Assembly (NCBI GenBank): GCA_021772635.1
Contig: JAJFLP010000101.1
Location: 1-64,000 of the forward strand
Direction of reading: 5' to 3'
From: Verrucomicrobiota bacterium
Lineage (GTDB): Bacteria; Verrucomicrobiota; Lentisphaeria; JABSQK01; JAJFLO01
Length of the DNA: 64,000 nucleotides
The position numbers and the translations under genes are program-made. How positions within the stretch are numbered: the stretch's first letter is position 1; each line of letters starts with the position of its first letter. The notes under the pieces were generated by a model, which saw only the letters and a program-made list of their open reading frames with translations, had not been told where the DNA came from and searched no databases. Of this stretch, positions 1 to 64,000 are shown piece by piece.

Positions 1-262
1 ATTCCTGCCGCTGCTACAGGATAATTAAATTTTCAAAGAACCACTAAAAACACAAGTAGATCGTGGACTTCCATCTCCGCTATTTGTGTCGTCGATCTGA
101 CAATAAAATTGTTAAAAAAAGAAATATTTACTCAAAAAAAAACTGGACACCATATCTCAGAAGGCTTTTCGAACAGGGTCTAGTTAATCTCTGGCAGTCT
201 CACAGCGGGTCCTATCATGATCGGATTGAGCCACTGCCAATCATACATCACGACAACTGACT
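1..262. other. Left edge, no supported gene
   Basis: An open frame of 65 codons (63-260, plus) exists, but it has no Shine-Dalgarno sequence, its product is Lys/Arg/His-rich with no recognisable fold, and it ends just before the next start. I treat this stretch as intergenic sequence upstream of the peptidase gene. Confidence 0.5.
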
Positions 263-1291
263 ATGCCCGAATCCATGCAGACATTTTCTGAGCGAATTTA
301 TGACATCCTCGCCTGCGCCCCGGTTGGCAGTAATAGAGGCGAGATAATTGGAAATTCACGGTCGGGTCTACCGATCGAAGCGTTTCGTTTCGGTCGTGGG
401 ATCGAGAATATCAGCCTGATCGGCGGTTGCCACGCCGATGAACCTGTCGGTCCGAGATTTCTGCGGCACTTCGTTGCCTATCTGCGATCTCTCCCGGACG
501 GTGATCCTATTCTTACTCGATATACCTGGTGGATCGTCCCGCATACAAATCCGGACGGGGAAGTCACTAACCGTGCGTGGTATGACGGTAATGAGAAACG
601 ATTTGACTATGAGCGTTACCTGCAGCATGTAAAGAGAGAAGGACCCGGAGACGATATAGAGTTTGGTTTTCCCAGAAATGAAGATGACATGATGGCTCGA
701 CCGGAAAATCGAGCAATAGACGCGTGGTGGAGGTCTGGCGAAACTGAGTTCGCCATGCACGCATCGCTTCATGGCCTTGCGGTCGGTGCCGGCCCTTGGT
801 TTCTATTGGAGAAAGAGTGGTGGCCGAGATGCGACCGATTGCGGCGATTTTGTACGGAGAATGTAAATAGATTGGGGTATATACTTCATGATGTAGATCG
901 GGGCGGCGAAAAGGGGTTTTATCGCCTTGCAGAAGGTTTTTGTTCGCGACCGGATTCTCGAGAGATGCGCGACTATTTCCTGCAGGCGGGAGTTCCTGTC
1001 ACCGCTGAGAAATTTCGACCGAGTTCAATGGAAACGATTCGTGCATTCGGCGGAGATCCGCTGACTTTGGTTAGCGAGATGCCATTGTTCATCATACCGA
1101 AGGAACTATCGGGGCCCGAAAAAATGAAAGAGTGGAAACATAAAATTCACGAATGGCGGAAGACGGAGAATCGGAAGAGCCCGGGTTGGGCTAAAGATCT
1201 CAACCTTGAACCAATGCCCGTAACAGACCAGATGACGCTGCAGTGGACGTTTATCTCGGCCGGCTTGGATGTCATGTCATCAAGTGTATAA
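263..1291 (+). CDS. M14-family zinc carboxypeptidase-like protein
   Basis: A 342-residue protein of the M14 metallopeptidase / succinylglutamate desuccinylase-like fold. The zinc-binding HxxE pair is visible as GGCHADEP (His57, Glu60), followed by the family-typical NPDG stretch (about residues 96-99) and a later histidine cluster MHASLHG (about 165-171) that can supply the third zinc ligand. These proteins hydrolyse C-terminal peptide or N-acyl amide bonds; the substrate cannot be read from sequence. No signal peptide is seen, so it is probably cytoplasmic. The start is uncertain: neither the ATG at 263 nor the next at 275 has a clear ribosome site. It stands alone before a repeat-filled gap. 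Confidence 0.75.
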   Translation: MPESMQTFSERIYDILACAPVGSNRGEIIGNSRSGLPIEAFRFGRGIENISLIGGCHADEPVGPRFLRHFVAYLRSLPDGDPILTRYTWWIVPHTNPDGEVTNRAWYDGNEKRFDYERYLQHVKREGPGDDIEFGFPRNEDDMMARPENRAIDAWWRSGETEFAMHASLHGLAVGAGPWFLLEKEWWPRCDRLRRFCTENVNRLGYILHDVDRGGEKGFYRLAEGFCSRPDSREMRDYFLQAGVPVTAEKFRPSSMETIRAFGGDPLTLVSEMPLFIIPKELSGPEKMKEWKHKIHEWRKTENRKSPGWAKDLNLEPMPVTDQMTLQWTFISAGLDVMSSSV

Positions 1292-1330
1292 CCAGCTTTG
1301 GCTATGCACTATTGTCTGTATAGATTAGGA

Positions 1331-1620
1331 TTTTTTTCACTGTGATCCCATAGAGGCTGAGCCTGTGGGACGACCAATCGAAATCGCTATCGAAAACCTG
1401 TTGCGACATCCGCTTTCGCGAGAGCGCCGTAGATTCAGCTGAGGCACTAGCCTTGGCGACGACGGATCGTTGTTTAGTTTTTGTGCGAATCAGTTGCCTA
1501 TAGCCAAGGAACAAGGAGGAACGATCCCGATTTCGATAGCGAAAAAATCCATGTTTGAGGCTATCCATCGGCAAAATCTGCCGATTTGGGATCTCTATGG
1601 GATCACAGTGAGGTTTTTTG
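1331..1620. repeat. MITE-like element with 18-bp terminal inverted repeats
   Basis: A perfect 18-bp inverted repeat (1338-1355 and 1593-1610) bounds the interior, with T-runs outside both ends. The interior carries a block seen again near 7590-7720, 8265-8470, 17055-17130 and 29375-29460, recognisable by GTGGGACGACCAAT, TTGCCTATAGCCAAGGAACA and CGATTTCGATAGCG strings. A 110-codon minus-strand frame here is a by-product of the repeat. No transposase is encoded, so this looks like a non-autonomous element. Confidence 0.7.
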
Positions 1621-1760
1621 TCGGCAAATAACAAAACTTACACTACGGATCTTCAGCTCTGTGCCGCCAGGGCTCGGCATTTTAACGCGTTACGCTTTCG
1701 GGTTCTGCGACCGTCATCCGGGAAAAAGTAACATAACGAAAAGGTAGGAGTCTTCACAGG

Positions 1761-2867
1761 ATGCCAAGATACTCGAAATATTTAATTGTATTGACACTCG
1801 CGATAACAGCGAACGGCCAGGGCCCCAGCCCGGTTCAGGTTCAGCCTGTCACTATAGAAACAATCTCCGACATTAAGAGTGTTACCGGGTCTTTACGGGC
1901 AGCATTGAAATCGGATATCGCGTCAATCGAAAGCGGGCGAATCGACGAAATCCATATCAAGGAAGGTCAATCGATATCTAAGGGAGAGGTTATTGCAAAA
2001 CTGGATAACCGTAGGATTATTCACGACATTGACCGGGTAAAAGCAGAAGCGAACGAGACGAAATCGAGGATTCGACGTAACGAGCAAGAACTGAAGATCC
2101 ATAGTGAAGATTACGAAGCACTCCTTGCCGCGGAGAAAAGTTTCACGGGATCCGTAAGCGGGCAAAGGTTACGTGAGGCACGACTGAAAACGGTTACGTC
2201 AACCGAGGAAATCAATGTGTTGAGGACGAGCCTTTTTGTCTTACAGGCAGAACTGGACCGGTTACAGACGTCACTTGCCGATACTGTTATTAAGGCCGCT
2301 TTTTCAGGTGTCATCACGTCCAAGCATGTCGACCTCGGAAGTTGGGTAACCGCAGGAGATCCGGTTGTTTCGATCATCGACAATCAGCGATTAGAGGCGT
2401 GGCTTGATATCCCGGAGACAATACCGATACAGCTTCTCACCAAAGATCATGTTACGGTCTCTGTCAATGAATCGCGGATTTCAGCAAAAAGCTTGCGCGT
2501 AATACCGAAAGTCAACGAACGGTCCAGAAATTATCAACTCATCGTGGAACTTGACGGAGCAGATTCAACACTTGTCCCGGGAATGTCTGTCGCCGGAACG
2601 GTTCCTAACGGGAGCGTATCCCCGCAATTGCTCGTCCCGTTCGACGCAATCCAACGTAACGGTGCGGGGTATTTCGTTTTCAAGGCCCAGCCGATGCCGG
2701 ACGGCATGTCGGCAATGCCGGTCCCGATCGACATACGTTTTCGAACCGGTACGCACGCGGCAGTTACCGCGGATTCACTTGCACCGGGAGATCAGGTCAT
2801 TACAGAAGGGAACGAACGCCTGTTTCCTATGATGCCCATTACTATCATCGACGGAGCGCATGAGTGA
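1761..2867 (+). CDS. RND efflux periplasmic adaptor (HlyD/AcrA family)
   Basis: A 368-residue membrane-fusion protein linking an inner-membrane RND pump to an outer-membrane channel. A short hydrophobic N-terminus (about residues 7-19) acts as export signal. The split biotinyl-lipoyl half-motifs are visible (GRIDEIHIKEGQSISKGEVI near residues 56-75; ITSKHVDLGSWVTAGDPVV near 190), flanking an alpha-helical hairpin rich in Glu, Lys and Arg, then the beta-barrel and membrane-proximal domains. An AGGAG sequence lies upstream of the ATG. The stop overlaps the GTG of the next gene (GTGA), so the two are translationally coupled and form one pump. Confidence 0.9.
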   Translation: MPRYSKYLIVLTLAITANGQGPSPVQVQPVTIETISDIKSVTGSLRAALKSDIASIESGRIDEIHIKEGQSISKGEVIAKLDNRRIIHDIDRVKAEANETKSRIRRNEQELKIHSEDYEALLAAEKSFTGSVSGQRLREARLKTVTSTEEINVLRTSLFVLQAELDRLQTSLADTVIKAAFSGVITSKHVDLGSWVTAGDPVVSIIDNQRLEAWLDIPETIPIQLLTKDHVTVSVNESRISAKSLRVIPKVNERSRNYQLIVELDGADSTLVPGMSVAGTVPNGSVSPQLLVPFDAIQRNGAGYFVFKAQPMPDGMSAMPVPIDIRFRTGTHAAVTADSLAPGDQVITEGNERLFPMMPITIIDGAHE

Positions 2868-5800
2868 TTGACGTCGTACGAATAGCAACCCGGCAACCGA
2901 TTACTGTTTCCGTCGGCGTTTTGTTTTGTCTCCTCTCGGGCGTCATTGCGCTTAAAATCGTGCCGGTGCAAATGACTCCGGAAGTCGAAGATACGATTAT
3001 CGCCGTAACGACAACGTGGGAAAACGCAAGCCCGCAGGAAGTCGAGTCGGAGATCGTCGATCCCCAGGAAGAGAAGCTTCAGGGACTATCGAACCTCAGG
3101 TCGATCACCAGTACCAGCTCTCGCGGCGAAGGCGTGATACGCCTTGAATTTCAAGACGGCGTGAATAAAATCGCGGCGTTACGCGAAGTCAGCGATAAAC
3201 TGCGGGAAGTCCCTTCGTACCCTGAGAATGTTGATGAACCTGTAATAGAAGCGTCTGATCCCGAAAGCCAGGATTATATCGCGTGGTATATACTCACAAC
3301 GGATGATAAATCCGTAGACGTGAGGACACTGCTTGATTTTGCCGAAGATCGGATAAAACCGCAATTGGAACGAGTGCCGGGCATGTCGGAGGTGAACGTT
3401 CTTGGTGGGCGCGAGCGCGAGGTTCAAATACTTTTTGACCCCGCAAAACTGGCGCAACATCGTATTACGATTTCCAATTTCGTCAATGCCCTGATCAAAG
3501 GGAATAATAATTTCTCCGGCGGCGCCCTTAAACAAGGTAAATCTGACGTTCGAATTAGAGCGGTCGGGCGATTCTCGTCAACTAAACAGATTCAGGATTT
3601 GGTCATCAGGCGAGATGATGCCGGCCCGGTTCTGGTATCCGACGTCGCGGATGTCGCGCTGACTTACAAAGAACCACTTTCCTATGTCCGCACGAACGGC
3701 AACTACGTGCTCGCAATGAATTTCCAGCGTGAGCCCGGTACCAACGTGATCGACATTATGGACGATCTCGAGGCTACCGTGGCGGATCTCCAACGGCCAG
3801 GTGGTGTGCTCGATCTTAAGGCGCAGGAACTTGGTATCAACGGAAAGCTCGCGCTTGTCCTCGCGTATAAATCGACGAACTACATCAAGCAGGCACTCGG
3901 TTTAGTTCGAAATAATATTTATATCGGTGGCTCGCTTGCGGTAGTGGTCCTTCTGCTGTTCCTCAGATCCCTCAGGTCGCTTGCTATCATTTCACTATCG
4001 ATTCCGATTTCGATCATTGGCGCGATTGTGATGATGGTTATGCTAGGTCGCTCTATAAACGTGGTCAGCCTGGCCGGAATGGCATTCGCCGTCGGCATGG
4101 TCGTTGACAATTGCATCGTCGTACTTGAGAATATCTACCGCTACCTGGAGATGGGGAAAAGTCGACTGGAGGCTGCCTACGAAGGCACGCGCGAAGTCGC
4201 GGGTGCCGTCCTGGCGTCAACGTTAACGACCATCGTCGTTTTCATCCCGATTCTCCTGGTAACGGATCAAGTCGGTCAATTGTTCAGGGATATCGCGCTT
4301 GCAATCATCACAGCCGTTGGATTTAGCTACGTGGTCGCCATCACGCTGATCCCTTCCGCCGGGGCGCTACTACTGTATCGGGATGGAAAAGAAAAGAAGA
4401 AACGAACTAAAGATCCTTTGCTGCAACGTTTTATCCACTGGGTCAATGGCAGCCTCATATCACAGATTCTTATCGTCGTAATTTTTGTGGGGGTCACTGT
4501 CGCCGGCACAATCGCGTTAGTCCCGCCCCTCGACTATCTGCCGAAAGGCAATCGAAACATCACGTTCGGGCTGATGATTCCGCCGCCCGGATATAACATT
4601 GACCAGTTCGCAAAAATGGGGAAACGCGTCGAGGAGACTATCCGACCGTTTTGGGAGAACAAAGGCAACCTGTCCGCTGTGCCAATCCCGTACTCCGCGT
4701 CCGGTCAAACCGTGACGCCCGCTGCGCTGGATAAATATTTTCTAGTCGCCACTGGCAACGTTCTTTTCCATGGCGCAATAAGTAAAGAGTCGCATCGCGG
4801 CGTCGATAATATCGCCCTTTTTCAGCACGCGACCCGTCCGTCGCAACTCCCGGGCACCTACGCGTTCGCATTTCAGTTCCCACTCTTTAGAATCGGCGGT
4901 TCGACAGGATCCGCTATCAAGATCAATCTGACCGGCGCAGACCTGGATCAGGTGTCCAACTCAACAGGTGCGTTGTTCGGAACGATTATGCAGGCGTTCG
5001 GCCCCGGCACCGTCAGGCCGGACCCGGCTAACTTCAACGTAAACCCAAAAGAACTTCAGATCGTTCCCGATTACTTGAAGCTAGCGGAATTCGGTATGTC
5101 TCCCAGCGATTTAGGCCAAGCGGTGCAAGCCGTTAGTGACGGTATTGTTTTAGGCGACTATGACTTATCAAACGACCTGATTGATCTCAAGCTAAAGGCA
5201 ATTAACAGCGAAGAAGACACGTACCTCGGAGCATTACCTTCCGTACCCGTCGCGACACCGATTGGAAGCGTAACCTCGCTTGATAAACTCGGGACTTTCA
5301 AATGGATTGAAGCTGCGGAGCAAATTAAACGAGCGGGACGCAGACGAGCAGTTGTGTTGGAAGTAACACCACCGGACAATCTTCCTTTGGAAGAGGCAAT
5401 GGAAAGTATTGGTCAGAAAGTAGAAGATTTACGCGCGGCAGGGGCGATCTCACCGGGAGTTGAAGTTTCGATAGAAGGTACCGCTGGCAAACTGCGTTTG
5501 ATTCGAAGAACATTGCTCGGAGACGGCAGCCTGGCTGGGACATTGACAAGTTCATTCTTCCTGGCGTTCGCGGCAGTGTATTTACTGATGTGTGTCCTAT
5601 TTCAGAGTTGGACGCAACCATTTATAATTATGTTTACCGTCCCCCTCGCTACTTTCGGCGGTTTTATCGGACTCGCACTATTACACAGGTGGAGCGTCAG
5701 TGACCGATATATGCCGGTACAGAATTTGGATATGCTAACGATTCTGGGGTTCGTGATATTGGTCGGAGTGGTTGTGAATAATGCCATACTGATCGTAGCG

Positions 5801-7534
5801 CAGACCAATAATCTCCTAAAAAATAACCCTGACACTTCTCCTGATGATCCACCCATGTCCGCTCGAACTGCTATCGCACTAGCGGTACAAAGCCGAGTTC
5901 GCCCGATATTCATGAGTATGTTGACCTCCGTCGGCGGTATGCTGCCATTGGTTTTGAACCCCGGCCCGGGCTCCGAGTTGTATCGCGGATTAGGCGGAAT
6001 AATGGTGGGCGGGATGTTGTTATCGACGCTGTTCACTTTAATTCTCGTGCCAGTCCTGCTGAGCGTGAATTTCAGCTTATATTTATGGCTCAAAAGATTC
6101 CGTGGTCAAATGTCACCGGCAATCTTGGTCTTGCTCACCTTTTCGGTAGGTTCCGGATGTAAAACGAGTGAAACACTATTCGATCCAGATGAACTTGGTA
6201 TATCACACGAGAGCTGGATAAATAGTGAGAATCCAAAGGAGGCTGCCAACCTCCACGAATGGTGGCGCCGCTTCGACGACCCGGTACTCGGAGAACTTAT
6301 CAACCGCGCGCGACGGAACAACTCAGAGATCACGGCATCGCTTCAACGGATCGCCCAGTTTCGGGCAATATTAGGCCAGGAACAAGCCCGCCGGTTTCCA
6401 GGTACAACAATCGGCGCGGCATACGCTCGATCGGAGTTTACCGAGACGATCAAGGATAATTTTCAGAGCAGCGAAGCGTTAAGCAACTGGGACATCTTCG
6501 CGCGGACAGCTTGGGAAATAGACTTCTTCGGACGGGTGAAAGAAATTATAGAGGCAGCCGATAAAGATCTTCTCGCGACTGAGCAGGATCTCCACGATTT
6601 ACACGTAATCGTTAGCGCAGATGTAGCCGAACAATATTTCTATTACCGGAGCATTCGCGAGCGCGAAGTAATAGCGGCGGCACTGGTTGATTTGTACCGC
6701 GAGAACCTTGAATTCACACGCGCGAGGGCCATTGCCGGGCGAGCTACAGGATTCGATATAAACAATGCAACGGAATACTTTGCTCAACAACAGGCTGCAC
6801 TCATCGACCTGGAGAAAGAGGGCCGACAAACGCTCAACCGAGTTTCTTTTCTCCTGGGTGAACCTCCAGGTACGGTTGACAACTTGTTAGCCGATAGTAA
6901 ACCGATGCCCGCTCCGAAGTTCTCGGTCGCAACCGGAGTCCCGGCGGAGCTCCTCCGACGACGCCCTGACATACGCAAGGTGGAGTACCTTATCAGCGCC
7001 GAAGCAGCGAGACTGAAGATTGCGCAGGCGGAGTATTACCCGAAGTTCCTGCTTACCGGCAATATCGGAATGAATTCAACGCGCCTCAGGGATCTACTAA
7101 GCGAGAATAGCTATCAGTATTCCTTTGGCCCTAATTTCGAGTGGCGGATTTTAAGCAGCCGTCGAGTTGGACGTGAGGTGCGTGCGCAAGAAGCGAAACT
7201 CCAGGAAGAAATAGAAAACTATCGAACGACGGTCTTGCAGGCGCTTGAAGAAGTTGAAAGTGGTCTAATCGGTTTCCATAAAGAACAGGAACGCCTTAGA
7301 TTGCTCCAGGAAATTGCTGAATCCGCGAACGCATCCGTGGCACTGGCAAAATCACTCAATGCTAAGGGTATCGAAGATTTTCAATTCGTTGTCAACGCCG
7401 TTATAAACTTCAGGAAAAGCGAGGAACAGGTCGTTCTGAGCAAAAACACTACCTACGCTACCCTGGTTCAGATATATAAAGCACTAGGTGGCGGTTGGGA
7501 TCCCGCTGCCGCGGCGCCTGAAGATCACGAGTAA
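2864..7534 (+). CDS. RND efflux permease fused to OprM/NodT-type outer-membrane factor
   Basis: A single 1556-codon frame. Residues 1 to about 1075 are a complete HAE1-type RND permease: N-terminal TM helix, porter domain, GMAFAVGMVVDNCIVVLEN in TM4, a second porter domain, and the last helices ending LYLWLKRFRGQ. From residue 1083 an internal Met begins a lipoprotein signal (hydrophobic stretch, then lipobox VGSGC) followed by about 470 residues of outer-membrane factor (WWRRFDDPVLGELI, AAWEIDFFGRV-like, LLRRRPDIRKVEY). The two parts are normally separate proteins in different membranes. There is no good ribosome site before the internal ATG at 6110. The joint is either a real polyprotein processed at the lipobox or a lost stop codon. 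The GTG start overlaps the adaptor stop. Confidence 0.88.
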   Translation: MIDVVRIATRQPITVSVGVLFCLLSGVIALKIVPVQMTPEVEDTIIAVTTTWENASPQEVESEIVDPQEEKLQGLSNLRSITSTSSRGEGVIRLEFQDGVNKIAALREVSDKLREVPSYPENVDEPVIEASDPESQDYIAWYILTTDDKSVDVRTLLDFAEDRIKPQLERVPGMSEVNVLGGREREVQILFDPAKLAQHRITISNFVNALIKGNNNFSGGALKQGKSDVRIRAVGRFSSTKQIQDLVIRRDDAGPVLVSDVADVALTYKEPLSYVRTNGNYVLAMNFQREPGTNVIDIMDDLEATVADLQRPGGVLDLKAQELGINGKLALVLAYKSTNYIKQALGLVRNNIYIGGSLAVVVLLLFLRSLRSLAIISLSIPISIIGAIVMMVMLGRSINVVSLAGMAFAVGMVVDNCIVVLENIYRYLEMGKSRLEAAYEGTREVAGAVLASTLTTIVVFIPILLVTDQVGQLFRDIALAIITAVGFSYVVAITLIPSAGALLLYRDGKEKKKRTKDPLLQRFIHWVNGSLISQILIVVIFVGVTVAGTIALVPPLDYLPKGNRNITFGLMIPPPGYNIDQFAKMGKRVEETIRPFWENKGNLSAVPIPYSASGQTVTPAALDKYFLVATGNVLFHGAISKESHRGVDNIALFQHATRPSQLPGTYAFAFQFPLFRIGGSTGSAIKINLTGADLDQVSNSTGALFGTIMQAFGPGTVRPDPANFNVNPKELQIVPDYLKLAEFGMSPSDLGQAVQAVSDGIVLGDYDLSNDLIDLKLKAINSEEDTYLGALPSVPVATPIGSVTSLDKLGTFKWIEAAEQIKRAGRRRAVVLEVTPPDNLPLEEAMESIGQKVEDLRAAGAISPGVEVSIEGTAGKLRLIRRTLLGDGSLAGTLTSSFFLAFAAVYLLMCVLFQSWTQPFIIMFTVPLATFGGFIGLALLHRWSVSDRYMPVQNLDMLTILGFVILVGVVVNNAILIVAQTNNLLKNNPDTSPDDPPMSARTAIALAVQSRVRPIFMSMLTSVGGMLPLVLNPGPGSELYRGLGGIMVGGMLLSTLFTLILVPVLLSVNFSLYLWLKRFRGQMSPAILVLLTFSVGSGCKTSETLFDPDELGISHESWINSENPKEAANLHEWWRRFDDPVLGELINRARRNNSEITASLQRIAQFRAILGQEQARRFPGTTIGAAYARSEFTETIKDNFQSSEALSNWDIFARTAWEIDFFGRVKEIIEAADKDLLATEQDLHDLHVIVSADVAEQYFYYRSIREREVIAAALVDLYRENLEFTRARAIAGRATGFDINNATEYFAQQQAALIDLEKEGRQTLNRVSFLLGEPPGTVDNLLADSKPMPAPKFSVATGVPAELLRRRPDIRKVEYLISAEAARLKIAQAEYYPKFLLTGNIGMNSTRLRDLLSENSYQYSFGPNFEWRILSSRRVGREVRAQEAKLQEEIENYRTTVLQALEEVESGLIGFHKEQERLRLLQEIAESANASVALAKSLNAKGIEDFQFVVNAVINFRKSEEQVVLSKNTTYATLVQIYKALGGGWDPAAAAPEDHE

Positions 7535-7589
7535 CAGGTTATACAGCACGCGGCATACTAACTCTCGTCAGGTTTTAGACAAGGTTTTA

Positions 7590-7800
7590 CAACCATCCCA
7601 TCGAGGATGAGTCCGTGGGACGACCAATTGGAGTCGAAATCGATTTCGAAATCGTTGTTTAGTTTTTGTGCTAGTCAGTTGCCTATAGCCAAGGAACAAG
7701 GACGAAAAATCTTGATCTCGATTTCGAGGTGAAATTTGGAAAGGGATTATGATTACGAGTACGAAGAAAATCCAACGAAATGTTCGTTGAATCTCAGGCT
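7590..7800. repeat. Composite dispersed repeat, left of the DksA/TraR gene
   Basis: The first part (7590-7715) repeats the interior of the 1331-1620 element (GTGGGACGACCAAT; TTGCCTATAGCCAAGGAACA). The second part (about 7718-7800) belongs to another family with TTTCGAGGTGAAATTTG, GGATTACGATTATGATTACG-like and TCCAACGAAA strings. The same pair of blocks occurs in inverted orientation at 8175-8470, so the small zinc-finger gene between them is bracketed by inverted copies. This fills the 7535-7838 gap. Confidence 0.65.
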
Positions 7801-7838
7801 AGGAGCCTGTCGGGAACCATAATAGAAAGAGATTTCAT

Positions 7839-8174
7839 ATGACAGACGAACAGAAACATAAACTACTTGAAACGATACGGTCTGAGCTGCAGAAAGTTGA
7901 CGCAGAGATAGTGCGACTGGAGGAAACAACAAAGCCGATCGCTCCGGAGAACGCGATCGGCCGGGTCAGTCGGATGGATGCGATCGGTAATAAGATGATT
8001 AACGATCAGGTCCTTGCCACAACGCGCACCCGAAAAATGCAACTGGAAACAGCTTTAACTCAGTCCGATGCTCCAGATTTCGGCTTATGTCTCGGATGTA
8101 TGATGCCGATATCGATCGACCGTTTTCTCGCGATTCCAGAAGCCACATTGTGTGTGAGATGTGCCAGCCGTTAG
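7839..8174 (+). CDS. DksA/TraR-family C4 zinc-finger protein
   Basis: A 111-residue protein with a helical, Glu/Lys-rich N-terminal region (possible coiled coil, residues 1-75) and a C-terminal four-cysteine zinc finger, Cys84-xx-Cys87 and Cys105-xx-Cys108, as in DksA/TraR proteins. Members bind the RNA polymerase secondary channel and alter initiation, often with ppGpp. At 111 residues it is shorter than E. coli DksA (151), nearer to the small TraR/YbiI or DUF-type members, so the exact role is open. An AAGAGA sequence precedes the ATG. It is the only gene between two inverted repeat copies, and its stop abuts the right copy. Confidence 0.8.
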   Translation: MTDEQKHKLLETIRSELQKVDAEIVRLEETTKPIAPENAIGRVSRMDAIGNKMINDQVLATTRTRKMQLETALTQSDAPDFGLCLGCMMPISIDRFLAIPEATLCVRCASR

Positions 8175-8470
8175 TCCCAAATCCAGAGAACTTTTCGTCG
8201 GTTTTTCTTCGTACTCGTAATCATAATCGTAATCCCTTTTCAAATTTCACCTCGCGATCGAAATCGCTATCGAAATCGGGATCGTTGTTCCTTGGCTATA
8301 GGTAGCCGATTCGTACAAAAAATAAATGACGATCCGTCGTCGCCAAGGCTAGTGCCTCCGCTGAAGCTACGGCGCTCTCGCGAAAGCGGATGTCGCAACA
8401 GGTTTTCGATAGCGATAGCGGCTCCGATTGGTCGTCCCACGGGCTCATCCTTGATGGGATGGTTGTAATC
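8175..8470. repeat. Composite dispersed repeat, right of the DksA/TraR gene (inverted)
   Basis: Beginning at the stop codon of the zinc-finger gene, this holds the inverse of the 7590-7800 blocks: CCAAATCCAGAGAACTTTTC with TAATCATAATCGTAATCC, then TTCCTTGGCTATAGG, CTCTCGCGAAAGCGGATGTC and TTGGTCGTCCCACGGGCTCA. The downstream tail (8467-8587, including GTAATGAATTCAAAGTCG and GAGATCGTGGGCAGTATA) recurs near 17110-17235, showing that the repeat unit is longer than either block alone. Confidence 0.65.
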
Positions 8471-8587
8471 TTCGGTAATGAATTCAAAGTCGTCTCTCTC
8501 CGCACGGGCGGAGTCTCGGTCATCCGGACCGTATTCTCGGAGTTCGCTGGTCCGGAGAGATCGTGGGCAGTATACAGGAGCTAGGAA

Positions 8588-9421
8588 ATGGGTAAAATTT
8601 CATATACGTGGTCATTAATGAAAGCGTCGTTTGCGGTGCTCAAGAAAGACAAGGAACTACTGGTTTTCGCATTTTTGTCATCAATATGCTGCATCATTCT
8701 GATGGCATCTTTCCTGGTCCCCATCATTCTTACCGAGAATTACGCGCCGCCCGCCCGCGACGCGGCAACTGAAACGCAGGTAGCATACTATGGGACCATA
8801 TTCTTATTCTACTTCTGTAACTACTTCGTGATCGTCTTCTTCAACTCTGCGATAATCAGCTGCGCTATTATACGATTACAAGGTGGTGATCCGACGTTAG
8901 CCGACGGGTTCAACGCAGCTTTGTCCCGACTGCATTTTATCGCGGGATGGGCACTGCTTTCAGCGACGATTGGACTAATACTGCGGATTCTCGAGGATAG
9001 AAATAAGAAGGCGGGAGCGGTTATCGCAGGGGTACTCGGGATGGCGTGGACCGTAATGACATTCCTGGCTGTACCAGTTCTCGTAAGTGAAAAACTCGGC
9101 CCGATCGCGGCCTTAAAAAGATCCTCAGCGCTGCTGCGGGAGACCTGGGGTAACCAACTCGTTGGAAACTTCGGATTCGGAGTTCTCTACTGCGTGTCTG
9201 TGATACCGGGCGTACTGCTGATTATGGCGGGGATGACCATGGGAAAAGTGCTTCTTTATATCTCGCTGGTCGTCGGGATTCTTTATTTCGTCCTTGTCGG
9301 TCTTATCCAAAGTACGCTTCAGGCTATCTTCCAGGCAGCGGTGTACCTTTATGCGAGTGACCGATTGACGGAGGGGGATTTCAGTAAGGACCTTCTCGGT
9401 TCAGCGATGCGAATTCGATAA
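8588..9421 (+). CDS. Polytopic membrane protein (DUF6159-like)
   Basis: A 277-residue integral membrane protein. Hydrophobic segments are visible near residues 22-45, 65-92, 112-130, 140-165, 195-215 and 220-250, so about six helices. The pattern (short soluble N-terminus, pairs of helices, GGDPTLADGF loop between helices 2 and 3, and VLVSEKLGPIAALKRSS amphipathic stretch) matches a family known only as DUF6159, found in bacteria and archaea, of unknown function. A good ribosome site (AGGAGCTAGGAA) fixes the ATG. It stands between a repeat and a convergent nuclease gene, so the context gives no hint of function. Confidence 0.65.
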   Translation: MGKISYTWSLMKASFAVLKKDKELLVFAFLSSICCIILMASFLVPIILTENYAPPARDAATETQVAYYGTIFLFYFCNYFVIVFFNSAIISCAIIRLQGGDPTLADGFNAALSRLHFIAGWALLSATIGLILRILEDRNKKAGAVIAGVLGMAWTVMTFLAVPVLVSEKLGPIAALKRSSALLRETWGNQLVGNFGFGVLYCVSVIPGVLLIMAGMTMGKVLLYISLVVGILYFVLVGLIQSTLQAIFQAAVYLYASDRLTEGDFSKDLLGSAMRIR

Positions 9422-9436
9422 TAAACGGTCCGGATG

Positions 9437-9931
9437 TCAGTTATTCGCTGTTTTGCTTTTCCTGTAATCCCACGGCGAAACCGGTGCTTTCATCAATGCC
9501 CAGAGTCCACGTTTATTCGCCCTCGCCTCGGCTTCTGAACGTGCGAATTTCTCGTTAGAAATATCTTCAATTAAATACCATGCGTAACCATCTGACACCA
9601 TTCTCTCGTTAATTGATTTACCATTGAGGAAAACAGTGCCAAGTCTTCGCCCGTGTTTATCGTGTAAGTCGTACTCTACCCTGACTTCCTCAAGCGATTC
9701 ACCATTGGACATATTGAGAAGCAATTCCAGATACCGGCGCGCGCTGTCAAACATGGGCTGTGCCTTATCCGGAGCATCGATTCCTGCAAGCCTAATCCAA
9801 TATTCATCGATCTGATTCTTAACGATAATCGTATCACCGTCAACAACCCTTATCACCGTCCCCGAAATGGTATCAGAATAGACCCCCCGAATTGGGAATA
9901 GGAAAAAGGCGAGTATAAATAAGATTTTCAT
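9437..9931 (-). CDS. Secreted thermonuclease-like (SNase) protein
   Basis: A 164-residue protein with a cleavable signal peptide (hydrophobic residues 3-15, cleavage near GVYS). The remainder is an SNase OB-fold: VIRVVDGDTIIVK carries the calcium-binding Asp pair region, IRLAGIDAPD holds the active-site Arg, and DKHGRRLGTVFL the second catalytic Arg; the GYAWY and ANKRGLW motifs are typical of bacterial SNase-like proteins. The usual Glu after the first Arg appears to be replaced by Asp in APDKAQ, common in the wider family. Likely a periplasmic or extracellular phosphodiesterase acting on DNA or RNA. It is convergent with the membrane-protein gene, 15 bases away. Confidence 0.85.
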   Translation of the reverse strand: MKILFILAFFLFPIRGVYSDTISGTVIRVVDGDTIIVKNQIDEYWIRLAGIDAPDKAQPMFDSARRYLELLLNMSNGESLEEVRVEYDLHDKHGRRLGTVFLNGKSINERMVSDGYAWYLIEDISNEKFARSEAEARANKRGLWALMKAPVSPWDYRKSKTANN

Positions 9932-10205
9932 AGTAACAACTCCGTTTGGATAGACTGCCCGATCTTAGCATTTATCAAATTCAAGAAGCAAACAGTCTTT
10001 TAGGGGTGCGATTGTTAATATAACTATGAATCCCCCCGCCGCAAGCTGTACACACCAGCTTAACAAATCAGCGGGCAACAAGCGCTGTCGCAAAGCAAGA
10101 GCGCATAGGCATGATCCTTTATCGTGTCGGCGTTCCAGGTCTGCCGGACCGTCGAAGTACACATCCGTTAGGTATAGATTGTAAACGCGACAGATCACCA
10201 GTCCT
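9932..10205. other. Intergenic, no supported gene
   Basis: A 77-codon minus-strand frame (9965-10198) has no ribosome site and no recognisable motif, so I do not call it. Otherwise I see nothing definable until the repeat that begins near 10206. Confidence 0.5.
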
Positions 10206-10336
10206 GAAATAAGCTAACATTCCGATTCGCAATCTTACTCTTACTCGTTTTTCGAGGTGAAATTTGAAAAGGGATTACGATTATGATTACGATTACGAAG
10301 TAAATCCAACGAAAAGCTTGCTGGATCCGGGTCCAG
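10206..10336. repeat. Dispersed repeat of the AATAAGCG...TTCGAGGTGAAATTTG family
   Basis: This reads AAATAAGCTAACATTCCGATTCG, then ACTCGTTTTTCGAGGTGAAA and a GATTACGATTATGATTACG tract, ending in a TCCAACGAAAAGCTTGCTGGA hairpin-like stretch. Other copies are at 14661-14712 (fragment), 16859-17021, 40013-40092, 53182-53207 (fragment), 62892-63036 (inverted) and inside 7590-8470. It lies immediately upstream of the hydrolase gene at 10356. Confidence 0.7.
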
Positions 10337-10355
10337 TGTCACTGCAGGGCGTATT

Positions 10356-11129
10356 ATGACTAATGATACTAGACTTTGGTGCATTCACGGCAATCTACAG
10401 TTACCGACTGTTTGGGATCCATTTATCGATAAATTCTACCACGGTCCACGCGACGACGCTGGAGCTCGAAAAACGTTAAGTTTGGACGCCGAGAATCTTT
10501 GGACGAGCAATCGCGAGAATCCCGCGGACTGGGCTGAAGACTTCTGCCTACACGTTCGCGATTCGCACCGGCCAGGATCGCAAATCCTTATGGGATATTC
10601 GTTAGGGGGGCGTCTTGCCCTACACGCGACACTGTGTGACCCCGAATTATGGTGCGGTGTCGTAATTATTAGCGCTGACACTGGACTTACAAGCGCTTCT
10701 GCTCGCCGTTCTCAACTGGAAAAGGACAGGCGGTGGGGGAAACGTTTTCTAAGCGACCCCTGGAATAACGTTCTCAAGGACTGGGATAGTCAATCTGTAT
10801 TCGGAAATGGACGGGATAACCCGAAAAGAGACGAGAACGATTTTTCCCGAAAATCGATAAACCAGGTCTTCCGCCGCTTCTCTAAAGGGAATCAACGCGA
10901 TCTACTGCCGGCATTCGCCGGAGTCATTACCCCACCGATACTCTATGTATCGGGCGCGAACGATGCGCGCTATCGAAAAATCGGGGACGTTTTCGCTAAA
11001 AAAGCGCCTGCGGTATCGCACGTAATTATTGAAAACACAGGGCACCGAGTCCCGTGGGAAAACCCGAAGCAGTTTACCGGCGCAGTCCAGTCGTTTATAG
11101 ACGATCTAAACTGCAGGTCGGATATCTGA
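10356..11129 (+). CDS. Alpha/beta hydrolase, MenH-like
   Basis: A 257-residue alpha/beta hydrolase. LWCIHGN (residues 7-13) forms the oxyanion-hole region, GYSLGGR (80-86) is the nucleophile elbow with Ser82, ANDARY near residue 208 offers the acid, and TGHRVPWE near 228 the catalytic His. GYSLGGR and the closing His motif resemble MenH (SHCHC synthase of menaquinone synthesis), but no other men gene is in the window, so the substrate is unproven. A dispersed repeat ends about 20 bases upstream of the ATG, and I see no strong ribosome site. Confidence 0.72.
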   Translation: MTNDTRLWCIHGNLQLPTVWDPFIDKFYHGPRDDAGARKTLSLDAENLWTSNRENPADWAEDFCLHVRDSHRPGSQILMGYSLGGRLALHATLCDPELWCGVVIISADTGLTSASARRSQLEKDRRWGKRFLSDPWNNVLKDWDSQSVFGNGRDNPKRDENDFSRKSINQVFRRFSKGNQRDLLPAFAGVITPPILYVSGANDARYRKIGDVFAKKAPAVSHVIIENTGHRVPWENPKQFTGAVQSFIDDLNCRSDI

Positions 11130-11185
11130 CTGTGGACTGCATGCAGGCTAATCTTCGAAAATTGGCGATTACTATCGATCGTAAA

Positions 11186-11475
11186 TCAACTGCCGCGGGG
11201 CAAGCCCGCGAGGTATGAAAGACGCTTAGAGCTTTACTACGCCGCCGCCGAATCCTGGCTACTCCAGGATGAGACAGTTATTCGCAGAAGAGCCCACCAG
11301 TGGGTATCCTTTTTGACCCACATTTTACAATACGAAACGGGCTCATCCATAGTTTTATGGTCAAATTCCGGAATATTCCAATCGTCAATCCAGCAATCAT
11401 ATCAATCGACAATCCTTTAAGTCTCCACGGAGCACGTCAACCGTCGGGGAATTAAACCCACTGGTGGGATTAAGC
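11186..11475. repeat. Dispersed repeat split by a second repeat
   Basis: Positions 11186-11245 and about 11445-11475 together match, in inverted orientation, one continuous element at 28256-28368 (GGGGCAAGCCCGCGAGG; AAAGACGCTTAGAGCTTTA; CCCACTGGTGGGATTAA). Between the halves lies other material, including a GCCCACCAGTGGG...TTTGACCCACATTTTACAA block that recurs near 51655 and inverted near 16605. This looks like one repeat inserted into another. Its right end supplies the stop codon of the hybrid kinase gene. Confidence 0.55.
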
Positions 11476-14400
11476 GGAACCTTTAATAATACCCGGAGCG
11501 GTGAGGTACGTCGATAATTTCTCGTACAGCATAGCCGGATCTATCGGCTTCGATAAATAATCGTCCATCCCCGCTGCTAGACACCGCTGCTCATCCTCTT
11601 TCCGCGCATGAGCGGTCATCGCGACGATCGGTACATGTAATCCACTCTCCTGTTCCAATTCCCGTATCAACCCGGTCGCCTGAAAACCGTCCATCTTGGG
11701 TAACTGTATATCCATAAGGACTAAATCTATTTGCTCATCCTTGTAGGCCGTCACCGCCGCCTCCCCATCATCGGCAACAACGACCGAGTACCCCTTTTTC
11801 TCCAACAACGCTACTGCGAGCTTCTGATTAAATGGGGTATCTTCAACGAGCAATATTCTATGAGAAACCTCTGTGTTGAGAGGATCATCGACGACCCCGG
11901 TTGGATCGTAATCTGACGTACCCCAGTTATTCCTATTGGGTAAATCCAGGTCCGGCAGCAAGGTCCGATGGATCGCGCTCAACATCTCTGATTCAACAAC
12001 CGGCTTGGAGACATGAGCGGCTGCGTAAAACCTCTGTCCCAGACTGGACTCCTCACTACTGCTCAGCGATGTAAGTGCAATTATCTCGGTTTTTAATATT
12101 TCGGAGTGTTCTTCACACGCATGCACGAGGTCTTTTAACTGATTTTGAGGTATTTTCGAGTCCACGATAAGAAGACCGAACGGAGAATCTAATTTGGCTT
12201 GGCTGTCAATCGCAGCAAGTGCCTCTCTGCAGTCGTTTACGGAGACCGGTCGCATATTCCATTTCGACAACATCTCCCAGAGAATCACTTGGTAGGTTTG
12301 ATTCTCGTCAACGATCAGGATCGGCATATCACTTATTCTCTTAAGCTGTTCGGTGAGCGCTTTCAGCTCTGAATCGAAGCGCTTCTCGAACTGTGCGGTG
12401 AAGTAGAATGTCGTGCCGACATCGCCTGAATCTACTGATCGGACACTTGGGCTTTCGAGCCAAATATCTCCGTTCATCATGCCAATAATATGTCTGGAAA
12501 TCGCTAACCCAAGCCCGGTTCCCCCGAATTCCCGCGTCAGCGAACTATCTACTTGCACAAATGGCTTGAAAATCTCCTTCTGCCGTTCCTTCGGAATTCC
12601 AATGCCAGTATCGGAAATCGAAAACCTCAGCGTACACTCGGCAGTGGGTTTATTACTCTCCGCATTATTCGCGTCCGCTATCATCTCAACGTTAAGAAAA
12701 ACCTCGCCCTCCCTTGTAAACTTGAGCGCATTATTAATGAGATTTACGATTACTTGGCGGAGTCGATCAGGATCTCCGGTCAATGCATCGGGAACATTCG
12801 CGTTCACCCTGTATGCCAATTCGAGTCCCTTCGCGTGCGCACGCAGAGCAAGCATCTTCATGACCTGCCCGAGACGTTCGCGCATCGAAAATTCATCCCT
12901 GGCCAATTTGAACTCCTGCGCCTCAATCTTTGAGAAATCGAGAATATCGTTAATTAGCGTCAACAGAGAATCGGCGGATACCTTTACGGTTTCCAAATAA
13001 TCGCGTTGTTCTGCACTTAACGCGGTATCCAAAGCCAAGCCGCTCATCCCGATGATCGCATTCATTGGAGTTCGAATCTCATGGCTCATATTCGCAAGAA
13101 ACTGACTTTTAGCGAAATTCGCTGACTCCGCCGTCTCTTTTGCGTCGCGCAACTCTTTCTCTATTTTTATTCTCTCAGCAATTTCACTCTGCAACGAGTC
13201 GTTCACAGAGGCCAGCTCCCCAGTACGCTCCGCTACGCGATCCTCAAGCTCATTCTGTGCCTGCAAAAGCGCTTCCTGACTCCGTCGACTATCCGTTATA
13301 TCGCGTCCTTCCGTAATCAGCAACACGGTTTTTCCATCACTGTCCTTTACCGATTTTATCGACAAATCAATCGTTTGTATGCTGTCATCAGGTCCGCGAA
13401 TCTCGACTTCATAACGTATGAACTCACCGGCTGCTGCCCTCTCAATATTGGAGCGCAGCAGCTGTTCCGTTTCTTCCGGCTCCATCCACCAGTCTAAATC
13501 CCAAAACCCGTCGCCGACGACGTCTTTCCGCTCAACCGCAGCAAAGGCAAGTGCTGTCGCGTTCAGATCGACGATTTTTCCCTCCGGACTTAGTAAGGCG
13601 ATAAACTGAAAAGTCTGATCAAAAATCGCGCGGATTTTACGTTCGCTTTCTCGGAGGTAAAACTCCGTCTTCTCCCGTTTTTTGAGTTCTGTCTGAAGCG
13701 CCTCGGTCCTGACGAAAACTTCACGCTTTAGAGAGCGGTTCCAGAGAATCTGCCCAATTACTAACACGAACGACAACCCCATAACCGCCAGAAGTCCTAC
13801 CCCGACGTCCTTGGCCGTCATGCCAGACGGCCCTTTGAGATATACCCAATCCCGGTAAATTTTCTGGCGTTCCGACTCTGTTATGAGATTGAGCCCCTTC
13901 TGTAATATAGATTGCAGCTCCGGCCAGTCATTCCGGGCGGCAAAAGCTAACTTATAAGTATAGTCGGTTTCCCCAACTACACTTAGATTTGTAATCCCCT
14001 GCTGCTCGATATAATGAGTCGCAGTAGCAAGGTCGCCGACCAATGCATCACTCATATTGAATGATACTTTGCGTAATCCGGTCTGAACGTCGGGGACAAG
14101 ATCCAACTTCAAATGGGGATAATCCTTCTCGATTAGGTCTTGCCATACGTAGCCAGATACAACCGACACAACCATACCTTTAAGCAGGTCGAGTGTCAGA
14201 GTTTCCTTGATCTTGCTGTTCGCAACGATCACCCCCGGTAATACGATATGCGGTTCGGTGAAGGACAGGTATTCCAGGCGCTGCGGCGACTGCATCACAG
14301 CTCCAAAAACGTCAATTTCACGCGCCCGAGCTTTGGCCAGACACTCCGGCCAGTTCTCCAAGCGCACGATTTCGAACTTGATTCCGATTTTACTCTCGAG

Positions 14401-14628
14401 TAACGGTAAATAGTCTGCCGCAATTCCACGGTATTTCCCGTGATCATCGAAAAATTCAATCGGGGAAAAATCCGGATCCGGCGCCAACCGTACGATCGGG
14501 TGCTCGGCCAACCAGACCGCCTCGCGCGGCGTAAATTTAACGCGGCCATCCTCTTCAGCCGATACTATTAACGTGCAAATCACGGCCGTAATGACGGTAA
14601 AAAGGAATCTAATCTGAAGTTTTCGCAT
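11470..14628 (-). CDS. Hybrid sensor histidine kinase with solute-binding sensor domain and two receivers
   Basis: A 1052-residue protein. An N-terminal signal/anchor precedes a periplasmic family-3 solute-binding domain (about residues 35-265, [34 protein letters not shown]), a TM helix (about 272-294), a PAS domain (about 325-445), a coiled coil, HisKA with H-box [15 protein letters not shown], HATPase ([28 protein letters not shown]), a divergent receiver ([13 protein letters not shown]) and a standard receiver ([17 protein letters not shown]). Architecture is that of EvgS/BvgS-type sensors that read small solutes in the periplasm and pass phosphate to a DNA-binding partner; none lies next to it. 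The stop codon lies inside the edge of a dispersed repeat. Confidence 0.92.
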
Positions 14629-14660
14629 AATTAAGTGCCACCACCGGAGTGAACGGTTTA

Positions 14661-14712
14661 CTAGCGTTAAAATAAGCGAACATTCCGATTCACAATCTTA
14701 CTCGTACACACG
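14661..14712. repeat. Fragment of the AATAAGCG dispersed repeat
   Basis: CTAGCGTTAAAATAAGCGAA, followed by a CATTCCGATTC stretch, is identical or nearly so to the outer end of the copies at 16859 and 62892-63036. Only the end of the unit is present; it lies between the hybrid kinase and ybiT. Confidence 0.6.
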
Positions 14713-14721
14713 AGTGCAATA

Positions 14722-16323
14722 TCATTTCACGCTATTCTTAGGCTTCCATGATTCGTATTCATCGAGAGAACCAGCGTAGTCAATGACAGTGCCATCTCCA
14801 ATCTCAATAACGCGAGTTGCCAGACTGTTAATGAACTCGCGATCGTGACTGACAAAAAGCACCGTCTCGTCAATCAAAGAAAGCGCGTAATTCAATGCCT
14901 CTATCGACTCCAGGTCCAGGTGGTTTGTCGGCTCATCCAGTACGAGCAGATTTCCCCGCTCCAATGTCATCATCCCAATTATCAACCGGGCGCGTTCGCC
15001 GCCGCTTAATACATTTATGGGTTTCATCGCGTCATCACCGCGAAACAGCATCTTCCCCATCACCGCCCGCAATTCGGTCTCAGACAAGCCCTCTGGCGGA
15101 GCGAATCGAGACAGCCACTCCATCGCTGTTTCATCCGTAGTGAGAAGTTCATTCGAATCCTGCGGGAAGTAACTGAATTTAACGGTTTCCCCGTGAATTA
15201 CCTGGCCCGAATCTGGCGTCATCTTCCCAATCAAGATTTTTAGAAGTGTTGTTTTGCCGACGCCGTTCGTACCAATAATCGCAACCTTCTCATTGTTCCC
15301 AATCGTACATGAAAACTCAGAAAAAAGAGAACTATCGTAGCTCTTCCCGATACCGCTGCACTCAATAATCTTATCGCCCAATCGCACCTCAGGATTAAAT
15401 CGTATAAATGGAGATACCCGGGAACTAGGCCTAATTTCGTTTAACTGGATTTTATCCAATTCTTTCTGACGTGACGTGGCCTGACGGGCTTTACTGGCAT
15501 TGGCACTGAAACGGTTAATGAACCCTTTCAGTTCTGTCATGCGCTTTTCCATCTTAGTGTTTTCTTTTCGCTTACGCTCAAGGGCAATCGCGTTAGCGGT
15601 CATGAAATCATCATAATTCCCCGTAAAATGACGTATTTCCCGATAATCCAAATCCGCGATATGCGTACACGATTGATTTAAGAAGTGACGATCATGAGAA
15701 ATAACGACGACGGTACCCTCATGACGTTGAAGGAGCCCTACGAGCCAATCGCGACTTGCCATATCAAGATGGTTTGTCGGCTCGTCCATTAAGAGGACAT
15801 CGGGATTACCGAATAATACCTGAGCTAACAATACACGAAGCTTAAAACCACCTGTTAATGTGTCAAGATTCTCGGAATGTAACTTCTCCGGGATACCGAG
15901 CCCAACAAGTAGCTTCGCGGCATCAGATTCCATCGTATACCCGCCCTGCTGCGCGAAGAGATCCTCGACATCCCCTACCCTGACACTTTCAGCTTCGGTC
16001 AATTCGGCACGAGAATAGAGGTCTTCGCGTTCTACATGGAGCTTCCAAAGGCTCGAATTGCCCATGTACACGATGTCTATAATCGAGTCACCGTCGTACT
16101 GGTAGTGATCCTGTTTCAGGTAGCCCATCGTCCGGTCACGTTCGATTGCGACGTCTCCCGTGGTCGCGGATAATTGCCCAGTCAATATTCTCATGAATGT
16201 CGATTTACCAGAACCGTTGGCGCCGATTAGCCCGTAACGACAACCTGCCTTAAACTTAATATCCACGTTTTCAAATAGAATATCCTTGCCAAAACGCATC
16301 GCGATATTTGTCGCAGCGATCAT
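14722..16323 (-). CDS. ybiT: ABC-F family ATPase YbiT
   Basis: A 533-residue soluble protein with two ABC ATPase domains in tandem and no membrane segments. Walker A motifs GANGSGKST (about residue 34) and GTNGVGKTT (about 350), signatures LTGGFKLR and LSGGERAR, Walker B LLMDEPTNHLD and LVLDEPTNHLD are all present. The inter-domain linker contains RFSANASKARQATSRQKEL, typical of the YbiT branch of ABC-F proteins, which bind the ribosomal E site and modulate translation. Length agrees with E. coli YbiT (about 530). An AAGGGAG ribosome site precedes the ATG. It is read in the same direction as the hybrid kinase, with about 90 bases between them. Confidence 0.9.
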   Translation of the reverse strand: MIAATNIAMRFGKDILFENVDIKFKAGCRYGLIGANGSGKSTFMRILTGQLSATTGDVAIERDRTMGYLKQDHYQYDGDSIIDIVYMGNSSLWKLHVEREDLYSRAELTEAESVRVGDVEDLFAQQGGYTMESDAAKLLVGLGIPEKLHSENLDTLTGGFKLRVLLAQVLFGNPDVLLMDEPTNHLDMASRDWLVGLLQRHEGTVVVISHDRHFLNQSCTHIADLDYREIRHFTGNYDDFMTANAIALERKRKENTKMEKRMTELKGFINRFSANASKARQATSRQKELDKIQLNEIRPSSRVSPFIRFNPEVRLGDKIIECSGIGKSYDSSLFSEFSCTIGNNEKVAIIGTNGVGKTTLLKILIGKMTPDSGQVIHGETVKFSYFPQDSNELLTTDETAMEWLSRFAPPEGLSETELRAVMGKMLFRGDDAMKPINVLSGGERARLIIGMMTLERGNLLVLDEPTNHLDLESIEALNYALSLIDETVLFVSHDREFINSLATRVIEIGDGTVIDYAGSLDEYESWKPKNSVK

Positions 16324-16366
16324 ATATTACTCCCTTAAAACTTTATCCGGTTCAGAGGCTGTTTAT

Positions 16367-16457
16367 AATGTAGGAGGCTGCTCCCGCAGGCGATCCTATT
16401 TTTTTCGGTATCGGTCCAAAATAATCGTTATCGCCTGCGGGAGCAGCCTCCTACATT
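16367..16457. repeat. 91-bp palindromic mobile element, copy 1
   Basis: Perfect 28-bp inverted repeats (16367-16394 and 16430-16457), containing GGAGGCTGCTCCCGCAGGCG, enclose a 35-base centre. A second copy in the opposite orientation is at 51808-51898, with the same length and a nearly identical centre. Conserved size and full-length identity indicate a REP/MITE-type unit rather than a chance hairpin. Confidence 0.85.
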
Positions 16458-16858
16458 CACATGACCCAAGTTCCGTTATGTAAAATCAGACTCAGCGGAG
16501 CGCGTCGGTCGACGCTCCCTCTGAAACTTGGCGGAAATCTTCGATTTTGTGGGCCCGTTTCGTATTGCACGTCCCGTCGTAGTTACCCGAACGAAGACGG
16601 ATAATATGTGGGTTAAAAAGGAAACCCACTGGTGGACGCCTGAAGAAATTGGGGATTTTAGATTTCTGAGCGTACAACCGAAGATCAGTATCAGATGCCC
16701 CTCTGGTCAGAAATCTCGCGTCAGGGAGCCCTTGATGATTCTCGGGGCGATACATTAGTCGGACATCTACTCCTGTCAAGTTGGCTTAGTGCCCGGTATA
16801 CCGAACGTCTTGATCCCGCATCCGGGACGAAATATCGTTTCCACCGCGGCGGATTTCG
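16458..16858. other. Intergenic stretch with repeat debris
   Basis: No supported gene. Positions about 16605-16650 (GTGGGTTAAAAAGGAAACCC, then CACTGGTGG) are the inverse of the block at 11283-11330 and 51655-51710. GATCCCGCATCCGGGACGAA at 16811 is one of several CCCGCATGCGGG-like palindromes in the window. Confidence 0.5.
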
Positions 16859-17130
16859 CTAGCCTTAAAATAAGCGAAAATCCCGATTCGTACTCCTAAT
16901 CTTTCTCGTAATCGTAATCTTTCTGGTTTTTCGAGGTGAGATTTGGAAAGGGATTACGATTATGATTACGAGTACGATTACGAAGAAAATCCGAACGAAA
17001 GTTCGCTGGATTTGGGACTAGACACCTTTAAAGGGCGAAACCGACACAAAACGAACGTCGCGTGCGCGATAGCGACTCCGATCGGTCGTCCCACTGGCTC
17101 ATCCTTGATGGGATGGTTGTAATCTTAGGT
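16859..17130. repeat. Composite dispersed repeat ahead of the TonB module
   Basis: 16859-17021 is a near-complete copy of the AATAAGCG...GAGGTGA(A/G)ATTTGG...GATTACGATTATGATTACG family. 17055-17130 is a fragment of the GACTCCGATCGGTCGTCCCA family, and the following text to about 17235 (GTAACGAATTCAAAGTTGG; GAGATCGTGGGCAGTATA) matches 8467-8570. The rest of the gap to 17458 shows nothing further I can name. Confidence 0.65.
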
Positions 17131-17458
17131 AACGAATTCAAAGTTGGCAAAAAACTGTACTGCTTGTTTATCGATCCCGATTCAGGATGTTCGAGACTCC
17201 CGCTTATGCCGAGAGCGAGATCGTGGGCAGTATATCAGCAAAAGTTCCTGATAACATTCAGATTCTCATGACGTTCTCGCCACCTGGCCCCCCGGGGTTT
17301 AAAACAGAACTACAGCTGTAACATTATTAAAATAAGAACCTTATGCATAAAATTACTTGAGTTGCACAAATCATGCTATGCGGCGCGAACAGATTCGAAA
17401 CCGGAGCCGTGCGAATACGGAGTCCCGGTCAAAAACAGAACGACAGAAGGAGTTAAAA

Positions 17459-17539
17459 ATGAACGCTTCGAAATATACAGGGAAATTTCCACGTCAGGGC
17501 GCAACTTTTCTCGCATCCACTTCCGCGGAGGAGCTATGA
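17459..17539 (+). CDS. 26-residue leader peptide overlapping the TonB receptor start
   Basis: A short frame with its own ribosome site (AAGGAG, 7 bases before the ATG) encodes MNASKYTGKF followed by PRQGATFLASTSAEEL. Its TGA overlaps the ATG of the TonB-dependent receptor (ATGA), and the receptor's own ribosome site GGAGGAG lies inside the leader's last codons. Ribosomes finishing the leader could re-start on the receptor, so this looks like a translationally coupled leader. The composition (no run of one amino acid) does not suggest a classical amino-acid attenuator. The expression of such a peptide is an inference from position and signals only. Confidence 0.5.
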   Translation: MNASKYTGKFPRQGATFLASTSAEEL

Positions 17540-19458
17540 AAATATCGAATAAAAATCACCGCAGACGATGCGCGGTCTTACAGATGATACTGGTCTTTGC
17601 CGGAATGAGCGCGAATCTGAGCGCCGCGGAGCTGGATATTGATATCACGGGGACCTCGCTCGACGAATTGATGGGCATGACCGTAACTTCGGTATCAAAA
17701 AAAGAACAATCCGTGCAGCGAACGGCAGCAGCGATCTTTGTGTTGACGAACGAGGATATCCGGCGATCGGGCGCAACCAGTATACCCGAGGCATTGCGTT
17801 TGGTTCCCGGCGTACAAGTCTCAAAACTTCAATCTGGCCAATGGGCTGTGAGCATCCGCGGGTTCCAGTCCCGTGCCGCCAACAAACTGCTTGTCATGAT
17901 GGACGGACGTCCGGTCTACGACCCGCTATTCGCGGGGGTATTCTGGGAGGCGCAGGATGTCGTACTTGAAGACATCGACCGCATCGAAGTCGTCCGCGGA
18001 CCCGGCGGCGCGATTTGGGGCGCCAACGCAGTTAACGGTATTATCAACATCATCACCAAAGATACCCGAAAAACGACCGGTGTACTGGCCGTTGTCGGCA
18101 CTGGGACGGAGGAAGCGGGATTCGCCGCGTATCGTCAAGGGATGCTATTGGACGACAACAAAAGTGTCAGCGTCTATGGCAAATTTTTCGATCGCGACGA
18201 GGGCTATCGAACAGGGGGGGCGCACGACGATTGGCGAAGCCGTCGCGCCGGCATCCGTTTCGACAACCAGGTCAGTTCGCAGGACCATCTGACGCTGTGG
18301 GGAAATGTCTATCACGTAGTGCTCGGCGACAATCTCCAGGACTCGTCTCTCTCATTTACCGATCTTGAGCATACGGGAATGAACGTTCAATGGCGTTGGG
18401 ACCGGGTGGTACATGAGAGCAATCGCATGGTATTGCAGGGATACTACGATCACACCGAATTTGATGCTGCTGTTCTGGGTGAGCTTCGCGACACCGCCGG
18501 CATCGACATTCAGCAGAATTATCAGTTACGCCCCGGTCACGAGGTTATCTGGGGCGTCGGTTATCGATTCACGACCGACGACATCAGGAACAGCGCCGGT
18601 CTGGCATTTGATCCCGAGAAGCGTAGCGACGACCTGTATAGTTTGTTTGTTCAAGATGACCTTGAGCTCATTGACGATTTGCTGAAATTGACATTGGGTT
18701 CGAAATTTGAACACAACGATTACACCGGCATTGAGGTGCAGCCGAACATCCGGCTCGCCTGGACCCCGAGGCCATCGGTGACGTGGTGGACGTCCGTGTC
18801 AAGGGCGGTTCGTACGCCGTCTCGGCTCGAGCACGACTTTGTTGTCCCCGGCACGCTGGTAAGAGGGACCGATGACATGGATTCCGAGGAGTTGGTCGCG
18901 TATGAAATCGGCTACCGGGTCCGGCCGCTTGAATCAGTGATTCTGGATATTACCACATTCGTCAATATCTACGACAAACTCGCCACTTTCGAGTCTACCG
19001 AGTTCCACAACAAATTATCGGGCAAGGTGTACGGCGCAGAGGCCATGGCGAAATGGCAGGCCAGGCGTGATTGGCGTTTTGCGCTGTCCTATACGGTGAC
19101 GCAATTCGATCTTGAGGCCGAGAGCGGCAGCGGCGCCGGCCAGGACGCCATACGCAGGGCCGGTGCCGTGAATACCGAAGACGGCACGCCGCATCATCAG
19201 GTTTCGTTGCGCTCTTCCGTCGACCTGAGTGCGCGTCTGGAACTGGACTGCGGACTGCGTTACACGGATAATATCCCTGCGCTCAATGTCCCCGCGTATC
19301 TTGTTGCCGACATCCGTCTCGGATGGCGGGTGCGCGACGGACTCGAGATTTCACTGGTCGCCCAGAATTTACTGGACAACCATCACCCGGAACAGACATC
19401 GACCACCGCCACGGAAGTGCAGGACAGTATCTACGGAAAAGTAACCTGGAGATTTTGA
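17536..19458 (+). CDS. TonB-dependent outer-membrane receptor
   Basis: From the ATG at 17536 this is a 640-residue protein; an upstream in-frame extension exists but the GGAGGAG ribosome site favours this start. A signal peptide (basic n-region NHRRRC, hydrophobic core, cleavage near LSAAE) is followed by the plug domain (DELMGMTVTSVSKKEQ; SIPEALRLVPGVQV; IDRIEVVRGPGGAIWGANAV; GIINIITK) and a beta-barrel ending in the outer-membrane signature TWRF. Transports a substrate across the outer membrane using TonB energy; the ligand is unknown. The following YfiR-like and kinase genes suggest that it feeds a signalling pathway rather than simple uptake. Base use looks more GC-rich than the flanks. 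Confidence 0.9.
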   Translation: MKISNKNHRRRCAVLQMILVFAGMSANLSAAELDIDITGTSLDELMGMTVTSVSKKEQSVQRTAAAIFVLTNEDIRRSGATSIPEALRLVPGVQVSKLQSGQWAVSIRGFQSRAANKLLVMMDGRPVYDPLFAGVFWEAQDVVLEDIDRIEVVRGPGGAIWGANAVNGIINIITKDTRKTTGVLAVVGTGTEEAGFAAYRQGMLLDDNKSVSVYGKFFDRDEGYRTGGAHDDWRSRRAGIRFDNQVSSQDHLTLWGNVYHVVLGDNLQDSSLSFTDLEHTGMNVQWRWDRVVHESNRMVLQGYYDHTEFDAAVLGELRDTAGIDIQQNYQLRPGHEVIWGVGYRFTTDDIRNSAGLAFDPEKRSDDLYSLFVQDDLELIDDLLKLTLGSKFEHNDYTGIEVQPNIRLAWTPRPSVTWWTSVSRAVRTPSRLEHDFVVPGTLVRGTDDMDSEELVAYEIGYRVRPLESVILDITTFVNIYDKLATFESTEFHNKLSGKVYGAEAMAKWQARRDWRFALSYTVTQFDLEAESGSGAGQDAIRRAGAVNTEDGTPHHQVSLRSSVDLSARLELDCGLRYTDNIPALNVPAYLVADIRLGWRVRDGLEISLVAQNLLDNHHPEQTSTTATEVQDSIYGKVTWRF

Positions 19459-19544
19459 TGCGGCTAATGTGTTCTCGCCCCGTTTCGAAAAGGCTTTAAC
19501 TGTGTGGCATGAGCGTCGCGCTCATGTGTGCAACCAGCTTTCGG

Positions 19545-19601
19545 TCCGTATGGTCGGAGTCCGCTCGTGCGGTCCGCATAAGCGGACTCCGACCATACGG
19601 A
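19545..19601. repeat. Long perfect hairpin after the TonB receptor gene
   Basis: A perfect 21-bp inverted repeat (19545-19565 and 19581-19601) with a 15-base loop, containing GGTCGGAGTCCGCT. There is no T-run after it, so it is not a textbook intrinsic terminator; it may be a REP-like element or still act as a 3' stabiliser or attenuator between the receptor and the yfiR-like gene. Confidence 0.7.
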
Positions 19602-19713
19602 GAGACGACTTTAACGGGATTGTGTAAGAGACTTCGAACGATTTTTCACCCGCATGCGGGATGAATGATGTTAGGCATAATTAGTGTTACCAAAAAAATA
19701 AGGATCGAGACGA

Positions 19714-20259
19714 ATGAAACGAATCACAAATCGTAATGCCGTTGTGTGGTTGAGCCTGATTCTCGCGATCTGCGCATTGCCTTCCAGGGCAGACGGCGGC
19801 CCGTCGCTCGAATATCAGATCAAGGCTTCGTATCTGTACAATTTTCTACTATTCGTAAACCTCCCAGAAGCCGCCGATTTCAACGACGGTGTACTCACAC
19901 TCGGCGTTCTGGGGACCGACCAATTTGGCACGGCCATCGACAAAATAGCGGGCAAAACGGTGCACGGAAAAATTGTCGACGTCCGCAGATTCCAGAGTAT
20001 TGCCGAAATGGAACCCTGCCAAGTCCTCTTTATTGCAGCATCGGAGCGCGACAATGTCAATGAGATTAGACAATGGCTCGGCGATCGGCGTGTGTTGACG
20101 ATTTCCGAATTTGAGGATTCCGGAATGCCCGAGACCGTTATCAATTTCATCCATGCGGACAATAAGATCAGTTTTGAAATCAATCGCACCTTAGCCCGGA
20201 AGTCAGGGCTAAGGATAAGCTCGGAATTGCTGCGGGTGGCAGCAGTCGTGTACGAATAA
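19714..20259 (+). CDS. YfiR-family (DUF4154) periplasmic protein
   Basis: A 181-residue protein with a signal peptide (residues 1 to about 26, LSLILAICALPSRA) and the DUF4154 fold: EYQIKASYLYNFLLFV, then LTLGVLGTDQFG, a VLFIAASE strand, and the closing FEINRTLARKSGLRISSELL helix. In Pseudomonas, YfiR is a periplasmic repressor of the diguanylate cyclase YfiN; other members sit beside TonB receptors and CHASE8-type kinases, as here. A ribosome site AAGGAT precedes the ATG. The following kinase starts 27 bases downstream, so this protein probably binds its periplasmic sensor domain. Confidence 0.85.
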   Translation: MKRITNRNAVVWLSLILAICALPSRADGGPSLEYQIKASYLYNFLLFVNLPEAADFNDGVLTLGVLGTDQFGTAIDKIAGKTVHGKIVDVRRFQSIAEMEPCQVLFIAASERDNVNEIRQWLGDRRVLTISEFEDSGMPETVINFIHADNKISFEINRTLARKSGLRISSELLRVAAVVYE

Positions 20260-20286
20260 ACACTCGACCTGGAAGCCTTCCATATT

Positions 20287-21879
20287 ATGATAAAAAAGTA
20301 TCGACTTGCAGATCTTGACGTTCGCTCCAGGCTCATTTTCATTATCTTTGCAACGACGGCGTTGGGGCTTATTCTGGCCACCGTTGGATTAACGCTGACC
20401 GACAGAAAATTGACCCGGAAATATATGATCACCAACCTCGATATATTAGCAGGCGTCGTCGGCTGGAACAGTCGAGCGGCCGTGACTTTCAATGATGAGA
20501 AAGCGGGTCTCGACGCTCTCGAAGCACTGCGCTTTCAGCCCCATATCGAAGCGGCGTATATCTTTGACAACGCCGGTCGAATTTTCGCCAGCTTCAATCG
20601 GACCGGCGCCCCCCCCCAAGCATCGCCCGAGGTCCCCGAAGCCGACCGACATTGGTTCGATGGCAGTCGGCTGTTCGTCGCTCAGGGAATGTGGTTAAAC
20701 GATGAAAAAATCGGCACGATTTATATTCAGTCGGATACCGGCGAGTTGGCGGCCCGGCTCAGAGCGCATCTCTGGGACGCAGCATTATTAATCGCCGGAA
20801 CTCTGGTTATCACCTATTTCGTTTCCACCCGGATGCAGTCCGTTATTACAGTGCCCATTTTCCAACTCGTCGATGTCACCAGGGAGGTTTCCCGTAACGG
20901 AAACTATGCCGTGCGGGCGAAAAAAAGTCGCAACGACGAACTCGGAACCCTTGTTGACGGCTTTAATTCCATGCTCTCCGAGATTCAGCGCCGTGACGGC
21001 GAACTTGAACTCGCTCGTCGCGAACTCGAAGAACGCGTTGTCGAACTCGACCGGGAGGTGACCGAGCGGCAGCGGGCCGAAGCCGCGCTGTCGAAACAAA
21101 CCCTTGAACTGGAGCGGTCCAATGGTGAACTCGAGCAGTTCGCCTATGTGGCATCCCACGATTTACAGGAGCCATTACGAGCCATCTCCGGCTGTCTTCA
21201 AATCCTTCATGCGGACTACGAAAGCCAGCTCGACGACGACGCCGTCGAACTGATCGACCACTCAGTCGCCGGTTCCCAGCGGATGAAGACATTGATAAAT
21301 GACCTGTTAGATTACTCGCGCGTCGGCACCCGGGCAAAGGAATTTGAACTCATTGAAACCAATTCCATCATCGCCGATGTACTGCAGAATCTTGATGTTA
21401 TCATCAAAGAACAACATGCCGACATTATAGTCGGAGAGTTGCCGACAATTATGGCGGATTCGACACAGATCATCCAGCTTTTTCAGAATTTGATTGGCAA
21501 TGCGATCAAATTCTGCCGGAACGGAACGCCGCAGGTGACGATTTCGGCCACACGCATCCAGAACGATAGCGCCGAACCAAAAGCATTGGAACCGAGGACA
21601 AACGGAAAAGAATTTTGGCAATTTTCCGTTATCGATAACGGCATCGGTATCGAAACACAGTACGCCGAGCGAATCTTTGTCATCTTTCAGCGTCTCCATA
21701 ATCGAACCGAATACGAAGGAACGGGCATCGGACTGTCTGTCTGCAAGAAAATCGTGGAGCGTCATGGCGGGAAAATTCGAATGACATCAGAACCCGGAAA
21801 GGGCACGACCTTTAATTTTACCATACCGGTGGTGGAAAGTACCGTGGGATCTCAGAAATCCGAAGGTTCGACTGCTTGA
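20287..21879 (+). CDS. CHASE8-type sensor histidine kinase
   Basis: A 530-residue kinase: TM1 (about 15-38), a periplasmic CHASE8-like domain (about 40-165), TM2 (about 166-187), HAMP (about 188-240), a long coiled coil, HisKA with SHDLQEPLRAISG, and HATPase (NLIGNAIKFC; DNGIGIE; GTGIGLSVCKKIVERHGG). The SHDLQEPL H-box is the phytochrome/cyanobacterial-type form that usually pairs with Rcp1-like single-domain regulators, and such a regulator is encoded next (22289). With the YfiR-like protein upstream it resembles YfiRN systems in which the cyclase output is replaced by a kinase. The stop codon lies within a GACTGC-type palindrome. Confidence 0.9.
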   Translation: MIKKYRLADLDVRSRLIFIIFATTALGLILATVGLTLTDRKLTRKYMITNLDILAGVVGWNSRAAVTFNDEKAGLDALEALRFQPHIEAAYIFDNAGRIFASFNRTGAPPQASPEVPEADRHWFDGSRLFVAQGMWLNDEKIGTIYIQSDTGELAARLRAHLWDAALLIAGTLVITYFVSTRMQSVITVPIFQLVDVTREVSRNGNYAVRAKKSRNDELGTLVDGFNSMLSEIQRRDGELELARRELEERVVELDREVTERQRAEAALSKQTLELERSNGELEQFAYVASHDLQEPLRAISGCLQILHADYESQLDDDAVELIDHSVAGSQRMKTLINDLLDYSRVGTRAKEFELIETNSIIADVLQNLDVIIKEQHADIIVGELPTIMADSTQIIQLFQNLIGNAIKFCRNGTPQVTISATRIQNDSAEPKALEPRTNGKEFWQFSVIDNGIGIETQYAERIFVIFQRLHNRTEYEGTGIGLSVCKKIVERHGGKIRMTSEPGKGTTFNFTIPVVESTVGSQKSEGSTA

Positions 21880-21927
21880 AGTCAAAACATCAAGGTCACT
21901 AAGTTAAGGAGACGAGACACGTTCAAG

Positions 21928-22189
21928 GCGCACGTTCGAGTTCACGCTTCAGCGTGGTTCTTGAGTTTCCGGGAAGAAATACCACGTAGCTGATCCCGCA
22001 TGCGGGAGAAACAGCCCTTAGGCAAAAGCGAGAACTCCACCGGTCCAGGCCAGCAGAATTCCAGATTACACGGGCGAAGCGCACGTTGGAGTTCACGCTT
22101 CAGCGTGGTTCTTGAGTTTCCGGGAAGAAATACCACGTAGCTGATCCCGCATGCGGGAGAAACAGCCCTTAGGCAAAAGCGCGAACTCT
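21928..22189. repeat. Two 111-bp direct repeats of the GAGTTCACGCTTCAGCGTG family
   Basis: 21928-22038 and 22079-22189 are nearly identical over 111 bases, separated by 40 bases. Each holds GAGTTCACGCTTCAGCGTGG at one end, GAACTC at the other and a GATCCCGCATGCGGGAGAAA palindrome inside. Related palindromic units occur at 39765, 51312, 51451, 53311 and 57008. They occupy the gap between the kinase and its presumed regulator. Confidence 0.8.
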
Positions 22190-22288
22190 CCGCACAAGCG
22201 AGAGTCTCGGCCATCCGGACCACCGGTCCCGACTATATATAGATCATAACTTAGTGACATTACTAAAAGATAGGGAGTATACCGAACA

Positions 22289-22729
22289 ATGACGACAATC
22301 GATGATGCTAAACCGTTTGAGATATTGCTTGCAGAGGACAACGTCACGGATGTGATGTTGACCCGTAAAGCGCTGAAAAATGCGAAGATTCGAAACCGAC
22401 TTCATGTTGTCGAAGACGGTGTCGAAGCGATCGAATTTTTACGTAAAAAGGGGAAGTATCGGGAAGTTCCGACACCAGGCCTCGTGCTTCTCGATTTGAA
22501 TATGCCCAGGAAAGACGGTCGTGAGGTTCTCGCTGAAGTAAAGCGAGACCCCGAGTTAAAGATCATTCCCATTGTTGTCCTCACCACGTCGAGCAATGAC
22601 AAGGACGTTCTCGAAGCGTACGGACTGCACGCCAACAGTTACATCCTGAAACCGGTCGACTTCGACCAATTTTGCGAGGTTATTCAAGCGCTTGACAAAT
22701 TCTGGTTTAACGTGGTGAAATTACCGTAA
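22289..22729 (+). CDS. Rcp1-like single-domain response regulator
   Basis: A 146-residue receiver with no output domain. The acidic pocket is LLAEDN, the phosphoacceptor lies in LVLLDLNMPRKDG, the Thr in VVLTTSSND and the Lys in ILKPVDFDQF; the extended RK(G)KYREVPTPGLVLLD loop and the C-terminal FDQFCEVIQALDKFWFNVV are typical of Rcp1-type regulators that work with SHDLQEPL-type kinases. It therefore most likely takes phosphate from the kinase at 20287 and signals through protein contact. A GGGAG ribosome site lies about 11 bases before the ATG. The next gene begins 2 bases after its stop. Confidence 0.9.
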   Translation: MTTIDDAKPFEILLAEDNVTDVMLTRKALKNAKIRNRLHVVEDGVEAIEFLRKKGKYREVPTPGLVLLDLNMPRKDGREVLAEVKRDPELKIIPIVVLTTSSNDKDVLEAYGLHANSYILKPVDFDQFCEVIQALDKFWFNVVKLP

Positions 22730-22731
22730 GC

Positions 22732-25263
22732 GTGACGCACATGACTAACGAACCCATCAAGATAGTACTCATCGAAGACAACCCGACGGACGCCCTTTTT
22801 ATTCGCCGGATGTTGGGAAAGATATTCCCGGTGAATGAGGCGCCATCGTACTGTGAGTCGCTGCGTGATGGTCTGGCGTGCCTCCGCGATACACCGGCAG
22901 ATCTGGTATTGTTGGATTTGTCGCTTCCGGACAGCCACGGCATGGAAACGCTGGAAAAAGTGCGGACTCAGGAAACTGTGCCGGCGATTATTGTACTGAC
23001 CGGCCTGAACGACGAAGAAATGGCCATACAGGCGTTGAAAGTTGGTGCTCAGGATTATCTCGTCAAGGGCGACTTCGACGATCGCATGCTGGGTCGCTCG
23101 ATCCATCATGCCATTGAGCGGCACCGGCTCAAAATTCAGATAGAACAGCAGGCTGAAGATGTACGCAGCCAAAAAAACAACCTGCATAACATTATCAGCT
23201 GCAACTTTGACGGGATTGTCATCCTCGACGCCGGTTGCCGCATCCTCTTCGCAAATCCAGCTGCGGAAAAGCTTCTTTGCCAGCCATTACAAAAACTCAT
23301 TGGCAACGTATTTCCGGCTGACGTCTCGGCCAGTACAGTGACGGAACTGAAGATCGTCCGCGACCAGGGCGATCATATTGTCGTTGATCTGCGCACCGCA
23401 AAAGTCGAGTGGCACGGAAAGCCGGGACTTGTCGTTTCGATCCGCGACCTGACCGAGCGTGTGGAAATGCTGCGCGCACTGAAAAACGAGCGCGGACTGC
23501 TGGCCGAACGGGTCGAAGAACGCACCGCCGAGTTGGCCGCGACGAACACGGAATTGCAGAAGGCGCTCAGGAATAAAGACTATTTCCTCGCCACCATGAG
23601 CCATGAACTGCGGACGCCCATGAATGCGATTATCGGATATTCTGAAATGCTTGCGGATAAAATTTTTGGTGAACTGAACACCAAACAATGCCGGTATGTC
23701 GACCACATTTTGACGAGCGGCCGCCATCTGCTGGATCTGATCAATGACATTCTCGATCTGGCCAAAATTGAAGCCGAGGAAATGTCGCTTTTTCCGTCTG
23801 ATTTCCGCATGGATGAACTGTTACGGGAAGTCATGACGGTTATCAGGCCCCTGGCGGCGAACAAACGCATCGAATTGGATGCATATATCCCCGATAACGT
23901 CGGCCCAGTTCATGCCGACCGGCAGCGCCTGAAACAGGTCATGTGCAACCTTCTTAGCAATGCGGTCAAATTCACGCCCGAAGCGGGGTTTATACGGGTC
24001 AGTGCCAAATGGGGGAAAGGGGCAGAGTCGGCAGCGGTCGGAGATCCGTTGCTGGTAACTCAGCAATCTGAAATTTTAACAGGCGAGCCGAGTGTAACGA
24101 GACGGCCGCAAAGGCACCCCACGAAGGCGAAAACCGTCAACAATCTGAAAACCTGTCCGACGGAGCCGGAAACGGCGACATCCGGATCAACACTTTGCAT
24201 CTCCGTCGCCGATTCAGGCATCGGTATTAAACCGGAAGATATCGGCCGGGTTTTCGGCCAGTTCGAACAGGTCGATTCCACGTATGCCCGGGAACAGCAG
24301 GGAACGGGTCTGGGATTGGCGATTACGAAACATTTTGTCGAACTACATGGCGGTCGGATATGGGTTGAGAGCGAAGGGCAAGGTAAAGGCGCCACCTTTA
24401 ACATTGAACTCCCAATGGAAACAGCGCTGAATGACGCTCAACCGGAATCCCGCGAGTCCTGTGAAATCGACGGGGATTGGTCAGAGGCGAATGATTCAGA
24501 TAGCGAAAACAAAACGATCGTCGTGATCGAGGATGACCGGCGCATGTGGGAGTTTATTGGCAGTACACTGGAAGCTGAGGGCTACCAAACCGTGTTTACG
24601 GCGAATGGGAAAGAGGGTTTGCGAAAAGTCCAGGATTGTCAGCCCGTCGCGGTATTGCTTGATATATTTTTGCCGGTCAAGGACGGCTTGCAGGTGTTAA
24701 CCGAGTTAAAATCCTGTCCGGCCACCTGGGATATCCCGGTTGTCGTCATGTCAGTTGAAAGCAAAAATGAAATTGGAAACGCTTTTGGTGCGGCCGATTG
24801 GCTGGTAAAACCGGTCAGCCGTCCCCACCTGTTGAACGTCGTGCAGCGCCATGAGCGACACCGCGGCGGAGTGATCCGGACAATCCTGATTATAGACGAT
24901 GAACCCGATTGTGTCGAGATCCTCGCCGAGTATTTGGTCCAGAACGGCCACGCGACATTGAAAGCGTATAGCGGCCTCGAAGGACTGGAAATCATCGCGC
25001 TGAAACATCCCGATTTGGTGATTCTTGACCTGATGATGCCGGAAATGACTGGATTCGATGTGATCGACCGGCTGAAGAGCGATGCGAATACGAAAGATAT
25101 ACCGGTTGTCATCAACACGGCGAAGGACCTGACGCCGGAGGATCTGGAGCGCTTACAGGGAAAAACAGAGAAAATCCTGTCAAAATCGGTTCGTAACGAA
25201 TTGTGTGAGTTTGTGAATGAAATAACGGGAAAAATAAAGAAAAAAGAAACTATAGAAACATAG
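22732..25263 (+). CDS. Hybrid histidine kinase, receiver-PAS-HisKA-HATPase-receiver-receiver
   Basis: An 843-residue cytoplasmic protein without TM segments (GTG start; an ATG three codons later is equally possible). Order: receiver (about 8-125, LVLLDLSLPDSHG), PAS (about 145-255), coiled coil, HisKA ([17 protein letters not shown]), HATPase ([28 protein letters not shown]), receiver (VLLDIFLPVKDG) and receiver (LVILDLMMPEMTG). About 60 residues of unrelated, low-complexity-like sequence (about 425-490) are inserted between the N- and G1-boxes of the ATPase domain. It is closely similar to the kinase at 45341 in its kinase and two C-terminal receivers. It is co-directional and nearly overlapping with the regulator before it. 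Confidence 0.92.
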   Translation: MTHMTNEPIKIVLIEDNPTDALFIRRMLGKIFPVNEAPSYCESLRDGLACLRDTPADLVLLDLSLPDSHGMETLEKVRTQETVPAIIVLTGLNDEEMAIQALKVGAQDYLVKGDFDDRMLGRSIHHAIERHRLKIQIEQQAEDVRSQKNNLHNIISCNFDGIVILDAGCRILFANPAAEKLLCQPLQKLIGNVFPADVSASTVTELKIVRDQGDHIVVDLRTAKVEWHGKPGLVVSIRDLTERVEMLRALKNERGLLAERVEERTAELAATNTELQKALRNKDYFLATMSHELRTPMNAIIGYSEMLADKIFGELNTKQCRYVDHILTSGRHLLDLINDILDLAKIEAEEMSLFPSDFRMDELLREVMTVIRPLAANKRIELDAYIPDNVGPVHADRQRLKQVMCNLLSNAVKFTPEAGFIRVSAKWGKGAESAAVGDPLLVTQQSEILTGEPSVTRRPQRHPTKAKTVNNLKTCPTEPETATSGSTLCISVADSGIGIKPEDIGRVFGQFEQVDSTYAREQQGTGLGLAITKHFVELHGGRIWVESEGQGKGATFNIELPMETALNDAQPESRESCEIDGDWSEANDSDSENKTIVVIEDDRRMWEFIGSTLEAEGYQTVFTANGKEGLRKVQDCQPVAVLLDIFLPVKDGLQVLTELKSCPATWDIPVVVMSVESKNEIGNAFGAADWLVKPVSRPHLLNVVQRHERHRGGVIRTILIIDDEPDCVEILAEYLVQNGHATLKAYSGLEGLEIIALKHPDLVILDLMMPEMTGFDVIDRLKSDANTKDIPVVINTAKDLTPEDLERLQGKTEKILSKSVRNELCEFVNEITGKIKKKETIET

Positions 25264-25294
25264 GGGCACCCATTGAGTTCTATGGAATTACGCA

Positions 25295-25888
25295 ATGATC
25301 GCCATTGACGATACGCTAGTGAGTGAGGACATCGCCGATCGCCACTTTGTATGTGACCTAAGTAAATGTAAAGGCGCATGCTGTAAGTACGGAGATAACG
25401 GTGCTCCGCTGGAGAAGGCAGAGTTACCGATGGTCCAGAACGTCTTGTGCGAACTTCGCCCTTACTTGTCACCAAAGGCGATGGACGTCATTAGTGAGGT
25501 TGGGCACTACGTCGCGGATCCGAACTGCACCTACAGTACCCCCACGATCGATGGAAAAGAGTGTGTATACGCGAATTATAATAACAACAACGTCCTGACA
25601 TGCGCGTTCGAGTCAGCCTACTTCGACGGAAAAATAGATTTCCAAAAACCTATATCCTGCCATCTCTATCCGATACGCGTGCACAAACTAAATAACTGTG
25701 AAGCGCTAAATTATCATCGCTGGAAAATCTGCAATGCAGCCTGTCAATTAGGCAGTAGACTCGGTATTCCAATATACCGTTTTGTAAAAGATGGATTGAT
25801 CCGAAAATATGGAGAAGACTGGTACGCGAAGCTAGTCGAAAAGTTCGAACGCAAGCACACTGACTCGGAAAATGGCAACGTCGAGTAA
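25295..25888 (+). CDS. DUF3109-family cysteine-cluster protein
   Basis: A 197-residue protein. FVCDLSKCKGACCKYGDNGA at residues 19-38 contains the CxxxxCxxxCC-type cysteine cluster, and further Cys residues follow (ECVYA, LTCAFE, ISCHLYPIR, ICNAACQLG). This is the DUF3109 / YkgJ-like zinc or iron-cluster family; the HLYPIR motif is characteristic. The function is unknown; such proteins are thought to bind metal. The family is best known from Bacteroidetes and related phyla, which is a hint to the source organism. It follows the hybrid kinase by about 30 bases, possibly in the same transcript, though codon use looks different. Confidence 0.8.
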   Translation: MIAIDDTLVSEDIADRHFVCDLSKCKGACCKYGDNGAPLEKAELPMVQNVLCELRPYLSPKAMDVISEVGHYVADPNCTYSTPTIDGKECVYANYNNNNVLTCAFESAYFDGKIDFQKPISCHLYPIRVHKLNNCEALNYHRWKICNAACQLGSRLGIPIYRFVKDGLIRKYGEDWYAKLVEKFERKHTDSENGNVE

Positions 25889-25994
25889 CTCTATAGAACC
25901 CCTAATATACCCATCGTCATTGGGTTTTCGAAAATACCGTTCGGAATCCCTTAGGTGATAAGTTGAAAGTCTTCCAAAAATTGTACTGCTTGCA

Positions 25995-26141
25995 GTATAT
26001 ATAGACAATCACTTAATCGTCGTCCATAAGCCTGCGGGGATGCTGATCCAGGGAGATTAAACGGGTGATTTCACGCTTGTACAGTGGGCAAAAAACTACC
26101 TGAGACACAAGTTCAATAAACCCGAAAACGTTTACGTCGGC
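25995..26141 (+). pseudogene. Partial duplicate of the 5' end of the rluA-type gene
   Basis: These 147 bases match 27624-27770 (codons 3-51 of the pseudouridine synthase) with only six mismatches and no gaps. They have no start codon and carry TAA where the gene has TCA (26059). All six differences (26001, 26003, 26059, 26081, 26090, 26125) are A here and C, T, C, G, G, G in the gene. Homology ends abruptly at 26141, where a reverse-transcriptase remnant begins on the other strand. The copy cannot be expressed as a protein. Confidence 0.85.
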
Positions 26142-26275
26142 TCAAATACTTCGTTGAGGCTACTCACGCATGCCTGTTGAACCACCTTGTCCTCGATTGC
26201 TTGTATACCCAATGGACGTTGCCGCCCCTCCTCCTTGGTGATGCAGCCGCGCTTTGCCGGTGTGGCTCGGTAATT
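26141..26275 (-). pseudogene. Reverse transcriptase fragment (group II intron type)
   Basis: A 45-codon open stretch on the minus strand reads NYRATPAKRG then CITKEEG, RQRPLGIQAIEDKVVQQA and CVSSLNEVFE. This is the conserved early fingers region of group II intron-encoded reverse transcriptases (compare the general form GRxRPLGIPxxEDKIVQxA...LxxIxE). It is bounded by a stop at its upstream end and by the rluA duplicate downstream. No YADD box or maturase domain remains, so it is a relic. Confidence 0.8.
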
Positions 26276-26542
26276 CTATAATTTCCTACGTGGTTGACAT
26301 GGATCAATTACACATTATTGTTATTAATCGATAGCCGTTACGCGGATAATTCGAGACCGCAAAATACTTCTCGGAGTCCGCTCATGCGGGAAGAGTCTTC
26401 CACATTCTGAATTGGGATTTGTCAACAAGCAATACTATTTTTGACGACTTTGAATTCATTACCTAAGATGATCTATGTTGAGCCTAGCGAAATCCGCCGC
26501 CGTGAAAACAATATTTCGTCCCGCATGTGGGATGAAGACGTT
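26276..26542. other. Intergenic remainder before the cNMP/FHA gene
   Basis: No gene seen. 26439-26472 (GACGACTTTGAATTCATTAC) is the inverse of the tail block at 8475 and 17115, and 26516-26532 carries a CCCGCATGTGGG palindrome. The rest of the 25889-26571 gap is the rluA duplicate, the reverse-transcriptase relic and a GACTGC-type palindrome (25984-25997). Confidence 0.5.
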
Positions 26543-26551
26543 TGGTATAAT
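26543..26551 (+). promoter_or_regulatory. Candidate extended -10 promoter
   Basis: TGGTATAAT is a perfect extended -10 (TGn-TATAAT) 20 bases before the ATG at 26572. No good -35 is visible, as is usual for extended -10 promoters. The leader would be short (about 14 bases). Confidence 0.4.
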
Positions 26552-26571
26552 AGAATCGTTAACGACCGCAA

Positions 26572-27339
26572 ATGGTTAAGCATATGATTGACACAATAAA
26601 ATTCCGCGCGGGCGAATACATCTTCAAAAAGGGTGAACAAAGTGTTTTCGCTTATATAGTTGAGTCGGGTCAAGTCGAAATAATCGACACGCATCGGAAG
26701 AAAAGCATTGTGTTGAACATCGTCGACAGCGGCGAGATTTTCGGAGAAATGGGAATTATCGACGATAAACCGCGATCAGCCTCCGCGCGAGCAATCACGG
26801 ATATTGAAGTAACCGCAATCGACATTGACCGATTTGTTGACATGTTGATGAAAGATCCAAAGCGCGTCCTCAAGTTTATCCAGGTATATTTCGAGCATAT
26901 ACGAACTTTAACGGCCATGCTGACTGACGGTAAGGACACTCCCATAAATAGTGTCAGTCAACCGGGAGTATCCGTTACCCTCATGCCGTTGACGGCAGTG
27001 ACCGCCACTGCGATTGGCAAAAAAAGCCTCGAAATTCAACGGTTCCCCATTCGAATAGGCCGTGAAGCCGATTTAAACGAAAGTATTATGCTAGATCAAA
27101 ATGATCTGGTGCTTCCCGACAAGAAACCGTTTAAGCTGTCACGGAATCATGCGTCAATCGAATACCAAAAATCTTGTTTCGTGGTGAGAGATCGAGGAAG
27201 TTACTACGGCACAATTGTCAACGGAGAAAAAATCGGCGGCCGTCGATTTCAATCTGCGAACGTCCTCAAGCCGGGTTTCAACGAACTGATCCTCGGGAAG
27301 AATGATTCTGTCTATCGCTTCAAAATCGTTGTTGAATAG
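26572..27339 (+). CDS. Cyclic-nucleotide-binding domain fused to FHA domain
   Basis: A 255-residue soluble protein. Residues 1 to about 120 form a cNMP-binding domain (GEYIFKKGEQSVFAYIVESG; phosphate-binding cassette GEIFGEMGIIDDKPRSASAR). Residues about 150-255 form an FHA domain with the phosphothreonine-binding IRIGRE, LSRNHASIE and GTIVNGEKIGG motifs. There is no catalytic or DNA-binding part, so it should act as an adaptor that brings phosphothreonine partners under cyclic-nucleotide control. Its FHA is paralogous to that of the 38473 protein (shared FPIRIGR, NDL.L, SRNH, GTLVNG). An alternative ATG lies four codons downstream. Confidence 0.88.
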   Translation: MVKHMIDTIKFRAGEYIFKKGEQSVFAYIVESGQVEIIDTHRKKSIVLNIVDSGEIFGEMGIIDDKPRSASARAITDIEVTAIDIDRFVDMLMKDPKRVLKFIQVYFEHIRTLTAMLTDGKDTPINSVSQPGVSVTLMPLTAVTATAIGKKSLEIQRFPIRIGREADLNESIMLDQNDLVLPDKKPFKLSRNHASIEYQKSCFVVRDRGSYYGTIVNGEKIGGRRFQSANVLKPGFNELILGKNDSVYRFKIVVE

Positions 27340-27379
27340 TGAGGAAGCGGCGGGTACCTGACGAATACTTCCGAACGTT

Positions 27380-27560
27380 AGTATACTAACTCCAGTTAGG
27401 TTTTCGCGTGCGTTCTGCTGTCCAGCAGAATCGAATCACGTGATTCGCCGCGGCGAAAACGCGACTGCACGTGGCGCGACGGACGTCGACAAGTTTTCTG
27501 AAATCTTTGCCTAGCGTAACAAGAGATCGCCGAAAATTCGACTGCTTTAGTCTTAATCCC
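27380..27560. repeat. Dispersed repeat ahead of the rluA-type gene
   Basis: ACTAACTCCAGTTAGGTTTT at the left and ACGTCGACAAGTTTTCTGAA plus AATTCGACTGCTTTAGTC at the right recur, in the same order and orientation, at 44285-44400, inside the 5' end of another gene. The 27380 copy has extra hairpin-forming material in the middle (TTCTGCTG/CAGCAGAA; GAATCACGTGATTC). The left end also recurs near 7558. Confidence 0.65.
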
Positions 27561-27617
27561 ACTGACTGTATAAGTCCCATCCGATAGCTCTCCGTCAAAT
27601 CGTGTCGACAACCCCGT

Positions 27618-28310
27618 ATGCTCGTATATCTTGACAATCACTTAATCGTCGTCCATAAGCCTGCGGGGATGCTGATCCAGGGAGATTCAACGGGTGATTT
27701 CACGCTTGTGCAGTGGGCGAAAAACTACCTGAGACACAAGTTCAATAAACCCGGAAACGTTTACGTCGGCCTTGTTCATCGACTTGATCGCCCGACTTCC
27801 GGGATAGTCGTATTCGCTCGCACATCCAAAGCGGCGTCACGCTTATCCGAACAGTTCCGCTCAAGGACGGTCGACAAAGTCTATTGGGCGCTCACCGAGG
27901 GAATCGTACCGAAGGAAGGGATCTTAAAAGCCCAGTTGACGCGTGAAGGAAGATCAACAAGAATTACTGGATTGAACGGCGGGAAGTACGCAGAACTAAG
28001 TTACCACCGCGTTCGCAAATCGAAGAATCTTTCGTGGGTGGAAATATCGATGTCTACCGGCAGGCATCATCAAATTCGCGTCCAGTTCTCAAGTATAGGA
28101 CACCCGATAGTCGGTGATTTCAGGTACGGATCGAAACGGAAATTCCCCAACAGAACCCTTGCCCTCCACGCACAGTCGCTAACGATTAGCCACCCGATCA
28201 AGAAAGAGCCAATGACGTTTTCCGCACCACCAGCGCCATATTGGGAGGAATACTTTAATCCCACCAGTGGGTTTAACTCCCCGTTCTGCTGTCCAGCACG
28301 AACGTGGTAA
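27618..28310 (+). CDS. RluA-family 23S/tRNA pseudouridine synthase
   Basis: A 230-residue protein with the RluA catalytic motif VHRLDRPTSGIVVFA (about residues 53-67; the Asp is the nucleophile), plus IVVHKPAGMLIQ near the N-terminus and the GRHHQIRVQF and HPIVGDFRYG motifs. It isomerises uridine to pseudouridine in RNA; without an S4 domain the target cannot be told. The C-terminal 17 or so residues ([17 protein letters not shown]) are encoded by a dispersed repeat that begins at 28256, so the natural end has been replaced. Its codons 3-51 are duplicated 1.6 kb upstream. Confidence 0.9.
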   Translation: MLVYLDNHLIVVHKPAGMLIQGDSTGDFTLVQWAKNYLRHKFNKPGNVYVGLVHRLDRPTSGIVVFARTSKAASRLSEQFRSRTVDKVYWALTEGIVPKEGILKAQLTREGRSTRITGLNGGKYAELSYHRVRKSKNLSWVEISMSTGRHHQIRVQFSSIGHPIVGDFRYGSKRKFPNRTLALHAQSLTISHPIKKEPMTFSAPPAPYWEEYFNPTSGFNSPFCCPARTW

Positions 28311-28368
28311 AGCTCTAAGAGTCTTTCATCCCTCGCGGGCTTGCCCCGAGGCAGTTGATTAGACAACC
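28256..28368. repeat. Dispersed repeat forming the 3' end of the rluA-type gene
   Basis: TTAATCCCACCAGTGGGTTT, then AAGCTCTAAGAGTCTTTCAT and CGCGGGCTTGCCCC, match 11186-11475 in the inverse orientation. The unit starts inside the coding region, reads through in frame and supplies a new stop at 28308. Confidence 0.65.
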
Positions 28369-28445
28369 GCAGTAGTGTAGCCTGATCTATGCATAAAATT
28401 TCTACTGTGAGCCTGTATCAGACCTTAGGGCTCGACTCCGATCGC

Positions 28446-29303
28446 TTAGTGATTCATGGCGTCGAGTATTTCACTGTATCCCTCACGGTACGACGGATAT
28501 CGAAATCGATATCCGGTCCCACTGATTTTCTTATTGCTGCAGCGTTTGTTCGTGCCGCGACGAGCCCCCTCATCCAGGTTCGCGCTTTTAATCTCGTCAG
28601 CGGGCATCCCTAATTTTTCGGCAATCCAACATACAAGCTTATAGGTATCCACCGGTTCATTATCTGTCCCGACGTATATGGGCTCCAAAGCTGAATGCGT
28701 CACCAAATGAGTCAGGATTCCGATCACATCCTCAATATGAATAAGATTCCTGTAAGTCGGGTATTCAGTTGAGAACCACACACGTAGATTCCTTACACGC
28801 TCAATAAATCGGGTTCGACCGGGACCGTAAATACCTGCAAAACGAATACAGGTCGATGGTATCCAAGATTCAGCGACGAGTTGCTCGGCTTCCAGCAATC
28901 GGCGCCCCGAGAAGGACACCGGCGAAGTTGGCGAGTCCTCGTCTACTAACTCTCCCTGTGACTGTTGATATACACCGGTACTGGAAATAAAAAGGATCCG
29001 CGGTGAAGTCGACTTCCGATTCCCCAGAAAATCTAACAGATTTCGTGTACCGTCAACATACGTGGTTTTGTATGAATCGTCATCAAATCCGTCAGCGGTC
29101 AAAATGATATAGATCCAGTCTAGTTGTTCAGGGATCACGTGCAATGTTTCTGGGCACGACAAATCGGCACGGAGCGCTATTATCGGCGGCGGTATCGCCT
29201 CCGGATTCCTGCGGAGCCCCCAAACTGTATGGCCTTCGTTCGCGAGTCTGCAGCCGAGACGGGTTCCGATATCTCCGCAGCCTGCTATTAGTATTCGGGA
29301 CAT
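28446..29303 (-). CDS. SDR-type NAD(P)-dependent epimerase/dehydratase-like protein
   Basis: A 285-residue Rossmann-fold protein. The nucleotide-binding loop is ILIAGCGDIGTRLG, an atypical (GxGxxG) version of the extended SDR signature, as in the YeeZ group. FISSTGVYQQSQGELVDEDS carries the substrate-side Ser/Thr, RFAGIYGPGR is the SDR PGR motif and NLIHIEDV follows. The usual YxxxK pair is not evident (RRLLEAE at that point), again like YeeZ-type proteins whose substrate is unknown. A GGGGGT sequence precedes the ATG. It is convergent with the rluA-type gene. Confidence 0.8.
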   Translation of the reverse strand: MSRILIAGCGDIGTRLGCRLANEGHTVWGLRRNPEAIPPPIIALRADLSCPETLHVIPEQLDWIYIILTADGFDDDSYKTTYVDGTRNLLDFLGNRKSTSPRILFISSTGVYQQSQGELVDEDSPTSPVSFSGRRLLEAEQLVAESWIPSTCIRFAGIYGPGRTRFIERVRNLRVWFSTEYPTYRNLIHIEDVIGILTHLVTHSALEPIYVGTDNEPVDTYKLVCWIAEKLGMPADEIKSANLDEGARRGTNKRCSNKKISGTGYRFRYPSYREGYSEILDAMNH

Positions 29304-29374
29304 GGCACCCCCTTACGTGGGCAACTGGTTCGCTCAAGAACTAAACAATGATTTCGACGTGAGTCACGTAGTAC

Positions 29375-29460
29375 AACGCCGCGCACGCGATAGCGATCCC
29401 GATTTCGACTCCGATTGGTCGTCTCACGGGCTCATTCTCGATGGAATGGTTGTGGTTAAA
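29375..29460. repeat. Fragment of the GGTCGTCCCACGGGCTCA dispersed repeat
   Basis: GCGATCCCGATTTCGACTCC then GATTGGTCGTCTCACGGGCT and CTCGATGGAATGGTTGT closely follow the text of 8400-8465 and 17060-17120. It lies in the short divergent/convergent space between the SDR gene and fxsA. Confidence 0.6.
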
Positions 29461-29509
29461 AATCGGATTACACAGCCTTCTTCTGATGCCATTCCGGTCA
29501 GATCTATTT

Positions 29510-30019
29510 CTACTCGTTCTCTATCTGATCGTGGACATCCTTACTTTCGACATCAATAATATCTTCGCGGAGATCCTTTTGGTTTTCGGCTGTTGCACTG
29601 CTTGAATAATTGTAAGTGAACCCCGATCCGGTAGCCTTCACCGCACCCGACTTAATTAAGTGCGTAAATCGCTTAATTAGCCACCATCTGAATATCCTCC
29701 TCCCGGCCGGCAGTAATAGCAGAAACCCCATAATGTCGGTGAGAAACCCCGGCGTCAATAGGACAGCGCCTGCAACCAGTATAATCAAACCGTCGACGAT
29801 CTCCGCTCCCGGGAGACTCCCGGCACTGAGGGATGCTTTAATTTCTCCGAGGATCTTGAGCCCCTGCTGTTTAGCGAGGTACGCACCGATGATACCCGTA
29901 AGAACGATTACGATATAGGTCTCGATCGCACCGATCGCACCGCCTATCTTAAATAATAACAGCAGTTCAACGACCGGCACGACGATAAAAAGTAAAAGTA
30001 AATAATGAATTATGCGCAT
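29510..30019 (-). CDS. fxsA: FxsA-family inner-membrane protein
   Basis: A 169-residue membrane protein with hydrophobic segments near residues 5-45 and 75-100. The order is characteristic of FxsA: VPVVELLLLFKIGG, a small-residue helix with TGIIGAYLAKQQGLKIL, and PGFLTDIMGFLLLLPAGRR (last helix followed by basic residues). In E. coli FxsA relieves F-exclusion of phage T7; its physiological role is not settled. The C-terminal tail is polar and acidic. It begins 17 bases after the AbrB-like gene stop, so the two are probably co-transcribed. Confidence 0.88.
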   Translation of the reverse strand: MRIIHYLLLLFIVVPVVELLLLFKIGGAIGAIETYIVIVLTGIIGAYLAKQQGLKILGEIKASLSAGSLPGAEIVDGLIILVAGAVLLTPGFLTDIMGFLLLLPAGRRIFRWWLIKRFTHLIKSGAVKATGSGFTYNYSSSATAENQKDLREDIIDVESKDVHDQIENE

Positions 30020-30036
30020 AAGATTTCACAAAGAAG

Positions 30037-30282
30037 TCAATAGCGTAGGTGTCGCTCTACGATTCCCCGTGTCAAGTTCATAATCTCGTCAGTCGTCATC
30101 TTGACGCTGGCGGCACCCCGGAATTTCCTGAATCTGCTGGCGGACTTATTGTTAGATTTTTTTCTGACGATGTATACGCGCTCCCCCTGTTCTTTGAAAT
30201 CCACTTCGCTATTTGGTCGTAAAGCATGTTTTTCTCGAATATAGTGGGGAATAGTTACCTGACCTTTTGATGTTATTCTCAT
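30037..30282 (-). CDS. AbrB/MazE/SpoVT-type DNA-binding protein, orphan
   Basis: An 81-residue protein starting at 30282, where GGGAGG provides a ribosome site; an upstream in-frame start adds nine residues without one. MRITSKGQVTIPHYIREKHA is the swapped-hairpin DNA-binding motif of AbrB-like antitoxins (MazE/VapB type). The C-terminal half (basic stretch, then TTDEIMNLTRG) resembles the toxin-binding tails of VapB-like antitoxins. No PIN or MazF toxin follows; the next gene is fxsA. It is either an orphan antitoxin or a small regulator. Confidence 0.8.
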   Translation of the reverse strand: MRITSKGQVTIPHYIREKHALRPNSEVDFKEQGERVYIVRKKSNNKSASRFRKFRGAASVKMTTDEIMNLTRGIVERHLRY

Positions 30283-30516
30283 GGATTTACCTCCCGATCG
30301 CAAAGACAATATTAGTTTTACCAGATATTACTATTACCATAAATTACTGTGGAACAAAATACGGCTGGTACCGCGACTACTGAATTGATCTATGAATTCC
30401 CCGATTAGTCGCAAAAAATCGTTGCAGTCTATCCTCACCAGGCATAAGTTCCTGTGTAAAAGCTTGCAGTATAACGCATCAAACTTCAAATAGAATAAAC
30501 CAACTGGTGAGTCAAA

Positions 30517-32109
30517 ATGAAAAAACTACAGCTTGCAGATTTTGCCGCTGAATACGACGGCACCGAATCTTTACTCATTAATCCAGATAGTGGTGAAGTA
30601 CTAAAAAAATGCGGTCTGCGCCAGGTTTCGATGGATATCGATTTCGAAAAGACGCCAGAATATTCAGGAATCCTGGAGCGTGAGAAACAACTGTACCAGG
30701 AAATCGTTGATCCGGAAATTGACAAAAAACCATTCGACTCAATCTCCGCTGTCGCGAACGGCGGTATGGGCATATTGAAGATGGCGACCGAATTGGGTCT
30801 GGATCGTGAAATTGCGATGAAAGTCATTATCCCGGAGCTGAAAACGGATGACGACGTGATTCGGGCCTTTCTTCGTGAAGCGGTGTTAACCGCGCAATTG
30901 CAACACCCGAATATCGCACCGATTTATCGACTTGGGTTTCTCGAGGAGTCCGGGCTCTACTACACCATGCGTTATGTTAGTGGAGAGACGCTGGGAACCA
31001 TCATTACCAACCTTACTCTACAATACCCGAATTACGTGGAGAAGTACGATTATTATGAGCTTCTCGAAATTTTTATGAAAGTCTGTCAGGCTGTGGCATA
31101 TGCGCACACGAAGAATGTCATTCACCGCGATATCAAGCCCGGAAATATCATGATCGGAAATTACGGCGACGTGCTGCTTCTAGATTGGGGTCTCGCGAAG
31201 CGGATGGTCTGGGATCGAAAGAAGGTATCCCTTGGGGACAAGGGTGAATTCGTTAATCCGGCGTACGAGACGTTGATGCCGAATACTATCAAAGCGTCAC
31301 CGGCATACATGGCGCCAGAACAGGCGATCGGTTCTGAAGAACATACCGACCAGCGTACGGATATTTTCCTATTGGGGTCGACCTTGTACCATATGTTCAC
31401 CCATCGCCCACCCTATGCGGGACGCGACCTGGGCGAGATCATTAAGTCCGCGCGTAAAGTGAAATTCGCGCCGCCCGATAGCCGTGAGTTCGTGGGGAAA
31501 CGGATCCCCCAGGCCCTCTGTAATGTGATAAAAAAGGCGATGTCGGTCAAGCCTGAAGATCGATATCAAAACGTGGAGGAACTAATCAAGGATGTAGAGG
31601 ACGTTCTTCACGATAAGATGGACTTCGATCAGGCTTTTTATAAGCCGGGCGATACCCTTATGACGCAGGGAGATATCGGGCACTCGCTTTATTATATCTT
31701 AAGTGGCGAGGTCGTTGTATTCACGACCGGAAAACTCGGTATGACTCGCGAGCTTGAGCGAGTTGGCCCGGGCGAAGTTGTCGGCGAACTGGCACTCATC
31801 AGCGAAGCCCCGCGAGTGGCAAACGTGAAGGCAGTTAAACCGACGGAGGCTCTCATTCTCAGCAAAGACGCGTTTAAGGGAAACCTGGAAAAAATGCCGC
31901 CATGGTTTTCACGTTTGATCGAGTCTATCGCAGGACGACTGGTTCAGGCGAACGTCCACAACCGTGAAGTACATTTACGCCCCGGATTTCTCCCGTGGTT
32001 CGGCTCGAAGAAGAAAGATCCGCCCCCGGCTCCAACGGTTCCGCCAAAGATCAAGGGTAAAGGTAAGACCAAGGGTAAAGGTAAGAATAAGAGTAAGAAG
32101 GTCGATTAA
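30517..32109 (+). CDS. Ser/Thr protein kinase fused to cyclic-nucleotide-binding domain
   Basis: A 530-residue soluble protein. An N-terminal region of about 85 residues precedes a Hanks-type kinase (about 85-365): glycine loop NGGMGILKMAT, AMKVI lysine, HRDIKPGNIM catalytic loop, LDWGLAK in place of DFG, and an APEQAIG P+1 loop. A cNMP-binding domain follows (about 370-480; DTLMTQGDIGHSLYYILSGE; GEVVGELALISEAPRVANVK), and a Lys/Gly tail of the form KGKTKGKGKNKSKK ends the protein. DWG instead of DFG is common in bacterial kinases of this branch. The architecture implies a kinase switched by a cyclic nucleotide. GGTGAG precedes the ATG; a 47-residue membrane protein follows. Confidence 0.9.
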   Translation: MKKLQLADFAAEYDGTESLLINPDSGEVLKKCGLRQVSMDIDFEKTPEYSGILEREKQLYQEIVDPEIDKKPFDSISAVANGGMGILKMATELGLDREIAMKVIIPELKTDDDVIRAFLREAVLTAQLQHPNIAPIYRLGFLEESGLYYTMRYVSGETLGTIITNLTLQYPNYVEKYDYYELLEIFMKVCQAVAYAHTKNVIHRDIKPGNIMIGNYGDVLLLDWGLAKRMVWDRKKVSLGDKGEFVNPAYETLMPNTIKASPAYMAPEQAIGSEEHTDQRTDIFLLGSTLYHMFTHRPPYAGRDLGEIIKSARKVKFAPPDSREFVGKRIPQALCNVIKKAMSVKPEDRYQNVEELIKDVEDVLHDKMDFDQAFYKPGDTLMTQGDIGHSLYYILSGEVVVFTTGKLGMTRELERVGPGEVVGELALISEAPRVANVKAVKPTEALILSKDAFKGNLEKMPPWFSRLIESIAGRLVQANVHNREVHLRPGFLPWFGSKKKDPPPAPTVPPKIKGKGKTKGKGKNKSKKVD

Positions 32110-32139
32110 CTCCTGACAACTGCCGAGGAACTTCTAACG

Positions 32140-32283
32140 ATGCTATGGTTAATCGTCGCCGTTATCGGCGGACTTATTTTCATTGCCATAAACGCTTTGA
32201 TACTGAATCCGCCAGAGGTCCTACTTGATTTCTTCGGCAAAAGGAAGGGCAAGAGTCCGGAGGATTCGAATCCCTCGGACTAA
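32140..32283 (+). CDS. 47-residue single-pass membrane protein
   Basis: A short frame 30 bases after the kinase/cNMP gene, with GAGGAA as ribosome site. It encodes a hydrophobic helix from residue 2 to about 23 (LWLIVAVIGGLIFIAINALI), then a Pro/Glu stretch, a basic patch (FFGKRKGK) and an acidic end (SPEDSNPSD). The N-out/C-in topology is suggested by the basic patch after the helix. Its stop overlaps that of the convergent rapA gene by a few bases. Function is unknown; position suggests a membrane partner or anchor for the kinase. Coding status rests on position, ribosome site and composition only. Confidence 0.5.
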   Translation: MLWLIVAVIGGLIFIAINALILNPPEVLLDFFGKRKGKSPEDSNPSD

Positions 32284-35138
32284 CCCCCATTCGATCCCCG
32301 CCAGATAAATCTAATCGAGTCCAGGCGAACTACGGACTCGCTAAAATGCGTGTTCAGCCGCTTCCGTTCATCCTCAAGAATATTAATTTCTTCCTCGCAA
32401 ACTGGCGCATTCGCAGCTTGCAATGAATTTAGTCGTTCAATTTCAGTGTTTAGTGCCGACGTCATAGAAGCAATCGCCGAGGTCATGATCTTGTGTTTCT
32501 TTGTCTCCGCGAGTTGCCGGCACCGCTCGGTTAGTGCAGGTATCAGGTCCTGTGTTACCTCAGGCTTCTGTAGCATTGACGCTTGCGGCTCGTCTTTCAA
32601 CACCCGCGTCAATAAATCCGAGCCGATATCATCGCTTAAGTCTTTACCACTATGATTTATTAGTATCCGCAACGGCGTCGGAGGAAGAAATCGATCCGGC
32701 CGGAGAGACATGGGGGCCATTGAGTACACGAGAAATATCGTCTCTAACAATATCGTTCGCGACTCGGGATCTGCCCAGAACGCATACCCCACGCGCCCCG
32801 ACGAAGAACCTATTAACTCATCGATCGCACCGATAACCATCGGATGCTCCCACGTCAAAAAAGCGAGGTCCTCGCGAGCGAGCGCCCTGGTTCTACTGAA
32901 GGTAACGGCAAGCCCATCGTCGGGTAACCCCGGTAATCCTTGGTAATGTGCGCCTTGGCGAAAGAACAGACCGTCGTAGTCATGGTCTTCAACCTGAACA
33001 CCAAGATGCTGGCATACGTCCTCCATAAATATCGCTAGATCCGGACGGGAGTCGTGGTCTTCTATTTCATTGACGATCGCTTTTCCGATTTCGGGTCGGC
33101 ACGAGTGGTATTCCAGTAGTCTATCACGACCGGAAGCCAGTTGTCGATCGACAATTTTACGGGCCTCCTGTGTATCCTTAATAAGCAATCGGAGCGCTTC
33201 CGAATTCTTCATCGTTCGCCAAGCTCCCGTAACGCCTAAAACTCGGTTTTTGAGGTCACGGTAGAGTATTGATGCGCCCGAAACCGGTTTTCGAAAAGCA
33301 TTCAGCCCATCATCATACCACGTTGCCAATACCTCCATGGATGTTCCCATGATATAGGGCACATGGATATGAACATCGTTTTTTTGACCGATTCTGTCGA
33401 GACGGCCGATTCGCTGTTCGAGTAGTTCCGGATTGATCGGGAGATCGAATAGAACAAGCCGATGGCAAAACTGAAAATTTCGGCCTTCGCTTCCGATCTC
33501 CGAGCATATTAGTAGCCGTGCCCCGTCGTGTTCGGCGAAGTATGCGGCATTCCTATCACGTACCAGGAGCGGTAGATCCTCATAGAATAGCGCTATTGGA
33601 ATCTTAATTTTCTGCTCGATCTCCGCTTGAAGCGCCTGAACCGTTTCTCGGCGTGCACAGATAAGGAGGACCTTGTCATCGGGATTGTCGACTAAAAGCT
33701 TTATCACATAATCGACCCGGGGATCGTTCTTCCACCATACAGCCACGGAATCGCGTGACACCTGGCACTCTGGGCATAAATCGTTCTCAGCGAATTGAGC
33801 GCCTCGCAACAATGCTGCACACGCTTCGTCCATTGATAGATTATGCAGTAGTGGAACACGCTTAGGGAAACCACGGATATTTCTCCGCTGATTGCGATAG
33901 AAAAGGCGGCCGGTTCCATGTCGATCGACCAAATCCGCAATCAACAAATCTCGTGAACGCGAATCACCGTTCTCAACTTCGCGGAGTTTCGTACGCAACC
34001 TTTGTTGATCGTAACCATAAATTTCGCTTACCAACCGTTGGTCATCATCATTGAGAAGTTCGCCGTCGATGAGTTTCTCTACGATGCCCGCCACAGAGAC
34101 ATACCTGCTTTGATCTTTGGAGAAATCCTCAAGATTGTGAAACCGATTTTGATCAAGTAATTTGAGTCGAGCGAAATGCCCCGTCTCTCCCAGTTGCTCC
34201 GGGGTTCCGCTTAAAAGCAGGACGCTTGGGATCCTTTGTGAAAGACGTTCCACCAATTGATAGCCTGTGCTGGCCGATTCAGGAGTCCACGAGAGATTAT
34301 GTGCTTCGTCGACTATAAGCATATCCCATTGTTCCGCACACACTTGCAGCATTCTAGCTGGGTTATCGCGTAAGAATTTAAAATCACAGATTATCCTGGA
34401 ACTGTCTGCGAATGGGTTGCTATCCGACTGCGTGGATTCGATCGCCTCGCACCGTTCTTCGTCAAACACACTGAATACGATATTAAACCGGCGCCACAGC
34501 TCAAGAAACCATTGATGCGCCAAAGATTCAGGTAAAAGAATTAATACTCGTGCGCACGCACCGGTTAATAATTGGCGATGAAGAATCAGCCCGGCCTCAA
34601 TCGTCTTTCCCAATCCGACTTCATCCCCCAGTATCACCCGAATATGATAGCGCCGCGTCACTTCGGAGACGATATACAATTGATGCGGCAAGAGGGAGAT
34701 TCGCCCCCCCAAGAAGCCGCGAAGTTTCAGGGATTGAAGCCAATGGCGCCGTCGCAGCGCGGCATATCGTAGATCGAATAAATGGTTCGGATCGGTTTTG
34801 CCGATTAATATCCGATCCTCAGGCGCACTGAAATCCATCGTTTCAGCAAGCTCTGTTTCAGATATTACAGCATCGCCACCGCAGTACACCAGTACGCCAT
34901 CTTCATCGAGGATCTTATCAACCATCAAATCGCGACCATCAGTCGAGATCACCGTGTCTCCGACAGTGAAACGTAACCGCCGCAACGGCGCTGTTTCCAC
35001 CGAGTAACATCGGGTAAATTCCTGCGAGGGAAAGTGGACTTGCACTTCCCGAAGGTTCACGTCAATTATTAGACCGAGTCCAAGCTCCGGCTCAGAATCA
35101 CTGAGCCAGCGTTGGCCTTTAACGAATTTATTTTTCAT
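32280..35138 (-). CDS. rapA: RNA polymerase-associated SWI2/SNF2 ATPase RapA
   Basis: A 952-residue protein, close to the 968 of E. coli RapA, with matching order: N-terminal Tudor-like domains (GQRWLSDSEPELGLGLI), SNF2 helicase motif I GDEVGLGKTIEAG, LLPESLAHQW, motif II IVDEAHNL, motif III LLSGTPEQLG, then the C-terminal lobe (LLICSEIGSEGRNFQFCHRL; LEQRIGRLDRIGQK) and the RapA-specific tail (GRDRLLEYHS; ITWEHP-type FLTWEHPMV; NRFLPPTP-type DRFLPPTPLRIL). RapA binds core RNA polymerase and recycles it after termination. It is usually gammaproteobacterial, so its presence bears on the identity of the organism or on transfer. No clear ribosome site was seen. Confidence 0.93.
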   Translation of the reverse strand: MKNKFVKGQRWLSDSEPELGLGLIIDVNLREVQVHFPSQEFTRCYSVETAPLRRLRFTVGDTVISTDGRDLMVDKILDEDGVLVYCGGDAVISETELAETMDFSAPEDRILIGKTDPNHLFDLRYAALRRRHWLQSLKLRGFLGGRISLLPHQLYIVSEVTRRYHIRVILGDEVGLGKTIEAGLILHRQLLTGACARVLILLPESLAHQWFLELWRRFNIVFSVFDEERCEAIESTQSDSNPFADSSRIICDFKFLRDNPARMLQVCAEQWDMLIVDEAHNLSWTPESASTGYQLVERLSQRIPSVLLLSGTPEQLGETGHFARLKLLDQNRFHNLEDFSKDQSRYVSVAGIVEKLIDGELLNDDDQRLVSEIYGYDQQRLRTKLREVENGDSRSRDLLIADLVDRHGTGRLFYRNQRRNIRGFPKRVPLLHNLSMDEACAALLRGAQFAENDLCPECQVSRDSVAVWWKNDPRVDYVIKLLVDNPDDKVLLICARRETVQALQAEIEQKIKIPIALFYEDLPLLVRDRNAAYFAEHDGARLLICSEIGSEGRNFQFCHRLVLFDLPINPELLEQRIGRLDRIGQKNDVHIHVPYIMGTSMEVLATWYDDGLNAFRKPVSGASILYRDLKNRVLGVTGAWRTMKNSEALRLLIKDTQEARKIVDRQLASGRDRLLEYHSCRPEIGKAIVNEIEDHDSRPDLAIFMEDVCQHLGVQVEDHDYDGLFFRQGAHYQGLPGLPDDGLAVTFSRTRALAREDLAFLTWEHPMVIGAIDELIGSSSGRVGYAFWADPESRTILLETIFLVYSMAPMSLRPDRFLPPTPLRILINHSGKDLSDDIGSDLLTRVLKDEPQASMLQKPEVTQDLIPALTERCRQLAETKKHKIMTSAIASMTSALNTEIERLNSLQAANAPVCEEEINILEDERKRLNTHFSESVVRLDSIRFIWRGSNGG

Positions 35139-35216
35139 AAGTAATCAAAATTACATTTAATTAGAATAAGACGCCGGCACTGCAATCCGCCGTAACCGAC
35201 AACTTTGGATCCAGGA

Positions 35217-35624
35217 ATGAAGAAAAGCAGGCGGCAGCAGAAAGATAATTCAAGCAATGGAAACGATTTCCCGACGAATCCGTTCGACGGATTAGATCCC
35301 GGATTATTCGCGGAACGATCGGATGACATCGGCGTGTCCGAAAATGCTACCGCTAATACAGGAAACTCCAATAACAAACATATAACATTCTATATTCGCA
35401 GGGAAAAGAAAGGGCGGGCGGGAAAGGTTGTTACCCTAATTAGTAATCCTAACGGTGACTACCAGGATTCGATAACCGATCTCGCGAGAGACCTCCGGAA
35501 ATCACTTGGAACTGGCGGGACGTGCACGAAGGACAACATTGAGTTGCAAGGAGATCATCGCCGTGCGTGCGCGGAGTGGTTGCAAAACCGCGGGTATAAA
35601 TTGAAAGGTGAAGTTGATATTTAA
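35217..35624 (+). CDS. yciH: eIF1/SUI1-family translation factor (YciH-like)
   Basis: From the ATG at 35217 this is a 135-residue protein; a TTG four codons earlier is possible. The C-terminal half is the SUI1 fold (YIRREKKGRAGKVVTLIS; SLGTGGTCTKDNIELQGDHR; WLQNRGYKLKG), with the conserved GTGG(T)-K-IELQGDH motif. The N-terminal 55 residues are Asn/Ser/Asp-rich and probably disordered, longer than in E. coli YciH (108 residues in total), although NPFDGLDPGLF resembles the short N-terminal motif of other bacterial homologues. The product likely binds the 30S subunit and affects start-site fidelity. It is divergent from rapA, about 80 bases away. Confidence 0.88.
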   Translation: MKKSRRQQKDNSSNGNDFPTNPFDGLDPGLFAERSDDIGVSENATANTGNSNNKHITFYIRREKKGRAGKVVTLISNPNGDYQDSITDLARDLRKSLGTGGTCTKDNIELQGDHRRACAEWLQNRGYKLKGEVDI

Positions 35625-35841
35625 CCTTCTCGTTGTTCAATAACTCGATGAACTCGGTGAAATCCTTCTTTATCTCCATTCTTCATAATCCACATATTGA
35701 GATTTATTCTTTCCAAAGCAATACTTCGACTTAACACAGCATTATACTTGCATTCCAACGTACTATGGTTTAGATGATTACCGTATCCATACTATCCCCA
35801 TCGCCATTGGGGATAAAAACGATTAAGGATCTGCTTAAATT

Positions 35842-36639
35842 ATGATAATCTGCATTTCTCCATCGAAAACTCTAGACGAATCTACGGGGACAGAATCTCT
35901 TGAATTTACCATGCCGGAGTTTCTTGAGCACTCGCAGAAACTCGTTAATAAACTCAGAAAACTGAGTGCGAATAAGCTAAAGTCGCTGATGAACATTAGC
36001 GATTCATTGGCGAAACTGAATCGTAAACGTTTCGATGAATTTCAGCTTCCCTTCACGAGTGATAACGCGAAACAATGCGTGCTAATGTTTAAGGGAGATG
36101 TATATGAAGGGCTTGATGCGAACGACTTCGATACTGCTGACTTCGAGTTCGCACAAAAACACCTTCGCATTCTATCGGGTTTATACGGGAGTCTCAAGCC
36201 GCTCGACCTTATGCAGCCGTATCGGCTCGAAATGGGGACCTCGATCGGCGCGGGCCGGAAACGCAATCTCTATGATTTCTGGAGTGACAAAGTCACAGAC
36301 CACATCAAAGAAGCCGTCACGATTCAGGCTAAGGATTCATCGGGAGAATCGGATGGCGCCCGCGTAGTTATCAACCTGGCGTCAAAGGAATACTTCAAGG
36401 TCGTCAACGAAGGCAGATTAAATGCTCGCGTAATCACACCGGTATTCAAGGAGGAACGCGACGGCGGAATGCAGATGATATCCTTCTTCGCAAAGAAGGC
36501 CCGCGGGTTACTCGCAAGGCACATCATCAAGAACCGACTGACGCACCCCGACCAACTATTATCCTTTGATTCAGACGGATACCGCTATAACGCTGACGTA
36601 GCGACTGATGACTTTCCTGTATTTACGAGAAAATCCTGA
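35842..36639 (+). CDS. yaaA: Peroxide stress protein YaaA (DUF328)
   Basis: A 265-residue protein, close to E. coli YaaA (258). Typical elements are the N-terminal MIICISPSKTLD, FKGDVYEGLDANDF, HLRILSGLYGSLKPLDLMQP, YRLEMGT, NLYDFWSDKV, NLASKEYFKVV, and the C-terminal FFAKKARGLLARHIIKNRL. YaaA lowers free iron and protects DNA during hydrogen peroxide stress and has a DNA-binding fold with a helix-hairpin-helix. Here the MQPYRLEMGT core is complete. It stands alone; a GACTGC-type palindrome lies 31 bases after its stop. Confidence 0.92.
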   Translation: MIICISPSKTLDESTGTESLEFTMPEFLEHSQKLVNKLRKLSANKLKSLMNISDSLAKLNRKRFDEFQLPFTSDNAKQCVLMFKGDVYEGLDANDFDTADFEFAQKHLRILSGLYGSLKPLDLMQPYRLEMGTSIGAGRKRNLYDFWSDKVTDHIKEAVTIQAKDSSGESDGARVVINLASKEYFKVVNEGRLNARVITPVFKEERDGGMQMISFFAKKARGLLARHIIKNRLTHPDQLLSFDSDGYRYNADVATDDFPVFTRKS

Positions 36640-36860
36640 CGAAGACTGGCATCAGGACCCGCGATTATGGACTGCTCGCAGTCTAAAGCCGGAGTAGCGC
36701 CCCGTCTTCCGTAGTGAATTCCGTCGTTCCTTCCTGCACAGCGCGTCAAGTTGACATTATCACCAAATTACGTACTTTATGTAGCTTGGTTCTCACACTT
36801 TAGTGTGTCAAAATGACGAAGTTTCGTAGGAGCGATCTGCCAACCGAATAATGTTTTACA

Positions 36861-36936
36861 ACCATGAAGGACATGAAGAGCATGAAGGGGAAAATATCAA
36901 AAGTCTTTACTTCATGCTCTTCATGTCCTTCATGGT
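36861..36936. repeat. 27-bp inverted repeat of ATGAAGGACATGAAGAGCATG
   Basis: Perfect arms 36861-36887 and 36910-36936, each built from ATGAAGGACATGAAGAGCA units, with a 22-base loop. One arm recurs alone at 53222-53247. Nearby, 36795-36810 is a short CACACTTTAGTGTG hairpin. There is no T-run, so this is more likely a REP-type repeat than a terminator. The rest of the 36640-37043 gap contains two GACTGC palindromes (36670, 36996). Confidence 0.75.
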
Positions 36937-37043
36937 GAAAATCGCAGTCAAATCGTTCAAGTTTCAACGAAGTCGTCCCGCGCGATCGAAAATCCCACTG
37001 CTTGCAGTCTAAATAAAAACAAACAACGTATTAGGCGGAGAAA

Positions 37044-38342
37044 TTGGAGAAAAATATTTTAATCGTCGATGACGACCGCGATCAGCGAGATGTACTCCGG
37101 GCTACTCTCGAATTATTTGAATACCGGGTTTTGGAAGCGGCAAACATCACCGACGCTAAGTCTGTCATCCAGAACGACCAGGTAGATCTGATAATAACCG
37201 ACGTGGAAATGCCGGGAGGTACAGGGATCGATCTGTTGAAATCTGTAAAAGTATCGCATCCGCAGATTCCGACCATTATCCACACCGGAATGCCTAAATT
37301 CGAAGCGGCGGTCGAGTGCGTAAAAATAGGAGCGGTGGACTACCTGCAGAAACCGGTGGCTGTCAAAACGATGATGGACATTGTCCGCGCTGCCCTGGCT
37401 GCGGTGGATGAATCTAAGTGTATGGATGCAGCGCGCACGCTGAAAATGGATCGGGTCGGATGTATATTTGGCGGTTACGAAATCATTAAGACCCTGGGCG
37501 AAGGTTCGTTCGGCGTTGTCTTTTTGGCGCGGAGATTCGAAAAAGATATCGTTAAGAATTACGCCATTAAGCTAATAAAACCCCCTACCCTTGGCGAAGA
37601 CGACTCCCGCGAGTATCTGGAACGATTCCTGCACGAAGCCGACGCGGGAACCCGCGTTCTACATCCGAATGTCATCAGCGTTGTGGATCACGGCCTGGCG
37701 GAAGACGGGATGTTTCCGTACCTCGTAATGGAGTACTTCCGCGGACAGTCATTGAAAGAACTCATGAAGGAAGGGTGTAACCTTGACTATCGTCAGAAAA
37801 CAAAGATAATTTTACAGATAGCCGAAGCGTTGGCGGCCGTCCATGCTCATGGCATATTTCATCGGGACATAAAACCCGATAACGTCATGATTGACGAGGA
37901 TTTCATGCTTAAAGTCATGGATTTCGGAGTCGCCCGGCTGCCTGAATCCGAACTCACCGTGACGACCACGATCCTTGGTACACCATTCTATCTGTCGCCT
38001 GAGGGGTTTTTATCGGCGAAAGTCGATCATCGGGCAGATATCTATTCCCTTGGCGTTCTCGCCTATGAATTGTTCCTCGGAAAGAAACCGTTTGACAGCA
38101 AAGCTATAGCGGTACTGATGCGACTTATCATGACGGCACCGCCGCTCGAACCTAGTAAAATCGACGGCGATTTTTCACCGGGACTCCAGGATATTCTCGC
38201 TGTCATGTTGAAGAAAGATCGAGATCAGCGTTATCAGAGTGCCAATGAACTCATTGCCGACCTCCGGGATTTTCTCGATTCGAATATTGATGAACTGCGA
38301 GCGAGGCTCAAAGACCGTCTGGAAGCGAATGACTGGGAGTGA
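37044..38342 (+). CDS. Receiver domain fused to Ser/Thr protein kinase
   Basis: A 432-residue soluble protein, TTG start with GGAG three bases before it; no better start is seen. Residues 1-125 are a receiver (acidic pocket Asp9-11, phosphoacceptor Asp53 in LIITDVEMPGG, Lys in YLQKPV). Residues about 150-410 are a Hanks-type kinase: glycine loop GEGSFGVV, YAIKLI lysine, HRDIKPDNVMI catalytic loop, DFG in KVMDFGVAR, SPEGF, and DIYSLGVLAYEL. A phosphorelay would therefore switch Ser/Thr phosphorylation directly. The next gene encodes an FHA-receiver protein that could read the product. The stop is one base from a GACTGC-type palindrome, and another such palindrome lies upstream. Confidence 0.92.
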   Translation: MEKNILIVDDDRDQRDVLRATLELFEYRVLEAANITDAKSVIQNDQVDLIITDVEMPGGTGIDLLKSVKVSHPQIPTIIHTGMPKFEAAVECVKIGAVDYLQKPVAVKTMMDIVRAALAAVDESKCMDAARTLKMDRVGCIFGGYEIIKTLGEGSFGVVFLARRFEKDIVKNYAIKLIKPPTLGEDDSREYLERFLHEADAGTRVLHPNVISVVDHGLAEDGMFPYLVMEYFRGQSLKELMKEGCNLDYRQKTKIILQIAEALAAVHAHGIFHRDIKPDNVMIDEDFMLKVMDFGVARLPESELTVTTTILGTPFYLSPEGFLSAKVDHRADIYSLGVLAYELFLGKKPFDSKAIAVLMRLIMTAPPLEPSKIDGDFSPGLQDILAVMLKKDRDQRYQSANELIADLRDFLDSNIDELRARLKDRLEANDWE

Positions 38343-38343
38343 A

Positions 38344-38443
38344 GACTGCAAGCAGTCGAATTTTTAATTCCGGGCTCAACTGTGTGCTCTGCACCCGCTC
38401 CGTCTGCACGATAAATCGTGTAAAATTTCGACTGCTTGCAGTC
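38344..38443. repeat. Inverted pair of GACTGC-NN-GCAGTC palindromes
   Basis: GACTGCAAGCAGTC (38344-38357) and its reverse complement GACTGCTTGCAGTC (38430-38443) bracket the space between the receiver-kinase and FHA-receiver genes. Each is itself nearly palindromic. The same motif (exact or with one to three changes) appears at 21870, 25984, 27540, 36670, 36996, 41504, 44387, 58209 and 59234. Confidence 0.75.
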
Positions 38444-38472
38444 GATCAATCAACTATAAGGGAAGAAATACG

Positions 38473-39657
38473 ATGAACAACGAGCGTGTGATCCTGATCG
38501 ATAATTCCGACGTGCCGGCATCTCAACGACACGTAGAACTAATAATCCACAAATTTCCGTTTCGAATCGGCCGCAGCATGACGGATGGAGAATCACATCG
38601 TCATTTTGATTTACAGGAAAATGACCTGTATCTCAAAGAGAGCGGGAATCCATTTCACGCCTCCCGAAATCATGTAGAACTCGGATTCAGCGGCGGATCC
38701 GTTTACATACGCGACCTCGGCAGCGCTAACGGCACTCTCGTGAACGGTATGCGGATCGGCGGTCAACGGGGTGAGCAGGCGACGCTATTGCTGCAGGTGG
38801 AAAATAATATTATTCAAATCGGCAAAAATAAGTCCCCGTGGAAATTTGAACTCAGGATTCCACAGCGAAAGGAACGCTATCGAATGGTTATCGCGGACGA
38901 CGATGTGGAAATGCGCGATCTGCTCGAAAGTATTTTCAGCGATGACTTCGATATCATACTCGCAAAAGACGGAGAAGAGGCCCTGGAACGCTGCCTTGCC
39001 GAAGTCCCCGATATCGTCATTCTCGACTGGGATATGCCGAAAATACAGGGTATCGACGTCTGCAAGACCCTAAAATGTAATCTGAAAACATCTAATCTTC
39101 CTATCGTTATGCTGACGGGACGGGCCGAGTCGATTGACCGAATCACCGGGATTGAGGTTGGCGCCGATGACTATATTACGAAACCCCCGGAGTTAGAAGA
39201 ACTGAAAACCCGGGTAAACGGTGCCCTTTCCCGCGTCCTTCACGCACGCGATGTCCATTGGTTGACCGGCATCGCCAGTGAGGCCGCTTTCCGCAATGAA
39301 GTCAATGATCTACTCAGCAGCGCGACGGAGAAAAAAGAGTTCGGGTTGATAAAGGTAACATTGCAAAACCTTGGAACCATGGATTGGGAAGTTGGTGAAA
39401 AAGCCACCGACACCATGGTTCGAAGAATAGCAGAGGCATTATGGGGAGAAACCGTCAAAGCGGAGCGCACCGTTGTCGGCCAGCTTCGAATCGGGCAGTG
39501 GGGTATTTTGACGCCAAAGATAACGCGAAAGCAGGTTGAGAAATCGATCAAAGCCAACCTGAATCCCATAATCAAAGATACCCCGCTAAAGTTTACTGCC
39601 AAGTACTATGCCAGTTCCAGTGGGCAGAGTTACCACGATTTCGTCGATTTAATATAA
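38473..39657 (+). CDS. FHA-receiver-degenerate GGDEF protein
   Basis: A 394-residue soluble protein. FHA domain (about 1-125): FRIGRS, ASRNHVELG, GTLVNGMRIGG. Receiver (about 135-255): ADDDVEMRD, VILDWDMPK, YITKPPEL. C-terminal domain (about 258-394) begins WLTGIASEAAFRNEVNDLL, the usual start of a GGDEF domain, but where GGDEF and the metal ligands should be it reads LRIGQWGILTP, so it should not make cyclic-di-GMP. It could bind GTP or a protein instead. It sits directly after a receiver-Ser/Thr kinase, the likely source of the phosphothreonine its FHA would bind. AAGGGAAG is the ribosome site. Confidence 0.87.
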   Translation: MNNERVILIDNSDVPASQRHVELIIHKFPFRIGRSMTDGESHRHFDLQENDLYLKESGNPFHASRNHVELGFSGGSVYIRDLGSANGTLVNGMRIGGQRGEQATLLLQVENNIIQIGKNKSPWKFELRIPQRKERYRMVIADDDVEMRDLLESIFSDDFDIILAKDGEEALERCLAEVPDIVILDWDMPKIQGIDVCKTLKCNLKTSNLPIVMLTGRAESIDRITGIEVGADDYITKPPELEELKTRVNGALSRVLHARDVHWLTGIASEAAFRNEVNDLLSSATEKKEFGLIKVTLQNLGTMDWEVGEKATDTMVRRIAEALWGETVKAERTVVGQLRIGQWGILTPKITRKQVEKSIKANLNPIIKDTPLKFTAKYYASSSGQSYHDFVDLI

Positions 39658-39764
39658 TATTACGGATTGAAATAGTTACTGATTTACGCGGCGACATTGG
39701 TAGGTAAAAATTCAGTAAACCTGTTCACGTATTTGTTTAGCAACCTTGGTCGCAGGGATACCCC

Positions 39765-39852
39765 GTTGGAGTTCACACTTTAGTGTGCTAATCCTCGACA
39801 GACACACAGCCGAGCATGCGAGACGGCCTTTGGCAAAAGTGCGAACTCCAAC
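39765..39852. repeat. GTTGGAGTTCAC palindromic element
   Basis: Outer arms GTTGGAGTTCAC and GCGAACTCCAAC enclose an inner CACACTTTAGTGTG hairpin, a CGAGCATGCGAGACGG stretch and GGCAAAAGTG. The same plan occurs at 21928-22189, 51312, 51451, 53311 and 57008. A CTGGAGGGCGGATG tail at 39919 is shared with the copies near 51405 and 53433. Confidence 0.7.
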
Positions 39853-40012
39853 AACTCGCTAAACAAATTCGGGGTCACTGAATATCTACATTGGTATCAC
39901 GCCCGCGAAATCAAACCTGGAGGGCGGATGTCCTCAGCCGCCTGGGTACTCGAAACTGAAAACCGTGGCCGCTGGGGACATCGGCCCTCCAAGCGGTTAT
40001 CCCTAAAATAGG

Positions 40013-40092
40013 CGGACATTCCGATTCGTAATATTACTCGTTTTTCGAGGTGAAATTTCGAAACGGATTACTATTATGATTACGAGAAAACT
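40013..40092. repeat. Copy of the AATAAGCG / TTCGAGGTGAAATTT repeat
   Basis: CTAAAATAGGCGGACATTCC, GTTTTTCGAGGTGAAATTTC and a TTACTATTATGATTACGAG tract match the copies at 10206 and 16859. It ends about 35 bases before the NtrC-like gene. I see nothing else in the 39658-40128 gap apart from this and the palindrome at 39765. Confidence 0.65.
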
Positions 40093-40128
40093 GCATATGT
40101 TTCAGTAACGATTTATCCAACGTGTGAA

Positions 40129-41505
40129 ATGAGGAAAAAACAAAGAACGATATTGGTCGTGGAAGACCATCTGGTATTTCGTGAAGCGGTTGTTGACTCG
40201 CTTTCTCATCTATACAATGTCGCGGCGTCCGGATCCGTAAATGAGACCCTGGACTATTTGGAAAAGAACACCCCCGATATCATATTTGTGGATATCGGCC
40301 TGCCCGATGGCGATGGCTTATCGCTGGTCAAAACGATACGATCCTCCCACTGCGATTCAGCAATCATTATGATGACTGCGCAAAGCGAGATTTCCACCGT
40401 GGTCGAAGCTATGCGAAACGGAGCAAGCGACTATCTGGTGAAACCGGTGAGAGCCGATGTCCTCAATGTCGTGGTTGAGAAGGCGCTGGAGGCGACTGAA
40501 AACCGACGGGAACTGAAATCCCGGCGCCAGGTCGACAACCTGTCGCTCAAAGAATGCGAATTTGTCGGCCTCAGCACATTTGCCCGAGAACTTTCCAAAA
40601 AAATAAACGTGCTCGGAGCATCGGACACGACGGTGCTGCTTGAAGGCGAAACCGGAACCGGAAAGGAATTGATCGCCCGACTGATTCATCGCGAAAGCGC
40701 GCGCTTATCGAAACCATTCGTTGCTCTCAATTGTGCCGCTATCCCGAAAGACCTTATTGAAGCAGAGTTGTTCGGTTACCAGGAAGGCGCGTTTACCGGC
40801 GCCAGGAAAAAGAGAATCGGAAAATTTGAGCTCGCTGACAATGGCACGTTGTTATTGGATGAAATTGCGGACCTTCCGCTAGACGCACAGTCGAAATTAC
40901 TCCGTATTCTTGAGGAACAGGACTTCTACCCGGTAGGAAGCAATGAACTTCGTAGCGTCGATGTACGGGTAATCGCGTCGACGAACCAACACCTCGCGGA
41001 ATTGGTTGAGAAGAAACTGTTTCGCGCGGATTTGTACTACCGATTGAATGTTTACGTACTTGCAGTGCCCGCTCTTAGTCAGAGACCGGAGGATATTATT
41101 CCGTTAACCGAACAATTTATCCGGATTTTCAACCGTAAATTCGGTAAGAATGTAGAGGGGGTTCACGATCGGGCACGAGATTTCCTTCTGAATCACGCCT
41201 GGCCGGGCAACGTACGGGAGTTACGTAATGTATTGGAACGCGTGATGCTCTTCTGCACAGATTCCGTTATTCAACCGGAACAATTGCACTTTATTCAGGC
41301 GGATTTTGAAAGGCGATCGTCCGAGTATTCGGATACTAAATCGACTCTTACGGACGGATTGGATCAGCGCATCATTGAAATAGAAAAATCGATTATTTCG
41401 GACGCTCTGAATCGGACGCGCGGCAATAAGGCGAAAGCCGCGAGAATGTTGCAGTTATCGGCACCTGCTTTTCATTATCGATTGGAGAAATATGGAATGA
41501 AGTAA
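40129..41505 (+). CDS. NtrC-type sigma-54-dependent response regulator
   Basis: A 458-residue protein: receiver (1-125, phosphoacceptor in IIFVDIGLPDGDG), sigma-54 AAA+ domain (about 140-380: Walker A GETGTGKE, sigma-54 contact loop GAFTGA, Walker B TLLLDEIADLP, arginine-finger region RADLYYRLNVY) and a Fis-type helix-turn-helix (about 415-458: NKAKAARMLQLSAPAFHYRL). It activates transcription from -24/-12 promoters. The adjoining kinase (41525) is its evident partner. A plausible -24/-12 promoter lies at 44163. The stop overlaps an ACTGCAAGCGGT palindrome. Confidence 0.94.
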   Translation: MRKKQRTILVVEDHLVFREAVVDSLSHLYNVAASGSVNETLDYLEKNTPDIIFVDIGLPDGDGLSLVKTIRSSHCDSAIIMMTAQSEISTVVEAMRNGASDYLVKPVRADVLNVVVEKALEATENRRELKSRRQVDNLSLKECEFVGLSTFARELSKKINVLGASDTTVLLEGETGTGKELIARLIHRESARLSKPFVALNCAAIPKDLIEAELFGYQEGAFTGARKKRIGKFELADNGTLLLDEIADLPLDAQSKLLRILEEQDFYPVGSNELRSVDVRVIASTNQHLAELVEKKLFRADLYYRLNVYVLAVPALSQRPEDIIPLTEQFIRIFNRKFGKNVEGVHDRARDFLLNHAWPGNVRELRNVLERVMLFCTDSVIQPEQLHFIQADFERRSSEYSDTKSTLTDGLDQRIIEIEKSIISDALNRTRGNKAKAARMLQLSAPAFHYRLEKYGMK

Positions 41506-41524
41506 ACTGCAAGCGGTTTAATTT

Positions 41525-43318
41525 TTGGACGACTCGTTCGTGCCAGCGTATATGACTCCGAACGATATTTCGTCCCGCATGCAGGAGAATGACGATGGGA
41601 ATAAAATGACCGACTCCAGTAAAAATTTATCAAAACTCCGACAACGTGCGATGAAAAGAATTACGGAGAGCCATCGTGACTACCGCAATATGTCACAGGA
41701 TGACATCAGAAGGCTTATCGACGAGTCACATATTTACGAGATCGAGCTTGAACTGCAAAATGAGGAACTGCGCGACGCGCAGCTGCGGCTCGATGTATCT
41801 CTCAAAAAATACACGGATCTATATGACTTCGCGCCGGTCGCTTATTTGACGATCTGTGATAAGGGCCACATCCTTGAAGCCAATTTGGCCGCTTCCACCT
41901 TGCTGGCGAAAGAACGAAGCAAACTCGTTAATTCCCAACTCACGAAATTTATCACTGACGAAGATCAGGATACGTTTTATCTGTATCGAAAAAACGTTAC
42001 CGGCGGAACCATGGCGAAAAGCCCATGCGAACTGCAGATGCAGACCTCCGATGGCAGTCGCTTTTACGCAAGTCTGAACTGTATCCCCGTAGCGGATTGC
42101 GACAACCGTCCTAGTCATCTCCGCATCGCGATCACGAATTCGACTGAACGTCGCCAGGCAACAGCGAGGGTAGAAGAGGCCAGGAAATCGACGGTCGAGG
42201 AGCAAACTCGGGAATTACGTGCAGTTAATAGAAAACTGCTCCAGGAGATTGCCGAGCATGAGCGCGCCGATCAGAAAATTAAGCTATTCTGCCACCTGAT
42301 AGATCAAAGTAATGACGCGATTATTACCGCAGATCCGGATACAGGAAGATTGATCGATTTCAATCAATGCGCCTGTCGCATGCTCGGATATTCAAAGCAG
42401 GAGTTAGCGGCCTTAACCATACACGATATTCATACCAAACTGCCGAAGCAATCTTACGAGACGGACGATATAGAAAACGCCGAAAAGCACGGTTCGACGT
42501 TCTTGAAAACGAACTATAAGCGTAAAGACGGCACTGTATGCCCCGTCGAATTGAGTTCACGCCATGTTTCCATATCGACCGGAGAATACGTCATCGAAAT
42601 CGCACGCGATACGACGCAGTTTCAAAAACTGCACGATCAAAGAAACCGGGCCGAGCGATTGGCGGTCTTGGGCGAGTTCTCAGCATCGGTCGCCCACGAA
42701 ATCCGCAACCCGTTGGCAGCAATTGAATTGAGGTTGTCCAATCTCGCCGCAGCGCTGCATATTACACCGGAAGATAACGGCGATTACGACCATATTCTGA
42801 CAGCGATCGAGAACGCGAAGCACATCATTGATGAAATACTGAATTTTGCCAAACCCGCGCCGCCTGACTTCCGGAACGCGCAGATCACCACGATCATTGA
42901 CGGCAATCTCGGGATGCTGGCGGCCAGATTAAGAGATTGTAACGTTTCGGTTGTCAGGAACTACATGCCGCAAACGCGCCCGGTGTACGTAGATTATTCA
43001 CATTTTATGCAGATTTTTTCGAATATCATTTTTAACGCGCTCGCGGCGATGCCGGATGGCGGCAATCTGAGCATTACGACAAAGGAGCGGAAGCAATTCC
43101 TCCTCGTCGAAATAAACGATACCGGTACCGGCATCGGCGAAGACGGAAAAGAACTCATTTTCGATCCATTCTACACGACGAAACCCGATGGAACCGGACT
43201 TGGCTTAGCGATTGTTTCGCGATTACTTGAGGCGAATCATTCGACCATAAAAGTCGAGAGTATGGTCGAAAAAGGAACCACGTTTACGATTTCAATTCCC
43301 TTCGCGGATGTGCAGTAA
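41525..43318 (+). CDS. PAS-PAS histidine kinase, NtrB-like
   Basis: Up to 597 residues without TM segments. The start is uncertain: TTG at 41525, or ATG at 41552, 41579 or 41606. The first codons run through a CCCGCATGCAGG palindrome, so the repeat may have changed the N-terminus. A coiled-coil stretch with HIYEIELELQNEELRDAQLR precedes PAS1 (about 85-200); PAS2 is at about 260-365; the NtrB-type H-box is FSASVAHEIRNPLAAIE; HATPase has NIIFNALAAMP, DTGTGIG and GTGLGLAIV. It lies 20 bases after the NtrC-like gene, forming a regulator-kinase pair that senses a cytoplasmic cue through PAS. Confidence 0.9.
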   Translation: MDDSFVPAYMTPNDISSRMQENDDGNKMTDSSKNLSKLRQRAMKRITESHRDYRNMSQDDIRRLIDESHIYEIELELQNEELRDAQLRLDVSLKKYTDLYDFAPVAYLTICDKGHILEANLAASTLLAKERSKLVNSQLTKFITDEDQDTFYLYRKNVTGGTMAKSPCELQMQTSDGSRFYASLNCIPVADCDNRPSHLRIAITNSTERRQATARVEEARKSTVEEQTRELRAVNRKLLQEIAEHERADQKIKLFCHLIDQSNDAIITADPDTGRLIDFNQCACRMLGYSKQELAALTIHDIHTKLPKQSYETDDIENAEKHGSTFLKTNYKRKDGTVCPVELSSRHVSISTGEYVIEIARDTTQFQKLHDQRNRAERLAVLGEFSASVAHEIRNPLAAIELRLSNLAAALHITPEDNGDYDHILTAIENAKHIIDEILNFAKPAPPDFRNAQITTIIDGNLGMLAARLRDCNVSVVRNYMPQTRPVYVDYSHFMQIFSNIIFNALAAMPDGGNLSITTKERKQFLLVEINDTGTGIGEDGKELIFDPFYTTKPDGTGLGLAIVSRLLEANHSTIKVESMVEKGTTFTISIPFADVQ

Positions 43319-43336
43319 ATTTTAAGCGGGGTGACG

Positions 43337-43594
43337 CTAAATCCCTCTCTGTTTTGTTAGGGCCTTTTGATGTTTGGCAGCGTATAGATCAAGAAGTCGT
43401 CGTATCATCGCTTGGTAGGAGGTGTGGCGACTCTTGGCTTCCTTCTTGAAAAAATCTATACTTGATTTACTCAAGGCGATGGTCACCTTTATGTTCTCTT
43501 CCTTGAAGGCCAATTCTTCAGGAGGAGGAAGAAAGTCATCGATGATTTCGATTTTCCCGAGTGATTCATCTGTATATCTAGTTTTGTTCTTCAT
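43337..43594 (-). CDS. brnA: BrnA-family antitoxin
   Basis: An 85-residue protein from the ATG at 43594 (AAAGGA ribosome site; an upstream extension lies inside brnT). The C-terminal half, KVTIALSKSSIDFFKKEAKS followed by YQAMIRRLLDLYA, is the ribbon-helix-helix DNA-binding region of BrnA antitoxins; the N-terminus binds BrnT. It would neutralise BrnT and repress the operon. Start overlaps the brnT end by 17 bases, the normal brnT-brnA order. Confidence 0.85.
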   Translation of the reverse strand: MKNKTRYTDESLGKIEIIDDFLPPPEELAFKEENIKVTIALSKSSIDFFKKEAKSRHTSYQAMIRRLLDLYAAKHQKALTKQRGI

Positions 43595-43856
43595 ATATCC
43601 TTTTTCCTTTCCGCCAATAGCCCGCACCGATAATGCGGATTACACTACCGCGATATGTGAAGCGTACAGTAATAACATCGTCCCCAACCTTGCCAAAGCA
43701 GAAAAAGCGCAGTTCATGCCCGCTATGCTCAATATCTCTAGCAATTACACGACTTGGATCGGCAAAGGCATATTGTGCGAGTTCAAACGGAATACCATGC
43801 TTTCGCTTATTCTCACGGTTCTTCAGATCATCCCATTCGAATTTCACTTCTGCCAT
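43578..43856 (-). CDS. brnT: BrnT-family RNase toxin
   Basis: A 92-residue protein with BrnT hallmarks: FEWDDLKNRENKRKHGIPFE at the N-terminus, a central RFFCFGKVGDDVITVRFTYR beta stretch and the end RIIGAGYWRKGKRIYEE. BrnT toxins are RelE-fold ribonucleases that block translation. The Arg residues in VRFTYR and the Lys/Arg-rich end supply expected catalytic or RNA-binding side chains. It is followed by brnA in an overlapping unit, transcribed against the surrounding signalling genes. Confidence 0.88.
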   Translation of the reverse strand: MAEVKFEWDDLKNRENKRKHGIPFELAQYAFADPSRVIARDIEHSGHELRFFCFGKVGDDVITVRFTYRGSVIRIIGAGYWRKGKRIYEEQN

Positions 43857-43914
43857 GAGAATACAATAATTCCATTATTCCCAAAAGCCATATAAAGATA
43901 TGGGGAAAACGACA

Positions 43915-44035
43915 AAAATCCAAGGCTGAAGTTTCTTATTTCCTTCATCCTTCATCATTCTTCCATCTTCTATCTTCCTTCCTCCTTCATCATCCTTCAT
44001 CATTCATCCTTCATCATTCATCCATCCTCCCCCTC
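43915..44035. repeat. CT-rich tandem repeat (TTCATC/CCTTCATCATTC)
   Basis: Starting from CCAAGGCTGAAGTTTCTTAT, the strand consists of imprecise repeats of CCTTCATC, CATTC and TTCCTTC. The first part recurs inverted at 51167-51205. One strand is almost free of purines apart from A, so the tract may adopt unusual structure or slip during replication. It lies upstream of the shared block at 44059. Confidence 0.7.
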
Positions 44036-44058
44036 TCACAGTAAAATTTCGTGAAATT

Positions 44059-44136
44059 ACTCAGATTTTCATGATATACCCCTCGCACGCCCACCTTCCT
44101 GAATACTATGTTTTCGCCATAAATATCTAAACTTGA
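44059..44136 (+). promoter_or_regulatory. Upstream block shared with the region before the CheY gene
   Basis: ACTCAGATTTTCATGATA, a CCCCTCGCACGC stretch, CTTCCTGAATA and ATATCTAAACTTGAA align collinearly with 48327-48402, which lies a similar distance (about 90-110 bases) before another signalling gene. The similarity could be a shared regulatory site or another dispersed repeat. Confidence 0.4.
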
Positions 44137-44162
44137 AGTCATTATATAATAAAAATATTAAT

Positions 44163-44178
44163 TGGCGTGGAACATGCG
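44163..44178 (+). promoter_or_regulatory. Candidate sigma-54 (-24/-12) promoter
   Basis: TTGGCGTGGAACATGCG has the invariant GG (44164-44165) and GC (44176-44177) at the required 10-base separation, within an AT-rich stretch and 66 bases before the ATG at 44244. It departs from the consensus at several less conserved positions. An NtrC-type activator gene lies 2.7 kb upstream. Confidence 0.35.
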
Positions 44179-44243
44179 ATAACTGCAAGAAAGATTTTTG
44201 AGAATGGACAAGTCATTCCATATATAGAAGGAGTACCGGAAAT

Positions 44244-45344
44244 ATGTGCCGATCGCTGCATCTTAGATTATTGACGATATCCTCTAACTTCAGTCAGGTT
44301 GTCGCTACCCGACTTACGTCGACAAGTTTTCTAAAGTCCTTGTCTACCGTGGTCCCGCAGGCGGGATCGACAATTCGACTGCTTGCAGTCTATACGGTTT
44401 TCGCGTTTTCTGCGCCTGCGGCATCCGATTCCCGTCATGCAGCACGAACTGAAGAAAGCAAAATTGCGATAACAGACGCATTTGACGTGATCAGGATTAT
44501 TCAATACGATACGGAGCGAATTCGTTTCGAAATGGGAAAACCAAAAGACGACCATATCCTGTTTAACGTTTCCGACGCCTCGCCTCGGCATGTGTTATTC
44601 CAGGCCCACACGCTCTGCGATGGAGTCAATCGATTGGGTTACGAACTAACCCGAGAGCAAGGGAAAATGCCGCCGGTTCCTCCCAATCAGATTGAAACGG
44701 AAGATATCACTGTTTTTCTCGATTATGCGTGCGCTGAACTTAAGCGCATTATAAAAAATATCGGACTTCACGACCAGATGATGACCGATACGAACAGCGA
44801 ACCGGGCAGTTTGTCCGATCTTCTCCTTGCGATTGCGAAAACCAAACAGCAGATAAACGTGTTGCTGGGGACCCGCTTTGCCCCAAAAGACGTTTATCAG
44901 CAGGTCACCTCTGCCATTGATTATGCTTCCCTCATACTCGGACAGTTTCCCGATACCGTGCAGATCCCTGAGTCCCCGCCGTTTGAACGTGCGAAATCTC
45001 CTGAAGACGTATATCTGCGTTTGGTCGATTGCTTGCGTATTGTCAGCCGTATCGTCGAACAATCCGGAATCGATACCGTGCGCCTGCAAGAAGTCAGTGT
45101 AAAAATCGATCAGGTTTTTCCGAGAGATGTTCTAGACATCGCGACATTAATCACCGCGGAACTGGCCTATCTGCATACGAAATCAAATAAGACTGACCCA
45201 CCCCGTGATGCCTTCGACCCCGGTGTCAAGTTTCCCTCCCACGTATTCCAGAGAGCCGGTATACTATTGGCGCAACTGACCGAATTGGAAGAACAGATAC
45301 GGGTGAGCCCGCGCTGGCTGCATGTTCGTTCTCAGCAGCCATGA
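44244..45344 (+). CDS. Exported protein of unknown function, coupled to hybrid kinase
   Basis: A 366-residue protein I do not recognise. AAGGAG precedes the ATG. The N-terminus looks like a signal peptide split by a repeat: residues 1-12 (MCRSLHLRLLTI), then about 34 residues encoded by a dispersed repeat (44285-44400), then LLAVYTVFAFSAPAAS, a hydrophobic core with an Ala-x-Ala-type cleavage site. The mature part (about 62-366) is mostly helical, with repeated ITDAFDVIRI, CAELKRIIKNIG and LRIVSRIVEQSG segments suggesting a repeated helical bundle of about 90 residues. Its stop overlaps the start of the following hybrid kinase (ATGA), so it is probably a periplasmic partner of that sensor. 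Confidence 0.6.
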   Translation: MCRSLHLRLLTISSNFSQVVATRLTSTSFLKSLSTVVPQAGSTIRLLAVYTVFAFSAPAASDSRHAARTEESKIAITDAFDVIRIIQYDTERIRFEMGKPKDDHILFNVSDASPRHVLFQAHTLCDGVNRLGYELTREQGKMPPVPPNQIETEDITVFLDYACAELKRIIKNIGLHDQMMTDTNSEPGSLSDLLLAIAKTKQQINVLLGTRFAPKDVYQQVTSAIDYASLILGQFPDTVQIPESPPFERAKSPEDVYLRLVDCLRIVSRIVEQSGIDTVRLQEVSVKIDQVFPRDVLDIATLITAELAYLHTKSNKTDPPRDAFDPGVKFPSHVFQRAGILLAQLTELEEQIRVSPRWLHVRSQQP

Positions 45345-48307
45345 GTACCAGGCTTCAAAACCAACAAAAAAGGGCACCAGTGAATCCAAATCAGGGCCAA
45401 CGCAGTAAGCTGTACGAAAAATTAGTAAAGTCCCATTTGATGATCTGCATTCCAGCAGTCGGGATTATTGCTGTGGCAATCGGTCTGCACTTACTGATTC
45501 AGCAGAATCTGAACAACCTCGTTAATTCAGCAATCCCGTTTACAGATACATCATCCCGGATTCTCACGGACGTTCATCGATCGCTGGCATCGCTGCGTGG
45601 ATGGATTTTGCTGAAAAATGACGAAATGATAGTGCAGAGAAAAGATGCGTGGAACGGTCTGACGGCGTCAATGGCGGTATTGATAGAACTGCAAGAAAAT
45701 GACGAGACGAATATTGTCGATTCTGAAACGCTACATCTTTTGAATGAACAGTTGATCAAACTTAAACGGTCACAATGGTTGATTGAGGATATTGCCTGGA
45801 CACCGGGGAACGAGCCGGCAAAGGTGCTGTTTACGGAGAGAGTTGACGACATAGCCGATGATCTCCTGGCAGGAATTGGAGAGATTATTTTACGCGAATC
45901 GGAATCGCCAGAGAGAACCGAGGGGAAAGTCATTTTGAAATATTTTGCCGACCTCCGGTCCAATCTGAGTCTGGGCATGGAACAGCTAGGCCGCTTTATT
46001 GATACTGGCGACACCCGGTTTGAAGTTTCCTTTCAAAGTAAACTCAAAACCGCGGAAAATATATTTGCCGCGATAGATCGAAAGAAGGATCTGCTATCCG
46101 ACGATCAACGCGAATTACTGACCTGGAGTGAATCTGAATTTAAGTTGTTCCGAAAACACGCCGCGGACGCGATAAACCTGCGCCTCACTGACGAGTGGAA
46201 TGTTGCCCGTCACTTATTAGCAACCGAAGCAGTACCGATTTCGCGTCAAATAATTACATTGGTAAACGGTATATCACAACGGTACCAGGCGTCGTTGAAC
46301 TCAAATTCACAGCGAATGACAAGACTGGCGAGTCTCGCCATCACCATTAACGCTGTTCTAATTATTGTGATGGCACTTGTCGGGTTTATCGGCGCGCGCC
46401 GACTGTCACGGAGCCTTATTCAGCCGATCAATCAGTTAACCGGCGCGACATCAGAAATAATAGCCGGCAACCTGACAACGGATATTCCGGTCGTAAGTGA
46501 TGATGAAATCGGGGTACTCACAAACTCATTCAACCGTATGAATTCTACGCTTCGGAGCGCCCGGAACCGGCTGGAACAAAGAGCTGAGGAACTGGCGGAC
46601 GCGAATCGAAAAATGGCGGCCGAGATTAATGAGCGGAAACGCATTGAATCGCAATTAGTCGAAGCCAAACTGGAGGCTGAAAAAGCAAATCGTACAAAAA
46701 GCGAATTTCTGGCGTCGATGAGTCACGAACTGCGAACCCCAATGAATGCGATTATCGGTTACTCAGAAATTCTCGTAGACCAGATTCCTGGTCCATTGAA
46801 TACCAAACAATTAAGGTATGTGAATCACGTCATGGCCAGTGGTCACCACCTTCTTAACCTGATCAATGACGTCCTTGACCTGTCGAAAATTGAAGCCGGG
46901 AAAATGGAGATTTATCCGGTCCGATTCGATGTCGCCGAGTTCCTGCAAGAAACGGTCTCGACCATCAAGCCGGCCGCCGCGCGCAAACACATCAAAGTCG
47001 AAGAAAATTTTCAGAACTCTATCGGATCGATAAAGGCTGATCCGCAACGGTTGAAGCAGGTAATGTACAACCTTTTGAGCAACGCCGTTAAATTTACACC
47101 GGAAGCGGGATCGATCGCGATTACCGCGAAGCGAGTAGATGGAAAACAGGGAAATCGGGGTCAGACCTCCAGTTTTAAGTTTTCAGAGCCCGGAAAAGTT
47201 AAAACTGGAGGTCTGACCCCGATTTCCCCCCCGATTTCCCCGTCCGAATCGAAATTCATCATTACCGTCAAGGATTCCGGCATCGGCGTCGCACCGGAAG
47301 ATATCGACCGCGTTTTCGGCAAGTTTCAACAAATAGATTCCACCCACGCACGTGAACAGCAGGGGACCGGATTGGGGCTCACCATTACCAAAAGTTTTAT
47401 TGAACTGCATGGCGGGAAAATCTGGCTCGAAAGCGAAGGGGAAGGACGGGGATCCACTTTTAGCATCGAACTGCCGGTAGCGCCGCTGCTCAGTAATGCG
47501 CAATTGGATTCCATCGGGAACCTTCGCGATCGCACCGATCTTCCGCCCGACATGAGTCAATCGGATGAAGAGCCCCGAACCGTTCTGGTTATCGAGGATG
47601 ACCGTCGTATATGGGAGTTCATCGAGACTACGCTGACGGCACGGGGATACAGGACGGTATTCGCCGCGAATGGAGAAGCGGGTCTGCAAAAGGCTCAAGA
47701 GTGCCGACCGACCGCCATATTGCTCGACATGTTTATGCCGGTCAAAGACGGCTGGTCAGTTTTAGCCGCGCTGAAATCATTGCCTGACATCCGAGATATC
47801 CCGGTCATTATCATGTCGATGACGGATGAGACGGACTTGGACTATAACGCGAACGTAATAGAATGGATCGTGAAACCTGTCGACCGTATCGAGCTCCTCG
47901 GAGCCCTGCAGAAATGTGTAAATCGGACCGCCACAAAAGTCGAGACGATCCTGCTTATTGACGACGACCCCAAATGTGCTGAAATCATCAGCAAAAATCT
48001 GATTGTGGAAGGTTACAAGACATTAGTGGGGTACAGCGGCCTAGAAGGGCTTGAGATCGCCGAACGGATTCGTCCTGACTTGATAGTTCTGGACCTGATG
48101 ATGCCGGATATGGACGGATTCGAGGTCATGGAGCGACTGAATGCGAATCCAGACACGAAAAATATTCCGATTGTGATCAACACCGCAAAAGACTTGACGA
48201 AGGATGACCAGAAAAGGTTACAGGGGAAAATAGAGAATATATTTTCTAAATCCAATTGTATGAATTTGACGGATATGTTCCGAAAAAACGTTGGGAAAAC
48301 CGGATGA
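45341..48307 (+). CDS. Membrane hybrid histidine kinase with two receivers
   Basis: A 988-residue protein: TM1 (about 34-54), a helical periplasmic domain (about 55-325), TM2 (about 327-350), HAMP (350-405), coiled coil, HisKA ([17 protein letters not shown]), HATPase (NLLSNAVKFT; DSGIGV; GTGLGLTITKSF), receiver (ILLDMFMPVKDG) and receiver (IVLDLMMPDMDG). Kinase and both receivers are paralogous to the protein at 22732. Residues 603-629 are encoded by a 30-bp-arm palindrome (47149-47228) lying between the N- and G1-boxes, kept in frame. The start overlaps the stop of the exported protein before it, a likely sensory partner. Confidence 0.92.
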   Translation: MSTRLQNQQKRAPVNPNQGQRSKLYEKLVKSHLMICIPAVGIIAVAIGLHLLIQQNLNNLVNSAIPFTDTSSRILTDVHRSLASLRGWILLKNDEMIVQRKDAWNGLTASMAVLIELQENDETNIVDSETLHLLNEQLIKLKRSQWLIEDIAWTPGNEPAKVLFTERVDDIADDLLAGIGEIILRESESPERTEGKVILKYFADLRSNLSLGMEQLGRFIDTGDTRFEVSFQSKLKTAENIFAAIDRKKDLLSDDQRELLTWSESEFKLFRKHAADAINLRLTDEWNVARHLLATEAVPISRQIITLVNGISQRYQASLNSNSQRMTRLASLAITINAVLIIVMALVGFIGARRLSRSLIQPINQLTGATSEIIAGNLTTDIPVVSDDEIGVLTNSFNRMNSTLRSARNRLEQRAEELADANRKMAAEINERKRIESQLVEAKLEAEKANRTKSEFLASMSHELRTPMNAIIGYSEILVDQIPGPLNTKQLRYVNHVMASGHHLLNLINDVLDLSKIEAGKMEIYPVRFDVAEFLQETVSTIKPAAARKHIKVEENFQNSIGSIKADPQRLKQVMYNLLSNAVKFTPEAGSIAITAKRVDGKQGNRGQTSSFKFSEPGKVKTGGLTPISPPISPSESKFIITVKDSGIGVAPEDIDRVFGKFQQIDSTHAREQQGTGLGLTITKSFIELHGGKIWLESEGEGRGSTFSIELPVAPLLSNAQLDSIGNLRDRTDLPPDMSQSDEEPRTVLVIEDDRRIWEFIETTLTARGYRTVFAANGEAGLQKAQECRPTAILLDMFMPVKDGWSVLAALKSLPDIRDIPVIIMSMTDETDLDYNANVIEWIVKPVDRIELLGALQKCVNRTATKVETILLIDDDPKCAEIISKNLIVEGYKTLVGYSGLEGLEIAERIRPDLIVLDLMMPDMDGFEVMERLNANPDTKNIPIVINTAKDLTKDDQKRLQGKIENIFSKSNCMNLTDMFRKNVGKTG
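47149..47228. repeat. Palindromic repeat inserted in frame in the kinase ATPase domain
   Basis: Perfect 30-bp arms (47149-47178 and 47199-47228) with a 20-base loop; arms contain CGGGGTCAGACCTCCAGTTT. A further partial copy of the outer end (CCGATTTCCCC) follows to about 47241. It is translated as roughly QGNRGQTSSFKF...TGGLTPISPPISP. The GGGGTCA-ACCT outer end resembles the hairpin at 49313. Confidence 0.85.
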
Positions 48308-48326
48308 GCGCGTGAGACGTGAAAAG

Positions 48327-48402
48327 ACTCAGATGTTCCATGATACTCCCCTCACTCGCGCCTTTCTGAATAATCTTTTTATGTCCTAACTATCTCAAAC
48401 CG
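48327..48402 (+). promoter_or_regulatory. Second copy of the shared upstream block
   Basis: ACTCAGATGTTCCATGATAC, CCCCTCACTCGCGCC, TTTCTGAATAATC and CTATCTCAAACCGAA follow the text of 44059-44136 in the same order and strand. The CheY gene starts 91 bases downstream. Confidence 0.4.
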
Positions 48403-48493
48403 AAAAAGGAAAATCCAATAAATACGCGATATTCGACGCAATCCGTTTGCGGGTTTCGTCATTTAAGTTTTTTTATAAAAATCGGGAGGAAAA

Positions 48494-48865
48494 ATGTGTG
48501 CTAAAACAATCTTGGTGGTTGAAGACAATCCGATTAACATGGACCTGGTCGTCGATATTCTGGAGCTTGCGGGATATGTCGTCATTCAGGCTGCGAACGC
48601 CGAAGCCGGGATCGAACTTGCGAACCAAAAGAAACCGGATCTTATCCTCATGGATATCAGCCTTCCAGGAATGGACGGCCTGGAGGCAACACGTATTCTT
48701 AAGAGTCGACCGGATACCGCAATAATACCGGTCGTTGCCTTAACGGCGCACGCAATGAAAGGAGATAACAAGAAGATACAGGAAGCGGGATGCAGCGGGC
48801 ACATAACAAAGCCTATAGATACTCGAGATTTTCCACGCCGGGTCAAAGCGTTAATGGAAGCTTGA
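48494..48865 (+). CDS. Single-domain response regulator (CheY/DivK-like)
   Basis: A 123-residue receiver with a strong ribosome site (GGGAGGAAAA). The acidic pocket is VVEDNPINMD, phosphoacceptor in LILMDISLPGMDG, Thr/Ala region VALTAHAMKGD and Lys in HITKPIDTRDF. This DivK/CheY-like form (EDNPxNM, AHAMKGD) is usually the terminal receiver of hybrid kinases, so it may take phosphate from the kinase just upstream (45341) and act by protein contact. Confidence 0.92.
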   Translation: MCAKTILVVEDNPINMDLVVDILELAGYVVIQAANAEAGIELANQKKPDLILMDISLPGMDGLEATRILKSRPDTAIIPVVALTAHAMKGDNKKIQEAGCSGHITKPIDTRDFPRRVKALMEA

Positions 48866-48929
48866 GGGGGTTGAGGAACTTGGGGCTGGGGGCTTGGTGT
48901 GCCCCCAAACTCCGCAGACCGGAGATCCA

Positions 48930-49286
48930 ATGACCAATCGCAGCATACAACAAGTAATCGGAAAACAGGCGGGCACCGACATGGCAAAGACCAAGAAAAA
49001 AACAAGCAAACAATCGACAACCACCGGACGTAAATCAGTAAAATTCCAAGTCCGGGAGAAACCCGGGACGAACATTTACGTAAGTGGCTCGTTCAATAAT
49101 TGGGATGGCGAAGCAAAACAAATGAAGGATATCGACGATAACGGAGAATACTACGTCTCGCTCCTGCTGTCGCCGGGAAAACACGAGTACAAATTCGTCG
49201 TCAACGGAGAATGGCATATTGACACCTCCTGCCCGCTATGGGTGATAAACGAATACGGGACATTGAACAGCGTTGTTGAGGTTTGA
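48930..49286 (+). CDS. Small glycogen-binding (CBM48/AMPK-beta-type) domain protein
   Basis: A 118-residue protein from the ATG at 48930 (GGAG five bases before; other starts at 48894 and 48981). After a Lys/Thr-rich N-terminus (KTKKKTSKQSTTTGRK) comes a single E-set/CBM48 domain: VKFQVREKPGTNIYVSGSFN, NWDGEAKQM, GEYYVSLLLSPGKHEYKFVV, NGEWHIDTSC. The Trp residues, Lys and NG loop match glycogen-binding AMPK-beta domains. No enzyme domain is attached. It lies within the signalling island, so it may be a carbohydrate-sensing adaptor; that is inference. Confidence 0.8.
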   Translation: MTNRSIQQVIGKQAGTDMAKTKKKTSKQSTTTGRKSVKFQVREKPGTNIYVSGSFNNWDGEAKQMKDIDDNGEYYVSLLLSPGKHEYKFVVNGEWHIDTSCPLWVINEYGTLNSVVEV

Positions 49287-49312
49287 AGGATCACTCGGAT
49301 TTTCGAGGGGCC

Positions 49313-49375
49313 TGGGGTCACACCTACTATTTGCTATTAGCGCCGCGCTAATAGCAAATAGTAGGTGTGACCCCA
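49313..49375. repeat. 30-bp perfect hairpin with 3-base loop
   Basis: Arms 49313-49342 and 49346-49375, outer end GGGGTCACACCTACTATTTG. There is no clear T-run (CCCCAAACTC follows), so it is a REP-like palindrome though it may still end transcription after the CBM48 gene. The GGGGTCA-ACCT outer end is shared with the palindrome inside the 45341 kinase. Confidence 0.8.
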
Positions 49376-49468
49376 AACTCCCGGATTACGAAGAAACTCC
49401 AATGAGTAAGTAGATAAATTGAGCCCATTTTTCTTTTGACATATTTACTATAAGGATCCAGGACTTTT

Positions 49469-51121
49469 ATGAAAATATTGATCATAGACGATTATGAAGA
49501 GGTTAGAACCGCCCTGCAGAGAATGCTTGAGTACGAGAACCATGAAACCGCGGAATGTGCTAGCGCGGAGATAGCCTTGAAATTGCTCGAAGCCGAGAAG
49601 TTCCCACTGATTATTGTGGACCTGGCAATGCCCGGGATGAGCGGTCTTGAATTTTGCCACCGAGTCAGAGCCGATGAATCGCTGCGCGATATCTATATTC
49701 TGGTGATCACCGGACGATCCGACCTTTATAGTGTAAAAGAGGCAATGTTAGCGGGCGCCGACGATTACATGGTAAAACCATTCGACCTCCCTACCCTCAG
49801 CCTGCGTGTAATAGTTGCGGCGCAAAAACTACTGTTGCATGACGAAAGGAATCGCTTGGAACAATTATCCAACGATTCAAACGAACGCTTCCACCAGATG
49901 GCCAATAACATCACCGACGTATTCTGGTTGCGCGAAGTTGGTCGGGATGAAATAGCCTATGTGAGTCCGGCATATGAGACGATTTGGGGCAGGGAGATTG
50001 CGTCGCTGTGCAGCAATCCTGATGATTGGATAAACTCGATTCATCCGGAGGACAGGCCGAAGGTCGCAAAATCGTATGAAGGGGTCTTCAACGGCGAACC
50101 TTTTGAGCAGGAGTACCGGATCCTCAGGCCTGACAGCACTGTCCGCTGGATTTATGACCGCGCATTTCCGGTTTTAGACGAAGACCAGCAGTGTTACAGG
50201 TTTGCCGGAATCGCGACGGACATCACCAAATTCAAGGAAATTGTCGTCCAACTTAAAGAGGCCAAGACTGCTGCCCAGCAAGCTGACCAGACGAAGTGCC
50301 GATTTTTGGCGAATATGAGTCACGAACTCCGAACACCGCTGAACGGTATTATTGGATACGGCGAAATGCTGCAGGATCAATTATCCGCGAACGGGGAGAC
50401 GAAAGAAAAAAAATATATCGATCGCGTTGTCGGGAGCGGGCATCGTTTAATGGACTTGGTCAACGATCTGTTAGAATTAAACTCGCTTGATGCCGATACG
50501 GTATCCTGTCAATTCTCGCGTTTCAAGGTTGCCCATTTACTTGAAAAAGAAATAAAACCGCATCTCGAATCCCTGGCAGCGGCCAAAAAACTTAATACTG
50601 TGGTAACCGTTAACGCCAATACCGGTGCTCTATTCTGCGACAAGACAAAGATTGAACAAATTCTCTTTCTCTTGATCAGTAACGCCGTGAAATTCACGCC
50701 GGAAAAGGGTGAGATTAAAATTCACGCGGAACTGATAAAAAACGTCGATCGCGCCGTGCACGCGAATGCTAATATGCCATCCCGCGTAGTGGATGCGATT
50801 CAAGCCACTGCCGCCTCAAGAAAGATTCCATCGGCAGTCCTGATTTCCGTCTCCGATACTGGCGCCGGTGTCGGAGTGGAAGAGCACGAGTCGATATTTA
50901 ATCGATTTGAATCCGGGGACCAGTCGTACGCCAGAGAACATTTCGGCTCCGGAATCGGGCTCGCAATCGCTAAAAGGTTAGTCGAAATGCATGGCGGCCA
51001 AATCTGGGTTGAAAGTGCGGGTAGAGAAAAAGGAAGCACATTCAAATTCCTGATTCCGGGCTTTCGAAATGATGGCTACTCCTCTAATATTCTGGCAAAA
51101 AAAGAGTCCGATCCACGGTAG
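49469..51121 (+). CDS. Receiver-PAS histidine kinase
   Basis: A 550-residue soluble kinase: receiver (1-120, LIIVDLAMPGMSG; MVKPF), a short coiled coil, PAS with a PAS_3-type pattern (about 145-260: DEIAYVSPAYETIWGRE; WINSIHPEDRPKV; FAGIATDIT), HisKA (MSHELRTPLNGIIGYGE) and HATPase (LLISNAVKFT; DTGAGVG; GSGIGLAIAKRLVEMHGG). An N-terminal receiver lets it accept phosphate and pass the signal on to its own kinase, as in many gliding-bacteria-type relays. The ATPase domain has a modest loop between the N- and G1-boxes. No partner regulator with DNA-binding output is adjacent. Confidence 0.91.
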   Translation: MKILIIDDYEEVRTALQRMLEYENHETAECASAEIALKLLEAEKFPLIIVDLAMPGMSGLEFCHRVRADESLRDIYILVITGRSDLYSVKEAMLAGADDYMVKPFDLPTLSLRVIVAAQKLLLHDERNRLEQLSNDSNERFHQMANNITDVFWLREVGRDEIAYVSPAYETIWGREIASLCSNPDDWINSIHPEDRPKVAKSYEGVFNGEPFEQEYRILRPDSTVRWIYDRAFPVLDEDQQCYRFAGIATDITKFKEIVVQLKEAKTAAQQADQTKCRFLANMSHELRTPLNGIIGYGEMLQDQLSANGETKEKKYIDRVVGSGHRLMDLVNDLLELNSLDADTVSCQFSRFKVAHLLEKEIKPHLESLAAAKKLNTVVTVNANTGALFCDKTKIEQILFLLISNAVKFTPEKGEIKIHAELIKNVDRAVHANANMPSRVVDAIQATAASRKIPSAVLISVSDTGAGVGVEEHESIFNRFESGDQSYAREHFGSGIGLAIAKRLVEMHGGQIWVESAGREKGSTFKFLIPGFRNDGYSSNILAKKESDPR

Positions 51122-51166
51122 TACTTCGAGCTAGGAGACTTAAAGCGAATTTCCAATATCCAAGGC

Positions 51167-51205
51167 TCAATATCCAAGGATGAAGGAAATAGGAAACTTC
51201 AGCCT
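51167..51205. repeat. Inverse copy of the CCAAGGCTGAAGTTTC repeat
   Basis: TATCCAAGGATGAAGGAAAT followed by AGGAAACTTCAGCC is the inverse of the beginning of the CT-rich tract at 43915. It lies just after the receiver-PAS kinase. Confidence 0.6.
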
Positions 51206-51311
51206 TCGATATTCCTTGCGGTGATACGACACGTTCAAGGCGGATGTTGGTCCGGATGGCCGTCCCGCATAAGCGTGGATCCCGATAGTGCGGGACGACT
51301 CCGCTCGTGCG

Positions 51312-51520
51312 GAGAGTTCACAGCTTCAGCGTGCGTCTTTAGCGGCCGAAAAAATAACACGCTGAAGCGTGAACTCCAACGGGCGCTTCGCCCGTATAAT
51401 CTGGAGGGCGGATGGTTCGCTGGATTTGTGACTAGACGTTCCGAAGCGCTGTTGGAGTTCACAGCTTCAGCTGTGTTCCGTTAGCAGATAGCCAGCACAA
51501 CTGAAGTTGTGAACTCCAAC
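51312..51520. repeat. Two GAGTTCACAGCTTCAGC palindromic elements
   Basis: 51312-51380 (AGAGTTCACAGCTTCAGCGT ... ACGCTGAAGCGTGAACTCCA) and 51451-51520 (GTTGGAGTTCACAGCTTCAG ... CTGAAGTTGTGAACTCCAAC) are hairpins of the same family as 39765 and 57008. Each is followed by GCGCTTCGCCCGT-TAATCTGGAG. The text to about 51780 includes the GCCCACCAGTGGGTTTCC block shared with 11283. Confidence 0.75.
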
Positions 51521-51807
51521 GTGCGCTTCGCCCGTGTAATCTGGAGTTCTGCTGGCCAGAAGAAGCAGTCGTCGGTGCTTGTGACGCCATGACTCGCGAC
51601 GGCTGGGGAAAGCCGCCCTCCATGAACACCGCCGAGGGTTTAAGTTTCAGAAGAGCCCACCAGTGGGTTTCCTTTTTAACCCACATTTTACAACACAAAA
51701 CTGGCTCAGAATGCCGAAGATTTCCACGAAGTTTCAAGGGAGCAACCGTCCGGGCGGTTTCGCAGCCTCGGTTAATATAACAGGAAACTTGGGTTCCAGG
51801 TAGCCCT

Positions 51808-51898
51808 AATGTAGGAGGTTGCTCCCGCAGGCGATAACGATTATTTCGGAACGATACCGAAAAAAATAAGATCGCCTGCGGGAGCAGCCTCCTACATT
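51808..51898. repeat. 91-bp palindromic mobile element, copy 2
   Basis: Arms 51808-51835 and 51871-51898 (28 bp, one mismatch between arms) enclose a 35-base centre nearly identical to the inverse of the copy at 16367-16457. The remainder of the 51122-52056 gap contains no gene I can support. Confidence 0.85.
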
Positions 51899-52056
51899 AA
51901 AAACAGCCTCAAACCGGTTCAAGTTTCAGAAGAGCACCGAACCGGCCCGCCGCGGCGGGCCTATTAATATATAACGAAACTTTTCATTTCGATCTAGTCG
52001 TAGGATTCCGACAGAAAAAAATCTAAAATTACTCAAGTTTCAAGGAGAAAATAAGT

Positions 52057-53190
52057 GTGGATACAATCCCCGTTTTAGAGCATCTCACCGGCCATGTCCT
52101 GGTGGTAGACGATGAATCGCAAAACCGCGAATTACTTTGTGATTTGCTCGAAGGTAAAGATCATAAAGTATCGTTGGCATGTGACGGCACCGAAGCGCTG
52201 AAAATGTGTAAGGATAATTCGTTTGATGTTATCCTGCTCGATGTTATGATGCCGAATATGGACGGTTTTGAGGTCACCCGAAAGCTGAAAGAAAATCCCG
52301 AAACTGCCGTTATCCCGGTCTTGCTCATAACTGCCCTCCATTCTCGGCAAGATCGCCTCAAAGGGATTCAGGCCGGTGCCAATGATTTTATTACCAAACC
52401 GATCGACGTCCAGGATGTTATACTGCGAACACGCAACTCCATTTTTGTCAGAAAACTTTACGATCAACTTCATCATAAACACAGACAAATACTCGAAGTT
52501 GAAAGTCTTCGTGAGGATTTATCCAATATGATTGTACACGATATGCGGACAGCGCTCTCGGTGATAAAAATGAGCGTTGACTTGATGTCCATGCAAGATA
52601 TGACGAAAAATAAGGCGGGCTTGGCACAAACTGTCAGCCGGATCGATTCATCCTGCCGCAACTTGATAGACATGGCGAACCTCATCCTGGATACGCAACG
52701 ATTGGAGGAGGGGAAGATGCCGTTGAATAAAAATACGCACAATATCGGAGATATAATCAATGACGTCATCGAGATGCTTGGACCCATAGCGGAAAACATC
52801 GCATGTTTGACATCGGACGTTAAGGGAAACGGTACATTGATTGGCGTCTGCGACGCCGATCTGATCCGGCGGGTGATAATGAATCTTTCGGTCAATGCGA
52901 TAAAGGTCGTTTCGAAAGGGACTGGAAATGTAGCGATCACGGCGGCGGTCAACGGTGACAGGCTAAAAGTATCCGTTGAAGATAACGGCCCCGGAATTCT
53001 GCCGGAGTATCATGAGAAAATTTTCTCCAAGTTTGGCCAGGTTGAAGCGAAGCGGAAAAGTCAATTTCATACGTCCGGATTAGGTCTAACCTTCTGCAAA
53101 CTCGCTATTGAGGCGCATGAAGGAAAAATCGGCGTAGAAAGTGAACCCGGAAAGGGAAGCAAATTCTGGTTCACGCTGGGATTAAAATAA
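52057..53190 (+). CDS. Receiver-histidine kinase
   Basis: A 377-residue soluble protein with GTG start and AAGGAGA ribosome site. Receiver (about 12-130: VVDDESQNRE, VILLDVMMPNMDG, ITKPIDVQD), then HisKA (SNMIVHDMRTALSVIKMS; His in VHDMRT) and HATPase (NLSVNAIKVV; DNGPGI; SGLGLTFCKLAIEAHEG). This receiver-first kinase layout accepts phosphate from another kinase. The stop codon lies within a fragment of the AATAAGCG dispersed repeat (53182-53207), so the last residues may have been changed by it. Confidence 0.92.
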   Translation: MDTIPVLEHLTGHVLVVDDESQNRELLCDLLEGKDHKVSLACDGTEALKMCKDNSFDVILLDVMMPNMDGFEVTRKLKENPETAVIPVLLITALHSRQDRLKGIQAGANDFITKPIDVQDVILRTRNSIFVRKLYDQLHHKHRQILEVESLREDLSNMIVHDMRTALSVIKMSVDLMSMQDMTKNKAGLAQTVSRIDSSCRNLIDMANLILDTQRLEEGKMPLNKNTHNIGDIINDVIEMLGPIAENIACLTSDVKGNGTLIGVCDADLIRRVIMNLSVNAIKVVSKGTGNVAITAAVNGDRLKVSVEDNGPGILPEYHEKIFSKFGQVEAKRKSQFHTSGLGLTFCKLAIEAHEGKIGVESEPGKGSKFWFTLGLK

Positions 53191-53255
53191 GCGAACATTT
53201 CGATTCGACTGAGATTTTTACCATGAAGGACATGAAGAGCATGAAGGAAATTATA
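53182..53255. repeat. Repeat fragments at the kinase 3' end
   Basis: TTAAAATAAGCGAACATTTC (53182 on) is the outer end of the 10206/16859 family and contains the stop TAA. ACCATGAAGGACATGAAGAG at 53220 is one arm of the palindrome at 36861, present here without its partner. Confidence 0.65.
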
Positions 53256-53310
53256 AACAGCCTCAAACCGGCTTACTTTCAGGGGAGCAACCGTGCAAGC
53301 AGGACAGGCC

Positions 53311-53447
53311 GTTGGAGTTCACACCTTAGTGTGGTATTTCTTTCCAGGAACCTAAGAACCACCCAGCTGAGCCTGCGAAACGGCCCTTAGGCAAAAGCGT
53401 GAACTCCAACGTGCGCTTCGCCCGTGTAATCTGGAGGGCGGATGATT
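53311..53447. repeat. GTTGGAGTTCAC palindromic element with tail
   Basis: GTTGGAGTTCACACCTTAGT to GCGTGAACTCCAAC (53311-53410) encloses CAGCTGAGCCTGCGAAACGG and GGCAAAAGC, then the GTGCGCTTCGCCCGTGTAAT and CTGGAGGGCGGATG tail shared with 51521 and 51405. 53465-53510 (AGGAACGATCCCGATTTCGA) is a fragment of the 1331-1620 interior. Confidence 0.7.
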
Positions 53448-53564
53448 CGCCGAATTTCCCCAAGGAGGAACGATCCCGATTTCGATAGCGATTTCGATCC
53501 CGAAAAGACAGTACACGAATCGATTCCGAAACATAAAAACGGCATCACCCCGTTTTTCCCAGAA

Positions 53565-53719
53565 TTACCATGCTTTATCAACAACGATTTCCGCGCGTTG
53601 CATGGCCCCGGTCCAAATTTCATAGTCGCCGGTGTTCTGCAACTGGTTGAAGAATCGTAAAGCTTCGGGCTCTCCCTAAGATGCCAAATTAAAACGTCGG
53701 CATCGATATACGCCCTCAT
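53565..53719 (-). pseudogene. Frameshifted, truncated PIN-domain toxin
   Basis: The gene begins MRAYIDADVLIWHLR, the start of a PIN-domain nuclease with its first catalytic Asp (IDADV). A one-base frameshift after LR moves the continuation to another frame, GEPEALRFFNQLQ, then NTGDYEIWTGAMQRAEIVVD and KAW before a stop at 53565. The family normally has about 130 residues, so the remaining half with the other acidic residues is missing, replaced by repeat sequence. Its ATG overlaps the antitoxin stop (ATGA). The toxin is inactive. Confidence 0.8.
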
Positions 53720-53973
53720 AGATGATGCCTCGTCATTGACTTCTCAAAAGCCTGACGCGATTCTTTCCTGAGTTCATCAGACGTATCAGAGCGCTTCCAG
53801 GCACCGTGTGTTATCTGATAAAGGTCTTTTTTACTCGTCGCCTTCTGCTTACACGCAAATTCCCTCACAGCTTCTTCAATGACCCTTTTTTTCGACGTTC
53901 GTAGGTCTTGAGCGAGAAAATCGATTGTCGCGGCAGTTGCCTCATCAACCCGTGCTGAAATTACTTTATCCAT
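53716..53973 (-). CDS. Ribbon-helix-helix antitoxin
   Basis: An 85-residue protein from the ATG at 53973 (GGAGG six bases before). VISARVDEATAATIDFLAQD is a ribbon-helix-helix strand and first helix, TSKKRVIEEAVREFACKQKA the second helix, and the polar C-terminal half would bind the toxin. Overlap with the PIN gene shows a former VapBC-like pair. With the toxin broken, it may persist only as a repressor. Confidence 0.8.
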   Translation of the reverse strand: MDKVISARVDEATAATIDFLAQDLRTSKKRVIEEAVREFACKQKATSKKDLYQITHGAWKRSDTSDELRKESRQAFEKSMTRHHL

Positions 53974-54037
53974 CACAATCCTCCATTTCTTACGCTTAAA
54001 ATATTACGTAATTCACCGATTATCAAATTAACTCAGG

Positions 54038-55273
54038 CTAGCGATTCAGCAACAGTTTCAATACTTTGGGAAGCGTTATAAGCGACCGTGGATCGATTGT
54101 TTCGTTTACGATCCCACTGAGAGATCGTCTGATAGGCTCGCTGTTCTGGGCGCGTTTGGAGAACAGATCGAGGAGGTATGGCCGGGTACAAAATTTTTCA
54201 GCTAACTTATAGCCAGTATAAATCGGATAAATATTCGACTTAAGTTCCGCACTGAACTTGTCAAGTACGGATAGATCCTTTGCCTCAAAGGCTTCATGAG
54301 TGATATCCGCGGCGATTTCAGCAATATTCATAGCTTTGCCGATACCTTCTCCGGTAAAAGGCAGCGTAGCACCGACGCCTTCACCAATCCCCAGCACATT
54401 TCCGTCACCCTGAAAACGACTTCCGGTAAGGCCGCAACGCAACGGACAGCCTCTGATGGGAGACACGATCTCGCCCTGGTCCATCATCTTCCTGGCTGGC
54501 GGAAAGTTCTTAAGAAACCGATCGAAGACTTCATGTAACCCGCCGTGTTTCTCCGTCGCGGTTCGGTAGAACGAGCCGCACCCCACATTATATTCATTAT
54601 CAGGCAACGGAAAAATCCAAGCGTACCCGGGCAGGATAGATTTATCGTAAGTTACGATTAATTCATTAAGCCTGTAATCGGACTTAATATAACACCGAAT
54701 AGCGACTGCGCTCGGATCCTTTCGGGTTAGCATACCCGCCTTCTTCAGTAGGAATGGACTGGCGCCTGTTGCTATTAAAATAACCCGAGCCTTAACGGGC
54801 GCAGCACGGCCCGCAAACTTCAAGGCCGTACTGCCATCAGCATTCTTATGAAAATCCTGAACGGTACCTCTGCAAAAGACACACCCGGCTTCAACGGCGC
54901 GCTGCGCTATTAACGCGTCCAGGTGCCGACGTTTTATGAGGATAAGGTCTCCGTTCACATCAAACTTATACCCGGACGGACTGTGGAACGTAGCAGTTTT
55001 TGTTTCGAATCCCAGCTCGCGTACACGCCCCAGGAGTCCAACTTTCTCAAGACATTCGATAGCATCCGGCAGCAACCCGTCGCCACAGGGTTTATCGCGA
55101 GGGAATTGAGCAGTGTCAGTCAGCAGTACGCGATAGCCTTTCGACGCGAGGTGAATTCCGGCGTAGGCACCGGCAGGGCCAGCACCAACTATCCCAACAT
55201 CCCAGTCGCCCTCTGGAACTTGATCCAGCTCGATCTGTGAAATATTGTGATCCTCGTTGTAGTGTTTGATCAT
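54038..55273 (-). CDS. Geranylgeranyl reductase-family FAD oxidoreductase
   Basis: A 411-residue flavoprotein. The FAD Rossmann motif is VGIVGAGPAGAYAGIHLASK (about residues 26-45), then FPRDKPCGDGLLPDAIECLE, a family-typical KPCG(D)G motif, RRHLDALIAQRAVEAG, VILIATGAS, and the second FAD motif NVLGIGEGVGATLPFTGEGI. These enzymes reduce isoprenoid chains of chlorophyll, archaeal lipids or menaquinone, but many bacterial members are of unknown substrate. It precedes, in the same direction with reverse gene order, the cyclopropane synthase, so a membrane-lipid role is plausible. Confidence 0.85.
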   Translation of the reverse strand: MIKHYNEDHNISQIELDQVPEGDWDVGIVGAGPAGAYAGIHLASKGYRVLLTDTAQFPRDKPCGDGLLPDAIECLEKVGLLGRVRELGFETKTATFHSPSGYKFDVNGDLILIKRRHLDALIAQRAVEAGCVFCRGTVQDFHKNADGSTALKFAGRAAPVKARVILIATGASPFLLKKAGMLTRKDPSAVAIRCYIKSDYRLNELIVTYDKSILPGYAWIFPLPDNEYNVGCGSFYRTATEKHGGLHEVFDRFLKNFPPARKMMDQGEIVSPIRGCPLRCGLTGSRFQGDGNVLGIGEGVGATLPFTGEGIGKAMNIAEIAADITHEAFEAKDLSVLDKFSAELKSNIYPIYTGYKLAEKFCTRPYLLDLFSKRAQNSEPIRRSLSGIVNETIDPRSLITLPKVLKLLLNR

Positions 55274-55473
55274 TGTATAAACATTCAGGTGTGGGGTTTC
55301 CGCCGTCGCCCTCCCCCGCTCAGCGGGATCTCGGCTATCAGTCGTCGCTCAAGTAGCTACGACCGGACGCGCGGCGGGACAGGCAGGGTTCAAGGTTCCC
55401 GCTGCTGCGGCACAGATATTCAGCGTTCGATCACTAACCTTAAATCGGTGATCCTTGAACTTTGAACCGTTTT

Positions 55474-56784
55474 CTATTCATAGAGATCGGCACGAGAGGG
55501 TGGCATCTGTGAGGGCCCTTTAGAGGCGTGCTTTGTTGCTACAACCTGAAAAATGCGCATACCTCCGGCTGCGAATCCAAACGCGACTCCCGCTAAATAT
55601 GCCACCCAAAGCCGATACCGCTCTGCGCCGACAAGTTCAATGGCCCTTTCCTTGTTCGCCGATAAGCGTTTACACCAAAATCGGCAGGTCCTTCCGTAGT
55701 GCTCGCGCCATCCTTCCACGTCATGTACCTCTAACCCCGTTCGCTCCATCGCAGTCACCGTATGACCAATGTCGTCAAGCTCGGATCCGGGGAAGATATA
55801 CTTTAGCAGCAATCGACGTTCCGGCCTTATCTTACGAGACTTCTTCTGACTTGATTTAGCGCGACGTGAAATCGCGTGGTTGAGAAGAACGCCTCGATCA
55901 CGCATCAACGATTTAGCCTTCTTGAAGTACTTAGGAATATTATCGAGTCCAATGTGTTCATACATTCCAACACTTGCAATTTTATCGTATAATCCCTCGT
56001 GATCGTAGTAGTCACACAGTTCCACAGACACCTGATCGGTTAGGTCTAACCTTTTGATTTTCTCCTGAACGAATTCAAGTTGTTGCTGCGACAGTGTAAT
56101 CCCGACCGCGTTTACGCCGTAATGCTTAGCCGCGTAACAAATCAAACCACCCCAACCGCAACCGATATCGAGCATCTTCTCACCTGGCTTCAGACGCAGT
56201 TTTCGGCATATCATCTCCAACTTATTCAGTTGTGCATCCTCTAAAGAGTCGTTCCAATCCTTAAAGTAAGCGCACGAATACTGCATCTCCGGATCGAGAA
56301 AAAGCGAGTAAAAGTCATTGCCGGCATCGTAGTGAAATTGTATATAATCTTTATTATCCCGACGTGATTCTGTACGACCTACAGCGTCATCGGTGAACTC
56401 GTGCTCAAGTTTAACTTTATCAGGAAAGACCCCGATAAATGGCAGCGCCTTACGTAAAATGAGACTCTTCTTTAAATTCCGCAGTCTTTTGCGTGAACTT
56501 TCGTTCTGTCGCAACGTTTCTCCGAACTCGATCAAATCGCCTCCATGGACGCCTATCTGACCGGTTGCATACTGGCGCAGAAGATTCTCGGCGGTAGGTT
56601 TTCGGAGCAGACTTCCGATGACGCCGGGATGTTCGATTGAAATAAAATAGCGAGGATCTACGTCGCGTCCGAGCGGAATCATCGTTCCATCCCAGATTCG
56701 GACTGAAAATCGTGCGTCCAGAATCCCAGCAATATGCTCTATAATGGTAGTCATTGAGTCTATTTGGCGTTTATTGGACGACAT
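55474..56784 (-). CDS. cfa: Cyclopropane-fatty-acyl-phospholipid synthase
   Basis: A protein of 436 residues from the ATG at 56784; a longer frame to 56898 and a shorter start at 56754 are possible, and none has a clear ribosome site. Motifs include YIQFHYDAGNDFYSLFLDPE, MQYSCAYF, the S-adenosylmethionine site MLDIGCGWGGLICYAA, GITLSQQQLEF, and SVGMYEHIGLDNIPKYF, all typical of CFA synthases, which add a methylene group to unsaturated acyl chains. The C-terminal LAGVAFGFAAGGMRIFQVV differs little from the family end. It lies upstream of the oxidoreductase at 54038 and may share a transcript. Confidence 0.93.
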   Translation of the reverse strand: MSSNKRQIDSMTTIIEHIAGILDARFSVRIWDGTMIPLGRDVDPRYFISIEHPGVIGSLLRKPTAENLLRQYATGQIGVHGGDLIEFGETLRQNESSRKRLRNLKKSLILRKALPFIGVFPDKVKLEHEFTDDAVGRTESRRDNKDYIQFHYDAGNDFYSLFLDPEMQYSCAYFKDWNDSLEDAQLNKLEMICRKLRLKPGEKMLDIGCGWGGLICYAAKHYGVNAVGITLSQQQLEFVQEKIKRLDLTDQVSVELCDYYDHEGLYDKIASVGMYEHIGLDNIPKYFKKAKSLMRDRGVLLNHAISRRAKSSQKKSRKIRPERRLLLKYIFPGSELDDIGHTVTAMERTGLEVHDVEGWREHYGRTCRFWCKRLSANKERAIELVGAERYRLWVAYLAGVAFGFAAGGMRIFQVVATKHASKGPSQMPPSRADLYE

Positions 56785-57007
56785 ATGCGGCGGTGTGTGA
56801 CGGGTTGTAGAACTTAATAAACTACCCCGCCGCAGAGCAGACGGGGTATCGGCTTTCGAAATAGTTTTGATATCGCGGTAACCCGTAGGGAATGACACCC
56901 CACTACGTGGGTTCGAGCGTAGCTCTGGCTCAATCCGAAACGATACTTTGATAGAAATATAAAGCGAATGTCATTAAGTTAAGCCTTTGTGATTCTCCTG
57001 AACAGCC

Positions 57008-57080
57008 GTTGGAGTTCACTCTTCAGCGTAGCATTTCGTCGCTAGGAACTTAAAAACCATGCTGAAGTGAGAACTCCAAC
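57008..57080. repeat. GTTGGAGTTCAC palindromic element
   Basis: CGTTGGAGTTCACTCTTCAG ... GCTGAAGTGAGAACTCCAAC forms one long hairpin; this is a compact form of the family at 39765 and 53311. The rest of the 56785-57194 gap, including the alternative 5' end of cfa, shows no gene. Confidence 0.75.
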
Positions 57081-57194
57081 GGTCGCCATTAGCTTGCTTA
57101 TCCCCCCTTAACTTAATGACGTTACGCTGAGACTATACTCGCCTTGGAAAAACGTTCCACCCGTTGTCTCGGTTTTCGATTGTGTGCCTAAATA

Positions 57195-58019
57195 ATGTGT
57201 AATCAAAAACTGAATTCAGCTCAAGAATCGCGCGAAAGACACCTGGTCTGCACACCTGCAATCAGGACGATCGCCCTCCTCCTGCTGATTTCTATCCCGA
57301 TCTCGGTTTTCTATAGAGCCCACGTCACTCGACAGAAAAGCGTTACTGCCCTGAGTCGAATCCTTGATTTTACCGCTCCTCCAGGAATGGTTCCGGTCCC
57401 CGGCGGGATGTTTATGATGGGGAGTGACTCGACAATTTCAGAGCCAGATGAGAAACCTGTTCGAAAGGTATTTGTTCGTGATTTCTATATTGACCAATAT
57501 GAGGTCACGAACTCGGACTACCATAGATTCGATCCCACACATCGTTTTTCTGAGTATCAGAAAGACATACCGGTTACCGGAATCCTTAGAGATGAAGCAC
57601 AAGACTATTGTTTGTCCCTCGGCAAACGGCTGCCGACGGGATCGGAATGGGAGAAAGCAGCGCGTGGGGTTGATGGAAGACTGTATCCCTGGGGAAACGA
57701 GTTTAATGCGGAGAAAGCGAATGTTCGAAGCGGCACTCTGTCACGGACGGAGCTGAAGGCTGTTGGTAGTTTTCCGATGGGGCAAAGCCCCTACGGCTGC
57801 TACGACATGAGCGGGAACGCTTGGGAGTGGGTCAGTGACGAGGTGCACGCGAAGAATTTTCTTGGAATTTCGACTGGGCTTATTCGTGGCATTCTACGTG
57901 GTGGCGGCTACAACTACAGTGCGTTTCAAGCGCGGACATCATACCAGGGATTCGAAGACCCGGATTTAACGTGCAACGATGTCGGCTTTCGCTGTGTGAA
58001 GGAGTTTGCGGAACGCTAG
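57195..58019 (+). CDS. FGE-sulfatase (SUMF1)-domain protein, membrane-anchored
   Basis: A 274-residue protein with an N-terminal TM helix (about 24-43) and a periplasmic formylglycine-generating-enzyme-like domain: GMVPVPGGMFMMGSDSTISE, FYIDQYEVTNSDYHRF, AQDYCLSLGKRLPTGSEWEK, AARGVDGRLYPWG, GCYDMSGNAWEWVSDE, RGGGYNYSAF, CNDVGFRC. The two terminal Cys residues (in CNDVGFRC) recall the catalytic pair of true FGE but differ in their surroundings, and no sulfatase is encoded nearby. Most such proteins in gene-rich genomes are not FGEs. No ribosome site was seen before the ATG. Confidence 0.85.
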   Translation: MCNQKLNSAQESRERHLVCTPAIRTIALLLLISIPISVFYRAHVTRQKSVTALSRILDFTAPPGMVPVPGGMFMMGSDSTISEPDEKPVRKVFVRDFYIDQYEVTNSDYHRFDPTHRFSEYQKDIPVTGILRDEAQDYCLSLGKRLPTGSEWEKAARGVDGRLYPWGNEFNAEKANVRSGTLSRTELKAVGSFPMGQSPYGCYDMSGNAWEWVSDEVHAKNFLGISTGLIRGILRGGGYNYSAFQARTSYQGFEDPDLTCNDVGFRCVKEFAER

Positions 58020-58222
58020 CCTAGAAGGGACAAGGCTACGCGATACTGGATGCTTGATTCTGGATTCCGGATAATTAACGCGCCCAGAATAAGGCTGATA
58101 AAAAGTTTATCGCTCCAACAGTGAGAGGATTTTCTCGACCATAGTACGAACAATCTTTTACTGAATGTGGGAGGGACTGTCTCAGTGGCGAGAACAATTC
58201 AAAACATCGACTGCTTGCAGTC

Positions 58223-58864
58223 TCACGGGTATAACCGTTCAATTATCCAGTCATTTCCATTCACTCGTCTGTATCGGAAACGATCGTGGAGTCTGTTAAA
58301 CTGTCCCTGCCAGAATTCTATGCTTTCAGGTTTAACGCGGTAACCGCCCCAATGTAGTGGCCTCGGAACTTTTTTGTCAGCATATTCCGCGCTCAGTCTT
58401 TCGAAATCGGATTCAAGAATCTCACGGTTTGGCAGAACACTACTTTGATTCGAAACCCACGCCCCCAATTTGCTGCCGAATTGACGACTCTGGAAGTATT
58501 CATCTGATTCGCTGTCTTTCGTTTTTTCTACAGTCCCCTCAACTCGCACCTGACGTCCCAGCTTATCCCATCCAAAAACCAAGGCAACGTTTGGATTAGC
58601 ATCCAATTCGCTAGCCTTACGACTATTGAAATTGGTATAGAAAACGAAACCACGATCGTCAACATCCTTGAGCAAGACCAGGCGCGCAGACGGCCTTCCG
58701 TCAATATCCGCAGTCGCCAAGGTCATGGCGTTCGGTTCGATAAACTTCGCGACAATCGCGTCGTTCAGCCAAACTTGGAACTGGGCGATCGGATCCGGGG
58801 ATAGGTCGGATTTCCGAAGACTCTCACCGGAGTCAACATTAGGTGGTGTGAGATTTTCTGCCAT
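58223..58864 (-). CDS. pdxH: Pyridoxamine 5'-phosphate oxidase
   Basis: A 213-residue protein of normal length. Typical motifs: PNAMTLATADIDGRPSARLV, LLKDVDDRGFVFYTNFNSRK, NPNVALVFGWDKLGRQVRVE, GTVEKT, SRQFGSKLGAWVSNQSSVL, PLHWGGYRVKPESIEFWQG, RLHDRFRY and the ending WIIERLYP. It oxidises pyridoxine/pyridoxamine phosphate to pyridoxal phosphate with FMN. It stands alone, and a GACTGCTTGCAGTC palindrome (58209-58222) touches its stop codon. Confidence 0.96.
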   Translation of the reverse strand: MAENLTPPNVDSGESLRKSDLSPDPIAQFQVWLNDAIVAKFIEPNAMTLATADIDGRPSARLVLLKDVDDRGFVFYTNFNSRKASELDANPNVALVFGWDKLGRQVRVEGTVEKTKDSESDEYFQSRQFGSKLGAWVSNQSSVLPNREILESDFERLSAEYADKKVPRPLHWGGYRVKPESIEFWQGQFNRLHDRFRYRRVNGNDWIIERLYP

Positions 58865-59567
58865 TGATATAATTTTACCTTTATATTTTACAGAACGAAA
58901 TTAACGATAACATAGTTCACATAATTGTATTCAATATTCACGGCAAGGATTTTTGCGAGAAAGTTTTACAGCCATCCAACAGTGAAAGGGCCGTTGGTTG
59001 ACGAAATCCGTATCGAAATCGCTATCGCTATCGTCCAACTACCGATTTTGACTTCGACAAAAAACTCCCGGAGATTTTCGGGGCTTAAAGATGAACACAA
59101 TCCTGTGGGACAGCACATAGTCTAGCGATTATAATCAATCGGCCTCAGAGCGAATACGATTGCGATACCGATACCGAATAGTACCGATCCCGCCGATCCG
59201 TCAGATTTACTGTCATGTCTTAAGGATCAACTATACCGCAAGCAGTACAACGTAGATTTTTCGAGGAAAAATCATATTGCGTCTTATATTGAAAGGCACG
59301 AAGCCTTGGTTTTAAAGTGGACTTAAAACGATACATATTATGTACTATTAATAGACTAGTCGTAGTGGTCAGCTATATTATTGACGGAATAAAATCGGGA
59401 TAATGTTTTTATAATATATTCTAAACAAGATATTTATGATACAAATCTTGCTGATGGCATGGCTTTTGCTTTACCTTCCAGTGAACATACGCAAACAGTG
59501 CATGAATTTTTAACAAGATTAAAATAAACCTAAGAAACTGAATAGAAGGAGGTGAAACACAAATCAA
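58865..59567. other. Long intergenic region, partly AT-rich
   Basis: About 58960-59060 (AAATCCGTATCGAAATCGCT; TTACAGCCATCCAACAGTGA) is a degenerate fragment of the 1331-1620 repeat family. 59234-59247 (TACCGCAAGCAGTA) is a GACTGC-type palindrome. 59320-59530 is AT-rich and precedes the small gene at 59568; it could hold its promoter, but no convincing -35/-10 pair stands out. No gene supported. Confidence 0.5.
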
Positions 59568-59753
59568 ATGAAAGAGATCAGAACGAACACAACTGAAAAA
59601 CCTGCGCTGATCAAACTCGATGATCTTCTGCCCCGCAATAATGTAGCGGGCGGTAAGAAAACGGTTATTTTCGGATCAACGCGACAAACGGTCGGCAGTT
59701 GGCGTAAGCCTGGCGATCGGCCCGCCACTCAGGCGATCTCTATTACACCGTGA
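59568..59753 (+). CDS. 61-residue small protein upstream of pseudopilin
   Basis: A strong ribosome site (AAGGAGGTG) precedes the ATG. The product begins MKEIRTNTTEKPALIKLDDL and contains LLPRNNVAGGKKTVIFGSTR, then a Pro/Gly end. I do not recognise a named family. A helical LxxLxDLLP segment followed by a Val-Ala-Gly-Gly pair and a short tail is reminiscent of double-glycine leader peptides of ribosomal peptides, but no modifying enzyme, peptidase or exporter lies nearby. The next gene begins 49 bases on with its own strong ribosome site. Function unknown. Confidence 0.6.
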   Translation: MKEIRTNTTEKPALIKLDDLLPRNNVAGGKKTVIFGSTRQTVGSWRKPGDRPATQAISITP

Positions 59754-59802
59754 AATTGAAACAGGAATACAGGAAATCCAAAAACCAAGAGGAGGAAATA
59801 TC

Positions 59803-62157
59803 ATGTTAACAGGAATCGGAAATTCAACAAAAACGAAGAGGAATCGCGCCGGACACGGTACGATTAAACATCACCTGAATATGATTGAGGTAATGTTCGG
59901 TCTGGTCATCATTATCGTTGGGATGGTTGTGGCGATTAGCATCCTCCCGCTCGGTTTAGACTCACAGAAGGAGTCGAGGTCACGGGCTTTCGCTGGCGAT
60001 CTACTTGAGAATTGGATGCGGTACAGCGCGAGTCAAATCAATAGTAACTGGGAGTTCGTCAATTACTTCAAAAACGGTACGAAGGCTTCCGCTTCGGCAG
60101 AGAACGGTGTCCAGTTTGCTACTGGAAACGCATTGTACTCTTCCGGCAATGTGATTATTGCCGCGGATTCGTCGATGAGTATAAGTAGCGCGACTAACTC
60201 TGGATTGTTCCTCGCGCAGCAGCTGACGGACAGTACGGTTGATTTCCAGTCTGTCATTCGGACATGGAAAACGGTAACGGAGAATGCTGACGGCAGCGTA
60301 AATGCGACAATCTACGGAGAGATCGCGTGGCCGTTCGAGAAGCCGGCGGACGCACGTGAGACGCTGGTGGTGAGTTTGGAGGTCTATCGCCAACCGGCTA
60401 CGGATATCGTGACCGCATCGAGCGACTGCGAAGGCACGACGACCACGTTCTCCGGAGAGGAGGACGATAGTGCTACTGCGAACTTTTCGTTGGAAGATTG
60501 CTGCCCGTACTATGAAATCACCGATGTTACCGCCGATGGGGATGCGAATGTAAACATCGACAATCATAAGGTGTATTTTTCCGACGGCACAGATCTGAAG
60601 ATTAAAAAGCTTGACGACATGGTCGGAAAGTGGGGTGTTAGTGAGTTTACCGATGTAGCAGGGATAACAAAAACGATATCGCATACGCAGGATCGCGACA
60701 TCGGCGATGATTACAGGGGGTTCATAAAGGACTACACCTGTTTCGTTACGATCTGGGCGTCAGCGGGAAACCACGGTAGCATCAGTTCAAGTGGAGTTAG
60801 TCTTGTCCAGGACGCCGGCAGCAAGCAGTTTACGGTCACACCGGATTCCGGCAGGGAAATTGCCGGTGTGTACGTCGGTGCGCAGAACGATTACGACGAT
60901 GACGACGATGGAACCTACGGACTGACGTCTATCGGTGCCGTCAGCTCATTTATCGTCACGGCGAACGATCACATGCGTGTTGTAGTTACGTTTCAGAATG
61001 AACAGAACGAAAATCCCACGGCGAACGATGACACGTATAATGTCGAATCCGGCAGTACTTTGACGGTTCCTTCGTTAGGCGTTCTTAGCAACGACACCGA
61101 TCCGGAAAACGATTCACTGACGAGCACGCTGGTTAGCGACGTTTCCGGTGGGACTCTGGTTTTCGCTGAGAATGGTGTGTTCACTTATGTACCCAACGAT
61201 GGGACCACAAGTGATTCATTTACCTACAAAGCAAATGATGGCAGCAATGATTCGGCATCAAACGCGACGGTTACGATTACTGTGAATGCCGCGCCCGTCG
61301 TTCTCCCCACTGCTACGGCAGATACGAATGCGACCGATAACGAATCCGCAGTCACAACCAGCGTTTTGGCTAATGATACCGGCGATAGCATCAGTGTTAC
61401 CGCAGCGTCCTTAACATCGGGTCAGGGAGCGGTATCGACTAATGGTTCGACTGTTACCTATACGCCACCTGCATTCGATTCTGAAGCCGGAGAGGCAGGG
61501 TTTGTCGGCGACGCTGTTGTTTCCTATACGATATCTGACGCCGCTGGAAATACAGCTACAGCGAGCATTTCCGTTACAGTGACCGAGTTCAGTTTTACTC
61601 CGGGAGCCTGTGGAACAACGGACTCAGGAGAGGAATTGGCAGTCGTCAATATCAATCCAGGGAACAGTAACAATAATCAGCTATGCGTTGAGGCCGGAGC
61701 CAGCTCTTTCACAAGAGATGACCTGAAGGACGGAACTGTGACTTCGTACGATGGCTCTGCATCCCGGATATTCGTTCGTCCGAAAAGCAACGGGAACGCG
61801 ATCGTGTTGGATGGTGAGAAGTACGACCTCGGCAACAAACCCGTCGAGATCTGTGGCGGCACGATCACCTTGAAGCTGTTCAACTCACATCCGGGTGGTT
61901 CAGCAATGGGACATTGGTACGTCTGTATCGTTGCTGACGGTTCTACCGTTACCGAGTACAGTTCTAATGATTCTGCCAGTAACTGCGGTTCAGGGTGTGC
62001 TAGTGGCTCCGGCAATGGTTCTGGAAACGGCTCCGGCAACGGCTCTGGCAATGGTTCCGGCAACGGGTCAGGCAACGGGTCAGGCAACGGATCTGGGAAT
62101 GGGTCAGGGAACGGATCTGGGAATGGGTCCGGCAGTGGTTCGGGTAGTGGAAACTAA
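59803..62157 (+). CDS. Pseudopilin-like protein with Ig-like repeats and GSGN tail
   Basis: A 784-residue protein with ribosome site GAGGAGGAAA. A polar N-terminus leads into a type IV pilin-like helix, [20 protein letters not shown], followed by [10 protein letters not shown] as in PVC-type pseudopilins. The residue before the helix is not Gly, so normal prepilin processing is doubtful. About 40-205 resembles the pseudopilin head. Later come [20 protein letters not shown]-type repeat sequence (about 310-400), a cadherin/Ig-like repeat ([30 protein letters not shown]; about 405-500), a second related repeat, a Cys-containing end and ten GSGN units. It may be a surface or secreted pilus-like component. 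Confidence 0.75.
62005..62154 (+). repeat. In-frame 12-bp minisatellite encoding GSGN
   Basis: Ten successive 12-base units (62005-62124) each encode Gly-Ser-Gly-Asn with varied third bases, followed by two GSGS units. The variety in synonymous codons shows that the tract is not a recent slippage product. Confidence 0.9.
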
Positions 62158-62217
62158 GATGTGCCCGGGAAGCTAACCGGTAGGTTCAGTGAACGAACCG
62201 GATGGCGACTTACTGAG

Positions 62218-62252
62218 AAGGGAAAGACGATTTCGTCTTTCCCTTCTTTATT
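62218..62252 (+). terminator. Intrinsic terminator of the pseudopilin-like gene
   Basis: A 12-13 bp stem (AAGGGAAAGACGA with its complement, 62218-62230 and 62233-62245) with a tiny loop is followed by CTTTATTTT. It lies 61 bases after the stop codon. Confidence 0.8.
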
Positions 62253-62394
62253 TTAAACATGGAATGTTTTTTTCCGTTCGTTGTCGTTAGATTGGGAAAT
62301 ATCCCAATCGCAGCCGAGCGACGCGAGGCAGCCCTGCAACTGCGAGAAGCGTAGCGCCAAATCAAAAATCAAAAATCCACGAAGGAAAATAAAA

Positions 62395-62880
62395 ATGACA
62401 CAGTTAAAAGAAGGCGATCTCGCCCCGGACTTCACCGCGGAGACGGATGGGGGGCAAACAACGTCACTGCAAGATTACAAAGGAAAAACCGTTGTCCTTT
62501 ACTTCTATCCCAAGGACGATACTCCAGGTTGCACTAAACAGGCATGCGGCTTTCGCGACCACAATGAGGATTTTTCAGGCAAAAACGTCGTGGTTCTCGG
62601 GGTTAGTCCGGACGACTCTGAATCTCATCGTAAGTTTAAGGCGAAGTATAATTTACCTTTTGATTTACTAGTTGACTCAGAGCATGAAATCGCGGATGCA
62701 TACGGCGTTTGGGGAGAAAAATCGATGTACGGCAGGAAGTATATGGGAATTATTCGCAGCCATTTCGTGATCGACCCGACGGGAAAACTCAGTGCTGTCC
62801 ACTATAAAATCAGCCCACTGGATAGTATTAAAAATGCGGTCAAGGTCGCCAACCGTTTGGGACAGTTGGGACATTCTTAG
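62395..62880 (+). CDS. bcp: Thioredoxin-dependent peroxiredoxin, Bcp/PrxQ type
   Basis: A 161-residue protein from the ATG at 62395 (GAAGGAAAAT ribosome site). The catalytic motif is YPKDDTPGCTKQACGFRD with peroxidatic Cys and a second Cys five residues later, the atypical 2-Cys arrangement of PrxQ. Other signatures: EGDLAPDFTAETDGG, VVLGVSPDDSESHRKFKAKY, NLPFDLLVDSEHEIADAYGV, FVIDPTGKL. It reduces hydrogen and alkyl peroxides with thioredoxin. A CTTTAG-type repeat (62892-63036) follows. Confidence 0.95.
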   Translation: MTQLKEGDLAPDFTAETDGGQTTSLQDYKGKTVVLYFYPKDDTPGCTKQACGFRDHNEDFSGKNVVVLGVSPDDSESHRKFKAKYNLPFDLLVDSEHEIADAYGVWGEKSMYGRKYMGIIRSHFVIDPTGKLSAVHYKISPLDSIKNAVKVANRLGQLGHS

Positions 62881-62891
62881 TTGATAGGTTG

Positions 62892-63036
62892 TTAGCCCCA
62901 AATCCAACGAACTTTTCGTTGGATTTTCTTCGTAATCGTACTCGTAATCGTAATCTCTCACAAAATTTCACCTCGAAAAACCAGAAAGATTAAGAGTAAG
63001 AGTACGAATCGGAATGTTCGCTTATTTTAACGTTAG
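62892..63036. repeat. Near-complete copy of the AATAAGCG repeat, plus orientation
   Basis: TTAGCCCCAAATCCAACGAA, TTCGTTGGATTTTCTTCGTA, an ATCGTACTCGTAATCGTAA tract, AAATTTCACCTCGAAAAACC and GAATCGGAATGTTCGCTTAT is the inverse of 10206-10336 and 16859-17021. It includes both ends of the unit (about 145 bases), starting in a hairpin around AACGAACTTTTCGTT. Confidence 0.75.
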
Positions 63037-63144
63037 TTGTTGGTTGTTAACCGCAGAACTGCCTTGATGATAGCAAACAAAGAAACTCCACACCCGCTCG
63101 GTAACCAGCAACTCAACAACCCAGCAACTAAAAGTTCATTTCCA

Positions 63145-63999
63145 TTATCTCGATGGTCTATTTGAGATCTTATCATTTTGGGTCAGGAATGAATATACGA
63201 TTCGTATAAAACGTTCTGCATTCAGAAATCCGCTACCCCATGTATCTTCGAATTCTGCGAGAGGCTCAGTCTCTATAATAGTATCGAGTGACAGCTCCTC
63301 CTTAATCATTCTATTGATTCTATTCTTCACCAGCCTTAACATGCCAAGGTAAGCACGCAGCGATGCGGCGTCACCAAGCGGCCCGTGCCCTGGAATAATC
63401 TTTGTTTCGTCATCGGTCATCGGTAAAACATGTTCCACCGCGTTGATCATCCCAAGCAACGACCCGCCACTCGATTCGTCGATAAACGGGTACATTCCGT
63501 TGAAGAAAATATCGCCCATATGAACTACGTTCGAATCGCGAAAATGGACGATCGTGTCGCCGTCCGTGTGTGCCGGATCAACATGAAAGGCATGAATCTC
63601 CTCACCATTGTAATGAAGCGTCATTGTCTGATCGAATGTTAACATCGGCAATGCAGCGGTTGGTGAGGCTGGAACGGTCTTCGCGAACGCTTTTATAAAT
63701 TGATCGGAGCTCAGTCGCTTACGCACGTCGTCATGGGCAATAATTAAAGTTCCGGACTGAGCAAACGCGAAATTTCCGCCGGTGTGATCGGCATGCCAGT
63801 GCGTATTTAACAAGAATTTGATGGGCTTGCCGGTGAGTTTACGGATCGCCGATCGAATCTTATCGTTAAGCGGAGCGAATTGATCGTCGATGAGAAATAC
63901 CCCGTCACCCCCGATCGACATGCCGATGTTACCCCCCTTCCCGGTTAGCATGTAAACGGTGCCATTTACCGGAATGACTTTAATTTTGACAGAATTGTA
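63145..63999 (-). CDS. Metallo-beta-lactamase-fold hydrolase, 5' end outside the window
   Basis: At least 284 residues; an ATG lies at 63951 but the frame continues to the window edge and the extra 16 residues (ending NGTVY) fit the usual family N-terminus, so the gene is probably partial. NTHWHADHTGG is the zinc-binding HxHxDH motif; HVDPAHTDGDTIVHF gives the next His, NVVHMGDIFFNG the Asp and IIPGHGPLG the last His. It resembles SoxH-like or quinoprotein-relay MBL proteins with DGVFLIDDQFAPL. The substrate is unknown. Convergent with bcp across a repeat. Confidence 0.88.
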   Translation of the reverse strand, partial: YNSVKIKVIPVNGTVYMLTGKGGNIGMSIGGDGVFLIDDQFAPLNDKIRSAIRKLTGKPIKFLLNTHWHADHTGGNFAFAQSGTLIIAHDDVRKRLSSDQFIKAFAKTVPASPTAALPMLTFDQTMTLHYNGEEIHAFHVDPAHTDGDTIVHFRDSNVVHMGDIFFNGMYPFIDESSGGSLLGMINAVEHVLPMTDDETKIIPGHGPLGDAASLRAYLGMLRLVKNRINRMIKEELSLDTIIETEPLAEFEDTWGSGFLNAERFIRIVYSFLTQNDKISNRPSR

Positions 64000-64000
64000 C

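Follow-up and report, generated by a model that had tools for sequence, protein, structure and literature searches.

A receiver-fused Ser/Thr kinase and an FHA-receiver partner as a candidate phosphorelay output module in a Lentisphaeria genome

Two adjacent genes in a Lentisphaeria MAG encode a receiver-Ser/Thr kinase fusion (REC-STK) and a protein joining an FHA domain, a receiver and a degenerate GGDEF domain (FHA-REC-dGGDEF), and on balance we favor the reading that the two form a functional unit serving as an output module of His-Asp phosphorelays. The pair lies in a 64-kb stretch of DNA (hereafter the window) that also carries a cNMP-FHA gene and an STK-cNMP gene, and a sequence-only reading of the window had joined all four genes into one signaling ring. 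Our analysis keeps the kinase and its FHA partner, which are duplicated together elsewhere in the genome; as a conserved system, the four-gene ring is ruled out by its distribution, the copy number of its members and the absence of linkage.

Four signaling genes in the window

The predicted architectures of all four genes, which we name by their start positions, are borne out by their open reading frames and Pfam domains. All are on the + strand: the cNMP-FHA protein (26572..27339, 255 aa; cNMP_binding 2.7e-22, FHA 2.1e-11), the STK-cNMP kinase (30517..32109, 530 aa; Pkinase 4.6e-34, C-terminal cNMP_binding 3.5e-21), the REC-STK kinase (37044..38342, 432 aa from a TTG start; Response_reg 6.2e-26, Pkinase 2.1e-51) and the FHA-REC-dGGDEF partner (38473..39657, 394 aa; FHA 2.6e-10, Response_reg 6.5e-25). 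Their earlier description as a ring of pairs holds for the modules themselves, although 38473 has three domains and the members are therefore not strictly pairs.

Both kinases carry their catalytic motifs (AIK, HRDIKPDN and DFG in 37044; AMK, HRDIKPGN and DWG in 30517). The receiver residues, comprising the Asp pair, the phospho-acceptor Asp, Thr/Ser and Lys (D9/D10/D53/T81/K103 in 37044), are present in 37044 and 38473 and invariant among homologues. The FHA domain of 38473 has the phosphothreonine-binding motifs (GR, SRNH, SANGTLVNG), and that of 26572 retains GR, SRNH and VNG with YYGT in place of xNGT (NGT to YGT). In both cNMP domains the Glu and Arg of the predicted phosphate-binding cassette are retained (FGE...PRSAS in 26572, GELAL...PRVAN in 30517).

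The third domain of 38473 is a degraded one. It scores 22.9 bits against a Pfam cut-off of 23.8, slightly below threshold, and Pfam scores for the GGDEF call are weak in four of the five family members; a profile match extends from the receiver into the GGDEF domain in REC-GGDEF proteins of known structure (6zxc, for example), and also in PleD. The motif region reads LRIGQWG, the remaining catalytic positions are unrecognizable, and the GGDEF signature is gone in all five homologues. Judged by this signature, the domain is predicted to be catalytically dead and not a diguanylate cyclase. An AlphaFold model of 38473 built from a two-sequence input had a mean pLDDT of 47, too low for the model to be of use, with the receiver alone partly confident.

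The FHA domains of 26572 and 38473 had been called paralogous, and a mutual match of 3e-20 together with a common insertion before the SRNH loop agrees with this. Apart from the copy on contig C51 described below, the 26572 domain matches the genome's other FHA domains at 1e-6 or worse. Among themselves, the 26572, 38473 and C51 domains match at 3e-20 or better, as against 6e-8 or worse for other genomic FHA domains, and they also have in common a C-terminal LGKxxSPW-like segment. The same subfamily occurs in cNMP-FHA proteins from elsewhere in the phylum and in short FHA proteins of family f63. These matches indicate that two protein families use a single FHA subtype, one fusing it to a cNMP domain and the other to a receiver, and the 26572 and 38473 domains may have a common phosphopeptide target.

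The four genes are not a single operon but fall into at least three transcription units. The interval from 26572 to 37044 also holds genes for a pseudouridine synthase, an epimerase, FxsA, RapA, SUI1 and YaaA, of which three are minus-strand genes, and 30517 is its own transcription unit. The only neighbors among the four are 37044 and 38473, separated by 130 bp. This gap holds two copies of a dispersed palindrome, GACTGCNNGCAGTC, found at window positions 36670, 38344, 38430, 44377 and 58209; a hairpin, CATGAAGGACATGAAGAGCATGAAG, lies at 36863-36934. About ten further two-component genes are present in the window. These include a CHASE8-HAMP histidine kinase (20287..21879, +) and a stand-alone receiver (22289..22729, +) upstream, and, after a 472-bp gap downstream of the pair, an NtrC-type sigma-54 response regulator (40129..41505, +) adjoined by a PAS-PAS histidine kinase (41525..43318, +). 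The histidine kinases 20287 and 41525 are both possible phosphoryl donors. No Che genes were found near the pair among the window ORFs scanned. Elsewhere in the window, a single 1556-aa ORF (2864-7534) combines an AcrB-type efflux pump with an outer-membrane efflux (OEP) domain, and an AMPK-type glycogen-binding domain occurs in a small protein (48894-49286) encoded amid two-component genes.

A second copy of the pair in a chemosensory array

Contig C51 of the source genome carries a second FHA-REC-dGGDEF gene, 60% identical to 38473, and downstream of it, in the same orientation, a REC-STK gene 47% identical to 37044; the gene order is opposite to that in the window, where REC-STK comes first. 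In a tree of 37 REC-STKs, 37044 and the C51 kinase are sisters with 99/98 support. Both FHA-REC-dGGDEF genes found in the genome thus adjoin a REC-STK, and the chance of both lying within 2 kb of one is 3.4e-4. The case for a functional unit is strongest on this double adjacency, together with the sister relationship of the kinases, and the sequences indicate that the 37044/38473 pair was duplicated in the source lineage.

The C51 pair belongs to a minus-strand array (C51:676-37023), where it is accompanied by a Wsp-like chemosensory set, KaiC and many hybrid histidine kinases. From about 37.0 kb downward, it encodes a PAS hybrid histidine kinase, CheW, CheR-TPR, a second CheW, an MCP with HAMP, CheA-CheW-REC and CheB; then REC-REC-HK, HK, a receiver, REC-PAS-HK-REC, REC-HK, two receiver proteins, KaiC and another receiver; and finally, down to 0.7 kb, REC-PAS-HK-REC, FHA-REC-dGGDEF, REC-STK and PAS-HK-REC. 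The pair therefore directly follows a REC-PAS-HK-REC hybrid kinase on the same strand, with its FHA-REC-dGGDEF gene some 18 kb from cheB. Window genes 20287 and 22289 have counterparts in this array (47% identity for the histidine kinase, 51-52% for the receiver), which also speaks for the pair.

The Wsp/ACF chemosensory type typically includes CheR-TPR and multidomain response regulators (PMC3447774, PMC8552884), and the C51 array shares with it an MCP, two CheW proteins, CheR-TPR, CheA-REC, CheB and a REC-GGDEF output candidate. Whereas Wsp/ACF systems have an active REC-GGDEF output, WspR, the nearest candidate on C51 is FHA-REC-dGGDEF, dead by sequence. The array further differs in its added FHA domain, the REC-Ser/Thr kinase alongside and the presence of KaiC, and Che genes are lacking around the window copy among the ORFs scanned. 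PMC3447774 lists neither FHA nor Ser/Thr kinase as an output domain.

Copy number and distribution among relatives

The source MAG (3.97 Mb, 91% complete, 130 contigs) encodes about 57 Ser/Thr kinase domains, 14 FHA domains, about 22 cNMP domains and 6 class III cyclases. Using home-made profiles consistent with the Pfam counts, we tallied architectures in the regions around the kinase matches, the FHA matches, most of the cNMP matches and the cyclase matches, and found 19 REC-STK, 8 STK-cNMP, 2 FHA-REC-dGGDEF, 1 cNMP-FHA, 3 REC-cyclase and 1 FHA-cyclase proteins. Two links of the proposed ring therefore come from large pools. With these copy numbers, random placement puts all four architectures within the observed span with a probability of 4.5e-5, or 3.3e-4 if REC-STK and FHA-REC are taken as linked, values for a pattern chosen post hoc and calculated without regard to the clustering of signaling genes; on both counts we treat the proximity of the four as weak evidence.

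Several other neighborhoods in the genome combine the same modules. An FHA-class III cyclase fusion (642 aa) adjoins a 1571-aa Ser/Thr kinase at C38:64918-72231, a kinase/FHA/cyclic nucleotide neighborhood tighter than the four-gene set in the window. STK-cNMP, a second Ser/Thr kinase and a class III cyclase are adjacent at C26:9646-14953, and three FHA proteins, one with two or three cNMP-like domains, cluster at C108:6042-15506. At each of C8:10240-13358 and C85:6650-9720, two REC-STK genes form a divergent neighboring pair.

Among 388 genomes of the phylum, the relatives' assemblies being fragmented, FHA-REC-dGGDEF was found in four, which all belong to the 198 genomes of the window's class: the source genome with its two copies, the family-mate G002 and the class relatives G003 and G014. 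The cNMP-FHA architecture occurs in eight of the 388, namely the source genome, G002 and six more distant Verrucomicrobiota (families f22 and f52), which are without FHA-REC-dGGDEF at the threshold used; it was not detected in G003 or G014, both of which have FHA-REC-dGGDEF. The two architectures thus overlap in only two genomes, and on the f22 and f52 genomes, as scored at that threshold, we reject a dependence of cNMP-FHA on the ring. In five f22 genomes, three of them just 1.3-1.7 Mb, cNMP-FHA adjoins ebfC and/or recR. Of 40 relatives, 14 or more carry full-length STK-cNMP.

All four architectures occur together only in the source genome and G002, members of one family, so that co-occurrence beyond close relatives, on which the four-gene proposal had been staked, was not found. 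Even in G002, cNMP-FHA and FHA-REC-dGGDEF are encoded on different short contigs from which the other ring genes are absent. Neither the four-gene linkage nor the linked pair was found in G002, G003 or G014 on the available contigs, those of G002 being short. The neighbors of FHA-REC-dGGDEF in these three genomes are folate-synthesis, cytidylate kinase or mnmG genes, with an unrelated receiver-less kinase 3 kb away in G014. As the gene mostly sits amid housekeeping genes in relatives, its pairing with REC-STK looks lineage-specific. A GTDB-wide scan with the FHA-REC-dGGDEF alignment gave, among the matches listed, one full-length match, in a Lentisphaeria MAG of the same order (L108, apparently identical with contig C18 of G003), and the remaining matches listed aligned chiefly to the receiver.

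A model for the pair and its alternatives

In the model that we favor, a histidine kinase, or possibly CheA in the case of the C51 copy, would phosphorylate the receivers of both proteins. The 37044 receiver would switch its own Ser/Thr kinase activity, and the FHA domain of 38473 would bind a phosphothreonine made by 37044, perhaps on the activation loop of 37044 itself. The receiver and dead GGDEF domain of 38473 might then act as a phosphorylation-controlled platform for dimerization or docking, such that a response would require Asp and Thr phosphorylation together. We infer every phosphotransfer and binding step in this scheme from architectures, conserved residues, duplication, linkage and distribution. 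Consistent with the scheme, all homologues have lost the GGDEF motif, whereas the residues of the receiver and FHA domains are preserved; against it, the linkage is found in the source genome only and the gene order is flipped between the copies. The cNMP-FHA protein 26572 is probably independent of the pair, and most likely 26572 and the STK-cNMP kinase 30517 are separate members of a large kinase/FHA/cNMP repertoire that lie nearby by chance.

Several known systems come close to the pair. For PknB and GarA it is established that a kinase recruits an FHA protein through its activation loop, as cited in PMC6213207; like the pairs cited there, ours combines a Hanks-type kinase with an FHA partner, but here both proteins bear receivers and would be under phosphorelay control. 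Bdellovibrio DgcB (PMC6733907) likewise joins an FHA domain, a consensus phosphopeptide sensor, to GGDEF, yet it is an active cyclase whose FHA domain reads its own N-terminal region, whereas 38473 has a dead GGDEF and a receiver in between. WspR/PleD-type regulators show the same order of receiver and GGDEF; 38473 differs in its N-terminal FHA domain and the loss of the GGDEF signature. Planctomycetota Ser/Thr kinase sets (PMC11032199) are also large lineage-specific expansions with FHA and cyclic-nucleotide-binding partner domains, but here many of the kinases (19) are fused to receivers. Searches of the open-access literature yielded no description of the four-module set.

We consider it rather unlikely that there is no functional unit at all, with four unrelated genes in a signaling-rich genome and the pair a duplicated chance neighborhood. 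The wealth of two-component genes in the window would fit such a reading, as would the FHA-REC-dGGDEF orthologues that are not beside a REC-STK in relatives. However, the copies have diverged and still remain adjacent despite their flipped order, and both pair proteins retain all signaling residues. Much less probable still is the ring as a single circuit, in which a phosphorelay would switch the kinase, FHA domains would recognize what it phosphorylates, and kinase and adaptor alike would be under cyclic nucleotide control. The four genes do lie inside 13 kb (with the chance values above holding before any look-elsewhere correction), their FHA domains, being of one subfamily, might recognize a common mark, the six class III cyclases could supply cNMP, and G002 carries all four architectures. 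Set against this are the multiplicity of REC-STK and STK-cNMP, the mostly separate occurrence of cNMP-FHA and FHA-REC-dGGDEF across the phylum, the unrelated genes on both strands that break up the cluster, and a four-gene linkage found nowhere else, with only the REC-STK/FHA-REC pair repeating on C51. What survives of the proposed network is its core, since 37044 and 38473 are best read as a Ser/Thr kinase under phosphorelay control with an FHA adaptor; the four-component system is unsupported by copy number and distribution, and we do not regard it as worth pursuing as a system.

A bolder extension of the favored pair model, which we put forward as a long shot, would have the chemosensory/KaiC phosphorelay array act through a receiver-switched Ser/Thr kinase that is read by a receiver-gated FHA partner, while a cNMP-gated protein with an FHA domain of that subtype reads this phosphothreonine as well. 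Signals from the phosphorelay, the Ser/Thr kinase and cyclic nucleotides would then converge on one mark. If the pair model itself is correct, 37044 and 38473 would represent a compact example in which a Hanks-type Ser/Thr kinase is switched directly by a His-Asp phosphorelay and the FHA-receiver partner serves as a coincidence detector, and the C51 copy would bring a Ser/Thr kinase into the known outputs of ACF-type chemosensory arrays.
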